64,000 bases of DNA, from NCBI RefSeq assembly GCF_014647375.1, contig NZ_BMPB01000006.1, positions 248,001 to 312,000 on the forward strand, given 5' to 3'. Under the pieces are notes generated by a model. It made no database searches, was not told where the DNA came from, and saw nothing but the letters and a program-made list of their open reading frames with translations. Source of the stretch: Parabacteroides faecis. Lineage in GTDB: Bacteria > Bacteroidota > Bacteroidia > Bacteroidales > Tannerellaceae. Positions 1 through 64,000 of this stretch are shown here, in pieces. The translations under genes were made by a program, and so were the position numbers. Positions within the stretch are counted from its first letter, which is position 1. Every line of letters begins with the position of its first letter.

Positions 1-359
1 TCAACAGAAGTACCCAGTACCTTTACGCCATATTTGGCAAGTGTGCCGCTGGTGTATAACTGAGTTCCGCAGTTCAGGGCAGTCTGGCCACCAAAAGCCA
101 GCAGGATTCCGTCCGGTTGTTCTTTTTTGATCACTTCTTCAACAAAATACGGTGTGATAGGCAGGAAATAAACCTTGTCTGCTACCCCTTCTGATGTTTG
201 AATAGTTGCAATGTTCGGATTCAGCAATACGGTACTGATACCTTCTTCTTTCAGTGCCTTTAATGCTTGTGAACCGGAGTAGTCAAACTCGCCGGCCTGT
301 CCGATCTTCAGGGCACCCGAGCCCAGAACAATCACCTTTTTGATTCCAATCTTCGACAT
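1..359 (-). CDS. carB: Carbamoyl-phosphate synthase large subunit, N-terminal part (runs off the window)
   Basis: Only the first 119 codons lie in the window. The product makes carbamoyl phosphate from bicarbonate, ATP and glutamine-derived ammonia, for pyrimidine and arginine synthesis in the cytoplasm. The visible part is the pre-ATP-grasp domain of the first half, with [14 protein letters not shown] near residues 13-26, [12 protein letters not shown] near 45-56 and [10 protein letters not shown] near 89-98. The [10 protein letters not shown] form resembles eukaryotic CAD-type synthetases more than the proteobacterial GQACEFDYSG form. The start is the only in-frame ATG before this domain. 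No carA lies directly upstream. Instead there is a 240-base leader with a short ORF and a terminator-like hairpin, so transcript-level control is plausible. Confidence 0.93.
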
Positions 360-434
360 AGTAATTGGGTTGTTTTGTTTATTAATTTGATTTTATAGAA
401 TATTATACCTTTAATAATCGCCGTTTCGGGACAC

Positions 435-468
435 AAAAAAAATGCGTTAGTAAAAATAACCAACGCAT
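435..468 (-). terminator. Hairpin with U-run in the carB leader (candidate attenuator)
   Basis: Read on the minus strand, ATGCGTT (468-462) pairs with AACGCAT (448-442) and is followed directly by seven to eight T (442-435). It lies 76 bases before the carB ATG and begins just after the stop of the leader ORF. It may attenuate carB, or simply end transcripts from the upstream Wzy_C gene. Confidence 0.6.
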
Positions 469-469
469 C

Positions 470-574
470 CTATATAAACAAATTATAATCCCGTAAATTA
501 AAGAAATGAGCTTCAATGTCCGGCGTTGAACCGGAGATAAACATCGGATTACACTTTTGTACCTTATTTGTCAT
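470..574 (-). CDS. Putative 34-residue leader peptide upstream of carB
   Basis: ATG at 574-572, stop TAG at 472-470; the peptide begins MTNKVQKCNP and ends RDYNLFI. A GAGGAAGAG stretch lies 5 bases before the ATG, and a Bacteroides-type promoter sits 25-60 bases upstream, giving a short 5' UTR. The stop lies two bases before the terminator-like hairpin. The promoter, ribosome site, short ORF and hairpin are in the order seen in peptide-coupled attenuators such as the enterobacterial pyrBI leader. The stretch before the hairpin is U-rich. The peptide has only one Arg codon, so Arg-codon control is unlikely. No known family was recognised; coding status rests on layout only. Confidence 0.35.
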   Translation of the reverse strand: MTNKVQKCNPMFISGSTPDIEAHFFNLRDYNLFI

Positions 575-599
575 GAAACTCTTCCTCACAAAATTTCGG

Positions 600-631
600 C
601 AAAGATAGGGGTTATAATTTTAATGTGCAAT
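600..631 (-). promoter_or_regulatory. Bacteroides-type promoter for the carB leader
   Basis: On the minus strand TATCTTTG (607-600) matches the -7 consensus TAnnTTTG exactly, and ATTG (631-628) lies 20 bases upstream at the -33 position. Predicted start of transcription is near 593, about 20 bases before the leader ORF. Confidence 0.6.
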
Positions 632-653
632 AAAAATGAAGGGAATCGTGGCT

Positions 654-2474
654 TTAAAATGACTGCTCCCGAAGAAGCTGATAGACTTCCTCTTTCATTT
701 GTATGGTTGTTTTACTGTTCACTACCGGTTTTTTCGTCAATACGGAGTGGGCCGCCAGCCGTAATTTCTCCGGATGATAGTAATTGGTTTCTGCATACAA
801 CTTAGTCAATCTGTAATAAGTCTCGATTTGTTCCGGGAGGATATGCAGGCATTGCAACAGATACTTCTCCGCCTGTTTGTACAGGCCGAGTTGCTGGTGG
901 CTTTCTGCCAGGATATAATAGAATTCAGGATTGGCACTCAACCGGATTGCCCGGCGGCTCCAAACGATGGCATCCGAATATTGTCTGCACTGCAGAAAAC
1001 ACCTGGCCCCTTCCTGCAGGAATTCTATCTTATGCGAAAGATGTGGATAGAGACACATATATCCTTGTGCGGCTACTTTTTGCTCGTCTTTTTGTCCCAG
1101 TGTCCGTAAAGTTTTCCACTCTTTGTATGGCTCATAGTAACTTCGCTGTCCGAAGAACAGGATACAGGCGACTAATGCGGCAAAAGCTCCGATATGCGGA
1201 CAGTTTTTCGGTGAAGACTTTTGTATGCTCTCCGGTCGTGTGACGCACATCGCCGAGAAAAAGATGAGTAATATCCAGAACGACGGTAATTGTAACGGAT
1301 AAGAATACATGGAGAAGAGCGATAAAGCAAGGATCGCACCGGTAGCCCCGACTTGTTTGTTCTTTAATCCGTAATAAAGGCAGAACCCTATCCACAGGGC
1401 AAAAAGAAGCAACCCGGCGACTCCGAATTCAAGCCCCATCTGTAGATAGTCGTTATAGGCGAATTTGGGACAGCCGGCTGCTGCGAGTTCTGTATCCGAT
1501 GCTTTTCCCGATGCAAAATAATCAGCTTGTGTCTGGGCAAATAATGCCGGGAAGCCTCCCATGCCAGTCCCTGTAACGGGTTGGTTCAGGATCGCCTTGG
1601 TGGTTACGTTCCACATCAGCATCCGGTTGGCGGATTGGTCGGGATGAAAGATCCCACCCAGAGTAGGGAGTAATGAAATGATCAGAAACAGGATGACACA
1701 GCTGAAGATCACGCTCTTGTTATGCCTGATCACTCTCTTTTTCAATAATTCCCATCCCGATTTTCTAAGGAAGAAAACCCAGCAGCAGGAAGCTCCGGCT
1801 GCCAGCCATGCCGGTCGGCTCATTCCCCCCGGAAGGGCTATCATAATAATCGCTATGGCAAAGACCGCCAGATAGAAAACCATGGTTCTGGCCTCCCACC
1901 AGGCCATCTTGTCACAATTGCGGAATCGTAGAGCCAGGTTCAGGCAAACAGGTAAAATGATCGCCAGATATCCGGAGAAAGGAGTCGGGTTGAAAAGAAG
2001 TCCGTCCGCCCTGAGAAGCGGATGAGCCGTAGAAGGAGAGCCGTATAAATGTCCCATTCCCCAGATCGCTTCAAATATGCCTGTACATATAAGTATAGAC
2101 ATAAAAAAAAGCCTTAGTTCGGAATGAGTTTGCAGAACGGCCCGTAACATAAACCATAGAGTGCCTATTTGACCGGCAAAAAGGAGTCTTTCGGGTTGAG
2201 GGTCAAGTTCACGGTCATACGTGAACAGGATAAGTACAATAAACAGTAATAAAAGCCCATCGGGTAATGAAAAAGTAAAGTTACTTTTTTTCACTGTGGC
2301 TTCCATAAATAAAACACTGAATGCTAGTAATAAAATAGAGAAATGAAACCAGAATATTTTTCCGGTGATGGTTCCTTCAGCGATTTCAGGATTGGCCGCA
2401 AACACGATGCACAAAAGTAACGCTCCGCTCGTAGAGAGGGATAATAGTCGTAGATACTTAAATAAAACTTTCAT
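654..2474 (-). CDS. Wzy_C / O-antigen-ligase-like membrane protein with C-terminal TPR repeats
   Basis: A 606-residue polytopic inner-membrane protein with about ten hydrophobic segments in residues 1-425 and a soluble tail of tetratricopeptide-type helices (about 450-600). The central motif, TGTGMGGFPALF followed by an AAGCPKFAYNDYLQMG stretch, sits in the long loop typical of the Wzy_C family. Members join glycan chains to lipid A-core or to proteins, or polymerise repeat units; the acceptor cannot be read from sequence. It is a full-length paralog of the gene at 11829-13646, and the two flank the efflux operon. A weak promoter-like TAATTTTG at 2654-2647 could serve it. Assignment to the ligase superfamily is firm, the substrate unknown. 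Confidence 0.8.
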   Translation of the reverse strand: MKVLFKYLRLLSLSTSGALLLCIVFAANPEIAEGTITGKIFWFHFSILLLAFSVLFMEATVKKSNFTFSLPDGLLLLFIVLILFTYDRELDPQPERLLFAGQIGTLWFMLRAVLQTHSELRLFFMSILICTGIFEAIWGMGHLYGSPSTAHPLLRADGLLFNPTPFSGYLAIILPVCLNLALRFRNCDKMAWWEARTMVFYLAVFAIAIIMIALPGGMSRPAWLAAGASCCWVFFLRKSGWELLKKRVIRHNKSVIFSCVILFLIISLLPTLGGIFHPDQSANRMLMWNVTTKAILNQPVTGTGMGGFPALFAQTQADYFASGKASDTELAAAGCPKFAYNDYLQMGLEFGVAGLLLFALWIGFCLYYGLKNKQVGATGAILALSLFSMYSYPLQLPSFWILLIFFSAMCVTRPESIQKSSPKNCPHIGAFAALVACILFFGQRSYYEPYKEWKTLRTLGQKDEQKVAAQGYMCLYPHLSHKIEFLQEGARCFLQCRQYSDAIVWSRRAIRLSANPEFYYILAESHQQLGLYKQAEKYLLQCLHILPEQIETYYRLTKLYAETNYYHPEKLRLAAHSVLTKKPVVNSKTTIQMKEEVYQLLREQSF

Positions 2475-2646
2475 CTTTAATTTATTTTAGGGTGATATCG
2501 GACTCCACTTCTGTAAAATTTTAGAAGATGTTAATTAAAATGCATCAAGCTCTGACGTCCTCTTTTTTATTACTCATCAGCTCCTGCATAAAACATTTAA
2601 GACATAAGAAGGGTTTGGATAATTAACAAATCGTCCAAGATTATCA

Positions 2647-2654
2647 CAAAATTA
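2647..2654 (-). promoter_or_regulatory. Possible -7 element upstream of the Wzy_C/TPR gene
   Basis: TAATTTTG on the minus strand fits TAnnTTTG, but no clear -33 TTTG is seen at the usual spacing. The leader to the gene at 2474 would be about 170 bases and holds only a 14-codon ORF of doubtful meaning. The rest of 2475-2697 shows nothing I can support. Confidence 0.3.
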
Positions 2655-2697
2655 GGAAAGAAAAACAGTTATTAGTGGTTAATTCTTTACAAGATGA

Positions 2698-5600
2698 TCA
2701 TTTCTTTAACGTGAAAATAGGCAGGTATATAAAGATACCCAGGATAGACATGGTCAGTCCTCCGATCGTACCGGCAGCCAGTGGGAACCAGAACGCTTCT
2801 TTATCCGGACCTAGCATGAACGGGATGAATCCCAGTATAGTAGAGATTACAGTAAGGAAGATCGGTGTTATTTTGGCATTCCATGCTTTCAGGTATAATC
2901 GCCAGAGAGGCATTCTCGGTTTGGCTTCGCGTAACTGGTTGAATTCGTTCAGTATGTAGATACTGGCGTTTACCGTAATACCGCATAACAAGACGAACGA
3001 GGCAAATCCTCCCTGGTCGAAATTCAGTTTGAACCAGTAGAACGTCAGGAACACGCCGATATAAGATATCGGGATTACGAAGATAACCGCCAACGGCTGT
3101 TTCAGTGAGTTGAACAGGATACTGGTAGTAAAGAAAATGATGATAATGATCAACAACAACAGCAGGTATTGTTTATTATCTTTTGTATTCCAGCTCCAAT
3201 AATAACTATCCGCTTTGGCGGTATAGCCCATCGGAAGTGAAGCATTGAACTCTTTCAGTACACGGTCCCGTATTTTGTTTCCCTGGTTGGAAGCACCGAT
3301 GTACTCATACTGAAGGCACAGGCGATATTGTTGGTTCACTTTGGCTACTTTCTGCGGCATCTGTCCTTTCTCGACGGTAGCCAGCTCTGACAGTTTATAA
3401 GGTTTACCCTTGATGCTTTGGGGAACATACTGCATGCTCCAGACGTCATAGTCTGTGGCCTGGCGTGAACTGAGTTTCAATTTCTCCGTTTCATTATCGA
3501 CAACGATCGTGCCGCTGTAAATATCTTTACCGAACACCGGATTAATAGAGGCGAACAGTTCGATTGGCAGAATATTCTCCTGTGCCATCCGTGCCTTGTT
3601 CAGATTGAAATAGAACTCCTGGTAATCGTCTTTCCACCACGAAAATTCTGAATTGATAAGTACTTCTTTAATGCGCCGGAAGGTGAGAAGCTGTCCTTTC
3701 AACTGTTCTGCCCATTCGTACAATTCATCATAGTTATATCCGTACATCTCGATACGGAAGGAGCCGGCACTCTCCCGTACGTCATTATTGAATCCCTGAT
3801 CCTGAAGACCATATACCCCCCAGCTACCGCCTCCCAGTTCCAAAGCCTTGCTGATGATCTTGCTTTTAAGCGTATACGGGAAACCGCTCCGTTCCGCCGC
3901 TTTGGTGAAATAGATACGTATTCCGGCTTGTCGTGCACTGTATATATTCGTCTGGAACTGGCGAATATCTTTGAATGTACTCAGGTAGGCTTCCATGCGT
4001 CCCATCAACTGGTTCATCTGTTCCAGCGTGGTACCGTTCGGCATTGATGCAGTGACGGAAAGTACTGTTTCGTCATTGCGGGTAAAATAACTGCCGTCGT
4101 ACACTTTCTGTACGAACAGACGCAATGTTCCTCCCAGCGCTTTGTCGATGACCGGTTTCACTTTCTCTTTATAAGTTTCACCGGAAACGATTTTGTTATA
4201 TTTCTCTATGAGTAATGAGTCTGTTGCCGTATATGTCTTTTCTTTATCGTCCATCTCGATTTTCTCAGGTAAGAGAAATACAGGTAATCCGAAAACCAGA
4301 ACCAATACAACACATGCCGTCTTTTTCCACCGGCAGAGGAAACTGATCTGTGCCCGGTAATACCGGTTGAAATAGACCGGGAATCGTCTGAGCGCTCTGT
4401 TTCCCCATTTTCTGATCCGGGCAAAACGGACTGTTTTGGGTTCAGCCGATAAAGCTGCTTTTCGTTTTGCATTTTTCTTTTGTCCTAATCCCAGCTTCTC
4501 GATCAGGGCAGGAACAAAGAACAGGGCGATAGCCAGTGATACCGCCAGGTTGATGATCACCACGGCTGCAAAATCCTGCAGGTTCAACCGTATCTTTTCA
4601 TCGAGGAAGAAAATGATGACAAGGGCACCGATAGTCGTCAATGTAGCCGTCAGGATGGAAAGGAAAGCCTTCCGGTTGTGGCGGTTACGTATATGGTCGG
4701 TCATTACGATCGTATTGTCTATCACCAGACTTAACGAGATCGTGACACCGGCCAATGAGTAAAGCTGCATTTCAAGTCCTGCCAGATAAAAGAAAATAAC
4801 GGCAATACAAAGATTCACGCTCAGGCTGACAACGATCAGGAACAGGTAACGTACATTCCGGGTGATCAGCAGAACGAACAGTAACAGGATCAGGATAGTA
4901 AGTCCGGTACGTATATAGATCTTATTCAATTCATTCTGGATGAATTCGGTCGCATCGTAGCTGGTATGTATCTCATATCCCTGCGGTAATAACTGGCGGA
5001 TATGTTCCATTTCCTTTTTTACCTGTTTGGCAAGTTCCAGCTGGTTAGCCGTTTCTTCTGCCCGGATAGAAAGATAGATCGAGTTCAGCCCGTTGATACG
5101 GTAATAACTTTGGGGGGCTTCTTCCTGCCGGGTCACTTTCAGCAGTTGGTCCAGGCGGATCAGTTTTCCCTCTTTACTGGTCACGGTGATGTGGGAAGCG
5201 TCGAAACCGTTCTGCACATTATCCGGTATCAGGGCAAGGCGTATCCATTCCTCCTGTTCATTCGTATTCATATTTCCTGTCCCCAGGAACTCTTTATTAT
5301 AGTACTGGCCGATGGCTGTCTGTATATCCGTGGTCGTGATGCCGAGCGAAACGAGTTGCCGGCTGTCGTATTCCAGACGCCATTCCATAGGCGTAGCCCC
5401 CCGCACGTCGATTCGGTAGATGCCGGAGATACCAGCCAGATGCGGCTTGATCTGATCTTCGGCGAACCGCTGGATAAAGATAGGTGTGGCTGCCGCGTTC
5501 AGTGTATAAGTCATGAAAGGACCTGATTCCTTGTCATCCGGTCGGCTCATTTCCAGTATCGGATAACTTAATCCGTCGGGCAGGCTCGGCCATGTCTGGC

Positions 5601-5931
5601 GGACGATCGTCGATGCCTCGAAGCGGGCGGCGTCGATGTTCGTATGCTTATCCAGTTCCAGTGTCACATACCCGAAACCGTTACCGGAGGTTGAGTTGAT
5701 CTCCTTGATCCCTTTGATACGTGCCAGCATCGCTTCCAGCCGCGACGTCACTTCCATCTCGATCACACGAGCCGAGTTACCGGGCATGCTGTAGCTGATA
5801 GTCAGCCTGGGCAATGTGCGTGAGGGAGACAACTTGATCGGCAGGAGAGGAATGAAAGCCAGTCCTGTCAACGCCACACAAAGAAAGGTGACGATGATCG
5901 TAAAGGATGATATTTTAGGAGATGCACTCAT
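2698..5931 (-). CDS. RND-family efflux permease (second pump subunit of the operon)
   Basis: A 1077-residue inner-membrane RND transporter with the standard layout: TM1 near 10-30, a large periplasmic porter loop, TM2-TM6 near 340-480, a second periplasmic loop and TM7-TM12 near the end. The TM4 proton-relay aspartate is D405 in SLVIDNTIVM. RND pumps export drugs, lipids or metals by proton antiport together with a periplasmic adaptor and a TolC channel. It starts 12 bases after the TolC-like gene and is the last gene of the operon. It is clearly diverged from the first RND gene here, so the two may form a mixed trimer as in MdtBC (inference). The substrate cannot be predicted. Confidence 0.92.
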   Translation of the reverse strand: MSASPKISSFTIIVTFLCVALTGLAFIPLLPIKLSPSRTLPRLTISYSMPGNSARVIEMEVTSRLEAMLARIKGIKEINSTSGNGFGYVTLELDKHTNIDAARFEASTIVRQTWPSLPDGLSYPILEMSRPDDKESGPFMTYTLNAAATPIFIQRFAEDQIKPHLAGISGIYRIDVRGATPMEWRLEYDSRQLVSLGITTTDIQTAIGQYYNKEFLGTGNMNTNEQEEWIRLALIPDNVQNGFDASHITVTSKEGKLIRLDQLLKVTRQEEAPQSYYRINGLNSIYLSIRAEETANQLELAKQVKKEMEHIRQLLPQGYEIHTSYDATEFIQNELNKIYIRTGLTILILLLFVLLITRNVRYLFLIVVSLSVNLCIAVIFFYLAGLEMQLYSLAGVTISLSLVIDNTIVMTDHIRNRHNRKAFLSILTATLTTIGALVIIFFLDEKIRLNLQDFAAVVIINLAVSLAIALFFVPALIEKLGLGQKKNAKRKAALSAEPKTVRFARIRKWGNRALRRFPVYFNRYYRAQISFLCRWKKTACVVLVLVFGLPVFLLPEKIEMDDKEKTYTATDSLLIEKYNKIVSGETYKEKVKPVIDKALGGTLRLFVQKVYDGSYFTRNDETVLSVTASMPNGTTLEQMNQLMGRMEAYLSTFKDIRQFQTNIYSARQAGIRIYFTKAAERSGFPYTLKSKIISKALELGGGSWGVYGLQDQGFNNDVRESAGSFRIEMYGYNYDELYEWAEQLKGQLLTFRRIKEVLINSEFSWWKDDYQEFYFNLNKARMAQENILPIELFASINPVFGKDIYSGTIVVDNETEKLKLSSRQATDYDVWSMQYVPQSIKGKPYKLSELATVEKGQMPQKVAKVNQQYRLCLQYEYIGASNQGNKIRDRVLKEFNASLPMGYTAKADSYYWSWNTKDNKQYLLLLLIIIIIFFTTSILFNSLKQPLAVIFVIPISYIGVFLTFYWFKLNFDQGGFASFVLLCGITVNASIYILNEFNQLREAKPRMPLWRLYLKAWNAKITPIFLTVISTILGFIPFMLGPDKEAFWFPLAAGTIGGLTMSILGIFIYLPIFTLKK

Positions 5932-5943
5932 TGAGTCTGTTAC

Positions 5944-7422
5944 TTATAGTCCGTGCGTGAAATCGAATTCCCGGGCAAGCGATATGCCTGTTTCGAAATC
6001 ATGTAATGTCAGTTTACGTATTTTGAAATAGCTTAGCCAGTAATTTTGCAAAGCGGAGATGTAATTACGCTGTGCCTCCTGCTGGCGGTTCAATGATAAA
6101 GTCAGGCTGCTGATATCTGCCTTTCCGATCATAAACCGTTGCTTGGTTTCGGCATAAGCCATAACTGCCAGGTCCAGCGCCTCTTCCGCGCTACTGATCA
6201 GGTTCTGCTGGATATTGAAATCGCCGACCGTCATGATCACATCTTCCTCCACGCTCAGTTCCTCCTGGCGGGCGGATATTTGTGTCACGTTCAGGTTGTT
6301 TTTGGCGATATTGTGCTTACCCTTCCGTACGCCCCAGTCTACGAGGGGGATGGAAACGGATACGGATACAACATCCTGTTGCAATGGATTACGATAGGCT
6401 TCTTTCATTTTATCAGCTACCTGGTTAAAACCAATGCTGGCATTGATAGAGGCATTGAACATAGCTTCTTTTTTTGTCTTGTCCACCTGCTGTTCCGCTT
6501 CCAGTATCTGCTGTTTCATGTCGAGAAATTTCGGGTTGTTCTCCCGGGCGAGTGTCAATGCTTCGTCAACGGAGATCTGCATGTCTTTCGGACGTCCCGG
6601 AAGGCGTAACCGTATTTCTGTATTTTTATCGAAGTTGAGGAATGAGGCCAGGCTGAACATGGCTCTTTTCAAGGCTATATCTGCATTTTGTAATGTATTA
6701 CGCGCGTTAACGGCATCCAGTTTCAGTGTCAGCAATTCGGCTTTGTTGATAGCTGCGATCTTATGCCGCTCCTGTCCTGTCCGATATAGAGTATCTGTTG
6801 AAGCTACATTCTCTTTTGCCAGATCATATTCTGCTTGTGCCATAGCTAATGCAAAAAAGTAAGAGGTGGCTTGTTCACTGATATTTTCGATATTGTATAA
6901 CAATTCTTTTTTAGCCTTCTCGTATTTGAGGGGTTCGATCTTCCGTTCCCACCGGAAAGGATTGTAACCCAGTAGACTTTGGCTGTAACCAATCCGAATA
7001 GGGACAGTGGTATATTGATTATAAGTGTTTTCACCAAAATTTCGCATATATCCCAGTTCCGAGTCCAGATAAAAAGTACCACCCAGAAGGTCGAAGTTCT
7101 GTTTTACCTGAAGGTTTCCATTGGCGTAGAATGATTGTTGCGTACGATATTCTTCTGTGTTTTTATCATAATTATATCGTTTCGTAATATCCCGGTAATA
7201 CTGCGCCGGTGTCAGGTTCAGTGTCAGACTCGGCAGTCTCCCTGCCTTGAAAGTCCTGTACTGCCAGTAACCTGCCAAAAACATATTCTTTGTCCTGAAT
7301 GCCTCCAGCGAACTATCCGCCGCCAGCGAAATTGTCCGTTCGAGCGACAACGTGAGTGGCTGGGCACACAGGTAACCCGATGTGAGTAATAGAAACAATA
7401 ATAAGAGCTTACATATCTTCAT
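5944..7422 (-). CDS. TolC-family outer-membrane efflux channel
   Basis: A 492-residue protein with a clear signal peptide (LLLFLLLTSGYLCAQ, about residues 6-20) and two long coiled-coil-rich halves typical of the outer membrane efflux protein family, with heptad-rich helices near 170-270 and 310-460. It forms a trimeric duct through the outer membrane into the periplasm for RND pumps. It lies between two RND genes, 21 bases after the first and 12 before the second, so it is almost certainly co-transcribed. The cysteine usual for lipidation of this family in proteobacteria is not at the expected site; cleavage after an Ala-Gln is more likely. Confidence 0.9.
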   Translation of the reverse strand: MKICKLLLLFLLLTSGYLCAQPLTLSLERTISLAADSSLEAFRTKNMFLAGYWQYRTFKAGRLPSLTLNLTPAQYYRDITKRYNYDKNTEEYRTQQSFYANGNLQVKQNFDLLGGTFYLDSELGYMRNFGENTYNQYTTVPIRIGYSQSLLGYNPFRWERKIEPLKYEKAKKELLYNIENISEQATSYFFALAMAQAEYDLAKENVASTDTLYRTGQERHKIAAINKAELLTLKLDAVNARNTLQNADIALKRAMFSLASFLNFDKNTEIRLRLPGRPKDMQISVDEALTLARENNPKFLDMKQQILEAEQQVDKTKKEAMFNASINASIGFNQVADKMKEAYRNPLQQDVVSVSVSIPLVDWGVRKGKHNIAKNNLNVTQISARQEELSVEEDVIMTVGDFNIQQNLISSAEEALDLAVMAYAETKQRFMIGKADISSLTLSLNRQQEAQRNYISALQNYWLSYFKIRKLTLHDFETGISLAREFDFTHGL

Positions 7423-7443
7423 AACGGCATTATATAGAATTCG

Positions 7444-10400
7444 TTAAACTTCTGTTTGTTTTTCAGTAATTACTTCGTTTACATCATGTTTCCGGTAAAT
7501 GAACCAGTAAACCAACGGGATGATGAACAAACTGACGGCTGTACCGATGAACATGGCCGAGATCATGGCGATGGAAAGCGGCTTTTGGAGTTCGCTACCC
7601 ATATCGAACGAAAACAGCAACGGTACCATACCGAATATGGTTGTCAGGGATGTCATGATGATAGGACGCAGACGGCGACGGCCGGCTTCATGAATCGCTT
7701 CCATCAATGGTACGCCCTCCTTCCGTAACTCATTGATCGCATCCAGTTTCAGGATAGAGTCATTGATAATGATACCGCAGGTTACCACAATACCGATGGC
7801 GCTCATCAGGTTCATCGTATGTCCGCAGATCCAAAGCACCAGCAAAGAAGCTGCTACGTCGATCGGGATCTCGATCAGTACGATCAATGGTTGCAGGAAA
7901 CTTTCGAACTGTGCAGCCAGGATAAAATACATCAACAAGATAGATATCAGTAAGATCACCACCAATTCGCTTAACATCTGTTGATTGGAGAAGAAACTAC
8001 CGGAGAAATCGATTTCCCATTTCTGTCCGCCCAGCTTTTTCACTTCCTCCATCAACGGTTCCGCTTTCTTTACATCGTAGAAACTGAACGGGATATATTC
8101 GCCGTTCTTTCCGGCGGTGATCGTCTTCAGGTCTTCCCCTTGTGTCACTCGTACCAGCGATTGCAACGGGATATACTGAGTCTTTCCGTTTTTGTCTGCC
8201 TGCGTCTGTACCAGCGTTTGTTGTAGAACGTCATTCACCGTTTTCCCGTCACCGGCAAGAGCGATGGGAAGATACTGCTGATAGGAGCGGAGGGTAGCTA
8301 CTTCATTCTCTTTGAAAGCCGTTTTCAATAAACGGTATACCTCGTTATAGTCTACTTTATAAAGTAGTAACTTCTGTCTGTCGATGGATATATTCAACTG
8401 GTTATCGAAAGCGACACCGACCGGAGCAATACCGGTGGATGTTTTCATCTGCGATTCCAGCTTGTGTAAAGACTGAGCTTCCGGAGCCTCTGCCTTGTTA
8501 CGGGCATAAAATTCGGCTACGATATCGGCCTCACCTGTCACAAACAACTTTTCGAACACCGTTATCGGAGGTGAGAAAGAGAATACCGCTTCCGGATAGT
8601 TTTTGTTCAGCCATTCGGTGACCTTTCCCTGTAAAGGGACTATGGCAGAAGCATTTTCCGTCTTGAAATATAATTCGGCTTCCGATGCGGATAGCTCCCT
8701 GTCGCGGTTCAGCAGGAATTGTTGCTGTCCGACGTATGAAGTATATTCCTGTACTTCCCCGGTGACTTGTTCGAATAATTTATCCACCCGTTCCCGGTTT
8801 TCGTCGATATGGATGTTTTCATTCCATTCGATATGGGCGATCAGTTCGTTTTGATCGATCTCTGGCATCCTGCTTTTAGGTACTTCGTAGAACAACAGAA
8901 CACATAACGGAAGAGTGACCAGAATAAACACGATATTCGATTTTTTGTGGCGGAACACGAAATCGACTCCCGCATCATAAAAACGATCCAGCGTATGTTC
9001 TTTGATCAGATTGTTTATCCGCAGGTTAATTCCCGTGTGCTTGATATCCGGAATGCTGTAGACTAATTTGTAAAGAACGGGAAGTAACATGATTCCCGTA
9101 AAATAGGAAACCATCAGTCCGACCGTCACGGCAAACGCCTGGTCGTAGAAGATAGCTCCGGCAATACCGCTCATAAATACCAACGGAACAAATACGGCAA
9201 TGGTCGTCAAGGTTGAACTCAGCATCGGCGTGATTACTTCGGAAGTCCCTTTGGAACAAGCCTCTTCCAGTGTGTACCCTTTCGATCTGTATTGCATAAT
9301 ATTTTCCGTCACAATGATCGAACTGTCGATCATCATACCCAATGCCAGGATCAATCCGGAAAGGGAGATGATGTTCAGCGACATCTTGAACATATAAAAG
9401 AACAGAAAGCTGATGATAAGGCTGACTATCATACTCAGGCCGATTACTGCCGGGCTCTTGATGTCCCCGAGGAACAGGATCGCCACGATACAGATAAAAA
9501 TGAAACCGAGCGACAGGTTCTGTTTTAGGTTGGAAATAGTATAATCCAGCAATTCGGTCTGGTTGCGGCTGATGCTGAAATCGATATCCGGATAAACCGT
9601 TGCGAAATATTCCGTCACTTCCTGCAATGCCTCCTTCATATTGTCCATATTCTCGTCCGTCTGCTTGATAACGGCCAGTGTGACCGCCCGTTTCCCATTC
9701 GAGATGGAGGCGCCTGTCTCCATCTCCGGTACTACGGCTATTTTTGCCAGTTCCTTCAACTGGAAAATACGGTCGTTTTTGCGGATATAGATATTCTGCA
9801 CATCTTCCGGTGTGCGGAGTAATGTAGAGAATTTGATATTGTATTCATAATATCCGTCCCGTACGGTCATGCTACCCGGCTCGATATTGTTCGAATTGAG
9901 TGCTGATTCCAGGTCGTTCAATGTAATACCTGCCATTTCCAGCATCTTGATATCCGGTACGATCTGTAACTGCCGTTTCAGCATTCCTGTAATATCCACC
10001 ATCGCCACCTCCGGCAATTGTTCGATGCGTCGTTTGATTACCGTTTCGGCAAACTGGCAAAGATCGAGGAAGGCTGCTTCGCTGTCACCCGTTTTCAGTG
10101 TCAGGTTCAGGCAAAAGACAGGAATATCGGTAGCGCTCGCCTTGATCACCCGCGGACGCTCCACTTCACGTGGCAGGTAGTTCATAGCAGCATCGATCTT
10201 TTCGTTCACTTCGATGAATGCCAGGTCGGTATTGGTCCCGAAATCGAAACTCAGTCGGATGATACCGGCACCGTCGCGTGTCTCGCTGTGAATATCGCGT
10301 AAGGCAGACACCTGCATCAGTTGCTGCCGGATCGGTTTGACAACCGTATTTTCCAGTTCGCGGGCCGATGTATTCTGTCCGGATACCTGTATGGTGATCT

Positions 10401-10524
10401 CCGGTATTGCAATATCCGGCAACAACGATACCGGGATGGTAAAGTAAGTCACCAACCCCACGATAAAACAGGCCGTGAAAGCCATCAGTACCGCGATAGG
10501 ACGTTGTAGTAAGAATTTAACCAT
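7444..10524 (-). CDS. RND-family efflux permease (first pump subunit of the operon)
   Basis: A 1026-residue inner-membrane pump of the RND superfamily. It starts MVKFLLQRPIAVLM with TM1, then a porter domain, TM2-TM6 near 335-480, a second porter/docking loop and TM7-TM12 near 850-1015. The TM4 proton-relay aspartate is D400 in LGMMIDSSII, followed by the VTEN motif. The length is that of the HAE/multidrug class. It is the second gene of the operon, separated from the adaptor gene by a 130-base gap that holds a 30-bp inverted repeat, and followed 21 bases later by the TolC-like gene. It is probably the main multidrug pump, but no substrate-specific motif is visible. Confidence 0.93.
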   Translation of the reverse strand: MVKFLLQRPIAVLMAFTACFIVGLVTYFTIPVSLLPDIAIPEITIQVSGQNTSARELENTVVKPIRQQLMQVSALRDIHSETRDGAGIIRLSFDFGTNTDLAFIEVNEKIDAAMNYLPREVERPRVIKASATDIPVFCLNLTLKTGDSEAAFLDLCQFAETVIKRRIEQLPEVAMVDITGMLKRQLQIVPDIKMLEMAGITLNDLESALNSNNIEPGSMTVRDGYYEYNIKFSTLLRTPEDVQNIYIRKNDRIFQLKELAKIAVVPEMETGASISNGKRAVTLAVIKQTDENMDNMKEALQEVTEYFATVYPDIDFSISRNQTELLDYTISNLKQNLSLGFIFICIVAILFLGDIKSPAVIGLSMIVSLIISFLFFYMFKMSLNIISLSGLILALGMMIDSSIIVTENIMQYRSKGYTLEEACSKGTSEVITPMLSSTLTTIAVFVPLVFMSGIAGAIFYDQAFAVTVGLMVSYFTGIMLLPVLYKLVYSIPDIKHTGINLRINNLIKEHTLDRFYDAGVDFVFRHKKSNIVFILVTLPLCVLLFYEVPKSRMPEIDQNELIAHIEWNENIHIDENRERVDKLFEQVTGEVQEYTSYVGQQQFLLNRDRELSASEAELYFKTENASAIVPLQGKVTEWLNKNYPEAVFSFSPPITVFEKLFVTGEADIVAEFYARNKAEAPEAQSLHKLESQMKTSTGIAPVGVAFDNQLNISIDRQKLLLYKVDYNEVYRLLKTAFKENEVATLRSYQQYLPIALAGDGKTVNDVLQQTLVQTQADKNGKTQYIPLQSLVRVTQGEDLKTITAGKNGEYIPFSFYDVKKAEPLMEEVKKLGGQKWEIDFSGSFFSNQQMLSELVVILLISILLMYFILAAQFESFLQPLIVLIEIPIDVAASLLVLWICGHTMNLMSAIGIVVTCGIIINDSILKLDAINELRKEGVPLMEAIHEAGRRRLRPIIMTSLTTIFGMVPLLFSFDMGSELQKPLSIAMISAMFIGTAVSLFIIPLVYWFIYRKHDVNEVITEKQTEV

Positions 10525-10533
10525 AACTTTTAT

Positions 10534-10674
10534 AGTTGACAGTTGACAAGTGACAGTTGACAGGTGGAGACACCGGTGGATGTCGCTTGTGTTCTATGTT
10601 TTATATTTGTTTATTCATCGGGACTATTTATTGTGTTAAGCTAACTGTCAACTGTCACTTGTCAACTGTCAACT
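10534..10674. repeat. 30-bp perfect inverted repeat between adaptor and pump genes
   Basis: Arms at 10534-10563 and 10645-10674 are exact reverse complements, separated by 81 bases. Each arm is itself built of four variants of GTTGACA / GTGACA. The right arm supplies the last codons and stop of the adaptor gene. It resembles a REP-like or MITE-like mobile palindrome; no transposase is present. Confidence 0.9.
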
Positions 10675-11749
10675 TCTCGATGATGGTTACCGGAGCCTCA
10701 TGTGCCAGGTTAATATTACCGCTTGTAATAACGATATCATCCTCTTTCAAGCCGTCTGCGATCGTATAACTGTCTGCATTTTCCAGGCCGGTATGCACAT
10801 AAGTCCAGTATGCTTTTGTCTTTGTGCTGTCCAGCACGAACACCACCTGTTTTCCCGAACGCAACACCACCGATTCTTTCGGAACGACCAGTTGTTTACC
10901 CAGTGAGCGGTGGATGCTGACACGCACGTTCATGCCTTCGAATAGTTTACCCTTGTCCGTAACTGCAGCTTTCACCTGTACCATACCGTTTTCATCCACC
11001 AATGGATTTATTTCGGTGATTCGTCCTTCCGCTTTGGTATCGTTCAGGGCAAAAGGAGTGACTTCGACCCGGTCGCCGTTCTTTATCAGAGGCAATTCAT
11101 TTTCCAGAACGGTAAACGCCGCCTCCAGACTGCCCGGATCGATGATCGTGCAGAATACGTCGGATGTAGAAGCGGTATTATATTGTTTGGCAAACAGGTT
11201 GGCTACAATGCCGTCGAAAGGAGCCGTCAGCACAGCGTTCCGTTCTTCATATTCGGCGAGCTGATGTTGAATCAGTGCCTGGTCGTAACCACTCTTTACC
11301 CGGACAAGTTGCATGGTTGCAGGGGGAACCTTTGCCGAGTCTGCCAGTGAGTATCCCTGGCCGATCAGTACGTCCTGCAGTTCCAGTTTGGCACGTTCCA
11401 ATGCATCTTTAGCCGTAGCCATTTTGTTTTTCAGCCGGAAAGTGGATAATTCGGCGAGCTTTTGCCCTTTACTCACCCGGTCGCCGTTCTTCACATAGAT
11501 CTCTGCAATCGGTTCAGCCGATTCGAACCGCAGGTCTACATGGCGGCGTGCCGACAATTTGCCGTTACTGATCAGTTCGTGGTTGAAGTCACTAGCCTTT
11601 AATGTCATCACGGTTACCTCGTTGGTTTCGTCCGGTAAAACCGTTTCGACAGTTTCTTCTCCTGCGCTGTTGTCTTTTTTCTCACCGGAGCAGGCTATCA
11701 TTCCGGAGAGAATCAGTATTGCCAGCAAATTGTAGTATTTCATATTCAT
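10655..11749 (-). CDS. RND periplasmic adaptor (membrane fusion) lipoprotein
   Basis: A 364-residue adaptor of the HlyD/AcrA class that bridges RND pump and TolC channel. The N-terminus has a lipobox (LSGMIACS, Cys at residue 20), so it is anchored in the inner membrane by lipid. It carries the two half-lipoyl segments (FESAEPIAEIYVKNGDRV near 75-92 and AVLTAPFDGIVANLF near 171-185) around a helical hairpin (about 100-165), then beta-barrel and membrane-proximal domains. First gene of the efflux operon. The final residues (LTVDK) and the stop are encoded by one arm of a mobile-looking inverted repeat, so the native C-terminus was probably replaced. A palindromic operator and TATATTTG promoter lie upstream. 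Confidence 0.92.
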   Translation of the reverse strand: MNMKYYNLLAILILSGMIACSGEKKDNSAGEETVETVLPDETNEVTVMTLKASDFNHELISNGKLSARRHVDLRFESAEPIAEIYVKNGDRVSKGQKLAELSTFRLKNKMATAKDALERAKLELQDVLIGQGYSLADSAKVPPATMQLVRVKSGYDQALIQHQLAEYEERNAVLTAPFDGIVANLFAKQYNTASTSDVFCTIIDPGSLEAAFTVLENELPLIKNGDRVEVTPFALNDTKAEGRITEINPLVDENGMVQVKAAVTDKGKLFEGMNVRVSIHRSLGKQLVVPKESVVLRSGKQVVFVLDSTKTKAYWTYVHTGLENADSYTIADGLKEDDIVITSGNINLAHEAPVTIIEKLTVDK

Positions 11750-11776
11750 ATAAGCTATGATTCAGTTTTCAATTTC

Positions 11777-11784
11777 CAAATATA
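11777..11784 (-). promoter_or_regulatory. Promoter -7 element of the efflux operon
   Basis: TATATTTG on the minus strand is a perfect TAnnTTTG, 28 bases before the adaptor ATG. No good -33 TTTG is seen at the usual distance; the region is taken up by the palindrome at 11796-11812. Confidence 0.55.
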
Positions 11785-11795
11785 CAAATTTATTG

Positions 11796-11812
11796 TTACG
11801 ATGTTATCGTAA
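11796..11812. promoter_or_regulatory. Palindromic operator TTACGA-N5-TCGTAA at the efflux promoter
   Basis: TTACGAT-gtt-ATCGTAA is a perfect inverted repeat 11 bases upstream of the efflux -7 element, where a repressor would block polymerase. The same half-sites with the same 5-base spacing recur at 28058-28074. Confidence 0.6.
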
Positions 11813-11828
11813 TTCGTGTATAAATAAA

Positions 11829-13646
11829 TTAATTACGATTTTCCCGTATGTTTTTGAGCATCTTTTTAACTTCCGTTCTCATTTCGCGGATAGCTGTGCT
11901 CTCCACTTTCGGCTCTTTTGTCAGTACGGCGTCAGCCGCTTTGATAAACTTATCTTCCTGAAAGAAAGTCGTTTCCGAGTATAGTTTAGTCAACAGATAA
12001 TAGGGATAGATCCGTTCCGGCAGTATTTCTATTGCATGTAGCAATAAATTTTCTGCTTTCTGATAATTTCCCAGCTCCTGTTCATTTTTTGCCACCATAT
12101 AATGTATCATCGGATCACCACTCAGTTTCATCGCCCGTTCCAACAAATGGTTCGCCTCTGCAAACCGCTCCGTCTTACTCAAGCATTGCGCTGCTTCAAA
12201 CAGTAGTTCCGGCTTATGTCCCATCAGCGGCACCAATTCTTCATACCCGTCCGCCGCCGCTTCATAAGCTTTGCTATTATATAACATCTTCAATGTATTC
12301 CATTTCTTATACCCCTGGTAATAGCCTTTCTGCTGCCAGAAAATCCATCCGCAACATACCGCCATCCCCCCGATTACAGCGACAGAAAGTATCTTCTTCC
12401 CCTCTCGAGAGGGGGTAGGGGGTGTGTCAATGGAGATAGTTGTATTAGCAATCCCCATCAACACCACCAACACCACCCAGAACTCCGGTAGCTGCAACGG
12501 ATAAGACGCCAGGCTGAACACCATCAACGCCAATATCCCTCCTGCCGCTCCTGCCTGCCTGTTTTTCACCCCCCGGAACAAGGAATAGCCTAACAACAAT
12601 ACAAAAACCATTAAACCCACCAACCCTTGTTCCAAACCAATTTGTAAGAATTCATTAAATCCGTATTCCGGACAGCCTGCGACCATCATCTCTGTTTCCG
12701 AGGCTTTCCCGGAGGCAAAATACTGCGCCTGTGTTTCTGCATAAGCAGCCGGAAAACCTCCCAGTCCGGTTCCGGTCCAGGGTTGTTCCATTATAGCTTG
12801 TTCAGTTATTTTCCATAAAAGTAGCCGGCCATTGGCAGAATCTTTCTTTAGAAGAAAAATACCCGTCAATGCACCGGCTACAGAAATTAGTACCAAAACA
12901 GATGATACTATAGTTAAGGTTTTAAATTCATAAATGTATGTTTTTGTTTTTTTCCATCCGATCCGTTGTTCCCAGTACACCCATGCACATGACAGGGCGG
13001 CAGCGATCCAGGCTGTCCGGCTCATTCCGGCAGGCAATACTACGATGATTGCCAGCAAGGTACCCCATGCCAGATAATACAGATACATTTTTGTTTGCCG
13101 TAGGATCATCCACAGGCAAACCGGCAAAACAAGTGCGAGGTATCCGGAATAAGGTCCCGGATTATAAAAATCCCCGGTCAGCCTGAACAGGGAATGGTTA
13201 GAGCCTTCAAAACCATGCAACTGCCGCATCCCCAAAACAGCTTCGACCAATCCGGTTACAACGATCGTTGTCAGAAAAAACAATCGAAGTTGAGGCCATC
13301 CGGTAAATATAAATCGCAACAGAAACCACAGTACGACCAGTTGTCCTCCGAACAACATTTTCTCTGGTTCCGGATTCAGTTGCCAGTTATAAGTGAGCGC
13401 AACGATAGTTGCCAAAACAAGCACTAATCCGTCTGCCATTGAAAAAGCAAACTGTTTCGCCGGTCTTGTCAGCACGGCAGCCAGCAGGCTGCATGTCGCC
13501 AGAAATAACATCGACAGATGAAACCAGTGTACTTTCCCCGTGACTACCCCGTTTACCAGGCTGATATCCGTGGCAAAAACGGTGCACAGCAGAAAAAATC
13601 CGCTGATAGCGAGCAGTGAATAACTTATATACTGTCTGTATTTCAT
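11829..13646 (-). CDS. Wzy_C / O-antigen-ligase-like membrane protein with C-terminal TPR repeats (second copy)
   Basis: A 605-residue paralog of the gene at 654-2474, alike along the whole length: about ten membrane segments, the loop motif TGTGLGGFPAAYAETQ then ASETEMMVAGCPEYGFNEFL, and a TPR-like tail (about 450-590). It belongs to the glycan ligase/polymerase superfamily of the inner membrane. Two repeat-derived stretches lie inside the frame. One is a palindrome-encoded insert (DTPPTPSREG, near residue 410) absent from the paralog. The other is a 27-base segment (codons for LWMILRQTK) that also occurs at 22750-22776. It starts 32 bases after the transglutaminase-like gene and may be the last gene of the NVEALA module, which raises the possibility of a modifying role there (inference). 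Confidence 0.78.
   Translation of the reverse strand: MKYRQYISYSLLAISGFFLLCTVFATDISLVNGVVTGKVHWFHLSMLFLATCSLLAAVLTRPAKQFAFSMADGLVLVLATIVALTYNWQLNPEPEKMLFGGQLVVLWFLLRFIFTGWPQLRLFFLTTIVVTGLVEAVLGMRQLHGFEGSNHSLFRLTGDFYNPGPYSGYLALVLPVCLWMILRQTKMYLYYLAWGTLLAIIVVLPAGMSRTAWIAAALSCAWVYWEQRIGWKKTKTYIYEFKTLTIVSSVLVLISVAGALTGIFLLKKDSANGRLLLWKITEQAIMEQPWTGTGLGGFPAAYAETQAQYFASGKASETEMMVAGCPEYGFNEFLQIGLEQGLVGLMVFVLLLGYSLFRGVKNRQAGAAGGILALMVFSLASYPLQLPEFWVVLVVLMGIANTTISIDTPPTPSREGKKILSVAVIGGMAVCCGWIFWQQKGYYQGYKKWNTLKMLYNSKAYEAAADGYEELVPLMGHKPELLFEAAQCLSKTERFAEANHLLERAMKLSGDPMIHYMVAKNEQELGNYQKAENLLLHAIEILPERIYPYYLLTKLYSETTFFQEDKFIKAADAVLTKEPKVESTAIREMRTEVKKMLKNIRENRN
12399..12425. repeat. Palindromic repeat inserted in frame in the Wzy_C gene
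   Basis: CCCCTCTCGAGAGGGG at 12399-12414 is a perfect 16-bp palindrome, followed by GTAGGGGGTGT. In the gene frame it encodes TPPTPSREG. The paralogous gene lacks it, so it looks like an in-frame insertion of a dispersed element. Confidence 0.7.
13089..13115 (+). repeat. 27-base direct repeat, copy 1 (inside Wzy_C gene)
   Basis: Identical over 27 bases and in the same orientation to 22750-22776; core GCCGTAGGATCATCCACAG. Chance identity of this length in 64 kb is negligible. The two copies bracket the NVEALA module. Confidence 0.85.
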
Positions 13647-13678
13647 AGATCGACTGTTTTACTGGTTTCCACATATCA

Positions 13679-15190
13679 TTAATATACTCTCATACTATCA
13701 TTTTCCAGAAAGAATGCACGTTGATTATACATATGTATGGGTATATACAACCACAATAATGCGTTTCCCGGAATATTGTTATAAGATAATGTCGTGTCGG
13801 TCTCTGATACATACTCGATAGGGGTAAATTTTTTGTGTTGTGTATCCCAGTAAGATAATGTATGCTGTTCCTTGTATCCTTCCGGACGTTTGTGTATTGT
13901 ATAAGAACTTTTATTTTGTATATCAGGGATGAATTTATGTATTTCCCCTTCTGTACTGACATAAAATGGAGCCGTAATGAAACGTAGGGAGTTTCCGTCC
14001 GGAACATCTGCCACCATGAATATATTATCTCCGACAACATCATTAAAATAACAGATCGAATCTTTTCTGTATCCGAGAGCAATATCAGTCCATTTATTAT
14101 AATTGAAATTACATAAGTAAACCTGATTACTACGTTTGTTTTCTTTTATATCCATATCGATAGTAACCTTTATGGTGGTCGGCTTATCAAGATATTCAGT
14201 TGTAACATCTTGTATCAATGGATTTTTGAAAGAAACAGCATAGCCATCGTCATTTTTTCCATAATCTTCTGTTAAATTCGGCTCAAACTGTAGCCGATAT
14301 ACTTTGGCAGGTCTTAGAGTACGTGTTTTAGAAAATAATCGGGCATGAACTCCCGGTGCCAAATTTTCTCCAAAGCTAAGAAAGTGTCCGTTATCCAGCA
14401 CGGCACACCAACAATGCCCACGGTCCATTTTTACCCAAGTTGTCTGATCTATGATAACGGGGATGCCGGCGGATCGCATAGCATATGCTATGAAATTACA
14501 TAAACCTTCACAGGTCCCAATACCGGAGCGATATGTTTCACTGATAGTTGGGTATAAGCTGAGTCCCGTATCTTCATATCTGACCATCTTCTCTATTTCA
14601 TTGCGTAGCACTATACAAGCTTCCAGGGGAGTTTTTACATCCGCAGAATCCAATAAGGGGAGAAAACGTTCCATAAACTCTTTCCTTAGATTTGAGACTT
14701 CTTCGTATTGTGCTCGGTAAGGAAGAATATATCTGCAAAAGTCTGTAAATGAAACGTTTTTTGCCCAAGGTTTTTTCCAGACGGCAAAGGCCAGTTCTAT
14801 ATTGTCTATTAGGAAACTACTGTTAAGTTTCGATATATCGTATTTGTAATGTGTTTCTATTCTGTATCCTCTGTTAGTCAATGAATCACAATGTCTTTTG
14901 ACAGATTGGAACCCGTCAAAAAGAGTGATGTCTGGTCGATACTTTTCTTTTCTGGGAGAAGTATAGTATTGTTCCAGTGTAAAATGATAGGGCATATTCT
15001 CGATTAAGAAACGAGCTGCAGCTAGTTTTGTAGAATCCTTTTTATAATGGTCGAGTACTTTTTCAAGTTCCTGCCGGTTTTCTTTAGCACGCTCAAGAGC
15101 TTGCTCCAGTTTTTTATCATTCTGTGAATTGCAAGCCATTAGGAAGATAGCTAATAATATGTTTATTCTTGATATGAATATACTTTTCAT
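13679..15190 (-). CDS. Transglutaminase-like lipoprotein
   Basis: A 503-residue protein with a lipoprotein signal (IFLMACNS, Cys at about residue 20), a charged helical stretch (25-60) and a transglutaminase/protease-like core. The core has C227 in GIGTCEGLC and H259 in RGHCWC, the usual Cys and His of the papain-like triad. The third residue probably lies in SFGEN just after. The C-terminal half (about 300-500) looks like beta-sandwich. Bacterial members mostly act as peptidases or remain uncharacterised; cross-linking is only one option. It lies 10 bases after the signal peptidase gene and 32 before the Wzy_C gene, so it is probably part of the same transcript and faces the periplasm or cell surface. 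Confidence 0.75.
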   Translation of the reverse strand: MKSIFISRINILLAIFLMACNSQNDKKLEQALERAKENRQELEKVLDHYKKDSTKLAAARFLIENMPYHFTLEQYYTSPRKEKYRPDITLFDGFQSVKRHCDSLTNRGYRIETHYKYDISKLNSSFLIDNIELAFAVWKKPWAKNVSFTDFCRYILPYRAQYEEVSNLRKEFMERFLPLLDSADVKTPLEACIVLRNEIEKMVRYEDTGLSLYPTISETYRSGIGTCEGLCNFIAYAMRSAGIPVIIDQTTWVKMDRGHCWCAVLDNGHFLSFGENLAPGVHARLFSKTRTLRPAKVYRLQFEPNLTEDYGKNDDGYAVSFKNPLIQDVTTEYLDKPTTIKVTIDMDIKENKRSNQVYLCNFNYNKWTDIALGYRKDSICYFNDVVGDNIFMVADVPDGNSLRFITAPFYVSTEGEIHKFIPDIQNKSSYTIHKRPEGYKEQHTLSYWDTQHKKFTPIEYVSETDTTLSYNNIPGNALLWLYIPIHMYNQRAFFLENDSMRVY

Positions 15191-15200
15191 GGCCTTAGAT

Positions 15201-16076
15201 TTAATGAATGACTTTTAAAAAACGTTCCCACCTGAATTTGTTTGTATACGGATCGATTGATTTCCAAATAATCCAGGCTTTTCCAACAATATATTCTTCG
15301 GGCAGTAATCCCCAATAACGTGAATCCTGCGAATTTAATCCATTATCACCTGCCATAAAATAATAATTTTTCTGAAAACGATACTTGTTGATTGGGGTCC
15401 CGTTAAGAAAAGCTGTCGAGTCCTTGTATTGGAGGCTTCCTTGTTGTTCCCATTCGACCAGCTTCTTATATAACCGGCAGTTTGTCCGATTCAATATGAT
15501 GGAATCGCCTTTTGCCGGTATATAGAGTGGTCCGAAATTTTTGATATTCCAGCCTATAATACTGTCGAACGGAAAACAATGAAATATACCATCTTCAAAC
15601 TGTTCTGTTGTAGCGATTTTATTTTGTGATTCAGGATACCCTAAATCAGTTTCTATTCCTTCTATATGATAGAATCCGTTTTGGATGGATAAAGTATCAC
15701 CCGGTAATCCAACACATCGTTTGATGTAATATTTTAGGATGTGCATTTCAATTTTATCCCAACTGTTAGGGTGTGGAAAGTTAAATACGAGAATATCATT
15801 TCGTTGAATCTTTTTGATCCCTGGAATGCGGTAAATATCTGTTTGCTCATTTCGCATGGAAGCAAACAGGTTGAATATACGTGGACCAATAGTAGGTTTC
15901 CAAACTAATATATTGTCACCGATCGCCAATTCTGTTTCCATAGAATTACTGGGAATTTTAAAGTAGGTAAACACAAATACCTGCAGAACAAACCAAAAAG
16001 TAACAATTATACATAACCAAAAGAGTATATTGATTGCTTTATTGATCAAGTTATGTATGCATGCTCGTATTTTCAT
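15201..16076 (-). CDS. lepB: Signal peptidase I
   Basis: A type I leader peptidase of 291 residues: one membrane anchor (about 13-38), then the catalytic serine in PSNSME (S45) and the general-base lysine in YYIKRCVGLPGD (K119). The late box E family GDNGLNSQDSRYWG is also present. It cleaves signal peptides on the outer face of the inner membrane. An upstream in-frame ATG at 16112 would add 12 residues, but it abuts a 10-bp hairpin that would hide it, so the inner ATG is preferred. Genomes of this group carry a housekeeping leader peptidase elsewhere; this copy lies directly after an NVEALA peptide gene, so it may be dedicated to that peptide (inference). Confidence 0.85.
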   Translation of the reverse strand: MKIRACIHNLINKAINILFWLCIIVTFWFVLQVFVFTYFKIPSNSMETELAIGDNILVWKPTIGPRIFNLFASMRNEQTDIYRIPGIKKIQRNDILVFNFPHPNSWDKIEMHILKYYIKRCVGLPGDTLSIQNGFYHIEGIETDLGYPESQNKIATTEQFEDGIFHCFPFDSIIGWNIKNFGPLYIPAKGDSIILNRTNCRLYKKLVEWEQQGSLQYKDSTAFLNGTPINKYRFQKNYYFMAGDNGLNSQDSRYWGLLPEEYIVGKAWIIWKSIDPYTNKFRWERFLKVIH

Positions 16077-16112
16077 TTGATTAATAATGTTTTTTGAATA
16101 CGAAAATATCAT

Positions 16113-16145
16113 GGGCTGTCTTCAACATGCAAGACAGCCCTTTTT
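16113..16145. terminator. 10-bp hairpin between NVEALA peptide gene and signal peptidase gene
   Basis: GGGCTGTCTT (16113-16122) and AAGACAGCCC (16131-16140) pair perfectly. The T-run follows on the plus strand only, so in the direction of the genes it is more likely an RNA-stabilising or ribosome-site-masking structure than a terminator. The remaining gap to 16256 shows nothing else. Confidence 0.55.
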
Positions 16146-16256
16146 CTAAATTTTTATTCGTATCTCTATTCAGAATCATTTTTAGATACGTTATTCTTTG
16201 AAACTTAATAAACTTGTTAGCCTACCTTATGAGTTTGATAAAATGCATTGCATAGT

Positions 16257-16529
16257 TTATAATGCATTTCCATCTTTATCACAGGTACAAGAAACATTCG
16301 TATTTGCTGAATAATAGCAATGTCCGGAAAATTTATACCAGCATTTTCCACCGCCTTCACTACATTTATTCGAACACGAAGTAGTAGTTCCTTCATTATC
16401 AGCTAATGCTTCTACATTTGCTAAAGCTAAATTAGATAACTTAATTTCATTGTTGTTTTGCTTGAAATTCCAGCTGGCTGAAATAGTCATAGCAGAAATA
16501 AGAACTGTCAGAAACATTTTTTTTTTCAT
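16257..16529 (-). CDS. NVEALA-family secreted peptide, six-cysteine type (first copy)
   Basis: A 90-residue precursor: basic start and hydrophobic segment (MKKKMFLTVLISAMTISAS), a spacer, the family motif NVEALA at 38-43, then a small mature part. The mature part has cysteines at 52, 56, 63, 71, 81 and 83 and a CWY motif at 63-65. The NVEALA family (Pfam) is confined to Bacteroidales and has no established function. The cysteine spacing is identical to that of the second peptide here, which suggests a disulfide-bonded fold. It precedes the signal peptidase gene and follows a thioredoxin/DUF1573 lipoprotein gene. The region is very AT-rich compared with flanking genes, suggesting transfer. Confidence 0.85.
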   Translation of the reverse strand: MKKKMFLTVLISAMTISASWNFKQNNNEIKLSNLALANVEALADNEGTTTSCSNKCSEGGGKCWYKFSGHCYYSANTNVSCTCDKDGNAL

Positions 16530-16653
16530 ATCTCAATAATTTATAAATATTTATTCCGTTAATTTTTTATTTATCATTATCCATTATCCTTAGATCATTT
16601 TAGTGAACTTTTACAAGAATAGTTATAATTGATCGTATTAATTAAAAGTTGTT

Positions 16654-17511
16654 TTATATAGCATTACCTTTTAATTTAATTTCAATTGGTGACTCTTTTG
16701 TGTTACAATGTATTATCACATTTCGCTCAAAATATTCAGGACGTTCTGCCGTGAACGTTATTTTTAAATTTATAATTTCACCAGAAGGTACAGTTTTTAG
16801 ATCATATTCAGGAACTGTACATCCACATGATGAAGCAATATCTAAAATTGTTAAATTATTCTTACCTGTATTTTTGATGTGAATTGTTCTTTCTTGAGGT
16901 TTATTCCAATTGAATTTACCAAAATCAATATTTAAATTATCAACTTCGATTTCTGTTTTATCTATTTGAATATTTCCTTTGTTTAATATTTTATTAATAT
17001 ACAATTCTTTTATTTTGGGGTTTGATACAGGATTGCCTAATAATATAACTTTGTTCTCCCTGTCAAGTAAAAATGTATGAAAGGCAATGTCTGATGGAAA
17101 TTTATTTAGCTTATTCAGTTCATCATTTTTATCAAAATACAAAGGGTAGTTGAATTTATTTATTTTAGCTTGTACTTTGATCTCTCTAATTTCTTTTGGA
17201 TGTAATATGAATAAAAATTTTACATGATTATTTGTCAGGGAATCTACTTGTTTCATAAATATTTTCCATTCATTTAATTGAAGTTTACAACTTGAACATC
17301 CTATTGAGTCTATATAAATTAATATTTTATAATTAGAGAGTGAAGAATCGACTGATAATTCTTTATTCGATGATATAAAATCTATATAATTTGTGGGGAA
17401 AATAATTTCTTTTTCATTCCACTCGTTTATTAAATTTGTGATTTCTTTTTTATTATTAGACACATTACATGAGAAAAATAAAAATAAAATCCCTATATAT
17501 AATATTTTCAT
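16654..17511 (-). CDS. Thioredoxin-fold plus DUF1573 lipoprotein (first copy)
   Basis: A 285-residue lipoprotein with a lipobox (LFLFFSCN, Cys near 14). The N-terminal half is thioredoxin-like with a CxxC in SIGCSSCKLQLNEW near residues 71-84. The C-terminal half is a DUF1573 Ig-like domain with the signature ASSCGCTVPEYDL near 225-237. The likely role is a surface or periplasmic redox or binding protein; the partner is unknown. The start is set at 17511 because the lipoprotein signal begins there; the frame opens further upstream at 17559 but would overlap the preceding gene. It lies 7 bases after the propeller gene and 124 before the six-Cys peptide gene. Strongly AT-rich. Confidence 0.78.
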   Translation of the reverse strand: MKILYIGILFLFFSCNVSNNKKEITNLINEWNEKEIIFPTNYIDFISSNKELSVDSSLSNYKILIYIDSIGCSSCKLQLNEWKIFMKQVDSLTNNHVKFLFILHPKEIREIKVQAKINKFNYPLYFDKNDELNKLNKFPSDIAFHTFLLDRENKVILLGNPVSNPKIKELYINKILNKGNIQIDKTEIEVDNLNIDFGKFNWNKPQERTIHIKNTGKNNLTILDIASSCGCTVPEYDLKTVPSGEIINLKITFTAERPEYFERNVIIHCNTKESPIEIKLKGNAI

Positions 17512-17518
17512 AATTATA

Positions 17519-18649
17519 TTATTTAAAGTAAAGTTTGAATAGGCATAGATTGCTGTCATCTTTTAGTTTGTTGTATTTTTTCAAATCCTCATTGGAAATA
17601 ATTTCTTTGCAGGATTGGATTTCTTCTGGTGAAATTACACTTATCATATAAGTATCTGTTAAAATGCTTACATCTTTTACTTTTACACCTCCTTTAAGTG
17701 TGTCAAAAACATAACTTTTGCCATCTTTTTTGCGATAAAAAATATTTCTCCATTTGTCTATTGGCCAGCTTTTTAGTATGGTGTAATAATAATTTTTATT
17801 TTGAAAATTTCGAAAGAAATAATATGGTATTTCCATAGTATCTGTTAGTTTTGAGAAATTATTTAGATCTTTTTTTACGTCTTTTATATACGGCTTTAAA
17901 TTTAAATTGTTATGGCCGAAATCCCATTTATATTCTAATTCTATTGTATCTGTGTTGAAGCGATATACTTCGTTTGAAAATTGTGTTGAAAAATAATAAT
18001 TATTATCGTAATTATAAAAAACTTCAATGCACATATTACTCATAAAAGTATCATCATTATCTTTCCAAAATCCACCTACAACTTGTTTGTTTATTAGATT
18101 ATAAAATGTGACTTTATATTCTAAAGGATTTCCAAGGAGTGTCCAGTATGCTATAATATCATTCTCTAATTTGATCATATCATGCCCTCCACCACTAGGA
18201 AGTTGATATTTATCTACAAAATTACCTTCAATGTCATAAACATGTATAAACCCCATAGGGCTTAACATATAGATCTTATTTTGGTTTATTATAGTTTCAC
18301 TGATTAAATTATATTCCTCTGGTCCATCCCCTGTTTTGTCTATTTTGTATAAAAATTTACCACTTTTATCGAAACAAAATAAAACGGAAATACGATCGTC
18401 TAATATATAAAACCTATTATTGTATTCAATAATTTGATGTATTGAAGTTATAAGACTTTCATCTGTTGTCTCTAGTGGTATAATTTCTACTTTACTAAAT
18501 AAATGTGATGGATCTAATTCATTTTCTTTCAATTCGACAGATAAAACCTTACCTTGATAAGTGTTGTCTTTCTTATTGCATGAAAAAAATAATAAGCAAA
18601 TCACCCCAATTACAATATATGTTGTTGTTTTTGTCATTTTACTATCCAT
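17519..18649 (-). CDS. 6-bladed beta-propeller lipoprotein (AT-rich copy)
   Basis: A 376-residue lipoprotein (lipobox CLLFFSCN, Cys near 24) of the Bacteroidales 6-bladed propeller group (DUF5128 type). The family start is VEIIPLETTDESLI near 53-66, followed by repeated strand motifs such as FCFDKSGKFLYKI and GDGPEEYN. Function in this group is unknown; propellers commonly bind peptides or glycans. Very close in protein sequence to the gene at 31216-32337 along the whole length, but far richer in A and T, which points to separate histories. A second ATG at 18637 is possible. It lies between the second NVEALA peptide and the thioredoxin/DUF1573 gene. Confidence 0.8.
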   Translation of the reverse strand: MDSKMTKTTTYIVIGVICLLFFSCNKKDNTYQGKVLSVELKENELDPSHLFSKVEIIPLETTDESLITSIHQIIEYNNRFYILDDRISVLFCFDKSGKFLYKIDKTGDGPEEYNLISETIINQNKIYMLSPMGFIHVYDIEGNFVDKYQLPSGGGHDMIKLENDIIAYWTLLGNPLEYKVTFYNLINKQVVGGFWKDNDDTFMSNMCIEVFYNYDNNYYFSTQFSNEVYRFNTDTIELEYKWDFGHNNLNLKPYIKDVKKDLNNFSKLTDTMEIPYYFFRNFQNKNYYYTILKSWPIDKWRNIFYRKKDGKSYVFDTLKGGVKVKDVSILTDTYMISVISPEEIQSCKEIISNEDLKKYNKLKDDSNLCLFKLYFK

Positions 18650-18749
18650 TTTAATAATTGTGCCAAAAATATGTAACCTTCAAAAATTATTTTACCATAT
18701 ATAATTTAACTTGGAATGATATTTTTGACACAATTTTAGTTATTAAACT

Positions 18750-19001
18750 TTAGCAAGTGCAATATATGTCTGTTGATACAGAGCGTTGACAAGTACCTCC
18801 AAATCTATACCAACATTTTCCAATACCGTCTGTACAACTTTTCGAACAAGTAATTACAACACCTTCATTATCAGCTAAAGCCTCTAAATTGGCTAGAGTT
18901 AAATCTGAAAGTGTGACTTCATTTTTGCTCTGGTTGAAATTCCAGCTGGCTGCAAGAGCCATAGCAGTGATAAGAACTGCTCCAAAGATCTTTTTCTTCA
19001 T
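18750..19001 (-). CDS. NVEALA-family secreted peptide, six-cysteine type (second copy)
   Basis: An 83-residue precursor with signal-like segment MKKKIFGAVLITAMALAAS, the motif variant NLEALA at 38-43 and cysteines at 52, 56, 63, 71, 81 and 83, the same positions as in the peptide at 16257-16529. CWYRF at 63-67 matches CWYKF there. It ends right after the last cysteine, so the mature form would be about 40 residues. It is the head of the next peptide-propeller-DUF1573 triplet. A start at MKKK is supported by similarity to the other copy. Function unknown; secreted signal or toxin-like peptide are both possible. Confidence 0.85.
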   Translation of the reverse strand: MKKKIFGAVLITAMALAASWNFNQSKNEVTLSDLTLANLEALADNEGVVITCSKSCTDGIGKCWYRFGGTCQRSVSTDIYCTC

Positions 19002-19140
19002 GATCTTAGTATCTTATTAAATTAAAATTCTATTTATTTTCTATCTTTGCCTACTCTATTTGGATCAGATAGTCGAATGAAATAATTCATTCTGTTTTGT
19101 CGATTATATTACCACGATACACCTCCTTTTTGGGGTCTTC

Positions 19141-19183
19141 GGGAGTTTGCTTGTACATTCTTGTCGGGATGCAGCAAACTCCC
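19141..19183. repeat. Long-loop hairpin in the gap before the second NVEALA peptide
   Basis: GGGAGTTTGC (19141-19150) and GCAAACTCCC (19174-19183) are perfect complements with a 23-base loop. No T-run follows on the minus strand. Also in this gap is GAATGAA-N4-TTCATTC (about 19075-19092). Either could separate the two peptide triplets; no promoter was recognised for the downstream one. Confidence 0.5.
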
Positions 19184-19214
19184 TTTCGTTCGATCACCGA
19201 ACATTCCCCTTTAT

Positions 19215-20075
19215 TCAGACCTTGACGGGTTGGTTGTTAATACTATTGTACTTAATTGTTACGACTTCATCGAAGAAGCCAGTATCCTTCGGTGTCATCT
19301 TGATTCCCACCCGAAGGGTTTCTCTGGATTTCGCGAATCGTTTGTTATAGGTAGCTGCCGTGCGGCCACAAGTGGTACTTACGTCCACGGTCACGCGGGG
19401 ACTATCCCCTGTATTTTTAACCTTTATGGTTGTTTCTTTCGTTTCCGATTTGTCGAATGTGCCGAAGTCAATATCTGTCTGATTGATTTCTGTGGTCGTT
19501 TTGGGTATGTTTTTGTTGGGATTGTCTTTGTCCGTAATTTGTTTCAGGTATAGGTCTATCACAGCCATGTTATGTACCGGATTTCCTAATATTGCTACTC
19601 TATTCTTTTTATCCAGTAAGAATGTCTGGAAAGTCATATCTGCCGGAAACTTGTTCAACTTGTTTAATCTGTTGTCCATGTCAATGCAGACAGGACGGTC
19701 AAAGCCATCACGTTTTAACAGATAACGTATTTCTTTATAATCTTTCGAATGGAAGAAGAAAAGGAAAGGTACTTTTTCTAGTACTACAGAATCGGTATAT
19801 TCGATCTGTTCTTTCCATTTATGTAGTTGTAGCTTACAACTGGTACAACCTGTTGAATCGACATATACTAATACTTTATATTCGGACTGCGGAATCCGGA
19901 AATCCGTGGTGTCTGTCAGATAACGGGTGAAAATAAGGTTGTCAGGCAATTTGCTCTCTTTTACCTGCCATTCATTTACCAATTGCTCAATATGCTTTTC
20001 TTTCTCTTTCTGTTCGTTTTTGCAGGAAAAGAAGATAGGTAATAATACTAGTATGATTAGATTTAAAGCTTTCAT
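19215..20075 (-). CDS. Thioredoxin-fold plus DUF1573 lipoprotein (second copy)
   Basis: A 286-residue lipoprotein (lipobox LLPIFFSCK, Cys near 18) laid out like the protein at 16654-17511: CxxC in STGCTSCKLQLHKW near 74-87, a thioredoxin-like half and a C-terminal DUF1573-like half. The DUF1573 signature is altered: the usual SCGC-T appears as TTCGRTAATY, so the second cysteine is replaced by arginine, and the following Pro/Gly pattern is lost. Less AT-rich than the first copy. It lies 9 bases after the propeller gene. Probably periplasmic or surface redox/binding function beside the NVEALA peptide; the partner is inferred only from gene order. Confidence 0.75.
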   Translation of the reverse strand: MKALNLIILVLLPIFFSCKNEQKEKEKHIEQLVNEWQVKESKLPDNLIFTRYLTDTTDFRIPQSEYKVLVYVDSTGCTSCKLQLHKWKEQIEYTDSVVLEKVPFLFFFHSKDYKEIRYLLKRDGFDRPVCIDMDNRLNKLNKFPADMTFQTFLLDKKNRVAILGNPVHNMAVIDLYLKQITDKDNPNKNIPKTTTEINQTDIDFGTFDKSETKETTIKVKNTGDSPRVTVDVSTTCGRTAATYNKRFAKSRETLRVGIKMTPKDTGFFDEVVTIKYNSINNQPVKV

Positions 20076-20084
20076 TACTATTCT

Positions 20085-21143
20085 CTAAATTTTGAACTCT
20101 ATGATTGGATCATCACTTTTTACTTCGGTTGCAACAATCGTATTTGTTTCTTCGTTTATATCAATACCATATATAGCTCGATCGAGAGTATATTTCTGTA
20201 CAGGGTTTCCTTGAAGATCGAACACATAGATAAACCTACCTCCGTCTTCCGGTTGTTCTCCACGCTGATAAGCTGCTAACTTATCTTTAAACTTAATGCC
20301 TTGAAATACTGTATATATATATTTATTGGTTACTTTGATATCACTAAATCCCATAATGCCATTCGGAACGCCAGATCCGTCTTTACCTGTTTTAAACTCG
20401 GGTTCTCCGGCCGGACCATACAATACCTTGTGTGTACTGTCTTTAAGATTATAGATTTCAAGTGATTCTCCTAATTGGGTAGCCATAGCCAATACACCAT
20501 TCTCCGGATTGTAATCCATAAAACTTCTCCAGGCCTGTGCTAATGCAGGACGAGATGTTTCTTCATTGGCTGTTTCGCTCGGGATTGTACCATTGCTTTT
20601 TATAGGTTTACCGCTACCGTCAACCTCCCAAAAACGATGTTCTCCTAGATAGTCAGGAATCAAAAAACCTGATTCCATCGTATGAAAATCCAATGAACGG
20701 ACTAATTTCTTGTCTAATTTAATCTCCTCTACCAATTCTGCAGAACTGGTAGAAGGAGATATTTTCCAACGTGTAATTTGCATCTTGTTGGGATCGAGTG
20801 CCCATAGGGAATCTAGGGAGTTGAATTGAATGTTTGCTGCTGATAACATCTCCTTCGGTGCTTCTCCACGTCTGCCAAAAGAAGCAATGTGTTTCCACCC
20901 CGGATAGGTAAACGCGTGTAAATAGTGATCTATATTGTGCAGATCCATTACAACGGCAACACTATCCCTGACCGTTACCCGGAATGGGTAACGGAACAGG
21001 ATAGTATCCAGGTTGATTACCTGTGCGCTGAGTGCCTTGGTTTTGGTAAAGTCCGAGTATCTCGAAAAGTGCGAATCCGGAGAACTCGTACAGGCACTCA
21101 GGCAGCTAATACCTATTAATATATAATAAAGGAGATGTTTCAT
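20085..21143 (-). CDS. BF3164-like 6-bladed beta-propeller lipoprotein
   Basis: A 352-residue lipoprotein (lipobox GISCLSAC, Cys near 18) of the BF3164-like/TolB-like propeller group. Repeat motifs include FGRRGEAPKEML near 90-101, which is the GxGPxE-type turn typical of the group, and repeated strand pairs to the C-terminus. Function unknown. It starts 3 bases after the third NVEALA peptide stop and ends 9 bases before the thioredoxin/DUF1573 gene, so the peptide, propeller and DUF1573 genes form a tight triplet. GC content is ordinary for the window, unlike the next triplet. Confidence 0.8.
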   Translation of the reverse strand: MKHLLYYILIGISCLSACTSSPDSHFSRYSDFTKTKALSAQVINLDTILFRYPFRVTVRDSVAVVMDLHNIDHYLHAFTYPGWKHIASFGRRGEAPKEMLSAANIQFNSLDSLWALDPNKMQITRWKISPSTSSAELVEEIKLDKKLVRSLDFHTMESGFLIPDYLGEHRFWEVDGSGKPIKSNGTIPSETANEETSRPALAQAWRSFMDYNPENGVLAMATQLGESLEIYNLKDSTHKVLYGPAGEPEFKTGKDGSGVPNGIMGFSDIKVTNKYIYTVFQGIKFKDKLAAYQRGEQPEDGGRFIYVFDLQGNPVQKYTLDRAIYGIDINEETNTIVATEVKSDDPIIEFKI

Positions 21144-21146
21144 TGT

Positions 21147-21368
21147 TTATTCAAGACTTAAGCCTGTAATTCTCATTTCTACCCAATCTCCGTCACAGTC
21201 TACAGAACCATCACCGTAGCAATTAACTCTGTCTCCATGTTCACCATAAGCCAACGCTTCTATATTATCTAATACTAGAGCTGGCAATTCATTTTTTTGA
21301 TTAGACCAGAAATAAAAGCCTGCGATCAGGCAAACCATAAATCCGACTAATTTTAATTTGTTCTTCAT
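21147..21368 (-). CDS. NVEALA-family peptide, two-cysteine type (third copy)
   Basis: A 73-residue precursor with membrane/signal segment (KLVGFMVCLIAGFYFW, about 6-21), the motif variant NIEALA at 35-40 and a short tail with two cysteines (NCYGDGSVDCDGDW). It differs from the six-cysteine copies downstream. First gene of the minus-strand module, transcribed from a TATTTTTG promoter flanked by 11-bp direct repeats, divergent from the membrane regulator gene. Only 3 bases separate it from the propeller gene. Family membership rests on the NxEALA motif and context; function unknown. Confidence 0.75.
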   Translation of the reverse strand: MKNKLKLVGFMVCLIAGFYFWSNQKNELPALVLDNIEALAYGEHGDRVNCYGDGSVDCDGDWVEMRITGLSLE

Positions 21369-21392
21369 ATCTGTTTACATAATTTGTTACAA

Positions 21393-21400
21393 CAAAAATA
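21393..21400 (-). promoter_or_regulatory. Promoter -7 element of the NVEALA module
   Basis: TATTTTTG on the minus strand, 24 bases before the third peptide's ATG, fits TAnnTTTG. The -33 region lacks a TTTG, which fits activator dependence. Confidence 0.55.
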
Positions 21401-21422
21401 AAGAGGCTTTTTTAGAGAAGCT

Positions 21423-21441
21423 CCTAGATTTTACCTAGATT
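21423..21441. promoter_or_regulatory. 11-bp direct repeats CCTAGATT in the divergent promoter region
   Basis: CCTAGATT at 21423-21430 and 21434-21441, exactly 11 bases apart, with a weaker third unit (CTTATATA) at 21445-21452. They end at about -30 of the module promoter. Eleven-base direct repeats are what OmpR/PhoB-type winged-helix proteins bind, and the adjacent divergent gene encodes such a domain. Confidence 0.6.
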
Positions 21442-21496
21442 ATGCTTATATAGGTGTTTTTTTATTCATTTTACCTCTTTTTGAATAGTTCTTTTC

Positions 21497-21504
21497 TATT
21501 TTTG
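21497..21504 (+). promoter_or_regulatory. Promoter -7 element of the membrane regulator gene
   Basis: TATTTTTG on the plus strand, 21 bases before the regulator ATG; no well-spaced -33 box. Confidence 0.5.
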
Positions 21505-21525
21505 TGTTTAAAATAGGATATAGAA

Positions 21526-22659
21526 ATGAAGAGTAATTTGTCGAATTGGTTAATTGGGGGGGTACTAGCTTTACTTATAACTATAGGTGGAGGTTATTGG
21601 TATTCTTTTAGTTTACGTAGTAAAGTGACAGAAATTTGGAAGCAGACATTATGGGAAGACTGTACAAATAGGATGAGAGAAATCAAAGTAAAGAAGAAGC
21701 ATATATTTTCTCCTGCTACTTCACCAAACATCGAAATAGCAACAGAGGGGCAGACTTTACTTTTAAAAAAGGATAGTACTGAATCTTTAACTGCTGATGA
21801 AGGTGATTTTCTTGCTGACCAATATTACTTGTCATTTAAGAATCCTGTAAAAATCGAAAAGTTGGATAGTCTTTTCCGAATAAAGTTGAAAGAAAATGGA
21901 TATGAGTTTAAAACAGCGGTATCTCTTTATAATAATGATTCTGATAAAAAGACGTTTTACGGTATAAATGATGTGAGCCTTCTACCTAATTATTTGAAAT
22001 TGACATATAAAGTGGATATTCAAAATGTTATCGTTTTGGAAGGATATGTAAGGGGGGACTGGTTAGAAAACCTGCTGTGGGGTAAGAGTTATTATGTCAT
22101 ACTCTTTATAATTGCTTGTTTAGCATCGATAATATTAGTGATGAAGAAGAGAAACAGCAAACGACCAAACTCTTTGATTCAACCAATAGTGCTACAGGAT
22201 ACCCGGAATGAACGGTACTTGGATATTACTCAGGTTTTGCCGGATGAATCGGTTTGGCAGGAGGTTGAGCTAGTAACAGAGCCTGTGAAGGAGTGGGAGG
22301 AACCTCTTTCCAAACCTGCAGCCAATGTTATTTATTTGGATGAAAAGAAACATGTCTTGATTTATTCTGGAATGACTATACTTCTTGCTCCAAAAGTGTT
22401 TGGCTTGTTCAATCAGTTGTCGAAAGGAAGAGATTATTTTCAATCTTATGAATATCTTTATCAGACTCTTTGGACTGAAAAGAATAATGTTGATAAAAAG
22501 CATTTAGAACAGTTGGTAATCCGTTTGCGGAAAGACTTGAAGGATATTCCGGATTTAAGTATCGATGCCATACGGGGGAGTGGGTATCAACTTAAATGGA
22601 AAAATGATACGAAACTGACTATTGAGCAGATAGAGTACAATATAGGTACATCTGAATAG
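21526..22659 (+). CDS. Membrane-spanning winged-helix transcriptional regulator
   Basis: A 377-residue protein with TM1 at about 8-25, an extracytoplasmic domain (26-188), TM2 at about 189-206, a cytoplasmic linker and an OmpR/ToxR-type winged helix at about 268-358. The winged-helix motifs are LLAPKVFGLFNQLSKGRDYF, LYQTLW, the recognition helix NNVDKKHLEQLVIRLRKDL, and the wing RGSGYQL. The topology is that of a sensor histidine kinase whose kinase part is replaced by a DNA-binding domain, so it would read a periplasmic signal and act directly on DNA. It is divergent from the NVEALA module, with 11-bp direct repeats between them. A role as activator of that module is inferred. Confidence 0.8.
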   Translation: MKSNLSNWLIGGVLALLITIGGGYWYSFSLRSKVTEIWKQTLWEDCTNRMREIKVKKKHIFSPATSPNIEIATEGQTLLLKKDSTESLTADEGDFLADQYYLSFKNPVKIEKLDSLFRIKLKENGYEFKTAVSLYNNDSDKKTFYGINDVSLLPNYLKLTYKVDIQNVIVLEGYVRGDWLENLLWGKSYYVILFIIACLASIILVMKKRNSKRPNSLIQPIVLQDTRNERYLDITQVLPDESVWQEVELVTEPVKEWEEPLSKPAANVIYLDEKKHVLIYSGMTILLAPKVFGLFNQLSKGRDYFQSYEYLYQTLWTEKNNVDKKHLEQLVIRLRKDLKDIPDLSIDAIRGSGYQLKWKNDTKLTIEQIEYNIGTSE

Positions 22660-22749
22660 CTCTCTTCAAGGCTTTGGAGTAGGCAATCAGCGTGTAGAAC
22701 TTACCTCCCAAACAGGGTATGTCTGTTTCTTGTGTACGATTCAATTGCA

Positions 22750-22776
22750 TTTTGTTTGCCGTAGGATCATCCACAG
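22750..22776 (+). repeat. 27-base direct repeat, copy 2 (intergenic)
   Basis: Exact match in the same orientation to 13089-13115, which lies within the Wzy_C gene. Similarity does not extend into the flanks, so this is a short shared segment and not a gene fragment. Confidence 0.85.
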
Positions 22777-22885
22777 AAAAGTTCCAATAGTCTTGCCTAA
22801 AACATTCCAAACACCTATTCATTCGATAGTTATCAAACGAAAGGAACTCAATTGTCAAATGAAAAGAGCATATATGTGTTCTATT

Positions 22886-22905
22886 CGTTTGATATATATC
22901 AAACG
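22886..22905. repeat. 20-bp perfect palindrome
   Basis: CGTTTGATATATATCAAACG is fully self-complementary. A related half-site, TATCAAACGA, lies at 22831-22840. It sits between convergent genes, so an operator role is not obvious. Confidence 0.7.
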
Positions 22906-23071
22906 CAAAAATGAATGAGTAAAAAAGTTCATTTCCACCCGTCGGGAATGGAATAATCCATTGTCTTTATTTGTGCATGAAATCACAAGGCTGAATAAAA
23001 TACAAAATAGAAGTGTTTCTCTCATTGGATTCGAATTATATGTTCAATAGGATTGATAGGCTGTTTTAATA

Positions 23072-24241
23072 TTAATAATTAAATCCGAACTGCCACAATG
23101 GGATTACATTCATGTAGCCTTGTTCTATATTGTCTTTTATTATAAAACCATTTTCTATGCCTTGCAGCTGCTTTTGTTTTTTATTCTTTCCTCCTATTTC
23201 AAAAGTGTAACTTGCTATTTGAAAGTCAGAAACAGCCGAGGTAATAACATCTTGTTCTACACGCATTTGATTCAGGAAGAATGTCTCTCTGATGTTCCCT
23301 GTTTCTGATGTTTCTTGTCCTAAACAATACATTAAGGTAGGGTTGTCTAAATAGACTTTATCCACTTTGCCAAGTCCTCTGATACCACCGGTGTCATCAC
23401 GTAATTGTGAGATTAGTCCGGCTTCTTCGAGATAAAGAAAATAATCGGATAAATTGTTGCGACTTACTCCTAACATGGCTGCAATACTACTCATATTGGG
23501 TTTGAATGGTACGCTTCGGGCTATGATTGTGAGCAGTTGCTTTAATTTTCGTGCTGTAGACACGCTCATTTCAGAATATTGCGGAATATCGACTTCCAAT
23601 GTTTTATTTATTATTTGTTGCAAACGTATATAGAACTGATCTTCCTGGGAGAATGGATAATAACCTTCTTCCAGATAGGATTGGAAATAGGCATAAGGAC
23701 GGAATTTATCAGGAAGCTCTATGCGGTGTTGCATGATATCAACCAATGGATAGACTGGTATCTCTATATGATGAAACATATTCAGGTATTCACGAAACGA
23801 AAGTCCTTGCATGGAATAGACAATAGCCCGTCGGCTCAGGTCTGCTGAGCCCTTGTTAATGTCGAGAATGGAAGAACCTGTAAAAAATATTTTCAGATCA
23901 GCATGATAGTCATACATCAGTTTTAACTCACGGGCCCAATCTTTGTATTTATGAATCTCGTCAATAATAAGGTGAGTTCCTCCTCGCTTCACAAATTCAT
24001 CTGCTAACTCTACCAAGTGGTGGGCTGAAAAATATAAGTCATCGGCATTGACGAATAATGTTGTATTCCTATTCAGCTTCTCCTTGGCATATTGCAACAT
24101 CAATGTTGTTTTTCCTACGCCACGTGGCCCAACCAATCCTAACAGACGATTGTTCCAATTAATACGGTCGAACATATATCGATGGAATGTGGTAGGTATG
24201 GAACGTAACATTGCATCGAAACTCATTTGTAACTTATCCAT
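23072..24241 (-). CDS. AAA-family ATPase with DUF4143-like C-terminal domain
   Basis: A 389-residue cytoplasmic protein with Walker A GPRGVGKTT at 38-46, Walker B HLIIDEIHKY near 89-98, an arginine-rich sensor region and a winged-helix plus nuclease-like tail typical of the AAA_14/DUF4143 group common in Bacteroidales and archaea. The biochemical role of this group is unsettled. It is a single gene with its own TATATTTG promoter and two nearly identical palindromes directly upstream, so it is likely regulated, perhaps by its own product or an unlinked repressor. It is convergent with the membrane regulator and separate from the propeller genes beyond 24.5 kb. Confidence 0.85.
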   Translation of the reverse strand: MDKLQMSFDAMLRSIPTTFHRYMFDRINWNNRLLGLVGPRGVGKTTLMLQYAKEKLNRNTTLFVNADDLYFSAHHLVELADEFVKRGGTHLIIDEIHKYKDWARELKLMYDYHADLKIFFTGSSILDINKGSADLSRRAIVYSMQGLSFREYLNMFHHIEIPVYPLVDIMQHRIELPDKFRPYAYFQSYLEEGYYPFSQEDQFYIRLQQIINKTLEVDIPQYSEMSVSTARKLKQLLTIIARSVPFKPNMSSIAAMLGVSRNNLSDYFLYLEEAGLISQLRDDTGGIRGLGKVDKVYLDNPTLMYCLGQETSETGNIRETFFLNQMRVEQDVITSAVSDFQIASYTFEIGGKNKKQKQLQGIENGFIIKDNIEQGYMNVIPLWQFGFNY

Positions 24242-24261
24242 GAATCTTTAGTTTATTTCTG

Positions 24262-24269
24262 CAAATATA
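24262..24269 (-). promoter_or_regulatory. Promoter -7 element of the ATPase gene
   Basis: TATATTTG on the minus strand, 20 bases before the ATG, perfect TAnnTTTG. Confidence 0.6.
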
Positions 24270-24272
24270 ATG

Positions 24273-24329
24273 AATTGCACTATGGAAAGTGCAATTGTAT
24301 GGAGAATTCGCACTTTTTGTAGTGCGAAT
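24273..24329. promoter_or_regulatory. Twin palindromic operators upstream of the ATPase gene
   Basis: Site 1: AATTGCACT-N6-AGTGCAATT at 24273-24296. Site 2: ATTCGCACT-N6-AGTGCGAAT at 24306-24329. Both are perfect 9-bp inverted repeats with 6-base spacers, their centres 33 bp (three helical turns) apart. Site 1 overlaps the region just upstream of the -7 element. The rest of the gap to 24527 shows no gene. Confidence 0.65.
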
Positions 24330-24527
24330 ACATTGGATTGAACGGATGTTGAGCTTCTGCAGCTCATATGCACTATAAAAAACTCTGTATATTATAATTC
24401 TTACGTCAATGTCAAAATGTCACTACCCTACCGGCTAAATAGGATTAATATACCGGGTAAATGAAAATACCCTGGCGACTAATATTTTTTAACGTATCAG
24501 AATGGTTTTCATATAGCATTATTGCTG

Positions 24528-25529
24528 TCAATCGGTCAAATCCAGATAACCGAATTGTATATCATCATCCATACACAGGATGAGCCGGTTGTTTTCAGAG
24601 TCATAGCAGAAACGGAATAATTTGTAACCGGTTTCCAGTGTTTTTAGATAATTACCTTTCAGGTCGAAGATCAAAAGTTTTGTGGGAAAATAAGCATCCG
24701 TCCGATGGTCGCCTCCGGAATAAGCAGCAACGATTTTATCTCCACAGAATTCTGCATCCCAATAACCGCTGATTTGTGACTTGTCACTGGTCCACTGTGG
24801 ACCGTAGATATTACATTTTAGATTTCCATCGAGATCACAGATGGTCATCAGGTCATGGTAGGAATAGTATTCCACGTATCTATTATGTTTTGCAGATACA
24901 GTAACATTTGAACGTTTCGTTTTTATATCTAGATGTTCATAGGGCATTAATTTTATATCCCCGGTGATCATATTCCATTTTGCCACATAAGGTTTAAAGT
25001 CGTTTGTTCCTATTGGCTGTATTACCCGACCTATACATAATGTATCGTTTATGTATTTGTATTTGTCTGGGAACAAAGCTATTTCCATCTCCATTTTAAC
25101 ACTTGGTATGTAGTCCGGATTTTTTAGAACACTATCCAGATCGTAACTGAATATTTTTTGTTTACCATGATCTGTCACATAAAATTTGCGACGTGATTCA
25201 TCGATGCCAACATGCCCGATATTGGATATTTCACCTGGCCCTTGTCCTTTATAAGCTGTACTGGCAAGATAACGGAAATTATTTTTATTAAACAGATGTA
25301 TTTGCTGGTCAGGCGATGTATAATCGCATATGATCAGATATTGATCAATTAAATAAGATTGCGAATTTCGTCCGATGAGAACAGTTTCGATCTCAATCTC
25401 TTTTATTTTGTCATGGACATTTACTATGTTATCCCGGCTTTTCTGGTATTTTTCAGTATCAGAGCCTTGCGTGCAACCATAGGATATAATGATTAGTAAG
25501 AAGATATAAATTTTGTCTGTGTAGTTCAT
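24528..25529 (-). CDS. 6-bladed beta-propeller lipoprotein
   Basis: A 333-residue lipoprotein (lipobox IISYGC, Cys near 19) with the propeller-family pattern of repeated strand pairs; the turn KGQGPGEISNIG near 94-105 is the family hallmark. It is the last gene of a three-gene minus-strand run (26825-28012, 25547-26710, this), 17 bases after the DUF4221 gene. No NVEALA peptide was found next to it. Function unknown; ligand binding at the cell surface is a guess from fold and lipidation. Confidence 0.75.
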   Translation of the reverse strand: MNYTDKIYIFLLIIISYGCTQGSDTEKYQKSRDNIVNVHDKIKEIEIETVLIGRNSQSYLIDQYLIICDYTSPDQQIHLFNKNNFRYLASTAYKGQGPGEISNIGHVGIDESRRKFYVTDHGKQKIFSYDLDSVLKNPDYIPSVKMEMEIALFPDKYKYINDTLCIGRVIQPIGTNDFKPYVAKWNMITGDIKLMPYEHLDIKTKRSNVTVSAKHNRYVEYYSYHDLMTICDLDGNLKCNIYGPQWTSDKSQISGYWDAEFCGDKIVAAYSGGDHRTDAYFPTKLLIFDLKGNYLKTLETGYKLFRFCYDSENNRLILCMDDDIQFGYLDLTD

Positions 25530-25546
25530 GGCTATCTTATTGATTG

Positions 25547-26710
25547 TTAGTTCTCATATTGCTCAGTTAGTTCCATTCTTCTGAAACTTAATACATTTTC
25601 ATTAAACTCCGGATTTTGGAAATTGTTGTCTGAAATATATAATCCGTCTTCAAGCACGAAGAACATGACCGGGATGTAGGTGTTTTCCGGGAATAATGTT
25701 TCTCCGATTACTTGGAAATCTTTATCCAGGATCATAATGGAGAATTTTTTTCCGGTTTTCATCAGATCTGCAATATTATCCTGTTTGTTGAGTTCGCATG
25801 CCGGTTGAAAGAAGCGATAGTAGACTTTCCGGTATTTATCGTAAATGATGTTTCCGTATGAAGCATTTTCTATAGATTCTTTTTGGGTGGCCTGGATATC
25901 TAACGGATAGTTGTTTTTAGGTAGACCGTTTATATATTGGCTTTTGCAAGGATATTTTTTGAATGTTTGGTTGTCGTGGGTGACATAAATGGAGTTGCTG
26001 ATGAAAAAGGAATAGACGAAATTTGTCCCGTCGTAATCTCTGCTACAGGTGAAAATACCGTTTTCGTTTTCAGTTTCCCATAATCTGGGATAAGTCAAAG
26101 GTAATTTTTCCGTCTGTTTTGTTTGCATGTTGACTTTTATACAAAGAGGGTATCTTTCCAGGGCATCTCCATCGTATGGTTTATCAGAATACATAAGAGC
26201 CTGGTATAGATAAATGCAGGAATCCTGCACAATCATCGGAGCATAGACCTTTGATGTTGGTGGGTGGCAAAGGGCTATTTGAGTGTCAGTGATCAGGTTG
26301 TATTTATCCAGGATTTTCCCATTTCTGTTTATTCTGGATATTTTGAATTGATCGAATATCAGAATATTATCGAGATCTATTACCGTATGCCCGATGAAAC
26401 GTCCGATTGCTTCAGGACCTTCCTGAGCAATTTTAATTTTATGGGATAATTTACAGGAGTCGAGCCTGTAGAAGTTCAGTTCGTTCGTTTGTTCATTTTC
26501 GTAACTTAAATAAGGGATACCTTCCGGGCTCATGTAAGAAAACATCGACATACTATAGCAATTCGTATTATCATCTATCGGGATCACGATGCGCCCTTTG
26601 CCTGGTTGCAGGGAGTATATCTTCTTGTCCTTACTGTTTTGACTTCCTGAACAGGAGGAAAGCAGGAGTAATAAGCAGAATAGCAATGGATATTTTAGTA
26701 TATTTCTCAT
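25547..26710 (-). CDS. DUF4221-type propeller lipoprotein
   Basis: A 387-residue lipoprotein: signal and lipobox in LLLLLSSCSGSQ (Cys near 20), then a beta-rich body with SMFSYMSPEGIPYLSYEN near 52-69, AQEGPEAIGRFIG near 92-104 and a C-terminal DKDFQVIGETLF. This pattern fits the Bacteroidales DUF4221 family, predicted propellers of unknown function. The start is placed at the ATG at 26710, where the signal peptide begins; the frame is open to 26782 but that extension has no coding look. It is 17 bases from the next gene in the run. Confidence 0.72.
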   Translation of the reverse strand: MRNILKYPLLFCLLLLLSSCSGSQNSKDKKIYSLQPGKGRIVIPIDDNTNCYSMSMFSYMSPEGIPYLSYENEQTNELNFYRLDSCKLSHKIKIAQEGPEAIGRFIGHTVIDLDNILIFDQFKISRINRNGKILDKYNLITDTQIALCHPPTSKVYAPMIVQDSCIYLYQALMYSDKPYDGDALERYPLCIKVNMQTKQTEKLPLTYPRLWETENENGIFTCSRDYDGTNFVYSFFISNSIYVTHDNQTFKKYPCKSQYINGLPKNNYPLDIQATQKESIENASYGNIIYDKYRKVYYRFFQPACELNKQDNIADLMKTGKKFSIMILDKDFQVIGETLFPENTYIPVMFFVLEDGLYISDNNFQNPEFNENVLSFRRMELTEQYEN

Positions 26711-26824
26711 ATGAATCCAGATTATGAATAATGTATCTTTTTGATATATAATTATTGTCTTTATTTGAGTTTTAATAAACATATGATCGGATTATCGTCT
26801 TCACTGATCTTTTTACTGATGGAT

Positions 26825-28012
26825 TTATTCTTTTAGCTTATAAAACACCAAAATAGGATTATTAAATTCATCCATGTTTTTGAAATGTCCTATGTTTAAT
26901 TTGTTTATGTATTCCAGTGATATACGATCAAGTTCTATTTGCATCCAACTTGCATCTATAGGAAAAACAAGTTGATCCTGATAAACTTCATAAGCTCCCC
27001 AGAAGCGTAGTTCGTCTTTTTTCAAAAGAGGATTTGCTGCGCTTAGCAAATAACATTTTTGCGCATTTTTGTTAAAGAGAGCGCTATATGATTTGTTATT
27101 ACAAGAAAATGATAGATGTAACCATTTTTCCGTTTCGTGGAAATCTTCACAGTTTAGTACGTATTGGCTGAAATCGGTATATGTTTCAGGTCTGTCTTTA
27201 TGCCTGTTGACCAATAGTTTTTCGGTGTATGCATTTTTTCCGAAATTAAAAAAGTAGCGAGGGATAATTTCTCCTTTATTGTCTATTTGATAAATGTTGT
27301 ATTCTTTTAAATAAGGATCGATGATAATGGTGTCTTTGTAGCTAATGAATCTATTGTGGACTGTCCCTGTTCCGTGTTCTATAGGGAAATAACCTTTGAT
27401 GATGTTGAGCTTGTCGTCCACATGATACATCATGTATCTGGTTTGTCCGGTATTATAATTATTGGGGCCGGATGTTCCACCCCAGAAATAATATCCACCT
27501 AATGGAGAATGACAAAAATGTTCTGCGTTACAATAGGTTGTATTATTTAGCAGGTCAAAATGTTTACTATCCAGGTGTTTTCCGGTGAGAGAGTAAGTTT
27601 GTATTTTTTTGAAATCCAGAAGTTCTATGTTATTTTTGTTTATTATGAAATCATTTATTTCCAGGAATTCCTGGGGGCCTTCCCCTTTGGCTCCGATTTG
27701 ATATTTGAATTTACCATCCATTCCAAATACCAGTAACTGTTGTCTGTTATTGTTGATATAGATGAGTGAGTCAACTATCTTAACTGTAAAGATGTGGGAT
27801 ATCAGACATTCGTCTTTTGTTTCCAAAGGGATGAAAGTAACTGTCGAGAAAACCGAGTCGAGGTGTGATATATGAGTTAAATCCTCAGGGATGTTAATAA
27901 TAGGTACATTATTATTTGTCTGTCCGTATCCTTTTTCTGTTTTTTTTCCGCAGGAAAGGACAATGCATAGAACTCCTAAAAAGATAATACAGTTGAAAAA
28001 TTGTTTTTTCAT
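26825..28012 (-). CDS. 6-bladed beta-propeller lipoprotein
   Basis: A 395-residue lipoprotein (LCIVLSCGKK, Cys near 21) with the propeller-group opening VTFIPLETKDECLISH near 59-74 and GAKGEGPQEF near 113-122. First gene of a three-gene minus-strand run. A TATATTTA -7-like element and a TTACGA-N5-TCGTAA palindrome lie just upstream, divergent from another propeller gene. The ATG at 28018 two codons earlier is also possible. Function unknown. Confidence 0.77.
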   Translation of the reverse strand: MKKQFFNCIIFLGVLCIVLSCGKKTEKGYGQTNNNVPIINIPEDLTHISHLDSVFSTVTFIPLETKDECLISHIFTVKIVDSLIYINNNRQQLLVFGMDGKFKYQIGAKGEGPQEFLEINDFIINKNNIELLDFKKIQTYSLTGKHLDSKHFDLLNNTTYCNAEHFCHSPLGGYYFWGGTSGPNNYNTGQTRYMMYHVDDKLNIIKGYFPIEHGTGTVHNRFISYKDTIIIDPYLKEYNIYQIDNKGEIIPRYFFNFGKNAYTEKLLVNRHKDRPETYTDFSQYVLNCEDFHETEKWLHLSFSCNNKSYSALFNKNAQKCYLLSAANPLLKKDELRFWGAYEVYQDQLVFPIDASWMQIELDRISLEYINKLNIGHFKNMDEFNNPILVFYKLKE

Positions 28013-28042
28013 ATACATCCCGTTTTTAAAAGTTTGAAGTTG

Positions 28043-28075
28043 TAAATATAGAGATAATTACGAATGGATCGTAAT
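28043..28075 (-). promoter_or_regulatory. Promoter with TTACGA-N5-TCGTAA operator before a propeller operon
   Basis: TATATTTA (28050-28043, minus strand) differs by one base from the -7 consensus. ATTACGA-atgga-TCGTAAT at 28057-28075 is a perfect palindrome 6 bases upstream, with the same half-sites and spacing as the one at the efflux promoter (11796-11812). Confidence 0.55.
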
Positions 28076-28155
28076 GAATGGACGGGAATTCTGTTTTTTT
28101 AATATAAAGAGGTTTTAATTCAAAATTGAAAAGGTGTATCGGGGCTGAATTGCTA

Positions 28156-28195
28156 TGTCAGCAGATTGTCAGGAAGATGTCAGACTTTATTTTTG
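28156..28195 (+). promoter_or_regulatory. Pho-box-like triple direct repeat with -7 element
   Basis: TGTCAG at 28156, 28167 and 28178, exactly 11 bases apart, followed 4 bases later by TATTTTTG (28188-28195). The repeats take the place of the -33 box, as in activator-dependent promoters. TGTCA units at 11-bp spacing are the known PhoB recognition pattern. Confidence 0.6.
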
Positions 28196-28242
28196 GTGGG
28201 ATACGGGGATAACTGCATCTTTGTTTGCAAAATTTGAATGTT

Positions 28243-29412
28243 ATGAAAAGGAGGTTTATTGGAGTAGCAATTTTGCTGACGGTTATATTTATAATTTGTG
28301 TGTTAGTTTATGGAACTAACGGAATAAGGGGCTGCTCGAAAGAAAAAGGATTTTCGGAAGTAAAGTCATTATCTGTTAATGTTGAAAAAGTAGTCGATCC
28401 GGATTTTAAACAGGTTTTCAGCTCTATTGAACTTCTCCCTTTGGAATTGAATGATTTATCGATGGTAGGGCATATTTATGGAAAGAAACTATATGTCCCG
28501 GGAAAATATTATGTAATTGTTGATAGGGATCATGTGATTAAAGTCTTCGATATGGGAGGACGGTTTGTTTCGAGTTCCGAGAAATGTGTAGGGAAAGGTC
28601 CTTCTGAATATTTGATTTTACAGGATATCTCCTACAATGATGAAGAAGATACTTTTGCAGTTCTCGATCCCTTCGGATTTATAACGATTTATACTTCTTC
28701 CTTTAAATTTGTTTCTAAAAATAAGATTTCCCTCCAGACAACAGATCGTCCGCGTAATCTTTTCATATTGGATGGACGCTTGTGTATCTTGTCGGATAGT
28801 TCGGAAAGAGGTCGCTATTATGTCTATGATTATTCTACAGATCAACTGGTCAGAGAGATAGAATACCCTGGGTTGATTTATCCATTAAGCTCCGTGCAGG
28901 TTCCTTTTTACTATATGGAGGATCATTTGTATTTTACTCCTCCGGAAATTAATGATTATGTGTTTGAGATAGATAGGAAATCATATACTCCGATACCATT
29001 GTTTCATCTCGATGCAGGACGGCGCAGCCTTACAACGGACGATGTGAAGGGTATTAAGTTCGGAACAGAAGAGGGGAGTCTGTTTATTATGAAGGAATGT
29101 AAAAAATATAGTCCTGTATCCAGGTTTTTCAATATGGATTATATCGTTTCTACTTATATCAACAACAATAATTTTTATTTCAATCTCTGTAATATATCTT
29201 CCGGAAAGAATGTCACAGTTTCTTATCAGTATGGGAACTTTCCTGTTTTTCCGAATTTCTTTGCTTTGGATAAGGATAATACGTTGATTACGATCCTTTA
29301 TCCTTATGAGTTGGAGAATTATATGGACAGTTCCCTTGTGACTGACAAGGGACTATTCCATACAATGAGTGAGGAAGATAATCCTTGTATTGTGAAATAT
29401 AAGTTGAACTGA
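28243..29412 (+). CDS. 6-bladed beta-propeller protein
   Basis: A 389-residue exported protein: membrane/signal segment about 5-25 (GVAILLTVIFIICVLVYG), possible lipobox at IRGC near 31, then the propeller opening IELLPLELNDLSMVG near 63-77 and CVGKGPSEYLIL near 116-127. The ATG at 28243 is preferred; an in-frame TTG at 28225 would add six residues. It stands alone on the plus strand, divergent from the propeller run and convergent with GH110. A Pho-box-like triple repeat precedes its promoter, so phosphate or another two-component signal may control it (inference). Function unknown. Confidence 0.72.
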   Translation: MKRRFIGVAILLTVIFIICVLVYGTNGIRGCSKEKGFSEVKSLSVNVEKVVDPDFKQVFSSIELLPLELNDLSMVGHIYGKKLYVPGKYYVIVDRDHVIKVFDMGGRFVSSSEKCVGKGPSEYLILQDISYNDEEDTFAVLDPFGFITIYTSSFKFVSKNKISLQTTDRPRNLFILDGRLCILSDSSERGRYYVYDYSTDQLVREIEYPGLIYPLSSVQVPFYYMEDHLYFTPPEINDYVFEIDRKSYTPIPLFHLDAGRRSLTTDDVKGIKFGTEEGSLFIMKECKKYSPVSRFFNMDYIVSTYINNNNFYFNLCNISSGKNVTVSYQYGNFPVFPNFFALDKDNTLITILYPYELENYMDSSLVTDKGLFHTMSEEDNPCIVKYKLN

Positions 29413-29427
29413 TCATGACAGATCTCG

Positions 29428-31119
29428 TTATTGAATGATATTCCCTTCTATCTTGACATCCTTGCACTCACGTGTTTTTATAAGGTCCTCTGTAGTAGAT
29501 GCTTTAGGCGTGATGAACAGATTGTCTGTTATTTTTAAGCCGTCGACCGATTTGGCTGAAACTGCATCTGCTCCTGTCAACTGGAACCGGTTGTTCGTAA
29601 TGGCGATATTACGATGTACATATCCCTCATTACGATCGTTTTCGGGAGCGATCAGGATGACCGGACCACCGCATTCGATAAAGTTATTGTTGAGGATGGT
29701 GACGTCGCGAGCCATACCCGATTCGAACCAGCTCCGGGCATCATCAGCGATCAGGATACCGCTCATTTGCATACGGAAGAAGGTGTTATTCTCTATCAGT
29801 ACTTTACGGCGGGTTGAAACGAGGATTCCACGGGTCGGGATACGGGCAAAGTAATTATCGCGAATAAGAACTTCCGGCGTGTAAGTGACATTTTCAACAA
29901 CCAGTTCTTTTATCTCCCGGATATTTTGCGGAATATTCCTGTCGAGTGTAAGGAGGATTTCTCGCTCGTTCTTCATTTCTGCCTTTTTTACTTTGGCCGG
30001 GGCAAGGCTCATTAATGAATGAGGATCGATGAATTCGATCTCATTTCCCGGCAGAAATGACTGGAAGCCGTATGTCTGGTGATGCATGTATTTTACGGCT
30101 ATCTGGTTGGAAGCCGGATAACCGGTCACGGCCAAATGTGTTCCGTGTATATTGATAGGATCATCGTGTGCGCCGAGGAAACGGGAATTTTCGATAGTTA
30201 TTTTTCCTTTACATCCCGACATCTGTACGAAATCGGCAAAACCGGCGCAGGTACGTCCGCTTCCGGCTTCCGGTTCGAAAGTCAGGTTACGATAGGTGAT
30301 ATTTTCAGTCATTTGTCCGACGATTCCGAAGTTTCCCAGGAATGCCAGATGTACACCGTCCAGTGTGATATTTTTACTGTATTGGATCAGTCCGCAAGCC
30401 TGGTCGCGGATACCGTCGCGCATTTGGAATACCGTGCCCGGCTTGGCCTGCGGAGGATTGTCATATATGAAACGAAGCAGGTTCGGCTCTAGTTCGATGG
30501 CCTTACGAAGGTCGGGTAGCGGTGACCAGCTGCGCCAGGTGATGTCTTTTTCTTTGTCATAACTTTGGGCTATTCCGTCGGATAGAGTCCAATTGTCGCC
30601 GACAAAGGCAAAATGACCGTCTTTGACTGTGTAACGCGATTGCGGATGGATGCGTACTGTCATAAAGTTGCTGCCTACTTCCGTTACGGTCAGTTCCGGG
30701 ACTGTCGGGTCGGAGGCTGTTACCGTGAAATTGCGGAGAGTAATATTTTCGCATTGGTCGATAACGAAGCTGGTCATCTCCCCATGTGTGACAAAGCGGG
30801 CACCCTGACCGTCTATCGTGACATTTTTCAACCCTTTCAGCCATAAACCGATATGTTTGGTCTGATCGGGATTCTCCTTTTCTGAAGCAGTGTTGGAGAT
30901 ATGATAGACTATCTGTGAAGAACTTTCACGGTGGAGGTTGTAATCTGCATTTTGCAGCTTGATAACGACGGCTTTCCCGTTGTAGTTCCGGGCTTGTTCG
31001 ATAGCGGTCTGGAGCTTTTTCGTCATGTCTCCGTTTTCCGGTGCGACCCGGATCACCTGCTGGGCATTTACCGTAATGCCGATAAGAAGGCAAAGTGTAA
31101 TAAAAATAGTTTTTTTCAT
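29428..31119 (-). CDS. GH110-type exo-alpha-1,3-galactosidase
   Basis: A 563-residue secreted protein (signal MKKTIFITLCLLIGITVNAQ) with a right-handed parallel beta-helix. It fits glycoside hydrolase family 110, Bacteroidales alpha-1,3-galactosidases that remove terminal galactose from blood group B and linear B structures. Supporting segments are LWLKGLKNVTIDGQGA near 92-107, GRTCAGFADFVQMSGC near 288-303 and FLGAHDDPINIHGTHL near 314-329, the conserved core that holds the acidic catalytic residues. Whether it acts on branched or linear B cannot be told. It has its own promoter and lies 2.8 kb from a fucosidase/sulfatase locus with which it may work on host mucin glycans. Confidence 0.85.
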   Translation of the reverse strand: MKKTIFITLCLLIGITVNAQQVIRVAPENGDMTKKLQTAIEQARNYNGKAVVIKLQNADYNLHRESSSQIVYHISNTASEKENPDQTKHIGLWLKGLKNVTIDGQGARFVTHGEMTSFVIDQCENITLRNFTVTASDPTVPELTVTEVGSNFMTVRIHPQSRYTVKDGHFAFVGDNWTLSDGIAQSYDKEKDITWRSWSPLPDLRKAIELEPNLLRFIYDNPPQAKPGTVFQMRDGIRDQACGLIQYSKNITLDGVHLAFLGNFGIVGQMTENITYRNLTFEPEAGSGRTCAGFADFVQMSGCKGKITIENSRFLGAHDDPINIHGTHLAVTGYPASNQIAVKYMHHQTYGFQSFLPGNEIEFIDPHSLMSLAPAKVKKAEMKNEREILLTLDRNIPQNIREIKELVVENVTYTPEVLIRDNYFARIPTRGILVSTRRKVLIENNTFFRMQMSGILIADDARSWFESGMARDVTILNNNFIECGGPVILIAPENDRNEGYVHRNIAITNNRFQLTGADAVSAKSVDGLKITDNLFITPKASTTEDLIKTRECKDVKIEGNIIQ

Positions 31120-31154
31120 GGTATGATTGATGAATTAAGAATGATAAACAGGCA

Positions 31155-31186
31155 CAAATGTAAAGCGACTGTACCGAATTACCAAA
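31155..31186 (-). promoter_or_regulatory. Bacteroides promoter of the GH110 gene
   Basis: Minus strand TTTG (31186-31183), 20 bases, then TACATTTG (31162-31155): a near-ideal -33/-7 pair 35 bases before the ATG. Confidence 0.65.
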
Positions 31187-31215
31187 TAAAAGATATTGGA
31201 TGATCGATTTTATCC

Positions 31216-32337
31216 TTATTTGAAATAGTATTTTACCAGACAGAAATTCGCATCTTCCGGTAAATCTTTTACTTTGTTGAACTCTTCGGTCGGGAGACTG
31301 TTGTGAAACGTTCCGATCTCTTCCGGAGATACGACACTGATCATATATTCATCAGTGAATATACTTGTTTTCTTGATCTTTACTCCTCCCTCCAGGGTGT
31401 CGAATACAAACGATTTTCCATCTTTTTTGCGATAGAAAACATTACACCATTTATCTATATTCCAGGTATTCAGGACTGTGTAATAATAGTCTTTATTTTG
31501 AAACTGCCGGAAAAAGCTGTAGGGTATTTCATGTGATTCTGTCAGTTGTGGAAATACATTAGGATCTTCTTTTACCCTTTCCTTGAAAGGTTTAAGGTTG
31601 ATATTGGCAGGGCCGAAATCCCATTTATAGGCTAATTCCACGGTATCTTTTGTGAATCGGTATACTTCGTTGGCAAATTGAGTGGAAAAGTAATTTTCAT
31701 TATTGTATTTGTAGAAGACATCGATACACATATTGGTCATAAAGTTATCGTCTGTTGTTTTCCAGAAGCCGCCGGTGACTTCCTCTTTATCCATGTCATA
31801 GAATGTGACCGTGTTTTCTTCCGGATTCCCCAGCAGGGTCCAATAAGCGAACAGACCTTTGTCGATTTCTATCATATCCGTCTCTCCTCCGGCCGGGAGT
31901 AAATTCCTTTTTATAAACTGTCCGTCCGTAGTATAGGTGTGTATGGCGCCCATCGGACTTAATAGATGGATGAGGTTTTCTTCCGGTTTGACGATGGCTT
32001 CATAGATCAGGTTATATTCTCCGGGACCGTTGCCTTTCTTATCTATCTTGGACAGGTATTTGCCTTGTTTATCAAAACAGAAAAGTATGCCCGCATCCTT
32101 GTCATCGTCAAGAATATAATATTTGTTGTCAGTCTCGATAATTCGTCCGATCGCTTTGATCAGGCATTGATCGTTTGTTTCCAAAGGGATCACTTCTATC
32201 TTTTTGAACAGGGTAGAGGCTGCTAATTTTTGAGGAGAGAGTTCCACCTGTAAAATTTTTTGTTCCGTTTTGCTGTTTTGTTTGTTACAAGAGAGTAGTA
32301 ACATACAGAGTAGTGATATGAAAAAGTATTTGTTCAT
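31216..32337 (-). CDS. 6-bladed beta-propeller lipoprotein (paralog of the AT-rich copy)
   Basis: A 373-residue lipoprotein (LLSLCMLLLSCN-type signal, Cys near 17) with KIEVIPLETNDQCLIKAIG near 44-62 and GNGPGEYNLIYEA near 106-118. It matches the protein at 17519-18649 almost throughout (for example IFYRKKDGKS and FDTL-GGVK) but has ordinary base composition. The start ATG at 32337 begins the signal; an in-frame ATG at 32355 is possible. It is a single gene between GH110 and the potassium channel, with no peptide or DUF1573 partner. Confidence 0.78.
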   Translation of the reverse strand: MNKYFFISLLCMLLLSCNKQNSKTEQKILQVELSPQKLAASTLFKKIEVIPLETNDQCLIKAIGRIIETDNKYYILDDDKDAGILFCFDKQGKYLSKIDKKGNGPGEYNLIYEAIVKPEENLIHLLSPMGAIHTYTTDGQFIKRNLLPAGGETDMIEIDKGLFAYWTLLGNPEENTVTFYDMDKEEVTGGFWKTTDDNFMTNMCIDVFYKYNNENYFSTQFANEVYRFTKDTVELAYKWDFGPANINLKPFKERVKEDPNVFPQLTESHEIPYSFFRQFQNKDYYYTVLNTWNIDKWCNVFYRKKDGKSFVFDTLEGGVKIKKTSIFTDEYMISVVSPEEIGTFHNSLPTEEFNKVKDLPEDANFCLVKYYFK

Positions 32338-32385
32338 GACAGTAATTGATTTCATTGAGTAGGCTGCAATGTAGCCAAATATTTC

Positions 32386-32404
32386 TATTTTTGTGTTTAA
32401 ACAC
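32386..32404 (+). promoter_or_regulatory. Channel gene promoter with adjoining palindrome
   Basis: TATTTTTG (32386-32393) fits the -7 consensus, and the last G begins GTGTTTAAACAC (32393-32404), a 12-bp palindrome over the expected transcription start. Confidence 0.5.
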
Positions 32405-32415
32405 CGTAATAAATT

Positions 32416-33294
32416 ATGGAACAGCAGAAAACAGGCCTTTTACAGGCGATAAAAAATAAGATCAACGCATTTCTTCACGATAAAGAGTTGAAAGAAAAGC
32501 TGTATGTTATCATTTTTGAATCGGATACACCCAAAGGAAAACTATTCGATGTCTTTCTGATCGGTTTTATCATAATGAGTGTCCTTGTCGTGATCTTAGA
32601 GAGTGTAGTGACCTTTTCCGATCATTTCAGGTTGGCGCTTCAGATCCTGGAATATGTGTTTACCGGTTTTTTTACTTTCGAGTATCTGGTACGTATTTAT
32701 TGTTCGCCAAAGCCTAAGAAGTATATTTTCAGTTTCTTCGGTATTGTCGATTTGCTGGCTACATTGCCGTTATACCTGGGGGGTCTTTTTACCGGTGCAC
32801 GTTATTTGCTTATTATCCGGACATTCCGTTTGATCCGTGTATTTCGTGTATTCAAATTGTTTAATTTTCTGGAAGAGGGAAATCTTTTATTGGTTTCCCT
32901 GCGGTTGAGTAGTCGTAAAATATTTGTTTTTTTCTTTTTTGTCTTGATACTCGTGACTTCGATCGGAACGATCATGTATATGGTGGAAGGGACGCAGCCG
33001 GATACCCAGTTCAGCAATATACCTAATTGTATCTATTGGGCGATCGTGACCATGACGACGGTCGGTTATGGAGATATAACTCCGGTTACGCCTGTCGGCC
33101 GTTTTATCTCTGCCTGTGTGATGCTGATCGGTTACACGATCATTGCTGTTCCTACCGGAATTGTTTCTGCCACAATGATAAAAGAACATAAAAGACGGAG
33201 TGAATTGAGATGTCCTCATTGTTTTCGTGCAGGTCATGAAGATGATGCCGGGTACTGTAGATTTTGTGGAGGAAAGCTGGACGATACGAAGTAA
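32416..33294 (+). CDS. Voltage-gated potassium channel with C-terminal zinc ribbon
   Basis: A 292-residue inner-membrane ion channel of the Kv/Kch type. Six membrane segments lie in about 45-245: S1 VFLIGFIIMSVLVVILES, S4 with spaced arginines (IIRTFRLIRVFRVFKLF near 132-148), and a pore loop with selectivity filter TVGYGD at 215-220. The cytoplasmic tail ends in a rubredoxin-like CPHC...CRFC motif (C266, C269, C281, C284) that would bind zinc or iron, unlike the RCK/TrkA domain usual in bacterial channels. It has its own promoter. Small membrane protein genes follow. The role is probably control of membrane potential or potassium flow; the metal site may gate it (inference). Confidence 0.88.
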   Translation: MEQQKTGLLQAIKNKINAFLHDKELKEKLYVIIFESDTPKGKLFDVFLIGFIIMSVLVVILESVVTFSDHFRLALQILEYVFTGFFTFEYLVRIYCSPKPKKYIFSFFGIVDLLATLPLYLGGLFTGARYLLIIRTFRLIRVFRVFKLFNFLEEGNLLLVSLRLSSRKIFVFFFFVLILVTSIGTIMYMVEGTQPDTQFSNIPNCIYWAIVTMTTVGYGDITPVTPVGRFISACVMLIGYTIIAVPTGIVSATMIKEHKRRSELRCPHCFRAGHEDDAGYCRFCGGKLDDTK

Positions 33295-33343
33295 AATTAT
33301 CGAACCTATCTTTATTTTAACTATAGATTTTCACGAAACTTTC

Positions 33344-33351
33344 TATATTTG
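33344..33351 (+). promoter_or_regulatory. -7 element before the 71-residue membrane protein gene
   Basis: TATATTTG, perfect TAnnTTTG, 22 bases before the ATG at 33374. Confidence 0.5.
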
Positions 33352-33373
33352 CCGGAAGAAAAGGGGAGGTATT

Positions 33374-33589
33374 ATGAAAATTTCTATGAAAACACTACTG
33401 ATCACGGTCGTGGCGGCTTTGATCATTTCTTTTGTATTTGTTATTTGCGGGTATTATTTGTTGGGTTCAGGAAGTTATCCTGTACTCTCTGCCGTTGTTT
33501 TGGGCATAGCATGGCTTCTAGCCCTTTGGTTATTGTTTTCTACTGTGTTCAGTAAAAAAAGGAAACGCGGACTGTTCTTGTTGATTTAA
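33374..33589 (+). CDS. Small two-helix membrane protein, unknown function
   Basis: A 71-residue protein with two predicted membrane helices (about 8-29 and 36-57) and a basic end (SKKRKRGLFLLI). The start ATG at 33374 has GGGGAGG 6 bases upstream and a TATATTTG promoter before that. An upstream extension of the frame into the channel gene has no coding look. It lies 79 bases after the channel gene. No family recognised. Confidence 0.6.
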   Translation: MKISMKTLLITVVAALIISFVFVICGYYLLGSGSYPVLSAVVLGIAWLLALWLLFSTVFSKKRKRGLFLLI

Positions 33590-33714
33590 TCTTTTGAATT
33601 ACTGTTTATGTCTTTTAATGTGTCCTTTATAACGTACCATATAACACAGATGATCATGACCAGCATTATGGCACTTCCACCTACACTGATTATTGTTTTT
33701 ATGTATTGATCCAT
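33586..33714 (-). CDS. Short single-helix membrane protein (42 residues)
   Basis: A minus-strand frame from ATG 33714 to TAA 33586. It begins MDQYIKTIIS, has one membrane helix (about 6-28) and a polar tail ending NSNSKD. The last 4 bases overlap the end of the convergent 71-residue gene. A TATCTTTA element about 45 bases upstream on the minus strand is close to the -7 consensus. Composition and the single clean helix suggest a real small membrane protein; no family recognised. Confidence 0.5.
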   Translation of the reverse strand: MDQYIKTIISVGGSAIMLVMIICVIWYVIKDTLKDINSNSKD

Positions 33715-33919
33715 CTTTTAATTTGATTAGGGTTTGTCAATTTTGTGATCAGTTGCTAAAGATAAGAATAAGATTTTCAATAATTCGGCTTTTATCAAAA
33801 AACTATTGATATTTGTCTAATTATTAGACGCTTTATCTTATACAGTTTTTGTTCCGGAATTAACAGTATCTTGTTTTTCGAAAAAGGCTACAAAATAACA
33901 GGCGTTGTTAAAAAATGTC

Positions 33920-33927
33920 TATATTTG
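33920..33927 (+). promoter_or_regulatory. -7 element directly before the first ECF sigma gene
   Basis: TATATTTG ends 7 bases before the ATG at 33935, so transcription would begin at or next to that ATG. Confidence 0.5.
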
Positions 33928-33934
33928 CGATTCT

Positions 33935-34492
33935 ATGGAGATTAATCGGGAAGCTGAATATATGGAAAAACTAGGACAAGGGGATCATAAATCGTTTGAT
34001 GCCCTGTTCGTATTGTACCATCCGAGGGTGAAGAATTTCCTGTTGGGGTTTATCAAGGACGAGGAGGAGGCTTGCGATATGGCACAGGATATTTTCTTTA
34101 AAGTCTGGACAAACCGTGAAAGTATCTCTAAGGTCGCTTCTCTGAAAGCTTATCTTTACCGGATGGCACGGAATATGGTTTATGACTATTTTGAGCATAA
34201 TCTGGTGAAAGAATCCTACGAACAAAAACTACAATCATCTTCGAATGACTATTCAGACCTGATTGAAGAAGATTTTTATGCCCGGGAGTTGTCTATCCTG
34301 ATCGATATTGCCATCGAACAAATGCCGGAACAACGGCGGCGTATTTTTAAGATGAGCCGGAAAGACGGCCTGTCGAATGAAGAAATTTCCCAAAAGCTGG
34401 AAATAAATAAACGGACAGTTGAAAACCATATAACACAAGCACTGGCCGACCTCCGTGAAATACTAAAAAATACCTCTTTATTACTTTTTTGA
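33935..34492 (+). CDS. ECF-type RNA polymerase sigma factor (FecI-like), first system
   Basis: A 185-residue sigma-70 family protein with region 2 (ALFVLYHPRVKNFLLGF near 19-35, then DMAQDIFFKVW near 49-59 and the melting helix LKAYLYRMARNMVYDYF near 70-86) and region 4 (MPEQRRRIFKMSRKDGLSNEEIS near 129-151 with recognition helix KRTVENHITQALADLRE). It would direct polymerase to the downstream FecR-SusC-SusD operon when the FecR partner is triggered. The ATG at 33935 is only 7 bases after a -7 element, so the message would be leaderless; an ATG at 33962 is an alternative. The FecR gene starts 67 bases downstream. Confidence 0.88.
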   Translation: MEINREAEYMEKLGQGDHKSFDALFVLYHPRVKNFLLGFIKDEEEACDMAQDIFFKVWTNRESISKVASLKAYLYRMARNMVYDYFEHNLVKESYEQKLQSSSNDYSDLIEEDFYARELSILIDIAIEQMPEQRRRIFKMSRKDGLSNEEISQKLEINKRTVENHITQALADLREILKNTSLLLF

Positions 34493-34534
34493 AAAAAAAT
34501 CACTTTTAGGCCGTGTGTGCTTTGTCACTCTCCC

Positions 34535-34540
34535 GTCTTA
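34535..34540 (+). promoter_or_regulatory. ECF-type -10 candidate before the first fecR gene
   Basis: CCGTCTTAAA lies 20 bases before the FecR ATG, in the sigma-fecR gap. It shares GTCTTA with the motif at 51153-51158, but no TAGGGG box lies at the matching distance, so the cognate -35 would differ. Confidence 0.35.
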
Positions 34541-34559
34541 AATATAAACGGGGAATGAA

Positions 34560-35552
34560 ATGGCGAATAAAACGATACATACATTAATCTCAAAATTCTT
34601 CGGAAATGATCTTCCGGAAGCTGTTCGATGTGCTTTCGGCAAATGGTTCGTTGGCGGAACCCATCAGCAGGAGAAAGAAGAGGCTATGCTGGAACTTTGG
34701 GAACAGGTTCCGGCTGAGGCGGACGGACGGACGATACAGGAGCTTAATAAATTGCATGACCGTATACAAATAAATTCCAGGCCGGCGGTAAGACAATCTA
34801 TTTATCGGCGAATGGTCAGGGTCGCTGCAATTCTATTGTTACCGTTGATCGGTGCAGCCAGTGCTTATCTGATAATGCAGCATGAACCGAATGTCCTTGA
34901 ACCCGCATGGACGGAATGTTTCGTCCCGAATGGCGAGAGAAAGCAGATTACTTTGTCCGACGGCTCTGAGGTTTGGTTGAATTCCGGTTCGTTACTGGTT
35001 TATTCGGCAAAATTTGAAGGTAGCCAACGTTCGGTTTATCTGAATGGAGAGGCTAGCTTTAGAGTGGCTAAAGATCTGGAGAAGCCATTTATTGTAAAAA
35101 CAGGTCATATGGAAGTGGAGGCCTTGGGGACCGTATTCAATGTGGAAGCTTATTCGGATTCGGAACTGACCATTGCTACATTGGAAGAAGGCAAGGTTAG
35201 GGTAGATACGGATATGGAAAAGGGCGAACCTATTATTTTGCGTCCGGATGAGCAGGTTGTGTATAACAACCAACTGAAGACAATTTCAAAAGTTATCGTT
35301 GATGCAGGCAAGGTTTTGCAATGGAAACATGGATATCTGACTTTCCAGGGGGCTTCTTTCGATTATATCGTGAAGACAATCGAAAGAAGGTTTGATGTAA
35401 CGATCAATTATGAAACAGGGAAATTTGCCGGACGAAGTTTTACGATGAAATTCAGACCGGATGAAGGGTTGAACCAGGTTCTGGATATCCTGAAAGAAAT
35501 GGTGAACGGATTGAATTACAGGATTAAAGACAATATAATATACATCAACTAA
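34560..35552 (+). CDS. FecR-type anti-sigma factor, first system
   Basis: A 330-residue single-pass inner-membrane protein: cytoplasmic N-terminal anti-sigma part (1-84), membrane helix about 86-105, then a periplasmic FecR domain (GERKQITLSDGSEVWLNSGS near 124-143, VEALGTVFNVEAY near 188-200). The C-terminus has a DUF4974-like segment (LTFQGASFDYIVKTIERRF near 260-278) that contacts the receptor signalling domain. It holds the sigma factor until the SusC-like receptor, which carries an N-terminal STN domain, reports substrate. It sits between the sigma and SusC genes as expected. Confidence 0.9.
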   Translation: MANKTIHTLISKFFGNDLPEAVRCAFGKWFVGGTHQQEKEEAMLELWEQVPAEADGRTIQELNKLHDRIQINSRPAVRQSIYRRMVRVAAILLLPLIGAASAYLIMQHEPNVLEPAWTECFVPNGERKQITLSDGSEVWLNSGSLLVYSAKFEGSQRSVYLNGEASFRVAKDLEKPFIVKTGHMEVEALGTVFNVEAYSDSELTIATLEEGKVRVDTDMEKGEPIILRPDEQVVYNNQLKTISKVIVDAGKVLQWKHGYLTFQGASFDYIVKTIERRFDVTINYETGKFAGRSFTMKFRPDEGLNQVLDILKEMVNGLNYRIKDNIIYIN

Positions 35553-35572
35553 AAAAACAGGAGGATACTTTT

Positions 35573-35632
35573 ATGAAAAAAAGAACCCGGGAAGACGACG
35601 CCAATCAGAACTCCCCGGATTTGAAATCGTAG
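35573..35632 (+). other. Short ORF and hairpin in the fecR-susC spacer
   Basis: A GGAGG site is followed by a 19-codon frame beginning MKKRTREDD (ATG 35573, TAG 35632). The same bases form an imperfect hairpin, CCGGGAAG near 35587 against CTCCCCGG near 35611-35618. It could reduce read-through or modulate susC translation. The remaining spacer to 35711 is featureless and AT-rich. Confidence 0.35.
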
Positions 35633-35711
35633 TGAACACCAATTAATAAATCACTTGAAACAAGTGATAAATAATATAGTATTCAACTTTAAAATCTAAT
35701 TTTACAAAGAT

Positions 35712-38700
35712 ATGGAAATATACCTGAAAACACAACGGAATAAACTAAATAGTTTGTTCCGGGTATCTATAATGCTTTTTCTTTTCTTTTTCTTACAACA
35801 TTCCGTAACATGGGGACAGATCATTACTTTTTCGGGGAATAATCTGACTGTCAAGAAAGCATTTGCTGAAATAGAGCAACAAACGGATATGTCGGTCGAC
35901 TATGATGAGTCGGTACTGAATATTCATAAGAAAGTAAATGTATCTACCGATAATAAAAGTTTGGATGAAATATTAAATCTGATCTTAAAGGGAACGGGTT
36001 GCTCTTATGTGATTAAAAATAATCATATTGTTATTTCAGCGGAGGCGAAAGAACAGGATAAAAATCCCGGTAACATATTGGTTATAACAGGTACGGTAAC
36101 CGATGAACACGGTGGACCGATCATTGGAGCGAATGTGATGGAAAAAGGCACTACTAATGGTTGCATTTCTGACATAGATGGCAACTATTCTTTAAATGTG
36201 AAGAGTAATTCGGTTCTTCAGATCTCTTACATTGGCTATATCACCAAAGAAATAGCTGTGAATAATCAGAAAGTTGTCAATGTACGGTTGATCGAAGATA
36301 CACAAAATCTGGACGAGGTGGTTGTTGTCGGTTACGGTGTACAGAAGAAGGTAAATCTGACCGGTGCCGTTTCTGTGGTGAAAGGGGAGGAGATGACCAA
36401 ACGTCCTGTAACGAATGCCACTTCAATGTTGCAGGGACAGGTTCCTGGTTTACGTGTCGTGAATGGTTCGGGACAGTCCGGAAATAATAAGGTCAGCTTA
36501 CGTGTGCGTGGTCAGGGTACCTATTCTGATGCGGGTTCTGACCCGTTGGTCTTGATCAATGGTGTTCCCGGAGATCTCTCAGCACTCGATCCTAATGCGA
36601 TAGAAAGTATATCCGTATTAAAGGATGCCGCTTCTGCTGCGGTATACGGTGCACGTGCGGCAAATGGTGTCGTGCTGGTGACAACAAAAACAGGCATAAA
36701 TAAAAAGACATCAATCAGCTATTCGGGAAATTTTGCCGTTTATTCTCCAACGCGCATGTTGAAAGTCGTAACCAACTCGGTCGATTATATGAATTTATGG
36801 AATGAGGCGAAGACAAACTCCGGGATATCTTCCGGTCTGTATCCTCAGGATATTATCGACCAATATAAAAATGCCCGGCCGGGCGATCCGGAATATCCTA
36901 ATTATGATTGGCTGGGAGAACATATTCACAGTGCATTCTCTCATAATCATAACGTTGCCGTTTCCGGAGGTTCTGAAAAGATGTCTTACAATGTCTCTAT
37001 GTATTATGCCGATGAGAATGGAACGATGGATGGACATGGATATAAGAAGTATAATTTTACCGCCGATCTGCAGAGCCAGATAACCAAATGGATGAAGTTC
37101 GGTTCCTATGTAGGCTTCATGCGTGGAGACAGAAAACGTCCTTATGAGGGAGGTGTGGACGGTAGTTTTACTTCTATTTTTGCACAGGCTCCGACTTATG
37201 GGCCTCAACGCACTGACGGTTTATGGGTTTATAAGGCCTATCCATGGGAGAGCAACAATAAGAATGTGATCGCTTTGGTGGGAAACGATGCATTGCGTAA
37301 AAATACGAGTTATGACGTGAATGCCCAGGTATGGCTGACGATCGACATAGCCAAAGGGTTATCATGGCATACCAAAGGTGCTGTTCGTATGATCGCCGAA
37401 CGGGAAAAAGAGTGGCGTCCGTTGGTTAATCTTTACAATTATCACACAGGGGAATATATGAATGAATTGGATGTCGGTGCCAAAGGATTGAACTCGAATG
37501 ACTATCATACGTTCTATACTTATTTGTATTCTTATCTGAAATATGATGTTTCCACGAAAGATAAGAATCATAACTTTGGTATTCAGTTGGGATATTCACA
37601 GGAAACGAATGATTATGACTGGCTGAAGGGATATAGAAAAGACTTTCCATTCCCGTTGACCGAGATCGATGCCGGATCGAAAGAATTGCAGGAGGCGGAA
37701 GGAAATCTGGAACAATGGTCGTTAATGGGGATTTTCGGACGTTTTAATTACAATTACAGGGAACGTTACCTGTTTGAAGCTAATTTCCGGTATGACGGTT
37801 CTTCCCGTATCAATCCGGATGACAGATGGGGGATATTCCCTTCTTTCTCTGCTGGTTGGAGATTGACGGAAGAACAGTTTATGCAGGAACTTCACTGGTC
37901 ATGGCTGAATAGTATGAAAATAAGAGCTTCCTGGGGACAGTTGGGGAATCAGAATATTGGCGTGTATCCTTATCAGGCCGTAATGGAAAATGAAGGGAAT
38001 TACACATTCGATAATTCATCTTTATCCACCGGTTATGCACAGACAAAATATGCGAACCGAAATATTACATGGGAAACGACGACTGTTACCGATATAGGTT
38101 TGGAGGCTACGGTATTCAACGGATTGAATGTTACATTTGACTGGTATAAGAAAAGTACGAAAGATATTCTCCGTAATGCCCAAGTGACAGGTTCTCTGGG
38201 ATTGGAAGCTCCTGTTATCAACAACGGCGAGATGGAAAACAAAGGATTTGAAGTGAACGTTCAATATATGAACAATATAAAAGGCGGTTTTTTCAAAGGA
38301 TTGACATATAATGCGGGTTTCTATTTCGACCGTAACAGGAACAAGGTTACCCAGTTCGGTTCGGAGGAGATTTCCGGGCATTACCTGCGCAAAGAGGGGT
38401 TGCCTTATAACTCTTATTATATGCTGGATTGTATTGGGGTCTTCCGGGATGAAGAAGATGTAAAGAATTCTCCGAAACAGTTCAATGACAATACGTTGCC
38501 TGGTGACCTGAAATATCGTGACGTAAATAATGACGGTGTGATCGATAATGACGATCGTACGGTGATAGACGGGCGGTTCCCTAAATTTGAATATGCTGTG
38601 AATTTGTCGGCCAATTGGAAAGGGTTTGATGTCTCTGTTTTGATGCAAGGTGTTGAAGGAAAGAAACATTATGTGACAGATTGGGGATTACAGCCGTTCC

Positions 38701-39065
38701 GACAGGGAAGTGCGCCGACAATCGATTATGTGAAATATCGCTGGACCGAAGATAATCCTGATAATGCGAAATATCCCAGAATGTATTTTGATAATTTCGG
38801 TGGTAGTAAGAATACAAGAAAGAATTCATATTTCCTGAAAAATGCCTCTTACCTGCGTTTGAAGAATATCACGATCGGTTATACGATCCCTGCTGAGTTG
38901 ACGAGGAAATTATTGGTAGAACGGATACGTGTATTCTTCTCCGGTGACAACCTGGCGACAATCACAAATTATCCTGAATTAGATCCTGAAAGAGAAGATG
39001 ACGGCCGCTTTGTCGCTTATCCTCAGAATAAGATTTGTTCATTTGGTATTAACGTCCAATTTTAA
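35712..39065 (+). CDS. SusC/RagA-type TonB-dependent outer-membrane transporter
   Basis: An 1117-residue receptor with, in order: signal segment (about 15-36), STN signalling domain (ITFSGNNLTVKKAFAEIE near 37-54 onward to about 105), carboxypeptidase-regulatory-like domain (about 122-200), TonB box/plug start (LDEVVVVGYGVQKKVNLTGA near 202-221), plug (MLQGQVPGLRVV, then VLKDAASAAVYGARAANGV) and a 22-strand barrel ending in NVQF. It imports oligosaccharides with the SusD lipoprotein that follows 6 bases later. The STN domain ties it to the FecR/sigma pair upstream. From its neighbours the substrate is probably a fucosylated, sulfated host glycan. Confidence 0.95.
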   Translation: MEIYLKTQRNKLNSLFRVSIMLFLFFFLQHSVTWGQIITFSGNNLTVKKAFAEIEQQTDMSVDYDESVLNIHKKVNVSTDNKSLDEILNLILKGTGCSYVIKNNHIVISAEAKEQDKNPGNILVITGTVTDEHGGPIIGANVMEKGTTNGCISDIDGNYSLNVKSNSVLQISYIGYITKEIAVNNQKVVNVRLIEDTQNLDEVVVVGYGVQKKVNLTGAVSVVKGEEMTKRPVTNATSMLQGQVPGLRVVNGSGQSGNNKVSLRVRGQGTYSDAGSDPLVLINGVPGDLSALDPNAIESISVLKDAASAAVYGARAANGVVLVTTKTGINKKTSISYSGNFAVYSPTRMLKVVTNSVDYMNLWNEAKTNSGISSGLYPQDIIDQYKNARPGDPEYPNYDWLGEHIHSAFSHNHNVAVSGGSEKMSYNVSMYYADENGTMDGHGYKKYNFTADLQSQITKWMKFGSYVGFMRGDRKRPYEGGVDGSFTSIFAQAPTYGPQRTDGLWVYKAYPWESNNKNVIALVGNDALRKNTSYDVNAQVWLTIDIAKGLSWHTKGAVRMIAEREKEWRPLVNLYNYHTGEYMNELDVGAKGLNSNDYHTFYTYLYSYLKYDVSTKDKNHNFGIQLGYSQETNDYDWLKGYRKDFPFPLTEIDAGSKELQEAEGNLEQWSLMGIFGRFNYNYRERYLFEANFRYDGSSRINPDDRWGIFPSFSAGWRLTEEQFMQELHWSWLNSMKIRASWGQLGNQNIGVYPYQAVMENEGNYTFDNSSLSTGYAQTKYANRNITWETTTVTDIGLEATVFNGLNVTFDWYKKSTKDILRNAQVTGSLGLEAPVINNGEMENKGFEVNVQYMNNIKGGFFKGLTYNAGFYFDRNRNKVTQFGSEEISGHYLRKEGLPYNSYYMLDCIGVFRDEEDVKNSPKQFNDNTLPGDLKYRDVNNDGVIDNDDRTVIDGRFPKFEYAVNLSANWKGFDVSVLMQGVEGKKHYVTDWGLQPFRQGSAPTIDYVKYRWTEDNPDNAKYPRMYFDNFGGSKNTRKNSYFLKNASYLRLKNITIGYTIPAELTRKLLVERIRVFFSGDNLATITNYPELDPEREDDGRFVAYPQNKICSFGINVQF

Positions 39066-39071
39066 TTCGAT

Positions 39072-40619
39072 ATGGTTATGAAAAAAGCTAAATATTATTT
39101 GCTTCTGATATTGACAGTAGTAATGAGCGGATGTGATGATTTCCTTGAAAAGAATCCGCCGTCTAAACCTTCGGAAAATACTTTCTGGAAACAGAAAAGC
39201 GATTTGGATATGGCCTTGACTGCCTGTTATGGCACGATGACTAAGTTTGATCATGGTTATTTCTCATTCGGTATGCCGCAGTGGGATAGCTTTGTCGACA
39301 ACTGTCGCAGTGTGGAAGAAGGGATTACATTTGATGTTTTCCAGGGAAATATAGACCCGTCGACAGCCGGTATCATTCAGGATGTTTATAAAGGCGCGTA
39401 TGTCGGAATAACCCGTATGAATCTGTTCCTTTATCAGTTGGACAAGTATGAGAATACGGATTTGTCGGAGTATGACAGGCATTTTAGTAAAGGACAGGTT
39501 CTCTTTCTGAGAGCATTTTACTATTCATTTTTATATAGATGTTATGGTGACGTGCCATTGATCGTGGAACCGCTGGATCTGGAAACACAGTATCAGCCGA
39601 AGGTGGAAGCGGCAAAGATCCTGGAACAGATTTATACGGATTTGAATGATGCGGTCGACTTATTGCCTGATAATACCTATCTGGAGTTACCCGGCAGAGT
39701 GACAAAAGGTGCTGCGCTTGCTTTGAAAACCAGAATGATGCTTTATGATGCCTATAATAAAGACGGTAAGGCAGATATAGAGAAGATGAGAAATGTACTG
39801 ACAGTGGCAGAACAGATAAAAGGTTATAGGTTGTGTGATGACTTCGAAAGTATTTTTCAGGGAACCGCACAGGAGACGAATCCGGAAATCATTTTCTCGA
39901 CCAAGTATCTGGCTCCTAATAACTGGCATAAAAGTGATCTGTGGTTTGGCGCGTGGCTACGTTGTGCACCTCTGACCCATTTCGTTGAAGAGTTTGAATT
40001 TAAAGATGGTACGCCTTTCTCTAAAGAAAACAGCTTGTATAACCCGGAAAATCCGGTAGAAAACCGTGACCCCCGACTGGATATGTCTGCTTTTTACCAG
40101 CAATTGAAAATAGGTGATGTGGAACAGCCTGTTACCGGTGATTTACCGACTAAATATGGTTTGAAGAAGTTCGTAACCCGTGACAAAACACAATATCCGA
40201 TCGGATATAATACACGCAGTGACCAGGACTGGGTACATTTCAGATATGCAGAAATTTTACTGGCTATTGCCGAAGCGGAAAATGAGGTAAATGGCCCTAC
40301 TCAGAAAGTCTATAATGCCATCAATGACATTCGTGCGCGCAAAGGAATTGAAATGCCTCCGTTGCCTGCAGGTTTGAGTCAGGTACAGATGCGGGAAAAG
40401 ATTCGTCATGAACGACGTATCGAGCTGGCTTTTGAAGGGCATCGTTATTTTGATTTGAAACGTTGGCGTATTATTGGAGAAATAATGAATAACTTTGACG
40501 AGCCGACACTGCCGTTATATAAGTCTGTATTTGAGGATCGTTTCTACCTATGGCCGATACCGCAAAGCGAAATCGACAAGAATAATGGTGTATTGGTTCA
40601 GAACCCGAATTACAAATAA
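39072..40619 (+). CDS. SusD/RagB-type surface glycan-binding lipoprotein
   Basis: A 515-residue lipoprotein with lipobox (LTVVMSGCDDFLEKNPP, Cys near 18) and the SusD pattern: an N-terminal TPR-rich part (LRAFYYSFLYRCYGDVPLI near 143-161), central loops, and the C-terminal family end (RHERRIELAFEGHRYFDLKR near 442-461, LWPIPQSEIDKN near 496-507). It caps the SusC barrel and captures glycan. The ATG at 39072 or the one at 39078 could start it; both give the same signal. It is followed 9 bases later by a sulfatase in the same operon. Confidence 0.95.
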   Translation: MVMKKAKYYLLLILTVVMSGCDDFLEKNPPSKPSENTFWKQKSDLDMALTACYGTMTKFDHGYFSFGMPQWDSFVDNCRSVEEGITFDVFQGNIDPSTAGIIQDVYKGAYVGITRMNLFLYQLDKYENTDLSEYDRHFSKGQVLFLRAFYYSFLYRCYGDVPLIVEPLDLETQYQPKVEAAKILEQIYTDLNDAVDLLPDNTYLELPGRVTKGAALALKTRMMLYDAYNKDGKADIEKMRNVLTVAEQIKGYRLCDDFESIFQGTAQETNPEIIFSTKYLAPNNWHKSDLWFGAWLRCAPLTHFVEEFEFKDGTPFSKENSLYNPENPVENRDPRLDMSAFYQQLKIGDVEQPVTGDLPTKYGLKKFVTRDKTQYPIGYNTRSDQDWVHFRYAEILLAIAEAENEVNGPTQKVYNAINDIRARKGIEMPPLPAGLSQVQMREKIRHERRIELAFEGHRYFDLKRWRIIGEIMNNFDEPTLPLYKSVFEDRFYLWPIPQSEIDKNNGVLVQNPNYK

Positions 40620-40628
40620 CATAAAGAT

Positions 40629-42164
40629 ATGGATAAGTTAATCAGAAATCGTGGATTACTTCTGTCATTGGGAAGTATGGCTGTTTTGAGCGGTTGTGCC
40701 CAACAGCCGCAGGAACAGAAAAAGCCGAATATTGTATTCATCTTTGCGGATGATATGGGGTATGGAGATGTTTCTGCGCTGAATGAAAATTCAAAGATAC
40801 AAACAACGAATATTGACCACATAGCAAGTGAAGGGGTTACTTTCACAGATGCCCATTCCAGTTCGTCAGTCAGTACGCCCTCACGGTATAGTTTGCTGAC
40901 CGGACGGTACAACTGGCGTTCAGACCTTAAATCGGGTGTTTTAATGGGATATAATAAGGCATTGATTTCCCCCGACCGCAGGACAATCGCTTCCGTATTA
41001 AGGGATCAGGGATATCAGACGGCATGTATCGGTAAATGGCATTTGGGTTGGGACTGGAATAACATCGAGGCTGGAAAGGATAGCGTGGATTTCAGTAAAC
41101 CGATAACTAATGGTCCGACAACCAGAGGTTTCGATTACTTTTATGGTATCATTGCCTCTTTGGATATGGCTCCCTATGTGTACGTGGAAAATGATATGCC
41201 GACAGCTTTGCCGGACAGGGAAACTGTAAATGATGGTATGAAATATTGGCGTAAAGGTCCGACCGCGTCGGATTTCGACCATGAACAGACATTGCCTAAT
41301 TTTATTAACCGGGCAGTGGATTACATTCATGACAAATCGAAAGAAGACAAACCTTTCTATCTGTATCTTCCGTTACCGGCACCTCATACACCGATCCTTC
41401 CTATTAAGGAGTATCAGGGTAAATCCGGTCTGAATCCTTATGGCGATTTTGTCCTGATGGTGGACGATATGGTTGGAAAAGTGATGAAGGCCTTAAAAGA
41501 GGCAGGTGTTGAAGATAATACGATAATCGTTTTCAGTACCGATAACGGGTGTAGTCCGCAGGCTAAATTCGATGAACTTCAGGCCAAAGGGCACTATCCC
41601 AGTTATATTTACCGCGGGCATAAAGCGGACTTGTTTGACGGTGGTCACCGTATCCCGTGTGTGGTTCGCTGGCCGGCCCGGGTGAAACCGCATGTAGTGG
41701 ACCAGACGGTGTGTCTGACTGACTTTTTTGCTACATTTGCTGCGGTTGCCGATTATCAACTGAGAGATTCGGAGGGAGAGGACAGTTACAATATTCTTCC
41801 TTTGCTGTTGAATGAAAAAGAAGGTGAGGTAATTCGTGAAGCCACTGTCCATCATTCTATAAACGGTGATTTCACGATTCGCAAAGGAGAATGGAAACTG
41901 TTATTATCTCCAGGTTCCGGCGGTTGGAGTTTCCCGAAACCGGGCACGGATGATGAAGTGATCAAGACGTTACCGTCGGTGCAACTTTATAATATGCAGT
42001 CCGATCCGGCAGAAAAGAACAATGTATATGCCGAACATCCTGAAGTCGTTAAAGAGTTGAAAGACCTGATGATCAAATATGTCAAAGAGGGACGTAGTAC
42101 TCCGGGCACTCCGCAGAAGAACGACGGACCGGAGGTCTGGAAGCAGTTGAGTTGGATGGAATAA
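40629..42164 (+). CDS. Serine-type sulfatase lipoprotein (family S1)
   Basis: A 511-residue sulfatase of the alkaline-phosphatase fold with a lipobox (VLSGCAQQ, Cys near 22). Metal site: FADDMGYGD near 38-46. The activation motif is S82-TPSR then YSLLTGR, so the formylglycine would be made from serine by an anaerobic sulfatase-maturating enzyme (not in this window). KWHLGWDW near 137-144 and FSTDNGCSPQ near 302-311 complete the active site. It removes sulfate esters from carbohydrate; the subfamily is not assigned. Last gene of the SusC-SusD operon, followed by a strong terminator. Confidence 0.9.
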   Translation: MDKLIRNRGLLLSLGSMAVLSGCAQQPQEQKKPNIVFIFADDMGYGDVSALNENSKIQTTNIDHIASEGVTFTDAHSSSSVSTPSRYSLLTGRYNWRSDLKSGVLMGYNKALISPDRRTIASVLRDQGYQTACIGKWHLGWDWNNIEAGKDSVDFSKPITNGPTTRGFDYFYGIIASLDMAPYVYVENDMPTALPDRETVNDGMKYWRKGPTASDFDHEQTLPNFINRAVDYIHDKSKEDKPFYLYLPLPAPHTPILPIKEYQGKSGLNPYGDFVLMVDDMVGKVMKALKEAGVEDNTIIVFSTDNGCSPQAKFDELQAKGHYPSYIYRGHKADLFDGGHRIPCVVRWPARVKPHVVDQTVCLTDFFATFAAVADYQLRDSEGEDSYNILPLLLNEKEGEVIREATVHHSINGDFTIRKGEWKLLLSPGSGGWSFPKPGTDDEVIKTLPSVQLYNMQSDPAEKNNVYAEHPEVVKELKDLMIKYVKEGRSTPGTPQKNDGPEVWKQLSWME

Positions 42165-42191
42165 TTCATAAATAACCAGCGATTGGTTTAT

Positions 42192-42226
42192 ATCCCGGGT
42201 AGCATTTTTGTTACCCGGGATTTTTT
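42192..42226 (+). terminator. Intrinsic terminator of the susCD-sulfatase operon
   Basis: ATCCCGGGTA (42192-42201) and TACCCGGGAT (42212-42221) form a perfect 10-bp stem followed by six T. Confidence 0.85.
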
Positions 42227-42244
42227 GTATCCCTTTCTCCTTTC

Positions 42245-42258
42245 CGCAAACGTTTGCG
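42245..42258. promoter_or_regulatory. LacI-family-like palindrome before the GH29 gene
   Basis: CGCAAACGTTTGCG is a 14-bp perfect palindrome with the central CG of LacI/GalR-family operators and is very close to the PurR site. It lies 42 bases upstream of a TATTTTTG -7 element. No LacI-type gene is in the window. Confidence 0.5.
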
Positions 42259-42300
42259 TAGATTTTCCCTTAAATCTTTTTCTTACAACTGTTAATACTG

Positions 42301-42308
42301 TATTTTTG
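42301..42308 (+). promoter_or_regulatory. -7 element of the GH29 gene
   Basis: TATTTTTG, 56 bases before the ATG; no well-placed -33 TTTG. Confidence 0.45.
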
Positions 42309-42364
42309 AACCATTAAACGAAATGAATAGAGAACACTTATTAATTTCAAATCAGTAATAAGCC

Positions 42365-44593
42365 ATGAAAAAGTCTATTTTTATTTTATTGGGAGCAGCG
42401 CTCCTTTCCGTCCCGATATACGGGCAGGATAGTGGGATACCTTTCCAGAACACCATCAGGATCGAACAGGGCGACAGCCATGAAGTGATTATCGAGAAAG
42501 CAGCACATGTCGTGCCGACTCCGAACCAGTTGGATGCTTTACGGAATGAGTTCATCGCTTTTATCCATTTCGGACCGAATACGTTTACCCGGATGGAGTG
42601 GGGGAACGGAATGGAAGACCCGAAAGTGTTCGACCTGAAAGAGTTGGATACGGATCAGTGGTGCGAAGCAATGAAAGCGGCCGGGATGAAGATGGTAATC
42701 ATAACCGTGAAACACCATGACGGGTTTGTTTTGTGGCAAAGCCGCTATACGAAACACGGCATTATGTCGTCCGGCTTTGAAGGCGGTAAGGGGGATATCC
42801 TGAAAGAATTGTCCGCATCCTGTCAGAAATATGGGTTGAAACTGGGTATTTATCTTTCTCCTGCCGACCTGTACCAGATCGAAAGTCCGGACGGATTATA
42901 CGGCAATCTGAGTAAATATACTAAACGGACGATCCCTCGGGAAGTTCCCGGCAGACCGTTTGCCAACAAGAAAAAGTTTGAATTTGTGGTGGACGATTAT
43001 AACGAGTATTTCCTGAACCAGTTGTTCGAGGTGCTGACAGAATACGGACCGATACACGAAGTTTGGTTCGACGGTGCCCATCCGAAACGGAAAGGCGGTC
43101 AGACATACAACTATCATGCCTGGAAAGAACTGATCCAGGCGCTGGCTCCGAACGCCGTCATTTTCGGCCGTGAAGGAGTGCGCTGGTGTGGAAACGAAGC
43201 CGGAGGAACGCGCCCGACGGAATGGAATGTCATTCCTTATCAGGCAAATCCGGATACGATGAGTAATTTTGCTGATATGACAGACCCTGTATTGGGGGAT
43301 CGGGAGAAGTTATATCAGGGGAAATTCCTGCATTACCAACAGGCTGAAACCAATACGTCCATCCGTGAAGGCTGGTTCTACCGCGATGATACACACCAGA
43401 AAGTCCGAAGTGCCGATGACGTATTCGATATTTATGAACGGGCTGTCGGAGGAAACTCCACTTTCTTGTTGAATATTCCTCCTAACCGTGACGGTAAATT
43501 CTCTCCAGCGGATGTCAATGCTTTGGTAGAGACAGGAAAACGTATCCGGGAAACTTATGGTACCGATCTGTTCGACGGTGCACAGGGACCGAAACAGTTG
43601 CTTGATGGTAAAGAGGATACTTATCTGTTGCTGGACGGTGCCAACAAAGAATTTGTGATCACGACTCCTTCAGCTGTTACGATCAACCGTATCATGCTTC
43701 AGGAAGCAGTAGCAACTCATAGCGAACGGGTTGAGAAATTTGCGATAGATGCCTGGATCGGCGGAGCCTGGAAGGAAATTGCCGTATCTACCAATATCGG
43801 TTATAAACGTATCCTCCGTTTCCCGGAAGTGACGACCGACAAGCTTCGTTTCCGTCTGCTGGAATCACGCCTGATACCGGCTGTAAGTCATATTTCCGCC
43901 CATTACTATACATCCCGCCCTCCCCAGTTGAGTTTTAAACAGGATGTGAACGGACTGGTAACGATAGAACCTAAATTGCAGGACTTCGGTTGGAATCCTC
44001 ACGGACAGAATGCGGCAGGTAACCTGAATGTCGGATATACCATTTATTATACGACGGATGGAACAGAACCGGGTGAAACTTCTGCAGAGTATAAAGAGCC
44101 GATCAAAACGGATCGCGGCGAACTGAAAGCAGTAGCTGTCCTGAAAGGAGAAAGGGGTGCAGTACACAGCGAACGCCTGGGACTTGCCAAGAAAGACTGG
44201 AAGCTGATCGGAGCAAGCAGTGAAACCAAGCGCCGTCCGGCTACAGCGGCTTTCGATGCTAAACCGGGAACTTACTGGCAATCGGAAGAGGGAACGTTGC
44301 CTCTTTATATCGCTATCGACCTCGGTTCCGTGCAAACATTGAACGGTTTTGCCTATACACCGCAAACCCGCAATTCCGAAGGCATGATGGCTAAAGGTGT
44401 CATCAAGGTAAGTGAGGACGGAAAGAACTGGAAAGAGGTGGAAAACTTTGAGTTCGGCAACCTGATCAACGATCCGAGCAAACGCTACCATTATTTCAAG
44501 AAGCCGGTATCCACCCGTTATGTCCGCGTGGAAGCAACGGAAATAGCGGCAGGCGGTAAAGAGGTTTCTATGGCAGAATTAGATCTGCTTTAA
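42365..44593 (+). CDS. GH29 alpha-L-fucosidase with C-terminal binding domains
   Basis: A 742-residue secreted enzyme (signal KKSIFILLGAALLSVPIYGQ). The GH29 barrel spans about 40-400: FIHFGPNTFTRMEWG near 64-78, VKHHDGFVLWQSRYTKH near 117-133, and nucleophile D236 in EVWFDGAHP. It is followed by a C-terminal region with a chitobiase-like segment (TIYYTTDGTEP near 559-569) and a coagulation-factor 5/8-type carbohydrate-binding domain (about 620-740). GH29 enzymes release alpha-1,3/1,4 (some 1,2 or 1,6) fucose with retention. It forms its own transcription unit between two terminators, with a LacI-like palindrome upstream. Confidence 0.92.
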   Translation: MKKSIFILLGAALLSVPIYGQDSGIPFQNTIRIEQGDSHEVIIEKAAHVVPTPNQLDALRNEFIAFIHFGPNTFTRMEWGNGMEDPKVFDLKELDTDQWCEAMKAAGMKMVIITVKHHDGFVLWQSRYTKHGIMSSGFEGGKGDILKELSASCQKYGLKLGIYLSPADLYQIESPDGLYGNLSKYTKRTIPREVPGRPFANKKKFEFVVDDYNEYFLNQLFEVLTEYGPIHEVWFDGAHPKRKGGQTYNYHAWKELIQALAPNAVIFGREGVRWCGNEAGGTRPTEWNVIPYQANPDTMSNFADMTDPVLGDREKLYQGKFLHYQQAETNTSIREGWFYRDDTHQKVRSADDVFDIYERAVGGNSTFLLNIPPNRDGKFSPADVNALVETGKRIRETYGTDLFDGAQGPKQLLDGKEDTYLLLDGANKEFVITTPSAVTINRIMLQEAVATHSERVEKFAIDAWIGGAWKEIAVSTNIGYKRILRFPEVTTDKLRFRLLESRLIPAVSHISAHYYTSRPPQLSFKQDVNGLVTIEPKLQDFGWNPHGQNAAGNLNVGYTIYYTTDGTEPGETSAEYKEPIKTDRGELKAVAVLKGERGAVHSERLGLAKKDWKLIGASSETKRRPATAAFDAKPGTYWQSEEGTLPLYIAIDLGSVQTLNGFAYTPQTRNSEGMMAKGVIKVSEDGKNWKEVENFEFGNLINDPSKRYHYFKKPVSTRYVRVEATEIAAGGKEVSMAELDLL

Positions 44594-44614
44594 TTGAAAT
44601 TTGATTAAAAAGCT

Positions 44615-44662
44615 TTTGATGTCTCCGGAAAACAATTACTTTTGTTGCCCGGAGACATTTTT
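44615..44662 (+). terminator. Terminator of GH29 that also encloses the GH95 promoter
   Basis: TGTCTCCGG (44620-44628) pairs with CCGGAGACA (44649-44657), followed by five T. Between the arms is TACTTTTG (44637-44644), a -7 element, with TTTG at 44615-44618 exactly 18 bases upstream. Both are well formed, so one segment seems to end one transcript and start the next. Confidence 0.7.
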
Positions 44663-44682
44663 GTAACTAACATCTAATTATC

Positions 44683-47229
44683 ATGAATATACGTGTTCTA
44701 TCTTCTCTTCTCCTCTTTTTTTGTTGTTTGGCGTGTGCGGAAACACAAAAGAAAGAGTCGCTCGTCTTATGGTATAATGATCCCTCGGAAAGTTGGAATG
44801 ACGCTCTCCCGATCGGGAATGGTCGTGCCGGTGCAATGGTGTTTGGCGGTGTAGATAAGGAACAGTTGCAACTGAATGAGAATACGCTTTACAGCGGTGA
44901 ACCTTCAACGACGTTTAAGGATATCAGGATCACACCGGAAATGTTCGACAGGGTTGTCGGACTGATGAAAACCGGGAAATATGACCAGGCTTCCGACCTG
45001 GTCTGCAAACACTGGCTGGGACGCCTGCACCAGTATTACCAGCCTTTCGGCGATCTGTTTATCGAGAATAACAAGCCGGGTGAAGTCTCCGGTTACAGGC
45101 GGGAACTGAATATTTCCGATGCTGTTACCCGTACAGTCTTTGAACAGAACGGAGTACAGTATGAACGTGAGATTTTTGCATCCCATCCGGACGACGTTAT
45201 CATCCTTCACATGAAGAGCAGTGCTCCCGATGGCCTGGACCTTTCCCTGAATTTCTCCTCTCCCCATCCCACGGCCAAACAGTCGGAAAGCGCTGACCGT
45301 CTGGTTTTGCACGGACAGGCACCAGGTTATGTGGAGCGCCGTACTTTTGAACAAATGGAAGCATGGGGTGACCAGTACAAACATCCGGAATTGTATGATG
45401 AGAAGGGAAACCGCAAATTCGATAAACGTGTGCTTTATGGTGACGAAATCGATAATAAAGGTATGTTTTTTGAAGCCCAGCTGAAACCTGTCCTGCCCAA
45501 AGGTGGTGATTATGAAATAACCGATAATGGTGTACATGTCTATAATACCGACGAAGTCTATTTTGTTTTAAGTATGGCAACCAGCTTCAACGGTTTCGAC
45601 AAGAGTCCCAGCCGGGAAGGCGTAGATCCTTCTGCAAAGGCTGCCGGTATGTTGGAAAAGGCGCTGGCTTACGATTACAAACAATTGAAACAACGTCACA
45701 TTGCAGACTACCGGAGTATGTTCGACCGTGTGGACCTGCAGCTCATTTCTACTCCCGAACAGAAGGCAATGCCGACTGACCAGCGTATCCAACAATTTGA
45801 AAACGATCCCGATCCGGATTTGGCAGCCTTACTGTTTCAGTTCGGGCGTTACCTGATGATCAGCGGTTCGCGTCCGGGCGGACAGCCGCTGAACCTGCAG
45901 GGTATATGGAATAAAGACGTTGTACCGGCCTGGAACAGCGGATATACGATCAATATAAATACGGAAATGAACTATTGGCCGGCTGAACTCACAAATCTGT
46001 CGGAGTGCCATGAGCCGCTTTTCCGTCTGATCGACGAATTGGCTGTCTCAGGCGCCGAGACGGCCCGTAATATGTACAACCGTCGTGGTTGGGTTGGCCA
46101 TCATAACACCTCCATCTGGCGTGAATCGGTTCCGAACGATAACGTGCCGACTGCCTCTTTCTGGCCGATGGTACAAGGTTGGTTATGCAGTCATTTATGG
46201 GAACATTATCAGTTTACTCAGGATAAAGAATTTTTGAAGAACCGTGCTTACCCGTTGATGAAAGGGGCTGCCGAGTTCTTTTCCGACTGGTTGGTCGAAG
46301 ATGGTAACGGCCATCTGGTTACTCCTGTCGGCGTATCTCCTGAAAACCGTTTCATCATGGATAACGGAAAACAGGGAGCGATGAGCATGGGACCGACAAT
46401 GGATATGTCTATCGTCCGGGAAACATTTACCCACACCCTGGAGGTTGCCGAAATGTTTGGGCTGGACGAACCGCTCCGGACAGAACTGAAAGAAAAGTTA
46501 CCCTGCCTGCTTCCTTTCCGGATCGGCGAACGTGGCCAGTTGCAGGAATGGATGTACGATTTCAAGGAATGGGAACCGAAACATCGTCATTTCTCCCATC
46601 TGTATGGCTTGTATCCCGGTGACCAGATTACCGCTGATGCTACTCCCGACCTGTTCGATGCCGCTAAACAAACACTGATCCTGCGCGGCGATGAAGCTAC
46701 CGGTTGGTCGATGGGCTGGAAGATCAATTGCTGGGCACGTTTACTGGATGGCAACCATGCTTACAAGATCGTCTCTAATCTCTTTAACCCTGTCGGTTTC
46801 GGTAACGGACGCAAGGGGGGCGGACTGTTCAAGAATATGCTGGATGCACATCCGCCTTTCCAGATCGACGGGAACTTCGGTTATACGGCTGGTGTTGTCG
46901 AAATGCTGCTGCAGAGTCATGCCGGGTTCGTGCAATTGTTGCCGGCCCTTCCGGACGTATGGAATGAAGGAAGCGTATCGGGCCTGAAGGCTCGTGGTAA
47001 TTTTGAAGTAGCCATGAACTGGAAACAAGGTAATTTGTCGGAAGCGACGATCCTTTCCGGAAGCGGTAACGAGTGCAGGTTGAGGACATCCCTTCCTGTT
47101 ACGGTTAAACAGGGTAGTAAAGAGGTGGCGACTTCTTCCCCGATCACTTCCAACGGGAAAGAATACCATGAAGTAGTCTTTGCGACTGTTGCCGGGAATA
47201 GCTACCGGGTGAATCCGGTAACTCCCTGA
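44683..47229 (+). CDS. GH95 alpha-L-fucosidase lipoprotein
   Basis: An 848-residue enzyme with a lipobox ([11 protein letters not shown], Cys near 18), an N-terminal beta domain opening [20 protein letters not shown] near 29-48, and the (alpha/alpha)6 barrel. Family catalytic positions known from Bifidobacterium AfcA are matched by N426/N430 in NTEMNYW, E622 in LQEWMYDF and D729 in [10 protein letters not shown]95 enzymes hydrolyse alpha-1,2-fucose on galactose with inversion, the H-antigen cap of mucin O-glycans; some members are galactosidases. Transcribed from a promoter inside the preceding terminator. The gap downstream holds a palindrome array. Confidence 0.93.
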
Positions 47230-47260
47230 GGTAGTCAGTATGACCTGGAAGATAGTTCTA

Positions 47261-47384
47261 GTTACCTGCCGATGAAATTTGTTGCCGACACTGTCGACAA
47301 TATTGTTGACGCTGTCGAAAGCTTTGCCGACACTGTCGTTTATTTTGCCGACAGTGTCGGCAACAGTTTACATCAGCAGGTAAT
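47261..47384. repeat. Four-unit 21-bp palindrome array bounded by inverted arms
   Basis: Four 21-base units start at 47281, 47302, 47323 and 47344. Each has an 11-bp palindrome of the form CGACACTGTCG, with centres at 47291, 47312, 47333 and 47354. The second unit is degenerate (TGACGCTGTCG) and the fourth extends to the perfect TTGCCGACAGTGTCGGCAA. Outer arms GTTACCTGCCGATG (47261-47274) and CATCAGCAGGTAAT (47371-47384) are complementary at 12 of 14 bases. Twenty-one bases is two helical turns. It lies just upstream of the second sulfatase. Confidence 0.85.
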
Positions 47385-47421
47385 CATGGAAATATCCTAT
47401 CGGATAAGAACTTACACTTAG
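47272..47421 (+). CDS. Possible 49-residue heptad-repeat peptide over the palindrome array
   Basis: The array is open in one frame from ATG 47272 to TAG 47421. The 21-base unit becomes a 7-residue repeat: VADTVDN, IVDAVES, FADTVVY, FADSVGN. Hydrophobic residues at positions 1 and 5 give a coiled-coil-like pattern. No ribosome site was recognised, and the DNA palindromes explain the repeat equally well, so coding is doubtful. Confidence 0.2.
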   Translation: MKFVADTVDNIVDAVESFADTVVYFADSVGNSLHQQVIMEISYRIRTYT

Positions 47422-47464
47422 ATGATCACAAATATAAAGGACGTAATATAAATATAGAACTCTT

Positions 47465-48910
47465 ATGAACAAAAAATTAACCTTATTAAGTACAGCTATG
47501 CTGTCGGTAACGAGTTTGCTGGCCGCAGACAAAAATCCGAACGTTATCCTGATATTGGCTGACGATATGCGTGGCTCTGCCATGAATTTCCTGGGTGTAG
47601 AAGATGTACATACCCCGAATCTGGATAAACTGGCTGCCGAAAGTACGGTCTTTTCCAATGCCCATATCATGGGGGGAACTTCCGGTGCCGTCAGTATGCC
47701 GAGCCGTGCTATGCTGATGACAGGGAAATATCTGTATACCCTGGAAAAACAGGGAGCGACTGTTCCCGACGATCATATACTGATCGGGGAAGCCTTGCAA
47801 CAGGCAGGATATAATTCTTTCCATACCGGTAAATGGCATAACGGATACCAGGCTATGAACCGTTGCTTCAACGATGCAAAAGGTATCTATTTCGGAGGAA
47901 TGTATGACCACTGGAATGTCCCCCTTTACGATTACAATGCAGACGGTAATTATGGCAAGAAACGTCCGGTCGTTAAAAACTGGGGGAAGAGTAACGAAGT
48001 GACGTATGAAGTCGGAGAATATATGTATTCAGGTAAACATTCCGTAGATATTTTTACGGAAGATGCCGTCGAATATATCGAAAAGCAAAAAGGAGCCGGC
48101 AAACCGTTCTTCCTTTCTGTTGCCTATATGTCCCCTCACGATCCGCGTACGATGCCGGATGAATATATGCGTCAGTACGACCGGGATAATATCCAGTTGC
48201 CGCCGAACTATATGGATAAGCACCCGTTCGACAACGGCGAACTGGTGATCCGCGATGAAGTGCTGGCTGCCATTCCCCGTGTACCGGATGAAATTAAAAA
48301 ACACATTACGGAATATTATGCAATGATAACGCATGTAGACCGTCGTGTGGGCGATATCGTCAAAGCATTGAAAGAGACCGGAGAATATGAAAATACGATC
48401 ATTGTCTTTGCCGGCGATAACGGATTGGCCGTCGGACAGCATGGTCTGATGGGGAAACAGAACGTTTATGAGCATAGCGTGCGTGTCCCTCTGATGATCA
48501 AGGGCACGGGGAATAATACCCAGGGAAAGATCAGCGATAAACTTTGCTATTTGATCGATGTCTTCCCGACCGTGTGCGATATGGTCGGTGCGGATATACC
48601 TTCCTCCGTAGACGGGGTTAGCCTTGTCCCTGCTATCAAAGAAGACAAGCCGGTACGGGATTACTTGTATTACAGTTACATGGATAACCAGCGTGCCGTA
48701 TCCGACGGTGAATGGAAGTTGTGCGAGTATAATGTAAAAGGCGTGCGTACCACCCAGTTGTTCGATCTGAAGAACGACCCCTGGGAGATGACTAATCTGG
48801 CGGGAGAGAAGAAATACGGTAAGATCATCAAGAAGCTGCGTAAGCAAATGTCTTTGGAGCAGGTAGAAACGAAAGACAATTCGGCTTTCTGGAACGGATT
48901 TGTATTCTAA
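47465..48910 (+). CDS. Serine-type sulfatase (family S1), secreted
   Basis: A 481-residue sulfatase with a cleavable signal (LLSTAMLSVTSLLAA), metal-binding LADDMRGSAMN near 31-41 and activation motif S77-MPSR then AMLMTGK, again a serine type that needs an anaerobic maturase. KWHNGYQAMN near 122-131, YMSPHDPRTMP near 221-231 and FAGDNGLAVGQHG near 316-328 follow the family plan. It differs from the sulfatase at 40629 and so probably targets another sulfate position. It follows GH95 after a 235-base gap containing the palindrome array; no clear -7 element was recognised there. Confidence 0.9.
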   Translation: MNKKLTLLSTAMLSVTSLLAADKNPNVILILADDMRGSAMNFLGVEDVHTPNLDKLAAESTVFSNAHIMGGTSGAVSMPSRAMLMTGKYLYTLEKQGATVPDDHILIGEALQQAGYNSFHTGKWHNGYQAMNRCFNDAKGIYFGGMYDHWNVPLYDYNADGNYGKKRPVVKNWGKSNEVTYEVGEYMYSGKHSVDIFTEDAVEYIEKQKGAGKPFFLSVAYMSPHDPRTMPDEYMRQYDRDNIQLPPNYMDKHPFDNGELVIRDEVLAAIPRVPDEIKKHITEYYAMITHVDRRVGDIVKALKETGEYENTIIVFAGDNGLAVGQHGLMGKQNVYEHSVRVPLMIKGTGNNTQGKISDKLCYLIDVFPTVCDMVGADIPSSVDGVSLVPAIKEDKPVRDYLYYSYMDNQRAVSDGEWKLCEYNVKGVRTTQLFDLKNDPWEMTNLAGEKKYGKIIKKLRKQMSLEQVETKDNSAFWNGFVF

Positions 48911-48916
48911 AATTAC

Positions 48917-48924
48917 TATCTTTG
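48917..48924 (+). promoter_or_regulatory. -7 element of trpS
   Basis: TATCTTTG, perfect TAnnTTTG, 31 bases before the ATG; the -33 box is not at a standard distance. Confidence 0.55.
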
Positions 48925-48955
48925 CGGCTGTTTGAATAAAATAAAGAATTTAGAA

Positions 48956-50011
48956 ATGGAAACAGTAGTAAGTGGCATCAGGCCAACAGGTAATTTGCAT
49001 CTGGGGAATTACTTCGGAGCAGTAAAGAGTTTTCTGCAAATGCAGAATGAGTATAATTGCTTTTTCTTTATTGCAGACTGGCACTCCTTGACTACGCATC
49101 CGCGTCCGGCAAACATCCGCGAAAGTGCAAAGACGATCCTGGCTGAGTATCTGGCTTGCGGTATCGATCCGGAGAAGGCTACCATCTATATACAGAGCGA
49201 CGTTCGCGAAGTGGCGGAACTGTATCTCTACCTCAATATGAATGCCGGTATCGGTGAATTGATGCGTACGACTTCGTTCAAGGATAAAGCGCGTCAACAA
49301 CTGCATATCGACCGTGTGAATACCGAAGAAGGCGATGTCGAAAGAGAGATCTTTAACGAAGGGAACAAACATAGTGTAAATGCAGGTTTGTTGACTTATC
49401 CGACTTTGATGGCTGCCGATATCATTATCCACAAAGCTTTGAAGGTGCCGGTAGGAAAAGACCAGGAACAGAATATGGAGATGGCGCGCCGTTTCGCCCG
49501 CCGTTTCAATTCAACCTATGAAGTTGAGTTCTTCCCTGAACCTGCTTCTTTCCACCTGACAGAGAAGGCTGTGAAAGTGCCGGGTCTGGACGGTTCCGGT
49601 AAGATGGGTAAGAGCGAAGGCAATGCGATCTACCTGATCGACGACGAGAAAGCGATCAAGAAAAAGGTAATGAAAGCGGTAACCGATGCAGGTCCTACGG
49701 AACCGAACAGCGTGAAACCCGAGCCGATCGCTAATTTGTTTGCCATGATGGATATCGTATCAACAAAAGATACATACGACTTCTTCAACGAAAAGTACAA
49801 TAACTGTGAAATCCGCTACGGCGATATGAAGAAGCAGTTAGCCGAAGATATCAATAATTTCTGTGCCCCGATCCGTGAACGTATTCTTGACATCCGTGCC
49901 AACGAAGAGTATATGGAAAAGGTTGCCCGCATGGGAGCAGAGAAAGCGAGCGCGAGCGCTGCCAGGACATTAGCGGAAGTTCGTGAGATCATCGGTTTCC
50001 GTCCGTATTGA
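48956..50011 (+). CDS. trpS: Tryptophanyl-tRNA synthetase
   Basis: A 351-residue class I aminoacyl-tRNA synthetase that charges tRNA-Trp in the cytoplasm. The HIGH-type signature is PTGNLHLGN at 10-18 and the KMSKS-type loop is KMGKS at 216-220. DGSGKMGKSEGN and the C-terminal anticodon-binding helices are as in the bacterial family. The ATG at 48956 is preferred because it places METVVSGIRPTG at the start as in homologs; an in-frame TTG at 48932 is unlikely. It is a housekeeping gene that ends the polysaccharide locus, with its own promoter and a strong terminator. Confidence 0.96.
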   Translation: METVVSGIRPTGNLHLGNYFGAVKSFLQMQNEYNCFFFIADWHSLTTHPRPANIRESAKTILAEYLACGIDPEKATIYIQSDVREVAELYLYLNMNAGIGELMRTTSFKDKARQQLHIDRVNTEEGDVEREIFNEGNKHSVNAGLLTYPTLMAADIIIHKALKVPVGKDQEQNMEMARRFARRFNSTYEVEFFPEPASFHLTEKAVKVPGLDGSGKMGKSEGNAIYLIDDEKAIKKKVMKAVTDAGPTEPNSVKPEPIANLFAMMDIVSTKDTYDFFNEKYNNCEIRYGDMKKQLAEDINNFCAPIRERILDIRANEEYMEKVARMGAEKASASAARTLAEVREIIGFRPY

Positions 50012-50032
50012 TAATAAGCTGATTATGAATGG

Positions 50033-50070
50033 AAAAGGCATGCAAAAGTTATACTTTTTGCGTGCCTTTT
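50033..50070. terminator. Bidirectional intrinsic terminator between trpS and the nucleotidyltransferase gene
   Basis: AAAAGGCATGCAAAAAG-type arm (from 50033) pairs with CTTTTTGCGTGCCTTTT (to 50070), one mismatch in the core. A-runs and T-runs on both sides fit termination of both convergent genes. Confidence 0.8.
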
Positions 50071-50092
50071 TATTATAATATATTTTTGAATA

Positions 50093-50401
50093 CTACGTGC
50101 CATATAGAAGTTGTTTTGTCTGTTCTACATCAGCAATAAAGAATGGGTTTGAAAGTGAACGACGAGTGACCAGGTCTATTTTCCTTCGAAATAATTCTGA
50201 CAGCTTATTGTGCAAGAGGAAGTAGTTGTCTGTATATTCCTCAATGGAAATATCAGGTTCAAACTCGATCAACAGATCTATATCGCTGTTTTCTGTGAAT
50301 CTGGGAGTATTTACTGAGCCGAAGGCATAAAGACTCTTAACCTTATAGCGTAGACAAAGTTCCTTTAATGTTTCCAGTTTATTATGTAAGATGTGATTCA
50401 T
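50093..50401 (-). CDS. MNT-type nucleotidyltransferase domain protein
   Basis: A 102-residue minimal nucleotidyltransferase with the signature GS-X10-DxD: G28-S29 in YAFGSV, then D40 and D42 in NSDIDLLIEF. The start at 50401 is chosen because GGAGGTAAT lies directly before it; the frame is open to 50455. Such proteins often act as antitoxins that AMPylate a HEPN toxin (MntA/HepT), but no HEPN gene adjoins on either side, so this one is an orphan or acts with an unlinked partner. Confidence 0.8.
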   Translation of the reverse strand: MNHILHNKLETLKELCLRYKVKSLYAFGSVNTPRFTENSDIDLLIEFEPDISIEEYTDNYFLLHNKLSELFRRKIDLVTRRSLSNPFFIADVEQTKQLLYGT

Positions 50402-50587
50402 ATTACCTCCTGTCTTTTTGTTCTTACAACAAAGATAGTAATCTTGTACATTCATATCAAGTTTGGTATTACATTAACTATCCTTTAGCTCATTATTTCT
50501 TAAATATGTGATAAAGAAGTTGAAATTTTACCTGATTATCAGGAAAACTGTTTTACTTTGCAGGGAATAGTTACAGATAACAAACGT

Positions 50588-51106
50588 ATGGCAGCCATTT
50601 CCAGCGGAGAGTTTGAACGATATTTCAGGGAGTTATATAAACCCCTGTGTTTGTTTGCGCTCCGTTTTACCGAACGCTTAGATGATGCGGAGGATATTGT
50701 ACAGCAAGCCTTTGCCGATGTATGGGATAAGAATATCAATGATGTGTTGATTGAGAATCTTAAATCTTATATGTATCAGGCTGTGCGTAATCGTTCCCTG
50801 TCGTTGGTCACGCAACCGGTCGATGTGCAAACCACCGATCAGTTCCCGGATATGGAAGACTCTTCCGAGGAAGAGCAGATCTACAATGCCGAACGTGATT
50901 CCCGCCTGTGGACGGCTATCGACGGTTTACCACCCGAACGCAAAAAAATCTTTTTACTTTCCAAACGCGACGGACTGAAATATCAGGAGATCGCCGAAGA
51001 ACTGAACATCTCGATAAAGACCGTTGAGAATCAGATGGGTAAAGCATTGAAATCTTTGCGGGAGACAGCTGTGCGTATCTATAACTTTCTGTTTGGTCTG
51101 GCGTGA
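50588..51106 (+). CDS. ECF-type RNA polymerase sigma factor, second system
   Basis: A 172-residue ECF sigma factor: region 2 (GEFERYFRELYKPLCLFALRF near 7-27, DAEDIVQQAFADVWDKNI near 32-49, LKSYMYQAVRNRSLSL near 57-72) and region 4 (LPPERKKIFLLSKRDGLKYQEIAEEL near 117-142 and the recognition helix SIKTVENQMGKALKSLRE). ATG 50588 is preferred over an in-frame TTG at 50558, which overlaps a -7-like TTACTTTG. A palindrome CCTGATTATCAGG lies at 50531-50543, just upstream of it. The downstream order is beta-barrel, FecR, TonB receptor, DUF4249. The ECF-type promoter right after it is its likely target. Confidence 0.88.
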   Translation: MAAISSGEFERYFRELYKPLCLFALRFTERLDDAEDIVQQAFADVWDKNINDVLIENLKSYMYQAVRNRSLSLVTQPVDVQTTDQFPDMEDSSEEEQIYNAERDSRLWTAIDGLPPERKKIFLLSKRDGLKYQEIAEELNISIKTVENQMGKALKSLRETAVRIYNFLFGLA

Positions 51107-51129
51107 CCAAATAAAAAATGAAACCGGAA

Positions 51130-51158
51130 TAGGGGTTTTTCCCACTATCTCTGTCTTA
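51130..51158 (+). promoter_or_regulatory. ECF-type promoter TAGGGG-N17-GTCTTA
   Basis: TAGGGG at 51130-51135 and GTCTTA at 51153-51158, in the gap between the sigma gene and the beta-barrel gene. The same pair with 16-base spacing occurs at 57561-57588 and 61499-61526, each before a TonB-receptor gene. Confidence 0.6.
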
Positions 51159-51203
51159 GAGACAAAAGGTATTACAAATTTTGTTTCACTAAGAAAGAGA
51201 GTA

Positions 51204-52016
51204 ATGATGATGAAGAAGATTATTTCTTGCGTGATGTTGATGATGATGTTGATGTGTGTGACAGAGGTTAGTGCACAGTGGTCTGTAACTCCTGAGGCCG
51301 GAATGAATGTGACGAAGTATAAGAATTCGCCTGCCGCGGTTGGCTTTAAAGCTGGTGCGGCTGTGAGTTATACTTTTGGTTCAGGATTGTTTTCACTTCA
51401 ATCCGGCCTGTATTACGTACAGCGGGGAACAGGGAAATCGTTTTTCGGAACGGCTTATGGTAAAGGTGTAGATAAAGACGGAAAGGAGCAGGACCGCTAT
51501 CTTTATTTCGCTCCGGAGTATTTGGGTTACGGAGGCTCCGGCGATTGGGGATCTTACGGAGGCTATTTCGGCTACGGCACTTATCAGAATGGTATCAGTG
51601 GATTTTTTCCGCAGGATATGCGGATAGAAGGTATCCGTTTGTCGGAAAGCAGTTGCCGTAGGGATTATCTGCAATTACCGGTTCTGGCCCGTTTTAACTG
51701 GAAGATTGGTAAGGATGTAAAGTTGCATGTGGCTGCCGGCCCTTATTTGGCGTATGGAATTTCAGGAAAGAAGAAATATACGTGGAGAGAAATCTCAGAA
51801 AAGGGATATTTATCGAATGCTGATTCTTGGAGTCCGTTTGGGAAAAACAGTAGTTATGAACGTTTCGACTGGGGCTTTATGCTTAATGCCGGTATTGAAG
51901 TAAAGCGCTTTACGCTCAACGCTTCTTATGATATGGGCCTGGGCAAAGAGTATAAATACGATGATATGGGTTTAAAATATCATACCGTAAGTTTTACAGT
52001 AGGATATAGATTTTAG
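51204..52016 (+). CDS. Outer-membrane beta-barrel protein (PorT-like)
   Basis: A 270-residue exported protein with a Met-rich signal (KKIISCVMLMMMLMCVTEVSAQ) and a beta-barrel body of alternating strands: SVTPEAGMNVTKY near 25-37, LQSGLYYVQRG near 65-75, LQLPVLARFNWKIG near 156-169, ending YHTVSFTVGYRF. Such porin-like PorT barrels are common in Bacteroidetes. It sits unusually between a sigma gene and its FecR gene, and is probably the first gene read from the ECF-type promoter. A role in envelope sensing or as a small channel is possible; unknown. Confidence 0.8.
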   Translation: MMMKKIISCVMLMMMLMCVTEVSAQWSVTPEAGMNVTKYKNSPAAVGFKAGAAVSYTFGSGLFSLQSGLYYVQRGTGKSFFGTAYGKGVDKDGKEQDRYLYFAPEYLGYGGSGDWGSYGGYFGYGTYQNGISGFFPQDMRIEGIRLSESSCRRDYLQLPVLARFNWKIGKDVKLHVAAGPYLAYGISGKKKYTWREISEKGYLSNADSWSPFGKNSSYERFDWGFMLNAGIEVKRFTLNASYDMGLGKEYKYDDMGLKYHTVSFTVGYRF

Positions 52017-52029
52017 ATAATAAATAAAT

Positions 52030-52875
52030 ATGAACAACGAGCAGGAAAATAAATTGGAACAACGCATCCGTTTCGTAGCGAAACACTACGAGGAAGGACG
52101 TTTGGATACTGATAAGGCCTGGCAGCAGTTTGCCGCCAAGCATCAGGTACGCCGTACGGTCTCTTTCCGTCGCTACTGGATGGCAGCAGCTTCGGTATTG
52201 TTACTGCTCATTGGTTTCGGAACTTATTATATAACAGATCGTAATTCCCCCGAATGGGTAGCAATAACGACTATCCCGGGACAGATCAAGGATGTTTACC
52301 TACCTGACAGTACGCTGATATCGATGGCTGGAAGTTCTTCCATCCGATATGATGCGAAATCTTACGGAAAGGAACGGCGTGTGGTGGAGATGAAAGGAAA
52401 AGCCTTTTTCAAGGTGACGCGGAATGAAACACGCCCCTTTTCTGTTTATACTGAGCGGACGGAAGTCACCGTGCTGGGTACCAGTTTTCAAATAAACGAG
52501 CAACCGGACGGGACGGATGTGAATGTGATGACCGGTAAGGTTAGCTTCGGCGCTACCGGAAATGAAACGGACAAAGTGATATTAACTGCCGGCATGTCGG
52601 CTTCATACTCTATGGAAAGTAAAGGAATCACTCTACTTGAAGAAGAAGATCTTAACACCCTGTCGTGGAAAACCCGGCAGTTACGCTTCAATGATACCCC
52701 GCTTGAAAAGGTGATCGGCGATCTGAACGAATATTATCAGGTAAAAGTAATCAATAAAGCAGAAAATCCGAATCTGAAGCTGACGGCCACTTTCAATGAT
52801 CTTCCGCTGGAAGATGTTTTATTGGTTATCAATCAGACGCTCGATACCCGCCTGGCTCCTGAATCCAATAAATAA
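52030..52875 (+). CDS. FecR-type anti-sigma factor, second system
   Basis: A 281-residue protein: cytoplasmic part (1-48), one membrane helix (about 51-68), a FecR periplasmic domain (PGQIKDVYLPDSTLISMAGS near 83-102, EVTVLGTSFQINEQ near 145-158) and a C-terminal DUF4974-like segment (LRFNDTPLEKVIGDLNEYY near 219-237). It holds the ECF sigma factor encoded at 50588 and should be released by the STN-bearing receptor that follows 7 bases later. Note the beta-barrel gene between sigma and anti-sigma, not the usual direct neighbourhood. Confidence 0.9.
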   Translation: MNNEQENKLEQRIRFVAKHYEEGRLDTDKAWQQFAAKHQVRRTVSFRRYWMAAASVLLLLIGFGTYYITDRNSPEWVAITTIPGQIKDVYLPDSTLISMAGSSSIRYDAKSYGKERRVVEMKGKAFFKVTRNETRPFSVYTERTEVTVLGTSFQINEQPDGTDVNVMTGKVSFGATGNETDKVILTAGMSASYSMESKGITLLEEEDLNTLSWKTRQLRFNDTPLEKVIGDLNEYYQVKVINKAENPNLKLTATFNDLPLEDVLLVINQTLDTRLAPESNK

Positions 52876-52882
52876 GTAACCT

Positions 52883-55579
52883 ATGGAACGTATATGGATA
52901 TTGTTGACAGGGATTCTTATGCTTTTCTCTCAGGCAAAAGCCGGGGAAAGGCCCTTTGTCGTCAATCTCCCGGTTGAACCGACACCAACGGTTACGATGG
53001 ATAAGCGGCAGGTCCCTTTACTGGAGATTCTTCAGGAACTGGAAAAGCAGACAGGTGTCTTTTTCTCTTATGAATCTTCGCTGTTGGATGAATTCCCCAA
53101 GATATCATTTAAGGCACAGGACGAATCTCTTTCCTATTGTCTGAAAAGGTTATTTTTCGCTTTGCCGGTAACATTCCGGCAGACAGGGCAGATCGTGATC
53201 CTGAAACGGAAGCCGCGGTTGTACACGATCAGTGGTTTTGTCCGTGATTCGGTGTCGTATGAGAGTTTGATCAATGCTACGGTCTTCGAACGTATGTCCA
53301 AAAGCGGGACAGCAACAAATAATTACGGTTTCTACAGTATCACGCTCCCTCCCGGAAAGGTGACCCTACGGGCCTCTTTTGTCGGGTTCGAGGTCAAGGA
53401 GATAACATTCGAACTGACTGGTGATACGTTGATCGATATACCTTTACACTCGGCAAAGGCATTGGGCGAGGTGGTCGTGGAGGGACTGAATCCCCGATCG
53501 GAAGTATTGAGTACGCGAACCGGGGTGGTGGATGTCCCGGCGCAACGCATCAAGTCGATGCCGGCATTGCTGGGGGAGACAGATGTGGTGAAAACCCTGC
53601 AACGACTACCCGGCGTTGCAGTAGGGACTGAAGGGATGACCGGACTGTATGTCCGGGGAGGTGATGCAGACGGAAACCTTTTTTTGCTGGATGGCAATCC
53701 GGTGTACCATACGAATCACTTGCTCGGTTTCTTCTCTGCCTTCAATCCCGATGCAGTTAAAAATGCCACATTTTATAAAGGAAGCTTTCCTGCCGAATAC
53801 GGGGGAAGGCTTTCGTCGGTAGTAGACGTAAGGACCAATGATGGAGACCGCTATGAATATCACGGTAATTTGTCGATCGGTCTGTTGGCGTTGCGCGGAA
53901 ACCTGGAAGGCCCTATCGTAAAAGGAAAATCCTCATTCAATGTATCTGTGAGGCGTACCTGGATGGAACTGATCACATGGCCTTTATTGAAGGCGATCAA
54001 TGACGGGGAGGAGAATAAGATCAAAGGCGGTTACCATTTCTTCGATATGAATGCGAAAGTGAACCATTCCTTCTGCGACCGGACGCGTGGCTATATGAGT
54101 TTTTATATGGGAAGCGACAGCTATCTGAACGGCGAGGAAAAAGATGAGGAAGAGCGTGTTGGGAAAGACTTTCAGTGGCGTTGGGGAAATCTGATCGGTT
54201 CGGTCGGTATCAACCATATATTCAGTAATAAACTGTTTGCCACGTTTACGGCGGGTTATACACGTTACCGTTCGCATATACGGCAGGATAAGGAAGGATA
54301 TACTTTGTCTGCCAACAGGACAGACCGGCAGTTGTTCAATCAGGAAAGCCATTACCGGTCGGCGATGGAAGATCTTAGCCTGCGTGCGTCTTTCGATTAT
54401 CGGTTACATGAGAAACATCGTCTGAAATTCGGAGGAGATTATCTTTTCCATAACTTTCGTCCTGAGCAAAATACAATGAAAAGCTGGTATAAAGATTCCG
54501 TTAAATCGCAGGAGACCAATACCGTTTATGCCAATTCGCTGATCCATGGGCATGAAGTATCTTTGTTTGCTGAAGAGGAGATGCATGTGATCGAGCGTCT
54601 GACCGCCAATGTCGGTTTGCGGGCAACTGTTTTTCATGTGCAGGGGGAAACTTATTTTTCCATGCAACCCCGTTTGTCGGTCCGTTATCTGCTAGCCCGT
54701 CGTTTGTCTGCAAAGTTGTCTTATTCGAAAATGAACCAGTATATTCATTTGCTCTCCAATTCGTATATCAGCCAGCCGACGGATATCTGGGTACCCGTTA
54801 CCCGCAATATCAATCCGATGAATGCCCATCAATATACAGCCGGCCTCTATTATACGTTGCACAGGCAATACAATTTTTCCGTAGAAGGATATTATAAACG
54901 GATGAATAACCTGATCGATTATAAAGATCGTATTCAGGTCGGTACGGATTATTCCAATTGGGAAGAACGGGTAGGTGTCGGATATGGCCGTGCATATGGC
55001 GTGGAGTTTATGGCACAGAAAAAGGCGGGCCGTCTTTCCGGGTGGATCGGTTATACGCTGTCGTGGTCCGACCGCCGTTTCCCGGACGAGAGTGTGAATA
55101 AAGGGCGTCGCTTCCCCTCCAAATATGACAATCGTCATAAAATCGATCTTGTGGCAACTTATAAGTTATCCCGTAAGGTAGAGCTGACAGCTGCGTGGAT
55201 GTTTGCTTCCGGTAATCACATCACTATTCTGGATCAGCTTTATCATGGAGGAACCGGGCAGACGGATAATGGATATATGCAGGACGGATATCCGGTTATA
55301 GGAGATGATAACATAGGCTATGCAGCCAGTTCACGCAACAATTATCAGTTATCTCCCTATCATCGTCTGGATCTGGGGGTAAATTTCTATCGCTATAAAA
55401 AGAAAGGACGGTTGGGTGTTTGGAATTTAAGTCTTTGTAATGCTTACGGGCATCCGAATCCGTTTTCAGTCCGGACAAAATATTATACGAATTATGATAC
55501 GGGGAAAAAGGAAGTTTTTTTGGAACAATCCATTCTTTTCCTATTTTTACCGTCTGTTTCCTACACGTATAAATTTTAA
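52883..55579 (+). CDS. TonB-dependent receptor with STN domain
   Basis: An 898-residue outer-membrane receptor: signal 1-21, STN signalling domain (VPLLEILQELEKQTGVFFSY near 43-62), carboxypeptidase-regulatory-like domain (TISGFVRDSVSYESLINATV near 113-132), plug (LLGETDVVKTLQRLPGV near 230-246, YVRGGDADGNLFLLDGNPVY near 256-275) and barrel ending YTYKF. It lacks a SusD partner and is followed 5 bases later by a DUF4249 lipoprotein, the usual partner of this receptor class. The cargo is unknown; the linked sigma/FecR pair implies induction by substrate. Confidence 0.92.
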   Translation: MERIWILLTGILMLFSQAKAGERPFVVNLPVEPTPTVTMDKRQVPLLEILQELEKQTGVFFSYESSLLDEFPKISFKAQDESLSYCLKRLFFALPVTFRQTGQIVILKRKPRLYTISGFVRDSVSYESLINATVFERMSKSGTATNNYGFYSITLPPGKVTLRASFVGFEVKEITFELTGDTLIDIPLHSAKALGEVVVEGLNPRSEVLSTRTGVVDVPAQRIKSMPALLGETDVVKTLQRLPGVAVGTEGMTGLYVRGGDADGNLFLLDGNPVYHTNHLLGFFSAFNPDAVKNATFYKGSFPAEYGGRLSSVVDVRTNDGDRYEYHGNLSIGLLALRGNLEGPIVKGKSSFNVSVRRTWMELITWPLLKAINDGEENKIKGGYHFFDMNAKVNHSFCDRTRGYMSFYMGSDSYLNGEEKDEEERVGKDFQWRWGNLIGSVGINHIFSNKLFATFTAGYTRYRSHIRQDKEGYTLSANRTDRQLFNQESHYRSAMEDLSLRASFDYRLHEKHRLKFGGDYLFHNFRPEQNTMKSWYKDSVKSQETNTVYANSLIHGHEVSLFAEEEMHVIERLTANVGLRATVFHVQGETYFSMQPRLSVRYLLARRLSAKLSYSKMNQYIHLLSNSYISQPTDIWVPVTRNINPMNAHQYTAGLYYTLHRQYNFSVEGYYKRMNNLIDYKDRIQVGTDYSNWEERVGVGYGRAYGVEFMAQKKAGRLSGWIGYTLSWSDRRFPDESVNKGRRFPSKYDNRHKIDLVATYKLSRKVELTAAWMFASGNHITILDQLYHGGTGQTDNGYMQDGYPVIGDDNIGYAASSRNNYQLSPYHRLDLGVNFYRYKKKGRLGVWNLSLCNAYGHPNPFSVRTKYYTNYDTGKKEVFLEQSILFLFLPSVSYTYKF

Positions 55580-55584
55580 ACGTT

Positions 55585-56655
55585 ATGAAAAAGGAATTGT
55601 TTACCCTGTTACCGCTGTTATCGCTTCTATTCTGCATTGCCTGCACGCGTGATGTGGAACTGAAGATCGAGACGGTTTCTCCGGTATTGGTGTTGAACGC
55701 TTCCATAACACCGGACCGGGAAGTGGCAGCTTTTTTGTCGAAAAGTTGGTTTCTGATGGACAGTGTTCCGGAATATAATTTACCGGAAACGGGAGTGAAG
55801 ATTGATGTGTATGTGAATGATACTTTCCGGGGAACGATGTCACGTTCGGATAATCCGGCGGATAGCAGCGAATATAAAGGGCAGTTCAAACTACCGGGGT
55901 GTTATGTACAGACAGGTGATAAGGTGCGGCTTGAAGCCGATGCTCCGGGATTCGACCCGGTAAGAGGCGAAACACTCATCCCTTCACAAACCGAAATAGC
56001 ATTACTTGATACAGCCCGTATGATAACGTCGGGTTCGCTTCTTTTTCGGATCTATCTGACATTTGAGGATAAGCCTTTCGACCGGAATTATTATCGTCTG
56101 GTGGTAGAACGCCTGATTGAATACCGTAAGGGTGACCAGGTGAAATGGGTAAGCTCATTCTGTGATAGTAGGGGCGAATCACATCAGCTCTCCGGTGATC
56201 AGTTTGAAGTGCCGTCTCCCTGGGGGATATTTTCATTGTCTTATGATGATCCGGTTTTCCAACCGGGGATTCCTTCTTCGGGAATTAATGACGGAACGTA
56301 TTGCCGTGGTGTATTTTCTGATGATATGTTTAATGGGAAAGAATATACGGTGACGAGTTCATTTTATCCGGTAAACTCCTTGGAGACAGATTCGGTAACT
56401 GCCATCGTACATTATGATGTCCATCTGTTATCTATTTCGGAGTCTTACTACAATTATCTGAAGGTGATTCGGAATTTTTCAATATCATTAGGCGACGCCT
56501 ATGTGGATGGTTTGTTGGAACCATCTGAAACCTATTCGAACGTGATTGATGGATTCGGGATTGTGACAGGATACCGTATTTCCACCCGCCGTATAACAAT
56601 GCCTTTTGGCAGTTTTTCGTACGAGTGGAGTAACAGTTATTATCCATTTGAATAG
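55585..56655 (+). CDS. DUF4249 lipoprotein (partner of the preceding receptor)
   Basis: A 356-residue lipoprotein (lipobox LLFCIACTRDV, Cys near 20) with the DUF4249 pattern: LVLNASITPDREVAAFLSKS near 35-54, VKIDVYVNDTF near 72-82, and GDKVRLEADAPGF near 112-124. DUF4249 genes nearly always follow a non-SusC TonB receptor in Bacteroidetes, and probably bind its cargo at the surface. It ends one base before a convergent gene, so no terminator space exists between them. Confidence 0.87.
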   Translation: MKKELFTLLPLLSLLFCIACTRDVELKIETVSPVLVLNASITPDREVAAFLSKSWFLMDSVPEYNLPETGVKIDVYVNDTFRGTMSRSDNPADSSEYKGQFKLPGCYVQTGDKVRLEADAPGFDPVRGETLIPSQTEIALLDTARMITSGSLLFRIYLTFEDKPFDRNYYRLVVERLIEYRKGDQVKWVSSFCDSRGESHQLSGDQFEVPSPWGIFSLSYDDPVFQPGIPSSGINDGTYCRGVFSDDMFNGKEYTVTSSFYPVNSLETDSVTAIVHYDVHLLSISESYYNYLKVIRNFSISLGDAYVDGLLEPSETYSNVIDGFGIVTGYRISTRRITMPFGSFSYEWSNSYYPFE

Positions 56656-56656
56656 A

Positions 56657-56866
56657 TTATATTTTTGAGCTATGCAACTTTTTATAGATCTCGATACGGG
56701 CTTCTCTCTCTGCCTGTGTCAGACTGGCCGGCAATTCAATAGTTGTTCGCGGACCTACTGAAACGAGTATTACTTCGCCAACACTTTTTTTATACTCTTT
56801 CAGTGAATTCTCAATTAATTGATTGGCCTGATTCCTGTCCGACCGCATGTTGATTTCCCTTTTCAT
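56657..56866 (-). CDS. Small conserved-looking hypothetical protein
   Basis: A 69-residue soluble protein, MKREINMRSDRNQANQLIE at the start, with a predicted helix (10-28), a short beta pair (EVILVSVGPRTTIEL) and a final helix rich in charged residues. It lies 18 bases after the cold-shock-domain gene and is probably co-transcribed. No family recognised. An ATG at codon 7 is an alternative start. Confidence 0.55.
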   Translation of the reverse strand: MKREINMRSDRNQANQLIENSLKEYKKSVGEVILVSVGPRTTIELPASLTQAEREARIEIYKKLHSSKI

Positions 56867-56884
56867 ACTTTTATATATTTAATT

Positions 56885-57382
56885 TTAAGTGATACTGCTC
56901 TCAGAGTCATTATTTTGGGGGGCGTTATTCTCGGATTCGCTTTCCAGACGGATATTTATTGCATTCATTCCCTTCAGGCCACGTTCCAGGTCGAATGTTA
57001 CAATATCATTTTCTTCGATCTTCGAAAGCAAATTGTTTACATGGAAAAAGTATCTTTCGCCTCTCACCTGTTCTTTAATAAAACCGAACCCTTTTGATGT
57101 GTTGAAGAAATCGACTTTGCCTTTTAAGACAACCGGTTCCTCTTTTTCCTTTTTAGGTACCGAGATCAGTATTTCTTCCTGGTTAACCTCTTCTTTTTTG
57201 ATATTCTCTGCCGGTGGGGTTGAAGTAATTACTCCATTCTCATCAACATAGGCGATCATATCCTCAAAACTGCTTGTCTTGCCGGATAGTTTCTTTTCTT
57301 CTTTCTTTTTTTGCTTTTCTGCTCGTTTAGCGAGTCTTTTTTTTTCATTTTCACGTTTATCAACTGTCATTGATCTTGCCAT
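56885..57382 (-). CDS. Cold-shock-domain protein with lysine-rich N-terminal extension
   Basis: A 165-residue protein. Residues 1-35 are highly basic and predicted coiled coil (KRENEKKRLAKRAEKQKKK), then a linker, then a cold-shock domain near 88-145 with the RNP-like motif GFGFIKEQ and YFFHVNNLL. The acidic tail ends ESSIT. Proteins of this type bind single-stranded RNA or DNA and act as RNA chaperones. Plain CspA is about 70 residues, so the extension more than doubles it. A TATCTTTG promoter lies about 120 bases upstream, leaving a leader long enough for temperature-sensing structure. The pair is inserted between receptor units of the second system. Confidence 0.87.
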   Translation of the reverse strand: MARSMTVDKRENEKKRLAKRAEKQKKKEEKKLSGKTSSFEDMIAYVDENGVITSTPPAENIKKEEVNQEEILISVPKKEKEEPVVLKGKVDFFNTSKGFGFIKEQVRGERYFFHVNNLLSKIEENDIVTFDLERGLKGMNAINIRLESESENNAPQNNDSESSIT

Positions 57383-57501
57383 ATAACTTTTGTTTTATAG
57401 GATAAATACTAAATGGAGTGAGGTGTATAATTAAAGGAGAGACCTGCTTAAAATAAATAAGAAGAACTGTGCAATAATGATTTATATCTCTAACTCTTTT
57501 A

Positions 57502-57509
57502 CAAAGATA
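57502..57509 (-). promoter_or_regulatory. -7 element of the cold-shock gene
   Basis: TATCTTTG on the minus strand, perfect TAnnTTTG. The transcript leader to 57382 would be about 110 bases. Confidence 0.55.
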
Positions 57510-57542
57510 CGAAAAAAAGGGGGATATTCCTGTCTGTTTAAT

Positions 57543-57588
57543 TATTTTTGTCAGTCTTGGTAGGGGTATTTCTCAAAATTCCGTCTAA
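57543..57588 (+). promoter_or_regulatory. ECF-type promoter TAGGGG-N16-GTCTAA before the second receptor
   Basis: TAGGGGTATTT from 57561 and GTCTAA at 57583-57588, preceded by TATTTTTG at 57543-57550. The same three blocks in the same order occur at 61481-61526. Confidence 0.6.
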
Positions 57589-57612
57589 AGAATATAAATC
57601 AATAGAAGATAG

Positions 57613-60378
57613 ATGGAAAAAGTATTCCAGGGAAGGCTGTTTGCCCCTGTAGCCTTGGCAGCAATGATGATGATTTTAATTTTGTCCGGCCTTCAGGCAC
57701 AGACAAACAGAGTGGATGAAATACGAAAAGTGACGTTGAACAGACAGAAAGTTTCTGTGCGAGAGGTCCTGGATGAGATACAGCAACAGGTTGGGGTGAG
57801 CTTTTCTTACGAATCTTCGTTGTTGGACGGATTTCCGAAAGTTACGTTCCGTGCGAACGATGAAACACTGGAAGATTGTTTGGGACGTTTGTTCGTGCAT
57901 CTTCCGATAGCATACAGTATGACGGGAAAAATAGTCGTTCTGAAGTATAAACCCAGACAGGTACAAGTCACTGTCAGTGGCTTTGTACGCGACAAGCGGT
58001 CTGCCGAATCTCTGATCGGAGCTTCGGTTTATGAGGTGAACAGCCGCGCCGGTACAGCATCCAATAATTTCGGTTTTTTCAGTCTGACGTTGCCTGCCGG
58101 AAAAATGAAGATACAAGCTTCCTATATTGGTTATGGTACCCAGGTATATGATTTGAAAGAATTGAACCGGGATACGATTTTGGCAATCGATCTGACGCCA
58201 ACTGCATCCTTGCAGGAAGTGGTCGTGACCGGTACTTCGGGCAGTAAGCAATCGGTACTTAGCACGCAGATGGGCGCTTTGGAGATTAATCGGAAAACGA
58301 TAAATGAAATGCCTGTCATGTTCGGTGAGGCGGATATAATCAAAACTCTCCAACTGACTCCTGGTGTCATGGCCGGGACGGAAGGAACCGCCGGTATGTA
58401 TGTGCGTGGCGGGAATGTGGATGAAAACTTGTTTCTTATCGACGGTAATCCTGTGTATCAGATCAATCATATCGGTGGACTTTTCTCTGCTTTCAATGGG
58501 GAGGCGATCAGTGGAATAGACTTTTTTAAGGCTGGTTTTCCCGCACGTTACGGTGGGCGTTTGTCTTCGGTAGCTGATGTACATACCAGGGAAGGGAATA
58601 TGCGCGAATACCATGGAAGTGCAACGATCGGGTTAATCTCCGGTAATCTGAATTTAGAAGGACCGATTATAAAAGATCGTACCTCTTTCAATATCGCATT
58701 ACGCCGTACATGGCTTGATGTATTGACGGCACCGGCTATCGGTATCACTAACCGTATTATAAAGAAAGATGGTTCGAAAGTACGTGGCCGTTATGCTTTT
58801 CACGATCTGAATCTGAAGATAAATCACAGTTTTAATGACCGTAGCCGTCTATACCTGAGTGTTTATAACGGTAATGATGTCCTGAAAGGGGGAGGTTCGG
58901 AGTTTTCAACTCCGGATGAGGAAGATTACTATAAAGACGATACGGATATCAATCTTCGCTGGGGGAACCTGATGGCAACAGCCGGATGGACGTATGTTTT
59001 CAATAACCAGCTATTTGGTAAAGTTTCGGGAGTTTTTACCCGTTATCATTCCAAATTAAAACATTTGGAAAACAAGCTGAGCGGCGATGAGGAGAGCGAA
59101 GACTATTACAATACATTCAATGAAACCTCTACCCAAACGGGAATTATGGATGTGGGGTTACGTACCTCCTTCGATTATCTGCCGTTGGCATCTCATCATG
59201 TCCGGTTCGGAGGTGATTACCTGTTACACCGTTTTCGCCCGGAGTATAACCGGGCCGCTTCTTCCGAGACAAATGTTTCCGATACAACGAACATCGGGAA
59301 AGTGTTAGCCGATGATTTGTTTTGGGCACATGAAGCCGGAATCTTTGCAGAAGACGACTGGTGCCTTTCGCCAGCCGTCAAGTTAAATGCCGGTCTGCGT
59401 ATCAGTTTATTTAATGTACAGAGCAAAACTTATATTGACTGGGAGCCTCGTGCTTCACTTCGCTGGCTGATAAAGAATAACTTAAGTTTTAAAGCCTCTT
59501 ACGCCTGGATGACTCAGTATGTTCATCTGATAAGTAACAGTTTTATCAGCCTGCCTACCGATGCCTGGATGCCGGTAACAAGTAAGCTGAAACCGTTGGA
59601 AAGTGATCAGATGTCGGCGGGATTCTATTATGCATTGAATAAAGAATATAACTTTTCCTTGGAAGGTTATTACAAACGGATGAATAACCTGCTGGAATAT
59701 CGTGACGGACAGAGTTTTGCTCCTTCGTACGTGAATTGGGAAAAGAAAATGACGATCGGTAAAGGACGTTCTTACGGTACCGAGTTTATGGTGAGCAAGG
59801 AAACCGGACGGCTGACCGGCTGGATCGGATATACACTTTCCTGGTCTGATCGTAAATTTCCTGAATTGAACAGGGGGGAACGTTATCCGGCCCGGTATGA
59901 TAACCGCCATAAACTGAATATTGTAGGCGTTTACAAACTGTCTCACAAAGTGGAATTGTCGGCTGCATGGACATATGCCTCGGGTAATCATGCCACGCTT
60001 TCTTTAGAGAATTATGACCAGGCGGCACCTCCGGAGTTAGACCTGCCTTCCGATAATAATTACGATCCGGGTTCTCACGATTATGTTACTGACTGGGGAA
60101 ATATAGATTATTACGACATCCGCAATAATTACCAACTGCCTGCTTATCATCGCCTGGATCTGGCAATAAAAATCTTTCGTCCGAAGAAAAGCGGAAGATT
60201 GGGGATTTGGACGGTGAGTATCTATAATGTTTATTCCCGTATGAATCCATTTATGATCTATAAGTCGGAAAGAAAAGTTCCTGATCCGGACAGTTCCTGG
60301 GGCAAATCAGTCCCCGCATTCAAACAGCTAGGAATTATCCCGGTTGTTCCTTCTATCTCTTATACTTATAAATTCTAA
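57613..60378 (+). CDS. TonB-dependent receptor with STN domain (tandem copy 1)
   Basis: A 921-residue receptor with signal (about 10-30), STN domain (RQKVSVREVLDEIQQQVGV near 44-62), carboxypeptidase-regulatory-like domain (VSGFVRDKRSAESLIGASVY near 121-140), plug (MFGEADIIKTLQLTPGV near 236-252, YVRGGNVDENLFLIDGNPVY near 262-281) and barrel ending SYTYKF. It is close to the receptor that starts at 61552 and more distant from the one at 52883. It has its own ECF-type promoter and is followed 6 bases later by a DUF4249 gene. The STN domain suggests signalling to a FecR protein, perhaps the single one at 52030. Confidence 0.92.
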   Translation: MEKVFQGRLFAPVALAAMMMILILSGLQAQTNRVDEIRKVTLNRQKVSVREVLDEIQQQVGVSFSYESSLLDGFPKVTFRANDETLEDCLGRLFVHLPIAYSMTGKIVVLKYKPRQVQVTVSGFVRDKRSAESLIGASVYEVNSRAGTASNNFGFFSLTLPAGKMKIQASYIGYGTQVYDLKELNRDTILAIDLTPTASLQEVVVTGTSGSKQSVLSTQMGALEINRKTINEMPVMFGEADIIKTLQLTPGVMAGTEGTAGMYVRGGNVDENLFLIDGNPVYQINHIGGLFSAFNGEAISGIDFFKAGFPARYGGRLSSVADVHTREGNMREYHGSATIGLISGNLNLEGPIIKDRTSFNIALRRTWLDVLTAPAIGITNRIIKKDGSKVRGRYAFHDLNLKINHSFNDRSRLYLSVYNGNDVLKGGGSEFSTPDEEDYYKDDTDINLRWGNLMATAGWTYVFNNQLFGKVSGVFTRYHSKLKHLENKLSGDEESEDYYNTFNETSTQTGIMDVGLRTSFDYLPLASHHVRFGGDYLLHRFRPEYNRAASSETNVSDTTNIGKVLADDLFWAHEAGIFAEDDWCLSPAVKLNAGLRISLFNVQSKTYIDWEPRASLRWLIKNNLSFKASYAWMTQYVHLISNSFISLPTDAWMPVTSKLKPLESDQMSAGFYYALNKEYNFSLEGYYKRMNNLLEYRDGQSFAPSYVNWEKKMTIGKGRSYGTEFMVSKETGRLTGWIGYTLSWSDRKFPELNRGERYPARYDNRHKLNIVGVYKLSHKVELSAAWTYASGNHATLSLENYDQAAPPELDLPSDNNYDPGSHDYVTDWGNIDYYDIRNNYQLPAYHRLDLAIKIFRPKKSGRLGIWTVSIYNVYSRMNPFMIYKSERKVPDPDSSWGKSVPAFKQLGIIPVVPSISYTYKF

Positions 60379-60384
60379 TTATTA

Positions 60385-61428
60385 ATGAGATCTTTTATGA
60401 AATACTGTATTCTGTTTATCTTGTTATCGACACTATTCCCTTCTTGTGTTAAGTATGTCGACCTGGAACATTTGCGTCCGGAATCCAAGCTGGTCCTGAA
60501 CAGCGTGGTGCAGACCGGTTATCCTCTCACTGCCACGGTTACACGTACCTGGTTTTATACAGATAATAATCCGAACGTGACTATTAAAGATGCAAAGGTC
60601 AGCCTGTATGTAAACGGACAGTATCTTGAAGATATGCTATGGTATGGGGGGATAAGTGAATATAATTCAATCGGTTATTATTTTTCGGATTATGTTCCTT
60701 CCGAGGGTGATAAGGTGCGTCTTGAGGTTAGGAAAGAGGGGTTTAAGGAGGTGTCGGCTGAATGCGAATTACCGGTTAAACCTGAACTCCTGAAAGTCGA
60801 AATCGTATCGGAAAGGTCGAATGACGACTTATATGGTTCCAGTTATAATTACCGGACTATTTGTAAGACAACATTCAAAGATGATCCGGAAGAGGGCGAT
60901 TGCTATTTGGTGCGTGTTGCACGTGGTTCGCCTGAAAGAGAGTATGATTTTGAAAAAGAGGAGTGGGGGTATCCCGGAACATATAGTTGGAGAGAAATTT
61001 CAGTAGATTATGTTTATGAACCTGTTTTCAAGGATAAAATAACGATATTAGATGAATTGTTCGGTAATGCGGATTGGCTGTCCGGATACAACGGACGACC
61101 TTTTTCCGATGAATTGATCAATGGTATGGAGTATTCATTGAAGTTAGGTATCGGCCATAGCGATTATCCCTCTTCCCAGTCTCCGGATAAAGATTCGGAC
61201 AATACTCCTCCTTCTTATATGAAAGTTTATTTATATACCCTTTCGAAACCTTATTATCAATATCTGATGGCATTGGCGGAGTTGGATGATCATTCTGTGA
61301 ATAACGATCTGATGGATGCCGGATTAGCCGAACCTGTGCGTGTTACCAGTAACATTATAGGCGGAAGCGGAATATTGGGTGCTGCCAGTGTGGATACTAT
61401 TACTGTGGAAATTCCATACGGATTGTGA
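60385..61428 (+). CDS. DUF4249 lipoprotein (partner of tandem copy 1)
   Basis: A 347-residue lipoprotein (lipobox LLSTLFPSCVKY, Cys near 23) of the DUF4249 family: LVLNSVVQTGYPLTATVTRT near 39-58, AKVSLYVNGQYL near 71-82 and GDKVRLEVRKEGF near 110-122. Partner of the preceding TonB receptor. The ATG at 60397 (MKYCILF) is an equally good start. The ECF-type promoter for the next unit lies about 70 bases downstream. Confidence 0.87.
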   Translation: MRSFMKYCILFILLSTLFPSCVKYVDLEHLRPESKLVLNSVVQTGYPLTATVTRTWFYTDNNPNVTIKDAKVSLYVNGQYLEDMLWYGGISEYNSIGYYFSDYVPSEGDKVRLEVRKEGFKEVSAECELPVKPELLKVEIVSERSNDDLYGSSYNYRTICKTTFKDDPEEGDCYLVRVARGSPEREYDFEKEEWGYPGTYSWREISVDYVYEPVFKDKITILDELFGNADWLSGYNGRPFSDELINGMEYSLKLGIGHSDYPSSQSPDKDSDNTPPSYMKVYLYTLSKPYYQYLMALAELDDHSVNNDLMDAGLAEPVRVTSNIIGGSGILGAASVDTITVEIPYGL

Positions 61429-61480
61429 TCTTTCACTTTCCTGCAGGAGAATAAATGTAAAATATGTTTCTTCATTTTAT

Positions 61481-61526
61481 TATTTTTGTCTGGCCCGATA
61501 GGGGTATTTAAAAAAAATATGTCTAG
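61481..61526 (+). promoter_or_regulatory. ECF-type promoter TAGGGG-N16-GTCTAG before the third receptor
   Basis: TATTTTTG (61481-61488), TAGGGGTATTT from 61499, GTCTAG at 61521-61526. Blocks, order and spacing match the site at 57543-57588. Confidence 0.6.
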
Positions 61527-61551
61527 TAAATAGATATCAACAAATAACAAG

Positions 61552-64000
61552 ATGGAGAAAGTATACCCTGCAAAGCAGTTTGCCCGTGTTACCTTGGTAG
61601 TAATGATGATGATTTTTAGTTTGTCCGGCCTTCAGGCACAGACAAGCAGAGTGGATGAAACACGGAAGGTTACGTTGAATATGCAAAAAGCATCTGTCCG
61701 GGAGATCCTGGATGAGATACAGAAACAGACCGGAGTAACCTTTTCCTACGAATCATCTTTGTTGAGTGGACTTCCGAAAACTACGTTCCGTGCGGATGAT
61801 GAAGCACTGGAGGATTGTCTGACACGTTTGTTTGTCAATCTCCCGGTTGTGTACAAGATGACAGGAAAGATAGTTGTTCTGAAGCGTAAACCCAAGCAGG
61901 TAACGGTCAGTGGTTTTGTGCGCGACAAACGGTCCGCCGAATCCCTGATCGGGGCCTCGGTTTATGAAGCTCATAGCCGTGTGGGAACGGCATCCAATAA
62001 TTTCGGTTTTTTCAGTCTGACACTGCCGGGAGGGGATATTACGGTCCGTGCCTCTTATATCGGTTATACCAGTCGGCTGTATAATTTTACTGATCTTGAC
62101 CGTGATACGGTATTGACAATAGAGTTGGATCCTTCAGCATTCTTGCAAGAGGTGGTTGTGACCGGGCAAAGTACCAGTAAACAATCTGTATTAAGTACCC
62201 AGATGGGGGCGTTGGAAATTAATCAGCAGACAATTCGCTCTACGCCTGTAATGTTCGGAGAGGCGGATATTATCAAGACATTGCAGTTGACACCGGGTGT
62301 GTCGTCCGGAACAGAAGGTACGGCAGGCATGTATGTTCGTGGCGGTAATGTGGATGAGAATTTATTCCTGATCGATGGTAATCCTGTGTATCAAATCAAT
62401 CATATCGGCGGAATTTTTTCGGCTTTCAATCCGGAGGCTATCAGTGGAATGGATTTTTTCAAATCCGGTTTTCCTTCACGTTATGGAGGTCGGCTTTCCT
62501 CGGTGGTAGATGTGCACATGAAAGAAGGGAATATGAAAGAGTATCATGGGAGCGCTACGCTAGGTCTGATATCCGGTAATTTGAATTTCGAAGGACCAAT
62601 AGTAAAAGACCGTACCTCTTTTAATATATCTCTGCGTCGTACCTGGCTTGATGTACTGTCGGCTCCGGCTCTTGCCATAGCTAACAAGATTACGAAGAAA
62701 GATGGAACCCGTACCCGTGCACGTTATGCCTTTCATGACCTAAATCTGAAATTGAATCATATATTTAACGATCGTAGTCGTCTGTATTTCAGTTTGTATA
62801 ATGGAAATGACGTACTAAAAGGAGGATCAACCGATTTCCCTTCTAAACATGAAGCGGACAATGATTATAATTATGATACGGATGTTTCTTTACGTTGGGG
62901 AAATATTATGGCAACTACTGGCTGGACCTATGTATTCAATAACCGTTTGTTTGGAAAATTTTCTGGTGTCTTTACCCGCTATCATTCCAAATTGAGGAGT
63001 ACAGAACATGATATCGAAGGTCAAGAAGGAGAGAGTGACTATTATGAAAGATTCAGTGAAAGCTCTACGAATACCGGTATTATGGATCTGGGGGTACGTA
63101 CTTCGTTCGACTATCTTCCGGTTTCTTCGCATCATATCCGTTTCGGTGGAGATTATTTGGTGCATCGTTTCCGGCCGGAATATAACCATTCTTCAGCTTT
63201 TGATAAAAGCCAGGATTTTATATCAGAAATCAATAAGGAATATGCCAACGATCTGTTGTGGGGACATGAGGCCGGTGTGTTTGCTGAAGATGACTGGAGT
63301 TTATCTCCTTCCGTTCGTGTCAATGCAGGGTTGCGTTTAAGTTTGTTCAATGTGCAGGGAAAGACTTATACCGGACTTGAACCTCGTGTATCTTTTCGCT
63401 GGTTACTGGATGAAAATTTAAGTTTCAAAGCCTCTTATTCACGCATGAATCAGTATGTACACCTGATTAGCAACAGTTTTATCAGTTTGCCTACCGATGC
63501 GTGGATGCCGGTGACACGTAAGTTGAAGCCGTTGCTCAGTGATCAGGTCTCTGCCGGTTTTTATTATGATCTTAATAAGACTTATAGTTTCTCTGTTGAA
63601 GGATATTATAAGACAATGGAAAACTTACTGGAATATCGTGATGGTCATACATTTACCCCATCTTATTTGAATTGGGAAAATAAACTGACTGCAGGAGAAG
63701 GGCGTTCTTATGGTGCCGAGTTTATGGTACGCAAAGAATCCGGGCGCACAACGGGATGGATCGGTTATGGCCTTTCCTGGGCCGACCGCCAGTTCGATGA
63801 GCTGAATCTGGGTAAACGTTTCCCGGCTCGTTTTGATAACCGACATAAACTGAATATTGTAGTAATGCATAAGATATCCCCGAAAGTAGAGATATCCGCT
63901 GCCTGGTCGTATGCTTCGGGTAATCATGTAACCTTGTCTCTTGAGAATTATTTGGAAAACGGTTCTCCGAATTATGTACATGGTGATGGGTATGAATTGC
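61552..64000 (+). CDS. TonB-dependent receptor with STN domain (tandem copy 2, runs off the window)
   Basis: The first 816 codons are present and open to the window end. It begins MEKVYPAKQFARVTL with a signal, then an STN domain (KASVREILDEIQKQTGV), a carboxypeptidase-regulatory-like domain (VSGFVRDKRSAESLIGASVY, identical to copy 1 in this stretch), a plug (FGEADIIKTLQLTPGVSSG, YVRGGNVDENLFLIDGNPVY) and most of the barrel. It is clearly a tandem duplicate of the gene at 57613, with its own copy of the promoter. A DUF4249 partner probably follows beyond the window. Confidence 0.93.
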   Translation, partial: MEKVYPAKQFARVTLVVMMMIFSLSGLQAQTSRVDETRKVTLNMQKASVREILDEIQKQTGVTFSYESSLLSGLPKTTFRADDEALEDCLTRLFVNLPVVYKMTGKIVVLKRKPKQVTVSGFVRDKRSAESLIGASVYEAHSRVGTASNNFGFFSLTLPGGDITVRASYIGYTSRLYNFTDLDRDTVLTIELDPSAFLQEVVVTGQSTSKQSVLSTQMGALEINQQTIRSTPVMFGEADIIKTLQLTPGVSSGTEGTAGMYVRGGNVDENLFLIDGNPVYQINHIGGIFSAFNPEAISGMDFFKSGFPSRYGGRLSSVVDVHMKEGNMKEYHGSATLGLISGNLNFEGPIVKDRTSFNISLRRTWLDVLSAPALAIANKITKKDGTRTRARYAFHDLNLKLNHIFNDRSRLYFSLYNGNDVLKGGSTDFPSKHEADNDYNYDTDVSLRWGNIMATTGWTYVFNNRLFGKFSGVFTRYHSKLRSTEHDIEGQEGESDYYERFSESSTNTGIMDLGVRTSFDYLPVSSHHIRFGGDYLVHRFRPEYNHSSAFDKSQDFISEINKEYANDLLWGHEAGVFAEDDWSLSPSVRVNAGLRLSLFNVQGKTYTGLEPRVSFRWLLDENLSFKASYSRMNQYVHLISNSFISLPTDAWMPVTRKLKPLLSDQVSAGFYYDLNKTYSFSVEGYYKTMENLLEYRDGHTFTPSYLNWENKLTAGEGRSYGAEFMVRKESGRTTGWIGYGLSWADRQFDELNLGKRFPARFDNRHKLNIVVMHKISPKVEISAAWSYASGNHVTLSLENYLENGSPNYVHGDGYEL

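Follow-up and report, generated by a model that had tools for sequence, protein, structure and literature searches.

A conserved NVEALA gene module of Parabacteroides faecis and its putative peptide-specific propeller partners

What would a set of NVEALA peptide genes do in company with lipoproteins, a peptidase and membrane proteins of their own? We know of no function for the NVEALA, BF3164/TolB_like or DUF5128 families, and no mention of NVEALA was found in the literature searched, where one paper names BF3164. The locus addressed here lies in a 64,000-nucleotide stretch of a Parabacteroides faecis contig (the window), for which a preliminary description had listed three NVEALA precursors, propellers, thioredoxin/DUF1573 lipoproteins, a signal peptidase I (SPI), a transglutaminase-like lipoprotein and a Wzy_C protein on a single strand; all were recovered at their positions on the minus strand. 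The three precursors scored 48.0, 46.9 and 41.9 bits against PF14055, above its curated cut-off of 27 bits. The lead precursor, with a two-cysteine core (CYGDGSVDC...; 21147–21368, E 1.1e-12), adjoins a TolB_like six-bladed propeller lipoprotein (20085–21143; PF15869, which we take to be the BF3164 family, E 2.2e-87), followed by a thioredoxin-like/DUF1573 lipoprotein with a CTSC motif (19215–20075; PF07610, E 6.6e-13). A cargo, or class B, precursor with a six-cysteine core (18750–19001; E 2.2e-12) precedes a DUF5128/DUF4934 six-bladed propeller lipoprotein (17519–18649; PF17170, E 9e-43) and, overlapping the propeller gene by 41 bp, a second thioredoxin-like/DUF1573 lipoprotein with a CSSC motif (16654–17559; PF07610, E 4.9e-25). 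The third precursor, also of the cargo type and by eye similar to the second (16257–16529; E 8.2e-11), has no propeller of its own and stands next to the SPI gene (15201–16112); the earlier statement that the precursors belong to propeller gene sets thus applies to the first two and fails for this one. The transglutaminase/papain-like lipoprotein (13679–15190), whose Transglut_core match falls exactly at the cut-off (23.0 bits), and a Wzy_C (O-antigen ligase-like) membrane protein with C-terminal TPRs (11829–13646; PF04932, E 2.2e-16) complete the set, in which the spacing of adjacent minus-strand genes ranges from a 41-bp overlap to 213 bp. The divergent transmembrane regulator described beside the NVEALA genes (REG; 21526–22659, plus strand) was also confirmed, and is of a membrane winged-helix (wHTH) type (Trans_reg_C, E 9e-9).

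The gene set is conserved. In the gene-order survey that the preliminary description had put forward as a check, the neighbours were kept with NVEALA genes, outside the genus too, and a similar layout was seen in other genera and on an Odoribacter contig (locus L029), most of the loci examined coming from one family. A second copy of the module in the same genome likewise keeps SPI, the transglutaminase-like gene and Wzy_C with NVEALA. SPI and adjoining genes of the module are also present in P. goldsteinii and P. gordonii.

Comparison across these loci revealed that NVEALA precursors fall into two classes, lead and class B (cargo). Precursors start with a hydrophobic stretch and comprise a leader of roughly 24 residues, closed by N[VI]EALAxxE (glutamate at +3 in 161 of 170), and a short core. 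By a pattern drawn up post hoc from inspected sequences, a distinct two-cysteine lead core was present in 43 of the 44 precursors divergent from a regulator vs 7 of 126 elsewhere; among class B precursors, one of 120 is divergent from a regulator. In the other precursors the sequence past N[VI]EALAxxE is free to vary, and the core holds an even number of cysteines in 107 of 118 cases; leader conservation runs to +3, and class B cores show 3.6–4.1 bits of entropy from +6 onwards.

The relationship between a peptide and the propeller gene beside it was then evaluated. Under a threshold test that was defined after the listing of all pairs had been seen, precursors of different genomes with similar cores had a similar next propeller in 49 of 53 pairs, vs 72 of 4,782 pairs overall, and the maximum reached in 2,000 permutations was 8 of 53. 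Precursor pairs alike in the leader but unlike in the core had a similar next propeller in 0 of 119 cases, and for the core-similar pairs the other neighbours were similar far less often (−1 gene, 11 of 46; +2 gene, 11 of 51; +3 gene, 5 of 50). At least one propeller pair under the threshold occurs in 3 of the 16 core families. Across all core–propeller pairs the rank correlation was weak (0.064; partial 0.055, reached by 6 of 300 permutations), since scores between unrelated short cores are no more than noise. As judged from this sequence association, peptide and adjoining propeller form a cognate pair, an arrangement that matches the adjacent, peptide-specific partner of bacteriocin/immunity systems. 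The propeller at 17519–18649 is the candidate partner of the precursor at 18750–19001; the core of the latter is related to that of a precursor in another genus (locus L087), and 17519–18649 in turn has its best match in the propeller of that precursor (normalised score 0.28). The propeller at 20085–21143 has its best matches among propellers downstream of lead peptides (loci L046, L013 and L068). Lipobox-like starts were found in 123 of 147 propellers of the TolB type and 80 of 95 of the DUF5128 type, and Pfam detected no output domain among those scanned. Sequence searches for solved structures returned 4raa for the DUF5128 propeller and no relative for the TolB-like one.

Propellers of the partner type are also common as orphans, and orphan and paired propellers intermingle on the tree. 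One lies in this window at 24528–25529 (minus strand, locus L152); it scores 0.59 (normalised) against a propeller that is paired with a CPNGC core in locus L036, and no precursor was found within 1,485 bp upstream of it, nor did a search for small cysteine-bearing open reading frames beside it return an NVEALA-like precursor. The same search at eight chosen orphan loci yielded one additional NVEALA precursor (in L023). Some orphan propellers reside in genomes without an NVEALA match (for example G169, G186, G195, G196 and G266). The preliminary description had noted neither these orphans nor the pairing nor the split into two classes, all of which bear on what the module is likely to do.

The signal peptidase matches PF10502 (Peptidase_S26, E 3.1e-30) and TIGR02227 (E 2.9e-31), both above cut-off, and its subfamily is distributed with NVEALA at the genus, family and order levels. 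In the genus, 22 of 24 genomes with NVEALA and none of the 15 without it carry the subfamily (Fisher P=5.4e-9), and among 119 genomes of the family 42 hold both, 17 NVEALA only, 10 SPI only and 50 neither (P=1.5e-9). Within the genus, 23 of 30 SPI copies lie no more than 10 kb from an NVEALA match, the remaining seven being on contigs without one, vs 0 of 10 sampled housekeeping signal peptidases; SPI adjoins NVEALA in two genomes of other families as well (G074 and G106). The search gave no SPI match in 2 of 24 NVEALA-bearing genus genomes and in 17 of the 59 of the family sample, some assemblies being fragmented, and SPI is missing from 30 of 59 NVEALA-anchored loci within the stretch taken. 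Two of the 10 SPI-only family genomes (L131 and L136) revealed precursors when the loci were read. Co-inheritance of neighbouring genes can in general stem from linkage.

Cleavage of the leader by this enzyme at or near the A-L-A motif is plausible, because Ser57 and Lys131, which we take to be the catalytic residues, are invariant in 61 of 61 sequences longer than 260 aa and leader conservation drops abruptly right after A-L-A. The motif lies a median of 24 residues beyond the hydrophobic stretch, which is farther than the usual SPase I site, and class B leaders carry an A-rich possible cleavage site directly after that stretch; SPI may therefore cut there instead. Processing by SPase I in Bacteroidetes is described as following a Q-rule (PMC5837995). 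Since glutamine is residue +1 after ALA in just 30 of 170 precursors, the ALA site departs from this rule, which fits an SPI of different specificity or cleavage elsewhere.

Disulfides in the peptides are plausible because cysteine counts are mostly even and a CxxC motif is present in all 47 thioredoxin/DUF1573 proteins longer than 220 aa (36 shorter members were left uncounted). Over 67 sequences longer than 400 aa, the transglutaminase-like protein keeps a Cys column and a His column, each 99% conserved; no solved relative was found by sequence, and the model of 13679–15190 (pLDDT 87) matches 3isr (a putative cysteine protease), transglutaminases and LapG in fold, so that fold and conserved Cys–His together place it in the transglutaminase superfamily. 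Of the 24 NVEALA-bearing genomes of the genus, 22 have a strong Wzy_C match (E of 4e-55 or lower); 13 of the 15 NVEALA-less ones lack such a match and the other two have partial Wzy_C genes. A role for Wzy_C as an O-glycosyltransferase at the Bacteroidales glycosylation sequon, D[ST][AILVMT], was rejected, this sequon occurring in 7 of 168 cores vs a shuffled mean of 12.2; the enzyme may act at other sites. Beyond Wzy_C, and after it in many loci, comes an RND efflux set (MFP, RND, OMF, RND; 2698–11749, minus strand; Pfam HlyD, ACR_tran twice and OEP). This set was discarded as a module-specific exporter, although it may still take part in export: of the 39 genus genomes, 37 have a strong match to its MFP, among them 13 of the 15 without NVEALA, and no such set is present in the stretch read at the second module copy.

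A REG-family gene is found in 39 of 59 NVEALA-anchored loci. Its wHTH occupies residues 284–356 of 377 and is preceded by long predicted helices (2–52 and 187–211), from which we infer the order N-terminal long helix, periplasmic domain, second transmembrane helix, linker and C-terminal OmpR/PhoB/ToxR-type winged helix. A fold search with a weak model (pLDDT 64.6) matched the wHTH to BaeR, SaeR and ToxR, with no match to the periplasmic domain among the listed hits, and sequence searches for solved relatives returned only weak wHTH ones. The regulator thus resembles the one-component regulators ToxR and CadC in probably being membrane-bound with an OmpR-type wHTH; ToxR and CadC, however, have an N-terminal wHTH and one transmembrane segment, whereas here the wHTH is C-terminal and follows two long helices. 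The divergence of lead cores (35 of 42 pairs used) correlated with that of the periplasmic domain (rho=0.41) and nearly as strongly with that of the wHTH (rho=0.39), a point against the sensing reading, and, among neighbours, with the adjacent propeller (0.38; 22 pairs) and the thioredoxin (0.21; 26 pairs); given the wHTH, the partial correlation with the periplasmic domain was 0.243, as high a value being reached in 0 of 1,000 permutations. Sensing of the peptide across the membrane has only indirect support, in that lead peptides are a separate type and co-diverge moderately with the regulator; the lead peptide is probably linked to the regulator.

Taken together, the earlier reading of a secreted-peptide system is partly supported: cleavage and disulfides are plausible, the neighbours are conserved, and sensing has only indirect support. 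In our preferred account, to which we give somewhat less than an even chance, the peptides are exported by Sec, lose a leader and acquire disulfide bonds, partner proteins specific to the peptide most likely confer immunity, and the lead peptide is probably tied to the regulator. What the data show directly is the gene content and its conservation, the two classes, the pairing, the orphans and the intact catalytic residues; export, cleavage site, disulfides, immunity and sensing are inferred. The precursors would cross the inner membrane by Sec, and the dedicated SPI would most likely strip the leader in the periplasm, at or beside A-L-A; the thioredoxin/DUF1573 proteins would form or proofread disulfides, and the transglutaminase-like protein (a protease or cross-linker) and Wzy_C would act at a later step. 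The core-matched propeller lipoprotein would most likely bind the cargo peptide as immunity, shielding the producer from an antagonistic peptide, and the lead peptide would probably either feed into the divergent membrane regulator or be among its outputs. The broader proposal, of a hitherto undescribed antagonistic Bacteroidales peptide class defined by Sec export, an SPI-removed N[VI]EALAxxE leader, disulfides, propeller immunity and a lead-peptide/regulator switch, with orphan propellers as an immunity repertoire, is possible, the balance being against it.

Several other explanations account for part of these data. Propellers serving as core-specific receptors or co-receptors in peptide signalling, with the orphans eavesdropping, would agree with the cognate pairing, with the orphans themselves and with lead peptides divergent from a membrane regulator; we consider this unlikely, as class B precursors almost never lie divergent to a regulator (1 of 120) and most propellers resemble plain lipoproteins, with no output domain in those scanned. 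Less likely again is a role of the propellers as scaffolds for core-specific maturation or carriage, with the peptides acting in the envelope or niche and not as toxins or signals: propeller genes do sit amid processing genes in the operon and propellers do track the core, but orphan propellers exist without peptides, some in genomes without an NVEALA match.

The remaining two explanations deny a link between the genes. A separate pathway for SPI, Wzy_C and the transglutaminase-like protein, leaving synteny as their sole tie to the NVEALA–propeller cassettes, is improbable. The RND set next to Wzy_C is just such a non-specific neighbour, and the NVEALA-anchored loci without SPI, the 10 SPI-bearing family genomes without an NVEALA match and the partial Wzy_C genes in NVEALA-less genomes point the same way; yet the phyletic co-occurrence holds at three taxonomic levels, two of the 10 SPI-only genomes do hold precursors, and the second copy keeps SPI, the transglutaminase-like gene and Wzy_C with NVEALA and has no RND set in the stretch read. 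Chance synteny inside one genus, with no functional module, draws on the predominance of one family among the loci read; it is largely refuted by the SPI–NVEALA co-occurrence and the core–propeller pairing, is at odds with the like layout in other genera and on the Odoribacter contig and with the SPI gene beside NVEALA in G074 and G106, and we regard it as very improbable.

The peptide-and-immunity account offers the NVEALA, BF3164/TolB_like and DUF5128 families a testable joint role, and it predicts exact peptide–propeller pairs, one lead peptide per regulator and a dedicated peptidase that cuts at a defined site. If it is true, gut Bacteroidales would have a route for producing secreted cysteine-rich peptides and for withstanding them, and their repertoire of partners could be read from genomes. 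The gene set points to a means, so far undescribed, by which gut Bacteroidales may fight or signal through peptides. The pairing, the lead class and the SPI link were not found in the literature searched, and the main text of a paper on RiPP mining in Bacteroidales has no signal peptidase, double-glycine, propeller, thioredoxin or transglutaminase (PMC10352776). The bacteroidetocins, described as class IIa-like bacteriocins of Bacteroidetes, are likewise short cysteine peptides (with four cysteines) that have a cleaved leader and a thiol oxidoreductase gene in the locus (PMC6671954). Their leader of 15–16 residues is cut after GG, whereas NVEALA leaders start hydrophobic and end in N[VI]EALAxxE; their ABC-like transporter carries a double-glycine peptidase domain, whereas the candidate peptidase here is an SPase I; and their producers inhibit themselves (PMC6671954), whereas the NVEALA module carries a cognate partner gene. 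Of the proteins scanned between 654 and 25529, none is a double-glycine-peptidase ABC transporter, and with neither this transporter nor a GG leader the module falls outside the class IIa/bacteroidetocin type. As in Bacteroidales effector– or bacteriocin–immunity pairs, a cargo gene adjoins a cargo-specific partner and orphan partners exist; the orphan immunity described there concerns T6SS effectors (PMC10470768, PMC12247911), whereas here the cargo is a peptide and the putative immunity protein a six-bladed propeller lipoprotein.

Finally, non-coding signals were sought around the module. An Rfam search of positions 1–34000 gave no match at the gathering threshold. The Bacteroides-type promoter pattern matched five times in the window vs an expected mean of 2.8 (five or more in 18 of 100 shuffles), which does not exceed chance, with no match upstream of the module genes; a sigma-70-type scan gave 58 matches vs 45.9 (s.d. 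6.3), slightly over chance.

Apart from the divergent regulator, all module genes occupy the minus strand between positions 21368 and 11829, with the lead NVEALA (PF14055) precursor first and the Wzy_C protein last. The lead precursor, a TolB_like propeller and a thioredoxin/DUF1573 protein form the first set, followed by a second precursor with a DUF5128 propeller and a thioredoxin/DUF1573 protein, and by a third precursor with signal peptidase I (SPI; 15201-16112), a transglutaminase-like lipoprotein and the Wzy_C protein; the divergent regulator (21526-22659) carries a winged helix at its C-terminal end. Every gene named in the preliminary description, on one strand with a divergent regulator, was present. 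The host genome (6.66 Mb) contains eight NVEALA matches, three in the window and one on contig 1, with the remaining four surrounding a second copy of the module, on contig 3; that copy (L010, G000:C3:386000-405000) ends with an additional SPI, in pieces only, at about 12355-12594. Judged by SPI, the nearest named relatives at the module locus are Parabacteroides gordonii and P. goldsteinii. Neither the word NVEALA nor any description of the module was found in the literature searched, which omits most subscription papers. The third precursor (16257-16529) has a weak DUF6520 match under the cut-off (E 0.0011), which possibly points to a related family of small proteins, and a 10-bp hairpin with six G-C pairs (16113-16140) separates it from SPI; this could yield more peptide than enzyme message or act as a terminator for opposite-strand transcription.

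A gene-order survey, as proposed in the preliminary description, revealed that SPI and Wzy_C are conserved with NVEALA, which was present in 24/39 genomes of the genus, 59/119 sampled from the family and 8/149 sampled from the order (six of the latter over the cut-off). At a threshold of E < 1e-80 (against 1e-25 to 1e-37 for housekeeping enzymes and fragments), the SPI subfamily was found in 22/24 NVEALA-bearing versus 0/15 NVEALA-less genus genomes (Fisher P = 5.4e-9). Among the 30 genus copies, 23 had an NVEALA match no more than 10 kb away on their contig, compared with 0/10 hand-picked housekeeping enzymes; the other seven were on contigs without an NVEALA match, five of them at the start or end of a contig with a propeller, thioredoxin or Wzy_C gene nearby (L099, L101, L102, L103 and L105), one with a precursor detected by our own profile (L100) and one with no module gene (L104). 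At the family level, NVEALA and SPI occurred together in 42 genomes and were both missing from 50, while 17 had NVEALA alone and 10 SPI alone (P = 1.5e-9), and precursors were present in two of the SPI-only genomes (G211 and G244) when the locus was read. At the order level, SPI passed the threshold in 4/6 genomes over the NVEALA cut-off versus 0/143 others; in G074, one of these six without such a match, a more distant SPI adjoins the NVEALA genes (L113 and L115). Strong Wzy_C matches (4e-55 or better) occurred in 22/24 NVEALA-bearing genus genomes, while of the 15 NVEALA-less genomes 13 had no strong match (one weak, 4.9e-5) and two had partial genes.

Our own profile identified NVEALA in 59 of 60 hand-chosen regions, many of which end early at contig ends, and the neighbours were propeller (57), thioredoxin (40), regulator (39), transglutaminase-like (31), SPI (29) and Wzy_C (25) genes. 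Across the loci read, 62/65 SPI copies had an NVEALA, propeller, thioredoxin or Wzy_C gene no more than four genes away, a count biased upward because part of the loci were picked for their NVEALA genes; the exceptions were L104, L126 and L141. The largest number of NVEALA matches in the genus sample, 24, was in a 2.5 Mb genome (G153). The RND efflux set (2698-11749) was rejected as a module-specific exporter, since it occurs genus-wide. Past it, a second Wzy_C protein with TPRs (654-2474) is 43% identical to that of the module, and six genus genomes (G156, G185, G160, G105, G159 and G162) have a second Wzy_C match ~11 kb from the first.

The precursors fall into two classes. Of 181 distinct NVEALA-family proteins, the 170 with the anchoring motif were used. 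A core pattern defined post hoc from sequences already read, C-x-x-x-[GC]-x-[ILV]-x-C, was found in 43/44 regulator-divergent precursors versus 7/126 others, and some of these seven are lead peptides displaced or cut by a contig end. The lead core bears a partial likeness to the pediocin box found in class IIa bacteriocins, with spacing off by one residue; no homology is claimed. Class B precursors share the leader end ELSDLALANVEALAxxE, and in an earlier set of 97 such precursors the entropy of single core positions was 3.6 to 4.1 bits from +6 onward. Cysteine counts were even in 107/118 class B and 49/50 lead cores.

A-x-A occupies -3/-1 in 165/170 precursors, partly since the anchor demands similar residues, and glutamate occupies +3, a position free in the anchor, in 161/170. 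The ALA site is a median of 24 residues past the hydrophobic stretch; closer to the membrane, an A-rich segment is a further candidate cleavage site in class B leaders. One study describes Gln as exposed after cleavage on most Bacteroidetes SPI substrates (PMC5837995); Gln follows ALA at +1 in 30/170 precursors. SPI Ser57 and Lys131 were kept in all 61 sequences over 260 aa (nine shorter ones of 70 excluded), CxxC in 47/47 thioredoxin/DUF1573 proteins over 220 aa (36 shorter excluded), and a Cys and a His in 99% of 67 transglutaminase-like proteins over 400 aa. The model of the transglutaminase-like lipoprotein (pLDDT 87) has fold matches to transglutaminases, to LapG and to a putative cysteine protease. 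According to another study, Bacteroides have no general disulfide machinery and the thiol oxidoreductases of bacteroidetocin loci likely serve the peptides (PMC6671954); by analogy, this reasoning would also suit the thioredoxin/DUF1573 proteins of the module.

In a fold search with a model of mean pLDDT 64.6, the regulator winged helix matched OmpR/PhoB/ToxR domains, and the periplasmic part had no match among those listed. Using 35 of 42 lead-regulator pairs (seven were without the anchor), lead core divergence correlated with that of the periplasmic part (rho 0.41) and winged helix (0.39), to a similar degree with that of the adjacent propeller (0.38; 22 pairs) and more weakly with that of the neighbouring thioredoxin (0.21; 26 pairs). 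With the winged helix controlled for, the partial correlation with the periplasmic part was 0.243, higher than in any of 1,000 permutations. These correlations support, without proving, a functional link between lead peptide and regulator.

Next, we compared 100 class B precursors having a propeller-sized gene downstream, in pairs across different genomes. Core-similar pairs (normalised score >=0.30) had similar propellers (>0.2) in 49/53 cases versus 72/4,782 over all such pairs, with no more than 8/53 in 2,000 permutations; these thresholds were chosen after a first listing, in which the overall rank correlation was weak. The proportion held at core scores of 0.3-0.6 (37/40), while leader-similar (>=0.8), core-unlike (<0.15) pairs had similar propellers in 0/119, indicating that the propeller tracks the core and not the leader of the same precursor. 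Of 16 core families, 13 were consistent in every propeller pair; the second precursor of the window shares a family with an L087 precursor from a different genus, each being the best match of the other (core 0.36, propeller 0.28). Part of this pairing would be expected if the two genes descended together as a linked cassette. In core-similar pairs the other neighbours were far less similar (gene before, 11/46; second after, 11/51; third after, 5/50), and therefore the unit is the peptide-propeller pair.

Propellers also occur as orphans. The partner of the CPNGC-type core had a match at 1e-25 in 48 of 119 genomes, and 30 loci were fetched, one per genome. A CPNGC-type precursor lay upstream in nine (in one, past a second propeller) and a different precursor in two (an adjacent one with a short core and another about 1.2 kb off); one locus was cut off upstream, and 18 had no precursor in about 1.4-1.5 kb upstream, including L166, where a different precursor lies just past the flank (L041). 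In a tree of 33 propellers (the surveyed loci minus the cut one, plus four more paired), paired and orphan members were fully intermixed (11 changes; shuffled mean about 10), and well-supported branches require at least three of these changes; most of the deep branching was unresolved, and the bootstrap had not converged. The orphans look like orphan immunity genes by analogy, but the same pattern would be expected of receptors that eavesdrop or of propellers with an independent function. Four propellers without adjoining NVEALA precursors cluster in the window (24528-25529, 26825-28018, 28225-29412 and 31216-32355), the first being an orphan of the CPNGC-partner type (0.59 to the L036 partner) and the last showing a weak likeness (0.24) to the propeller paired with the CSRSC-type core. 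Among them lies a DUF4221 protein (25547-26782), and an AAA_14/DUF4143 ATPase (23072-24241) is located between them and the regulator.
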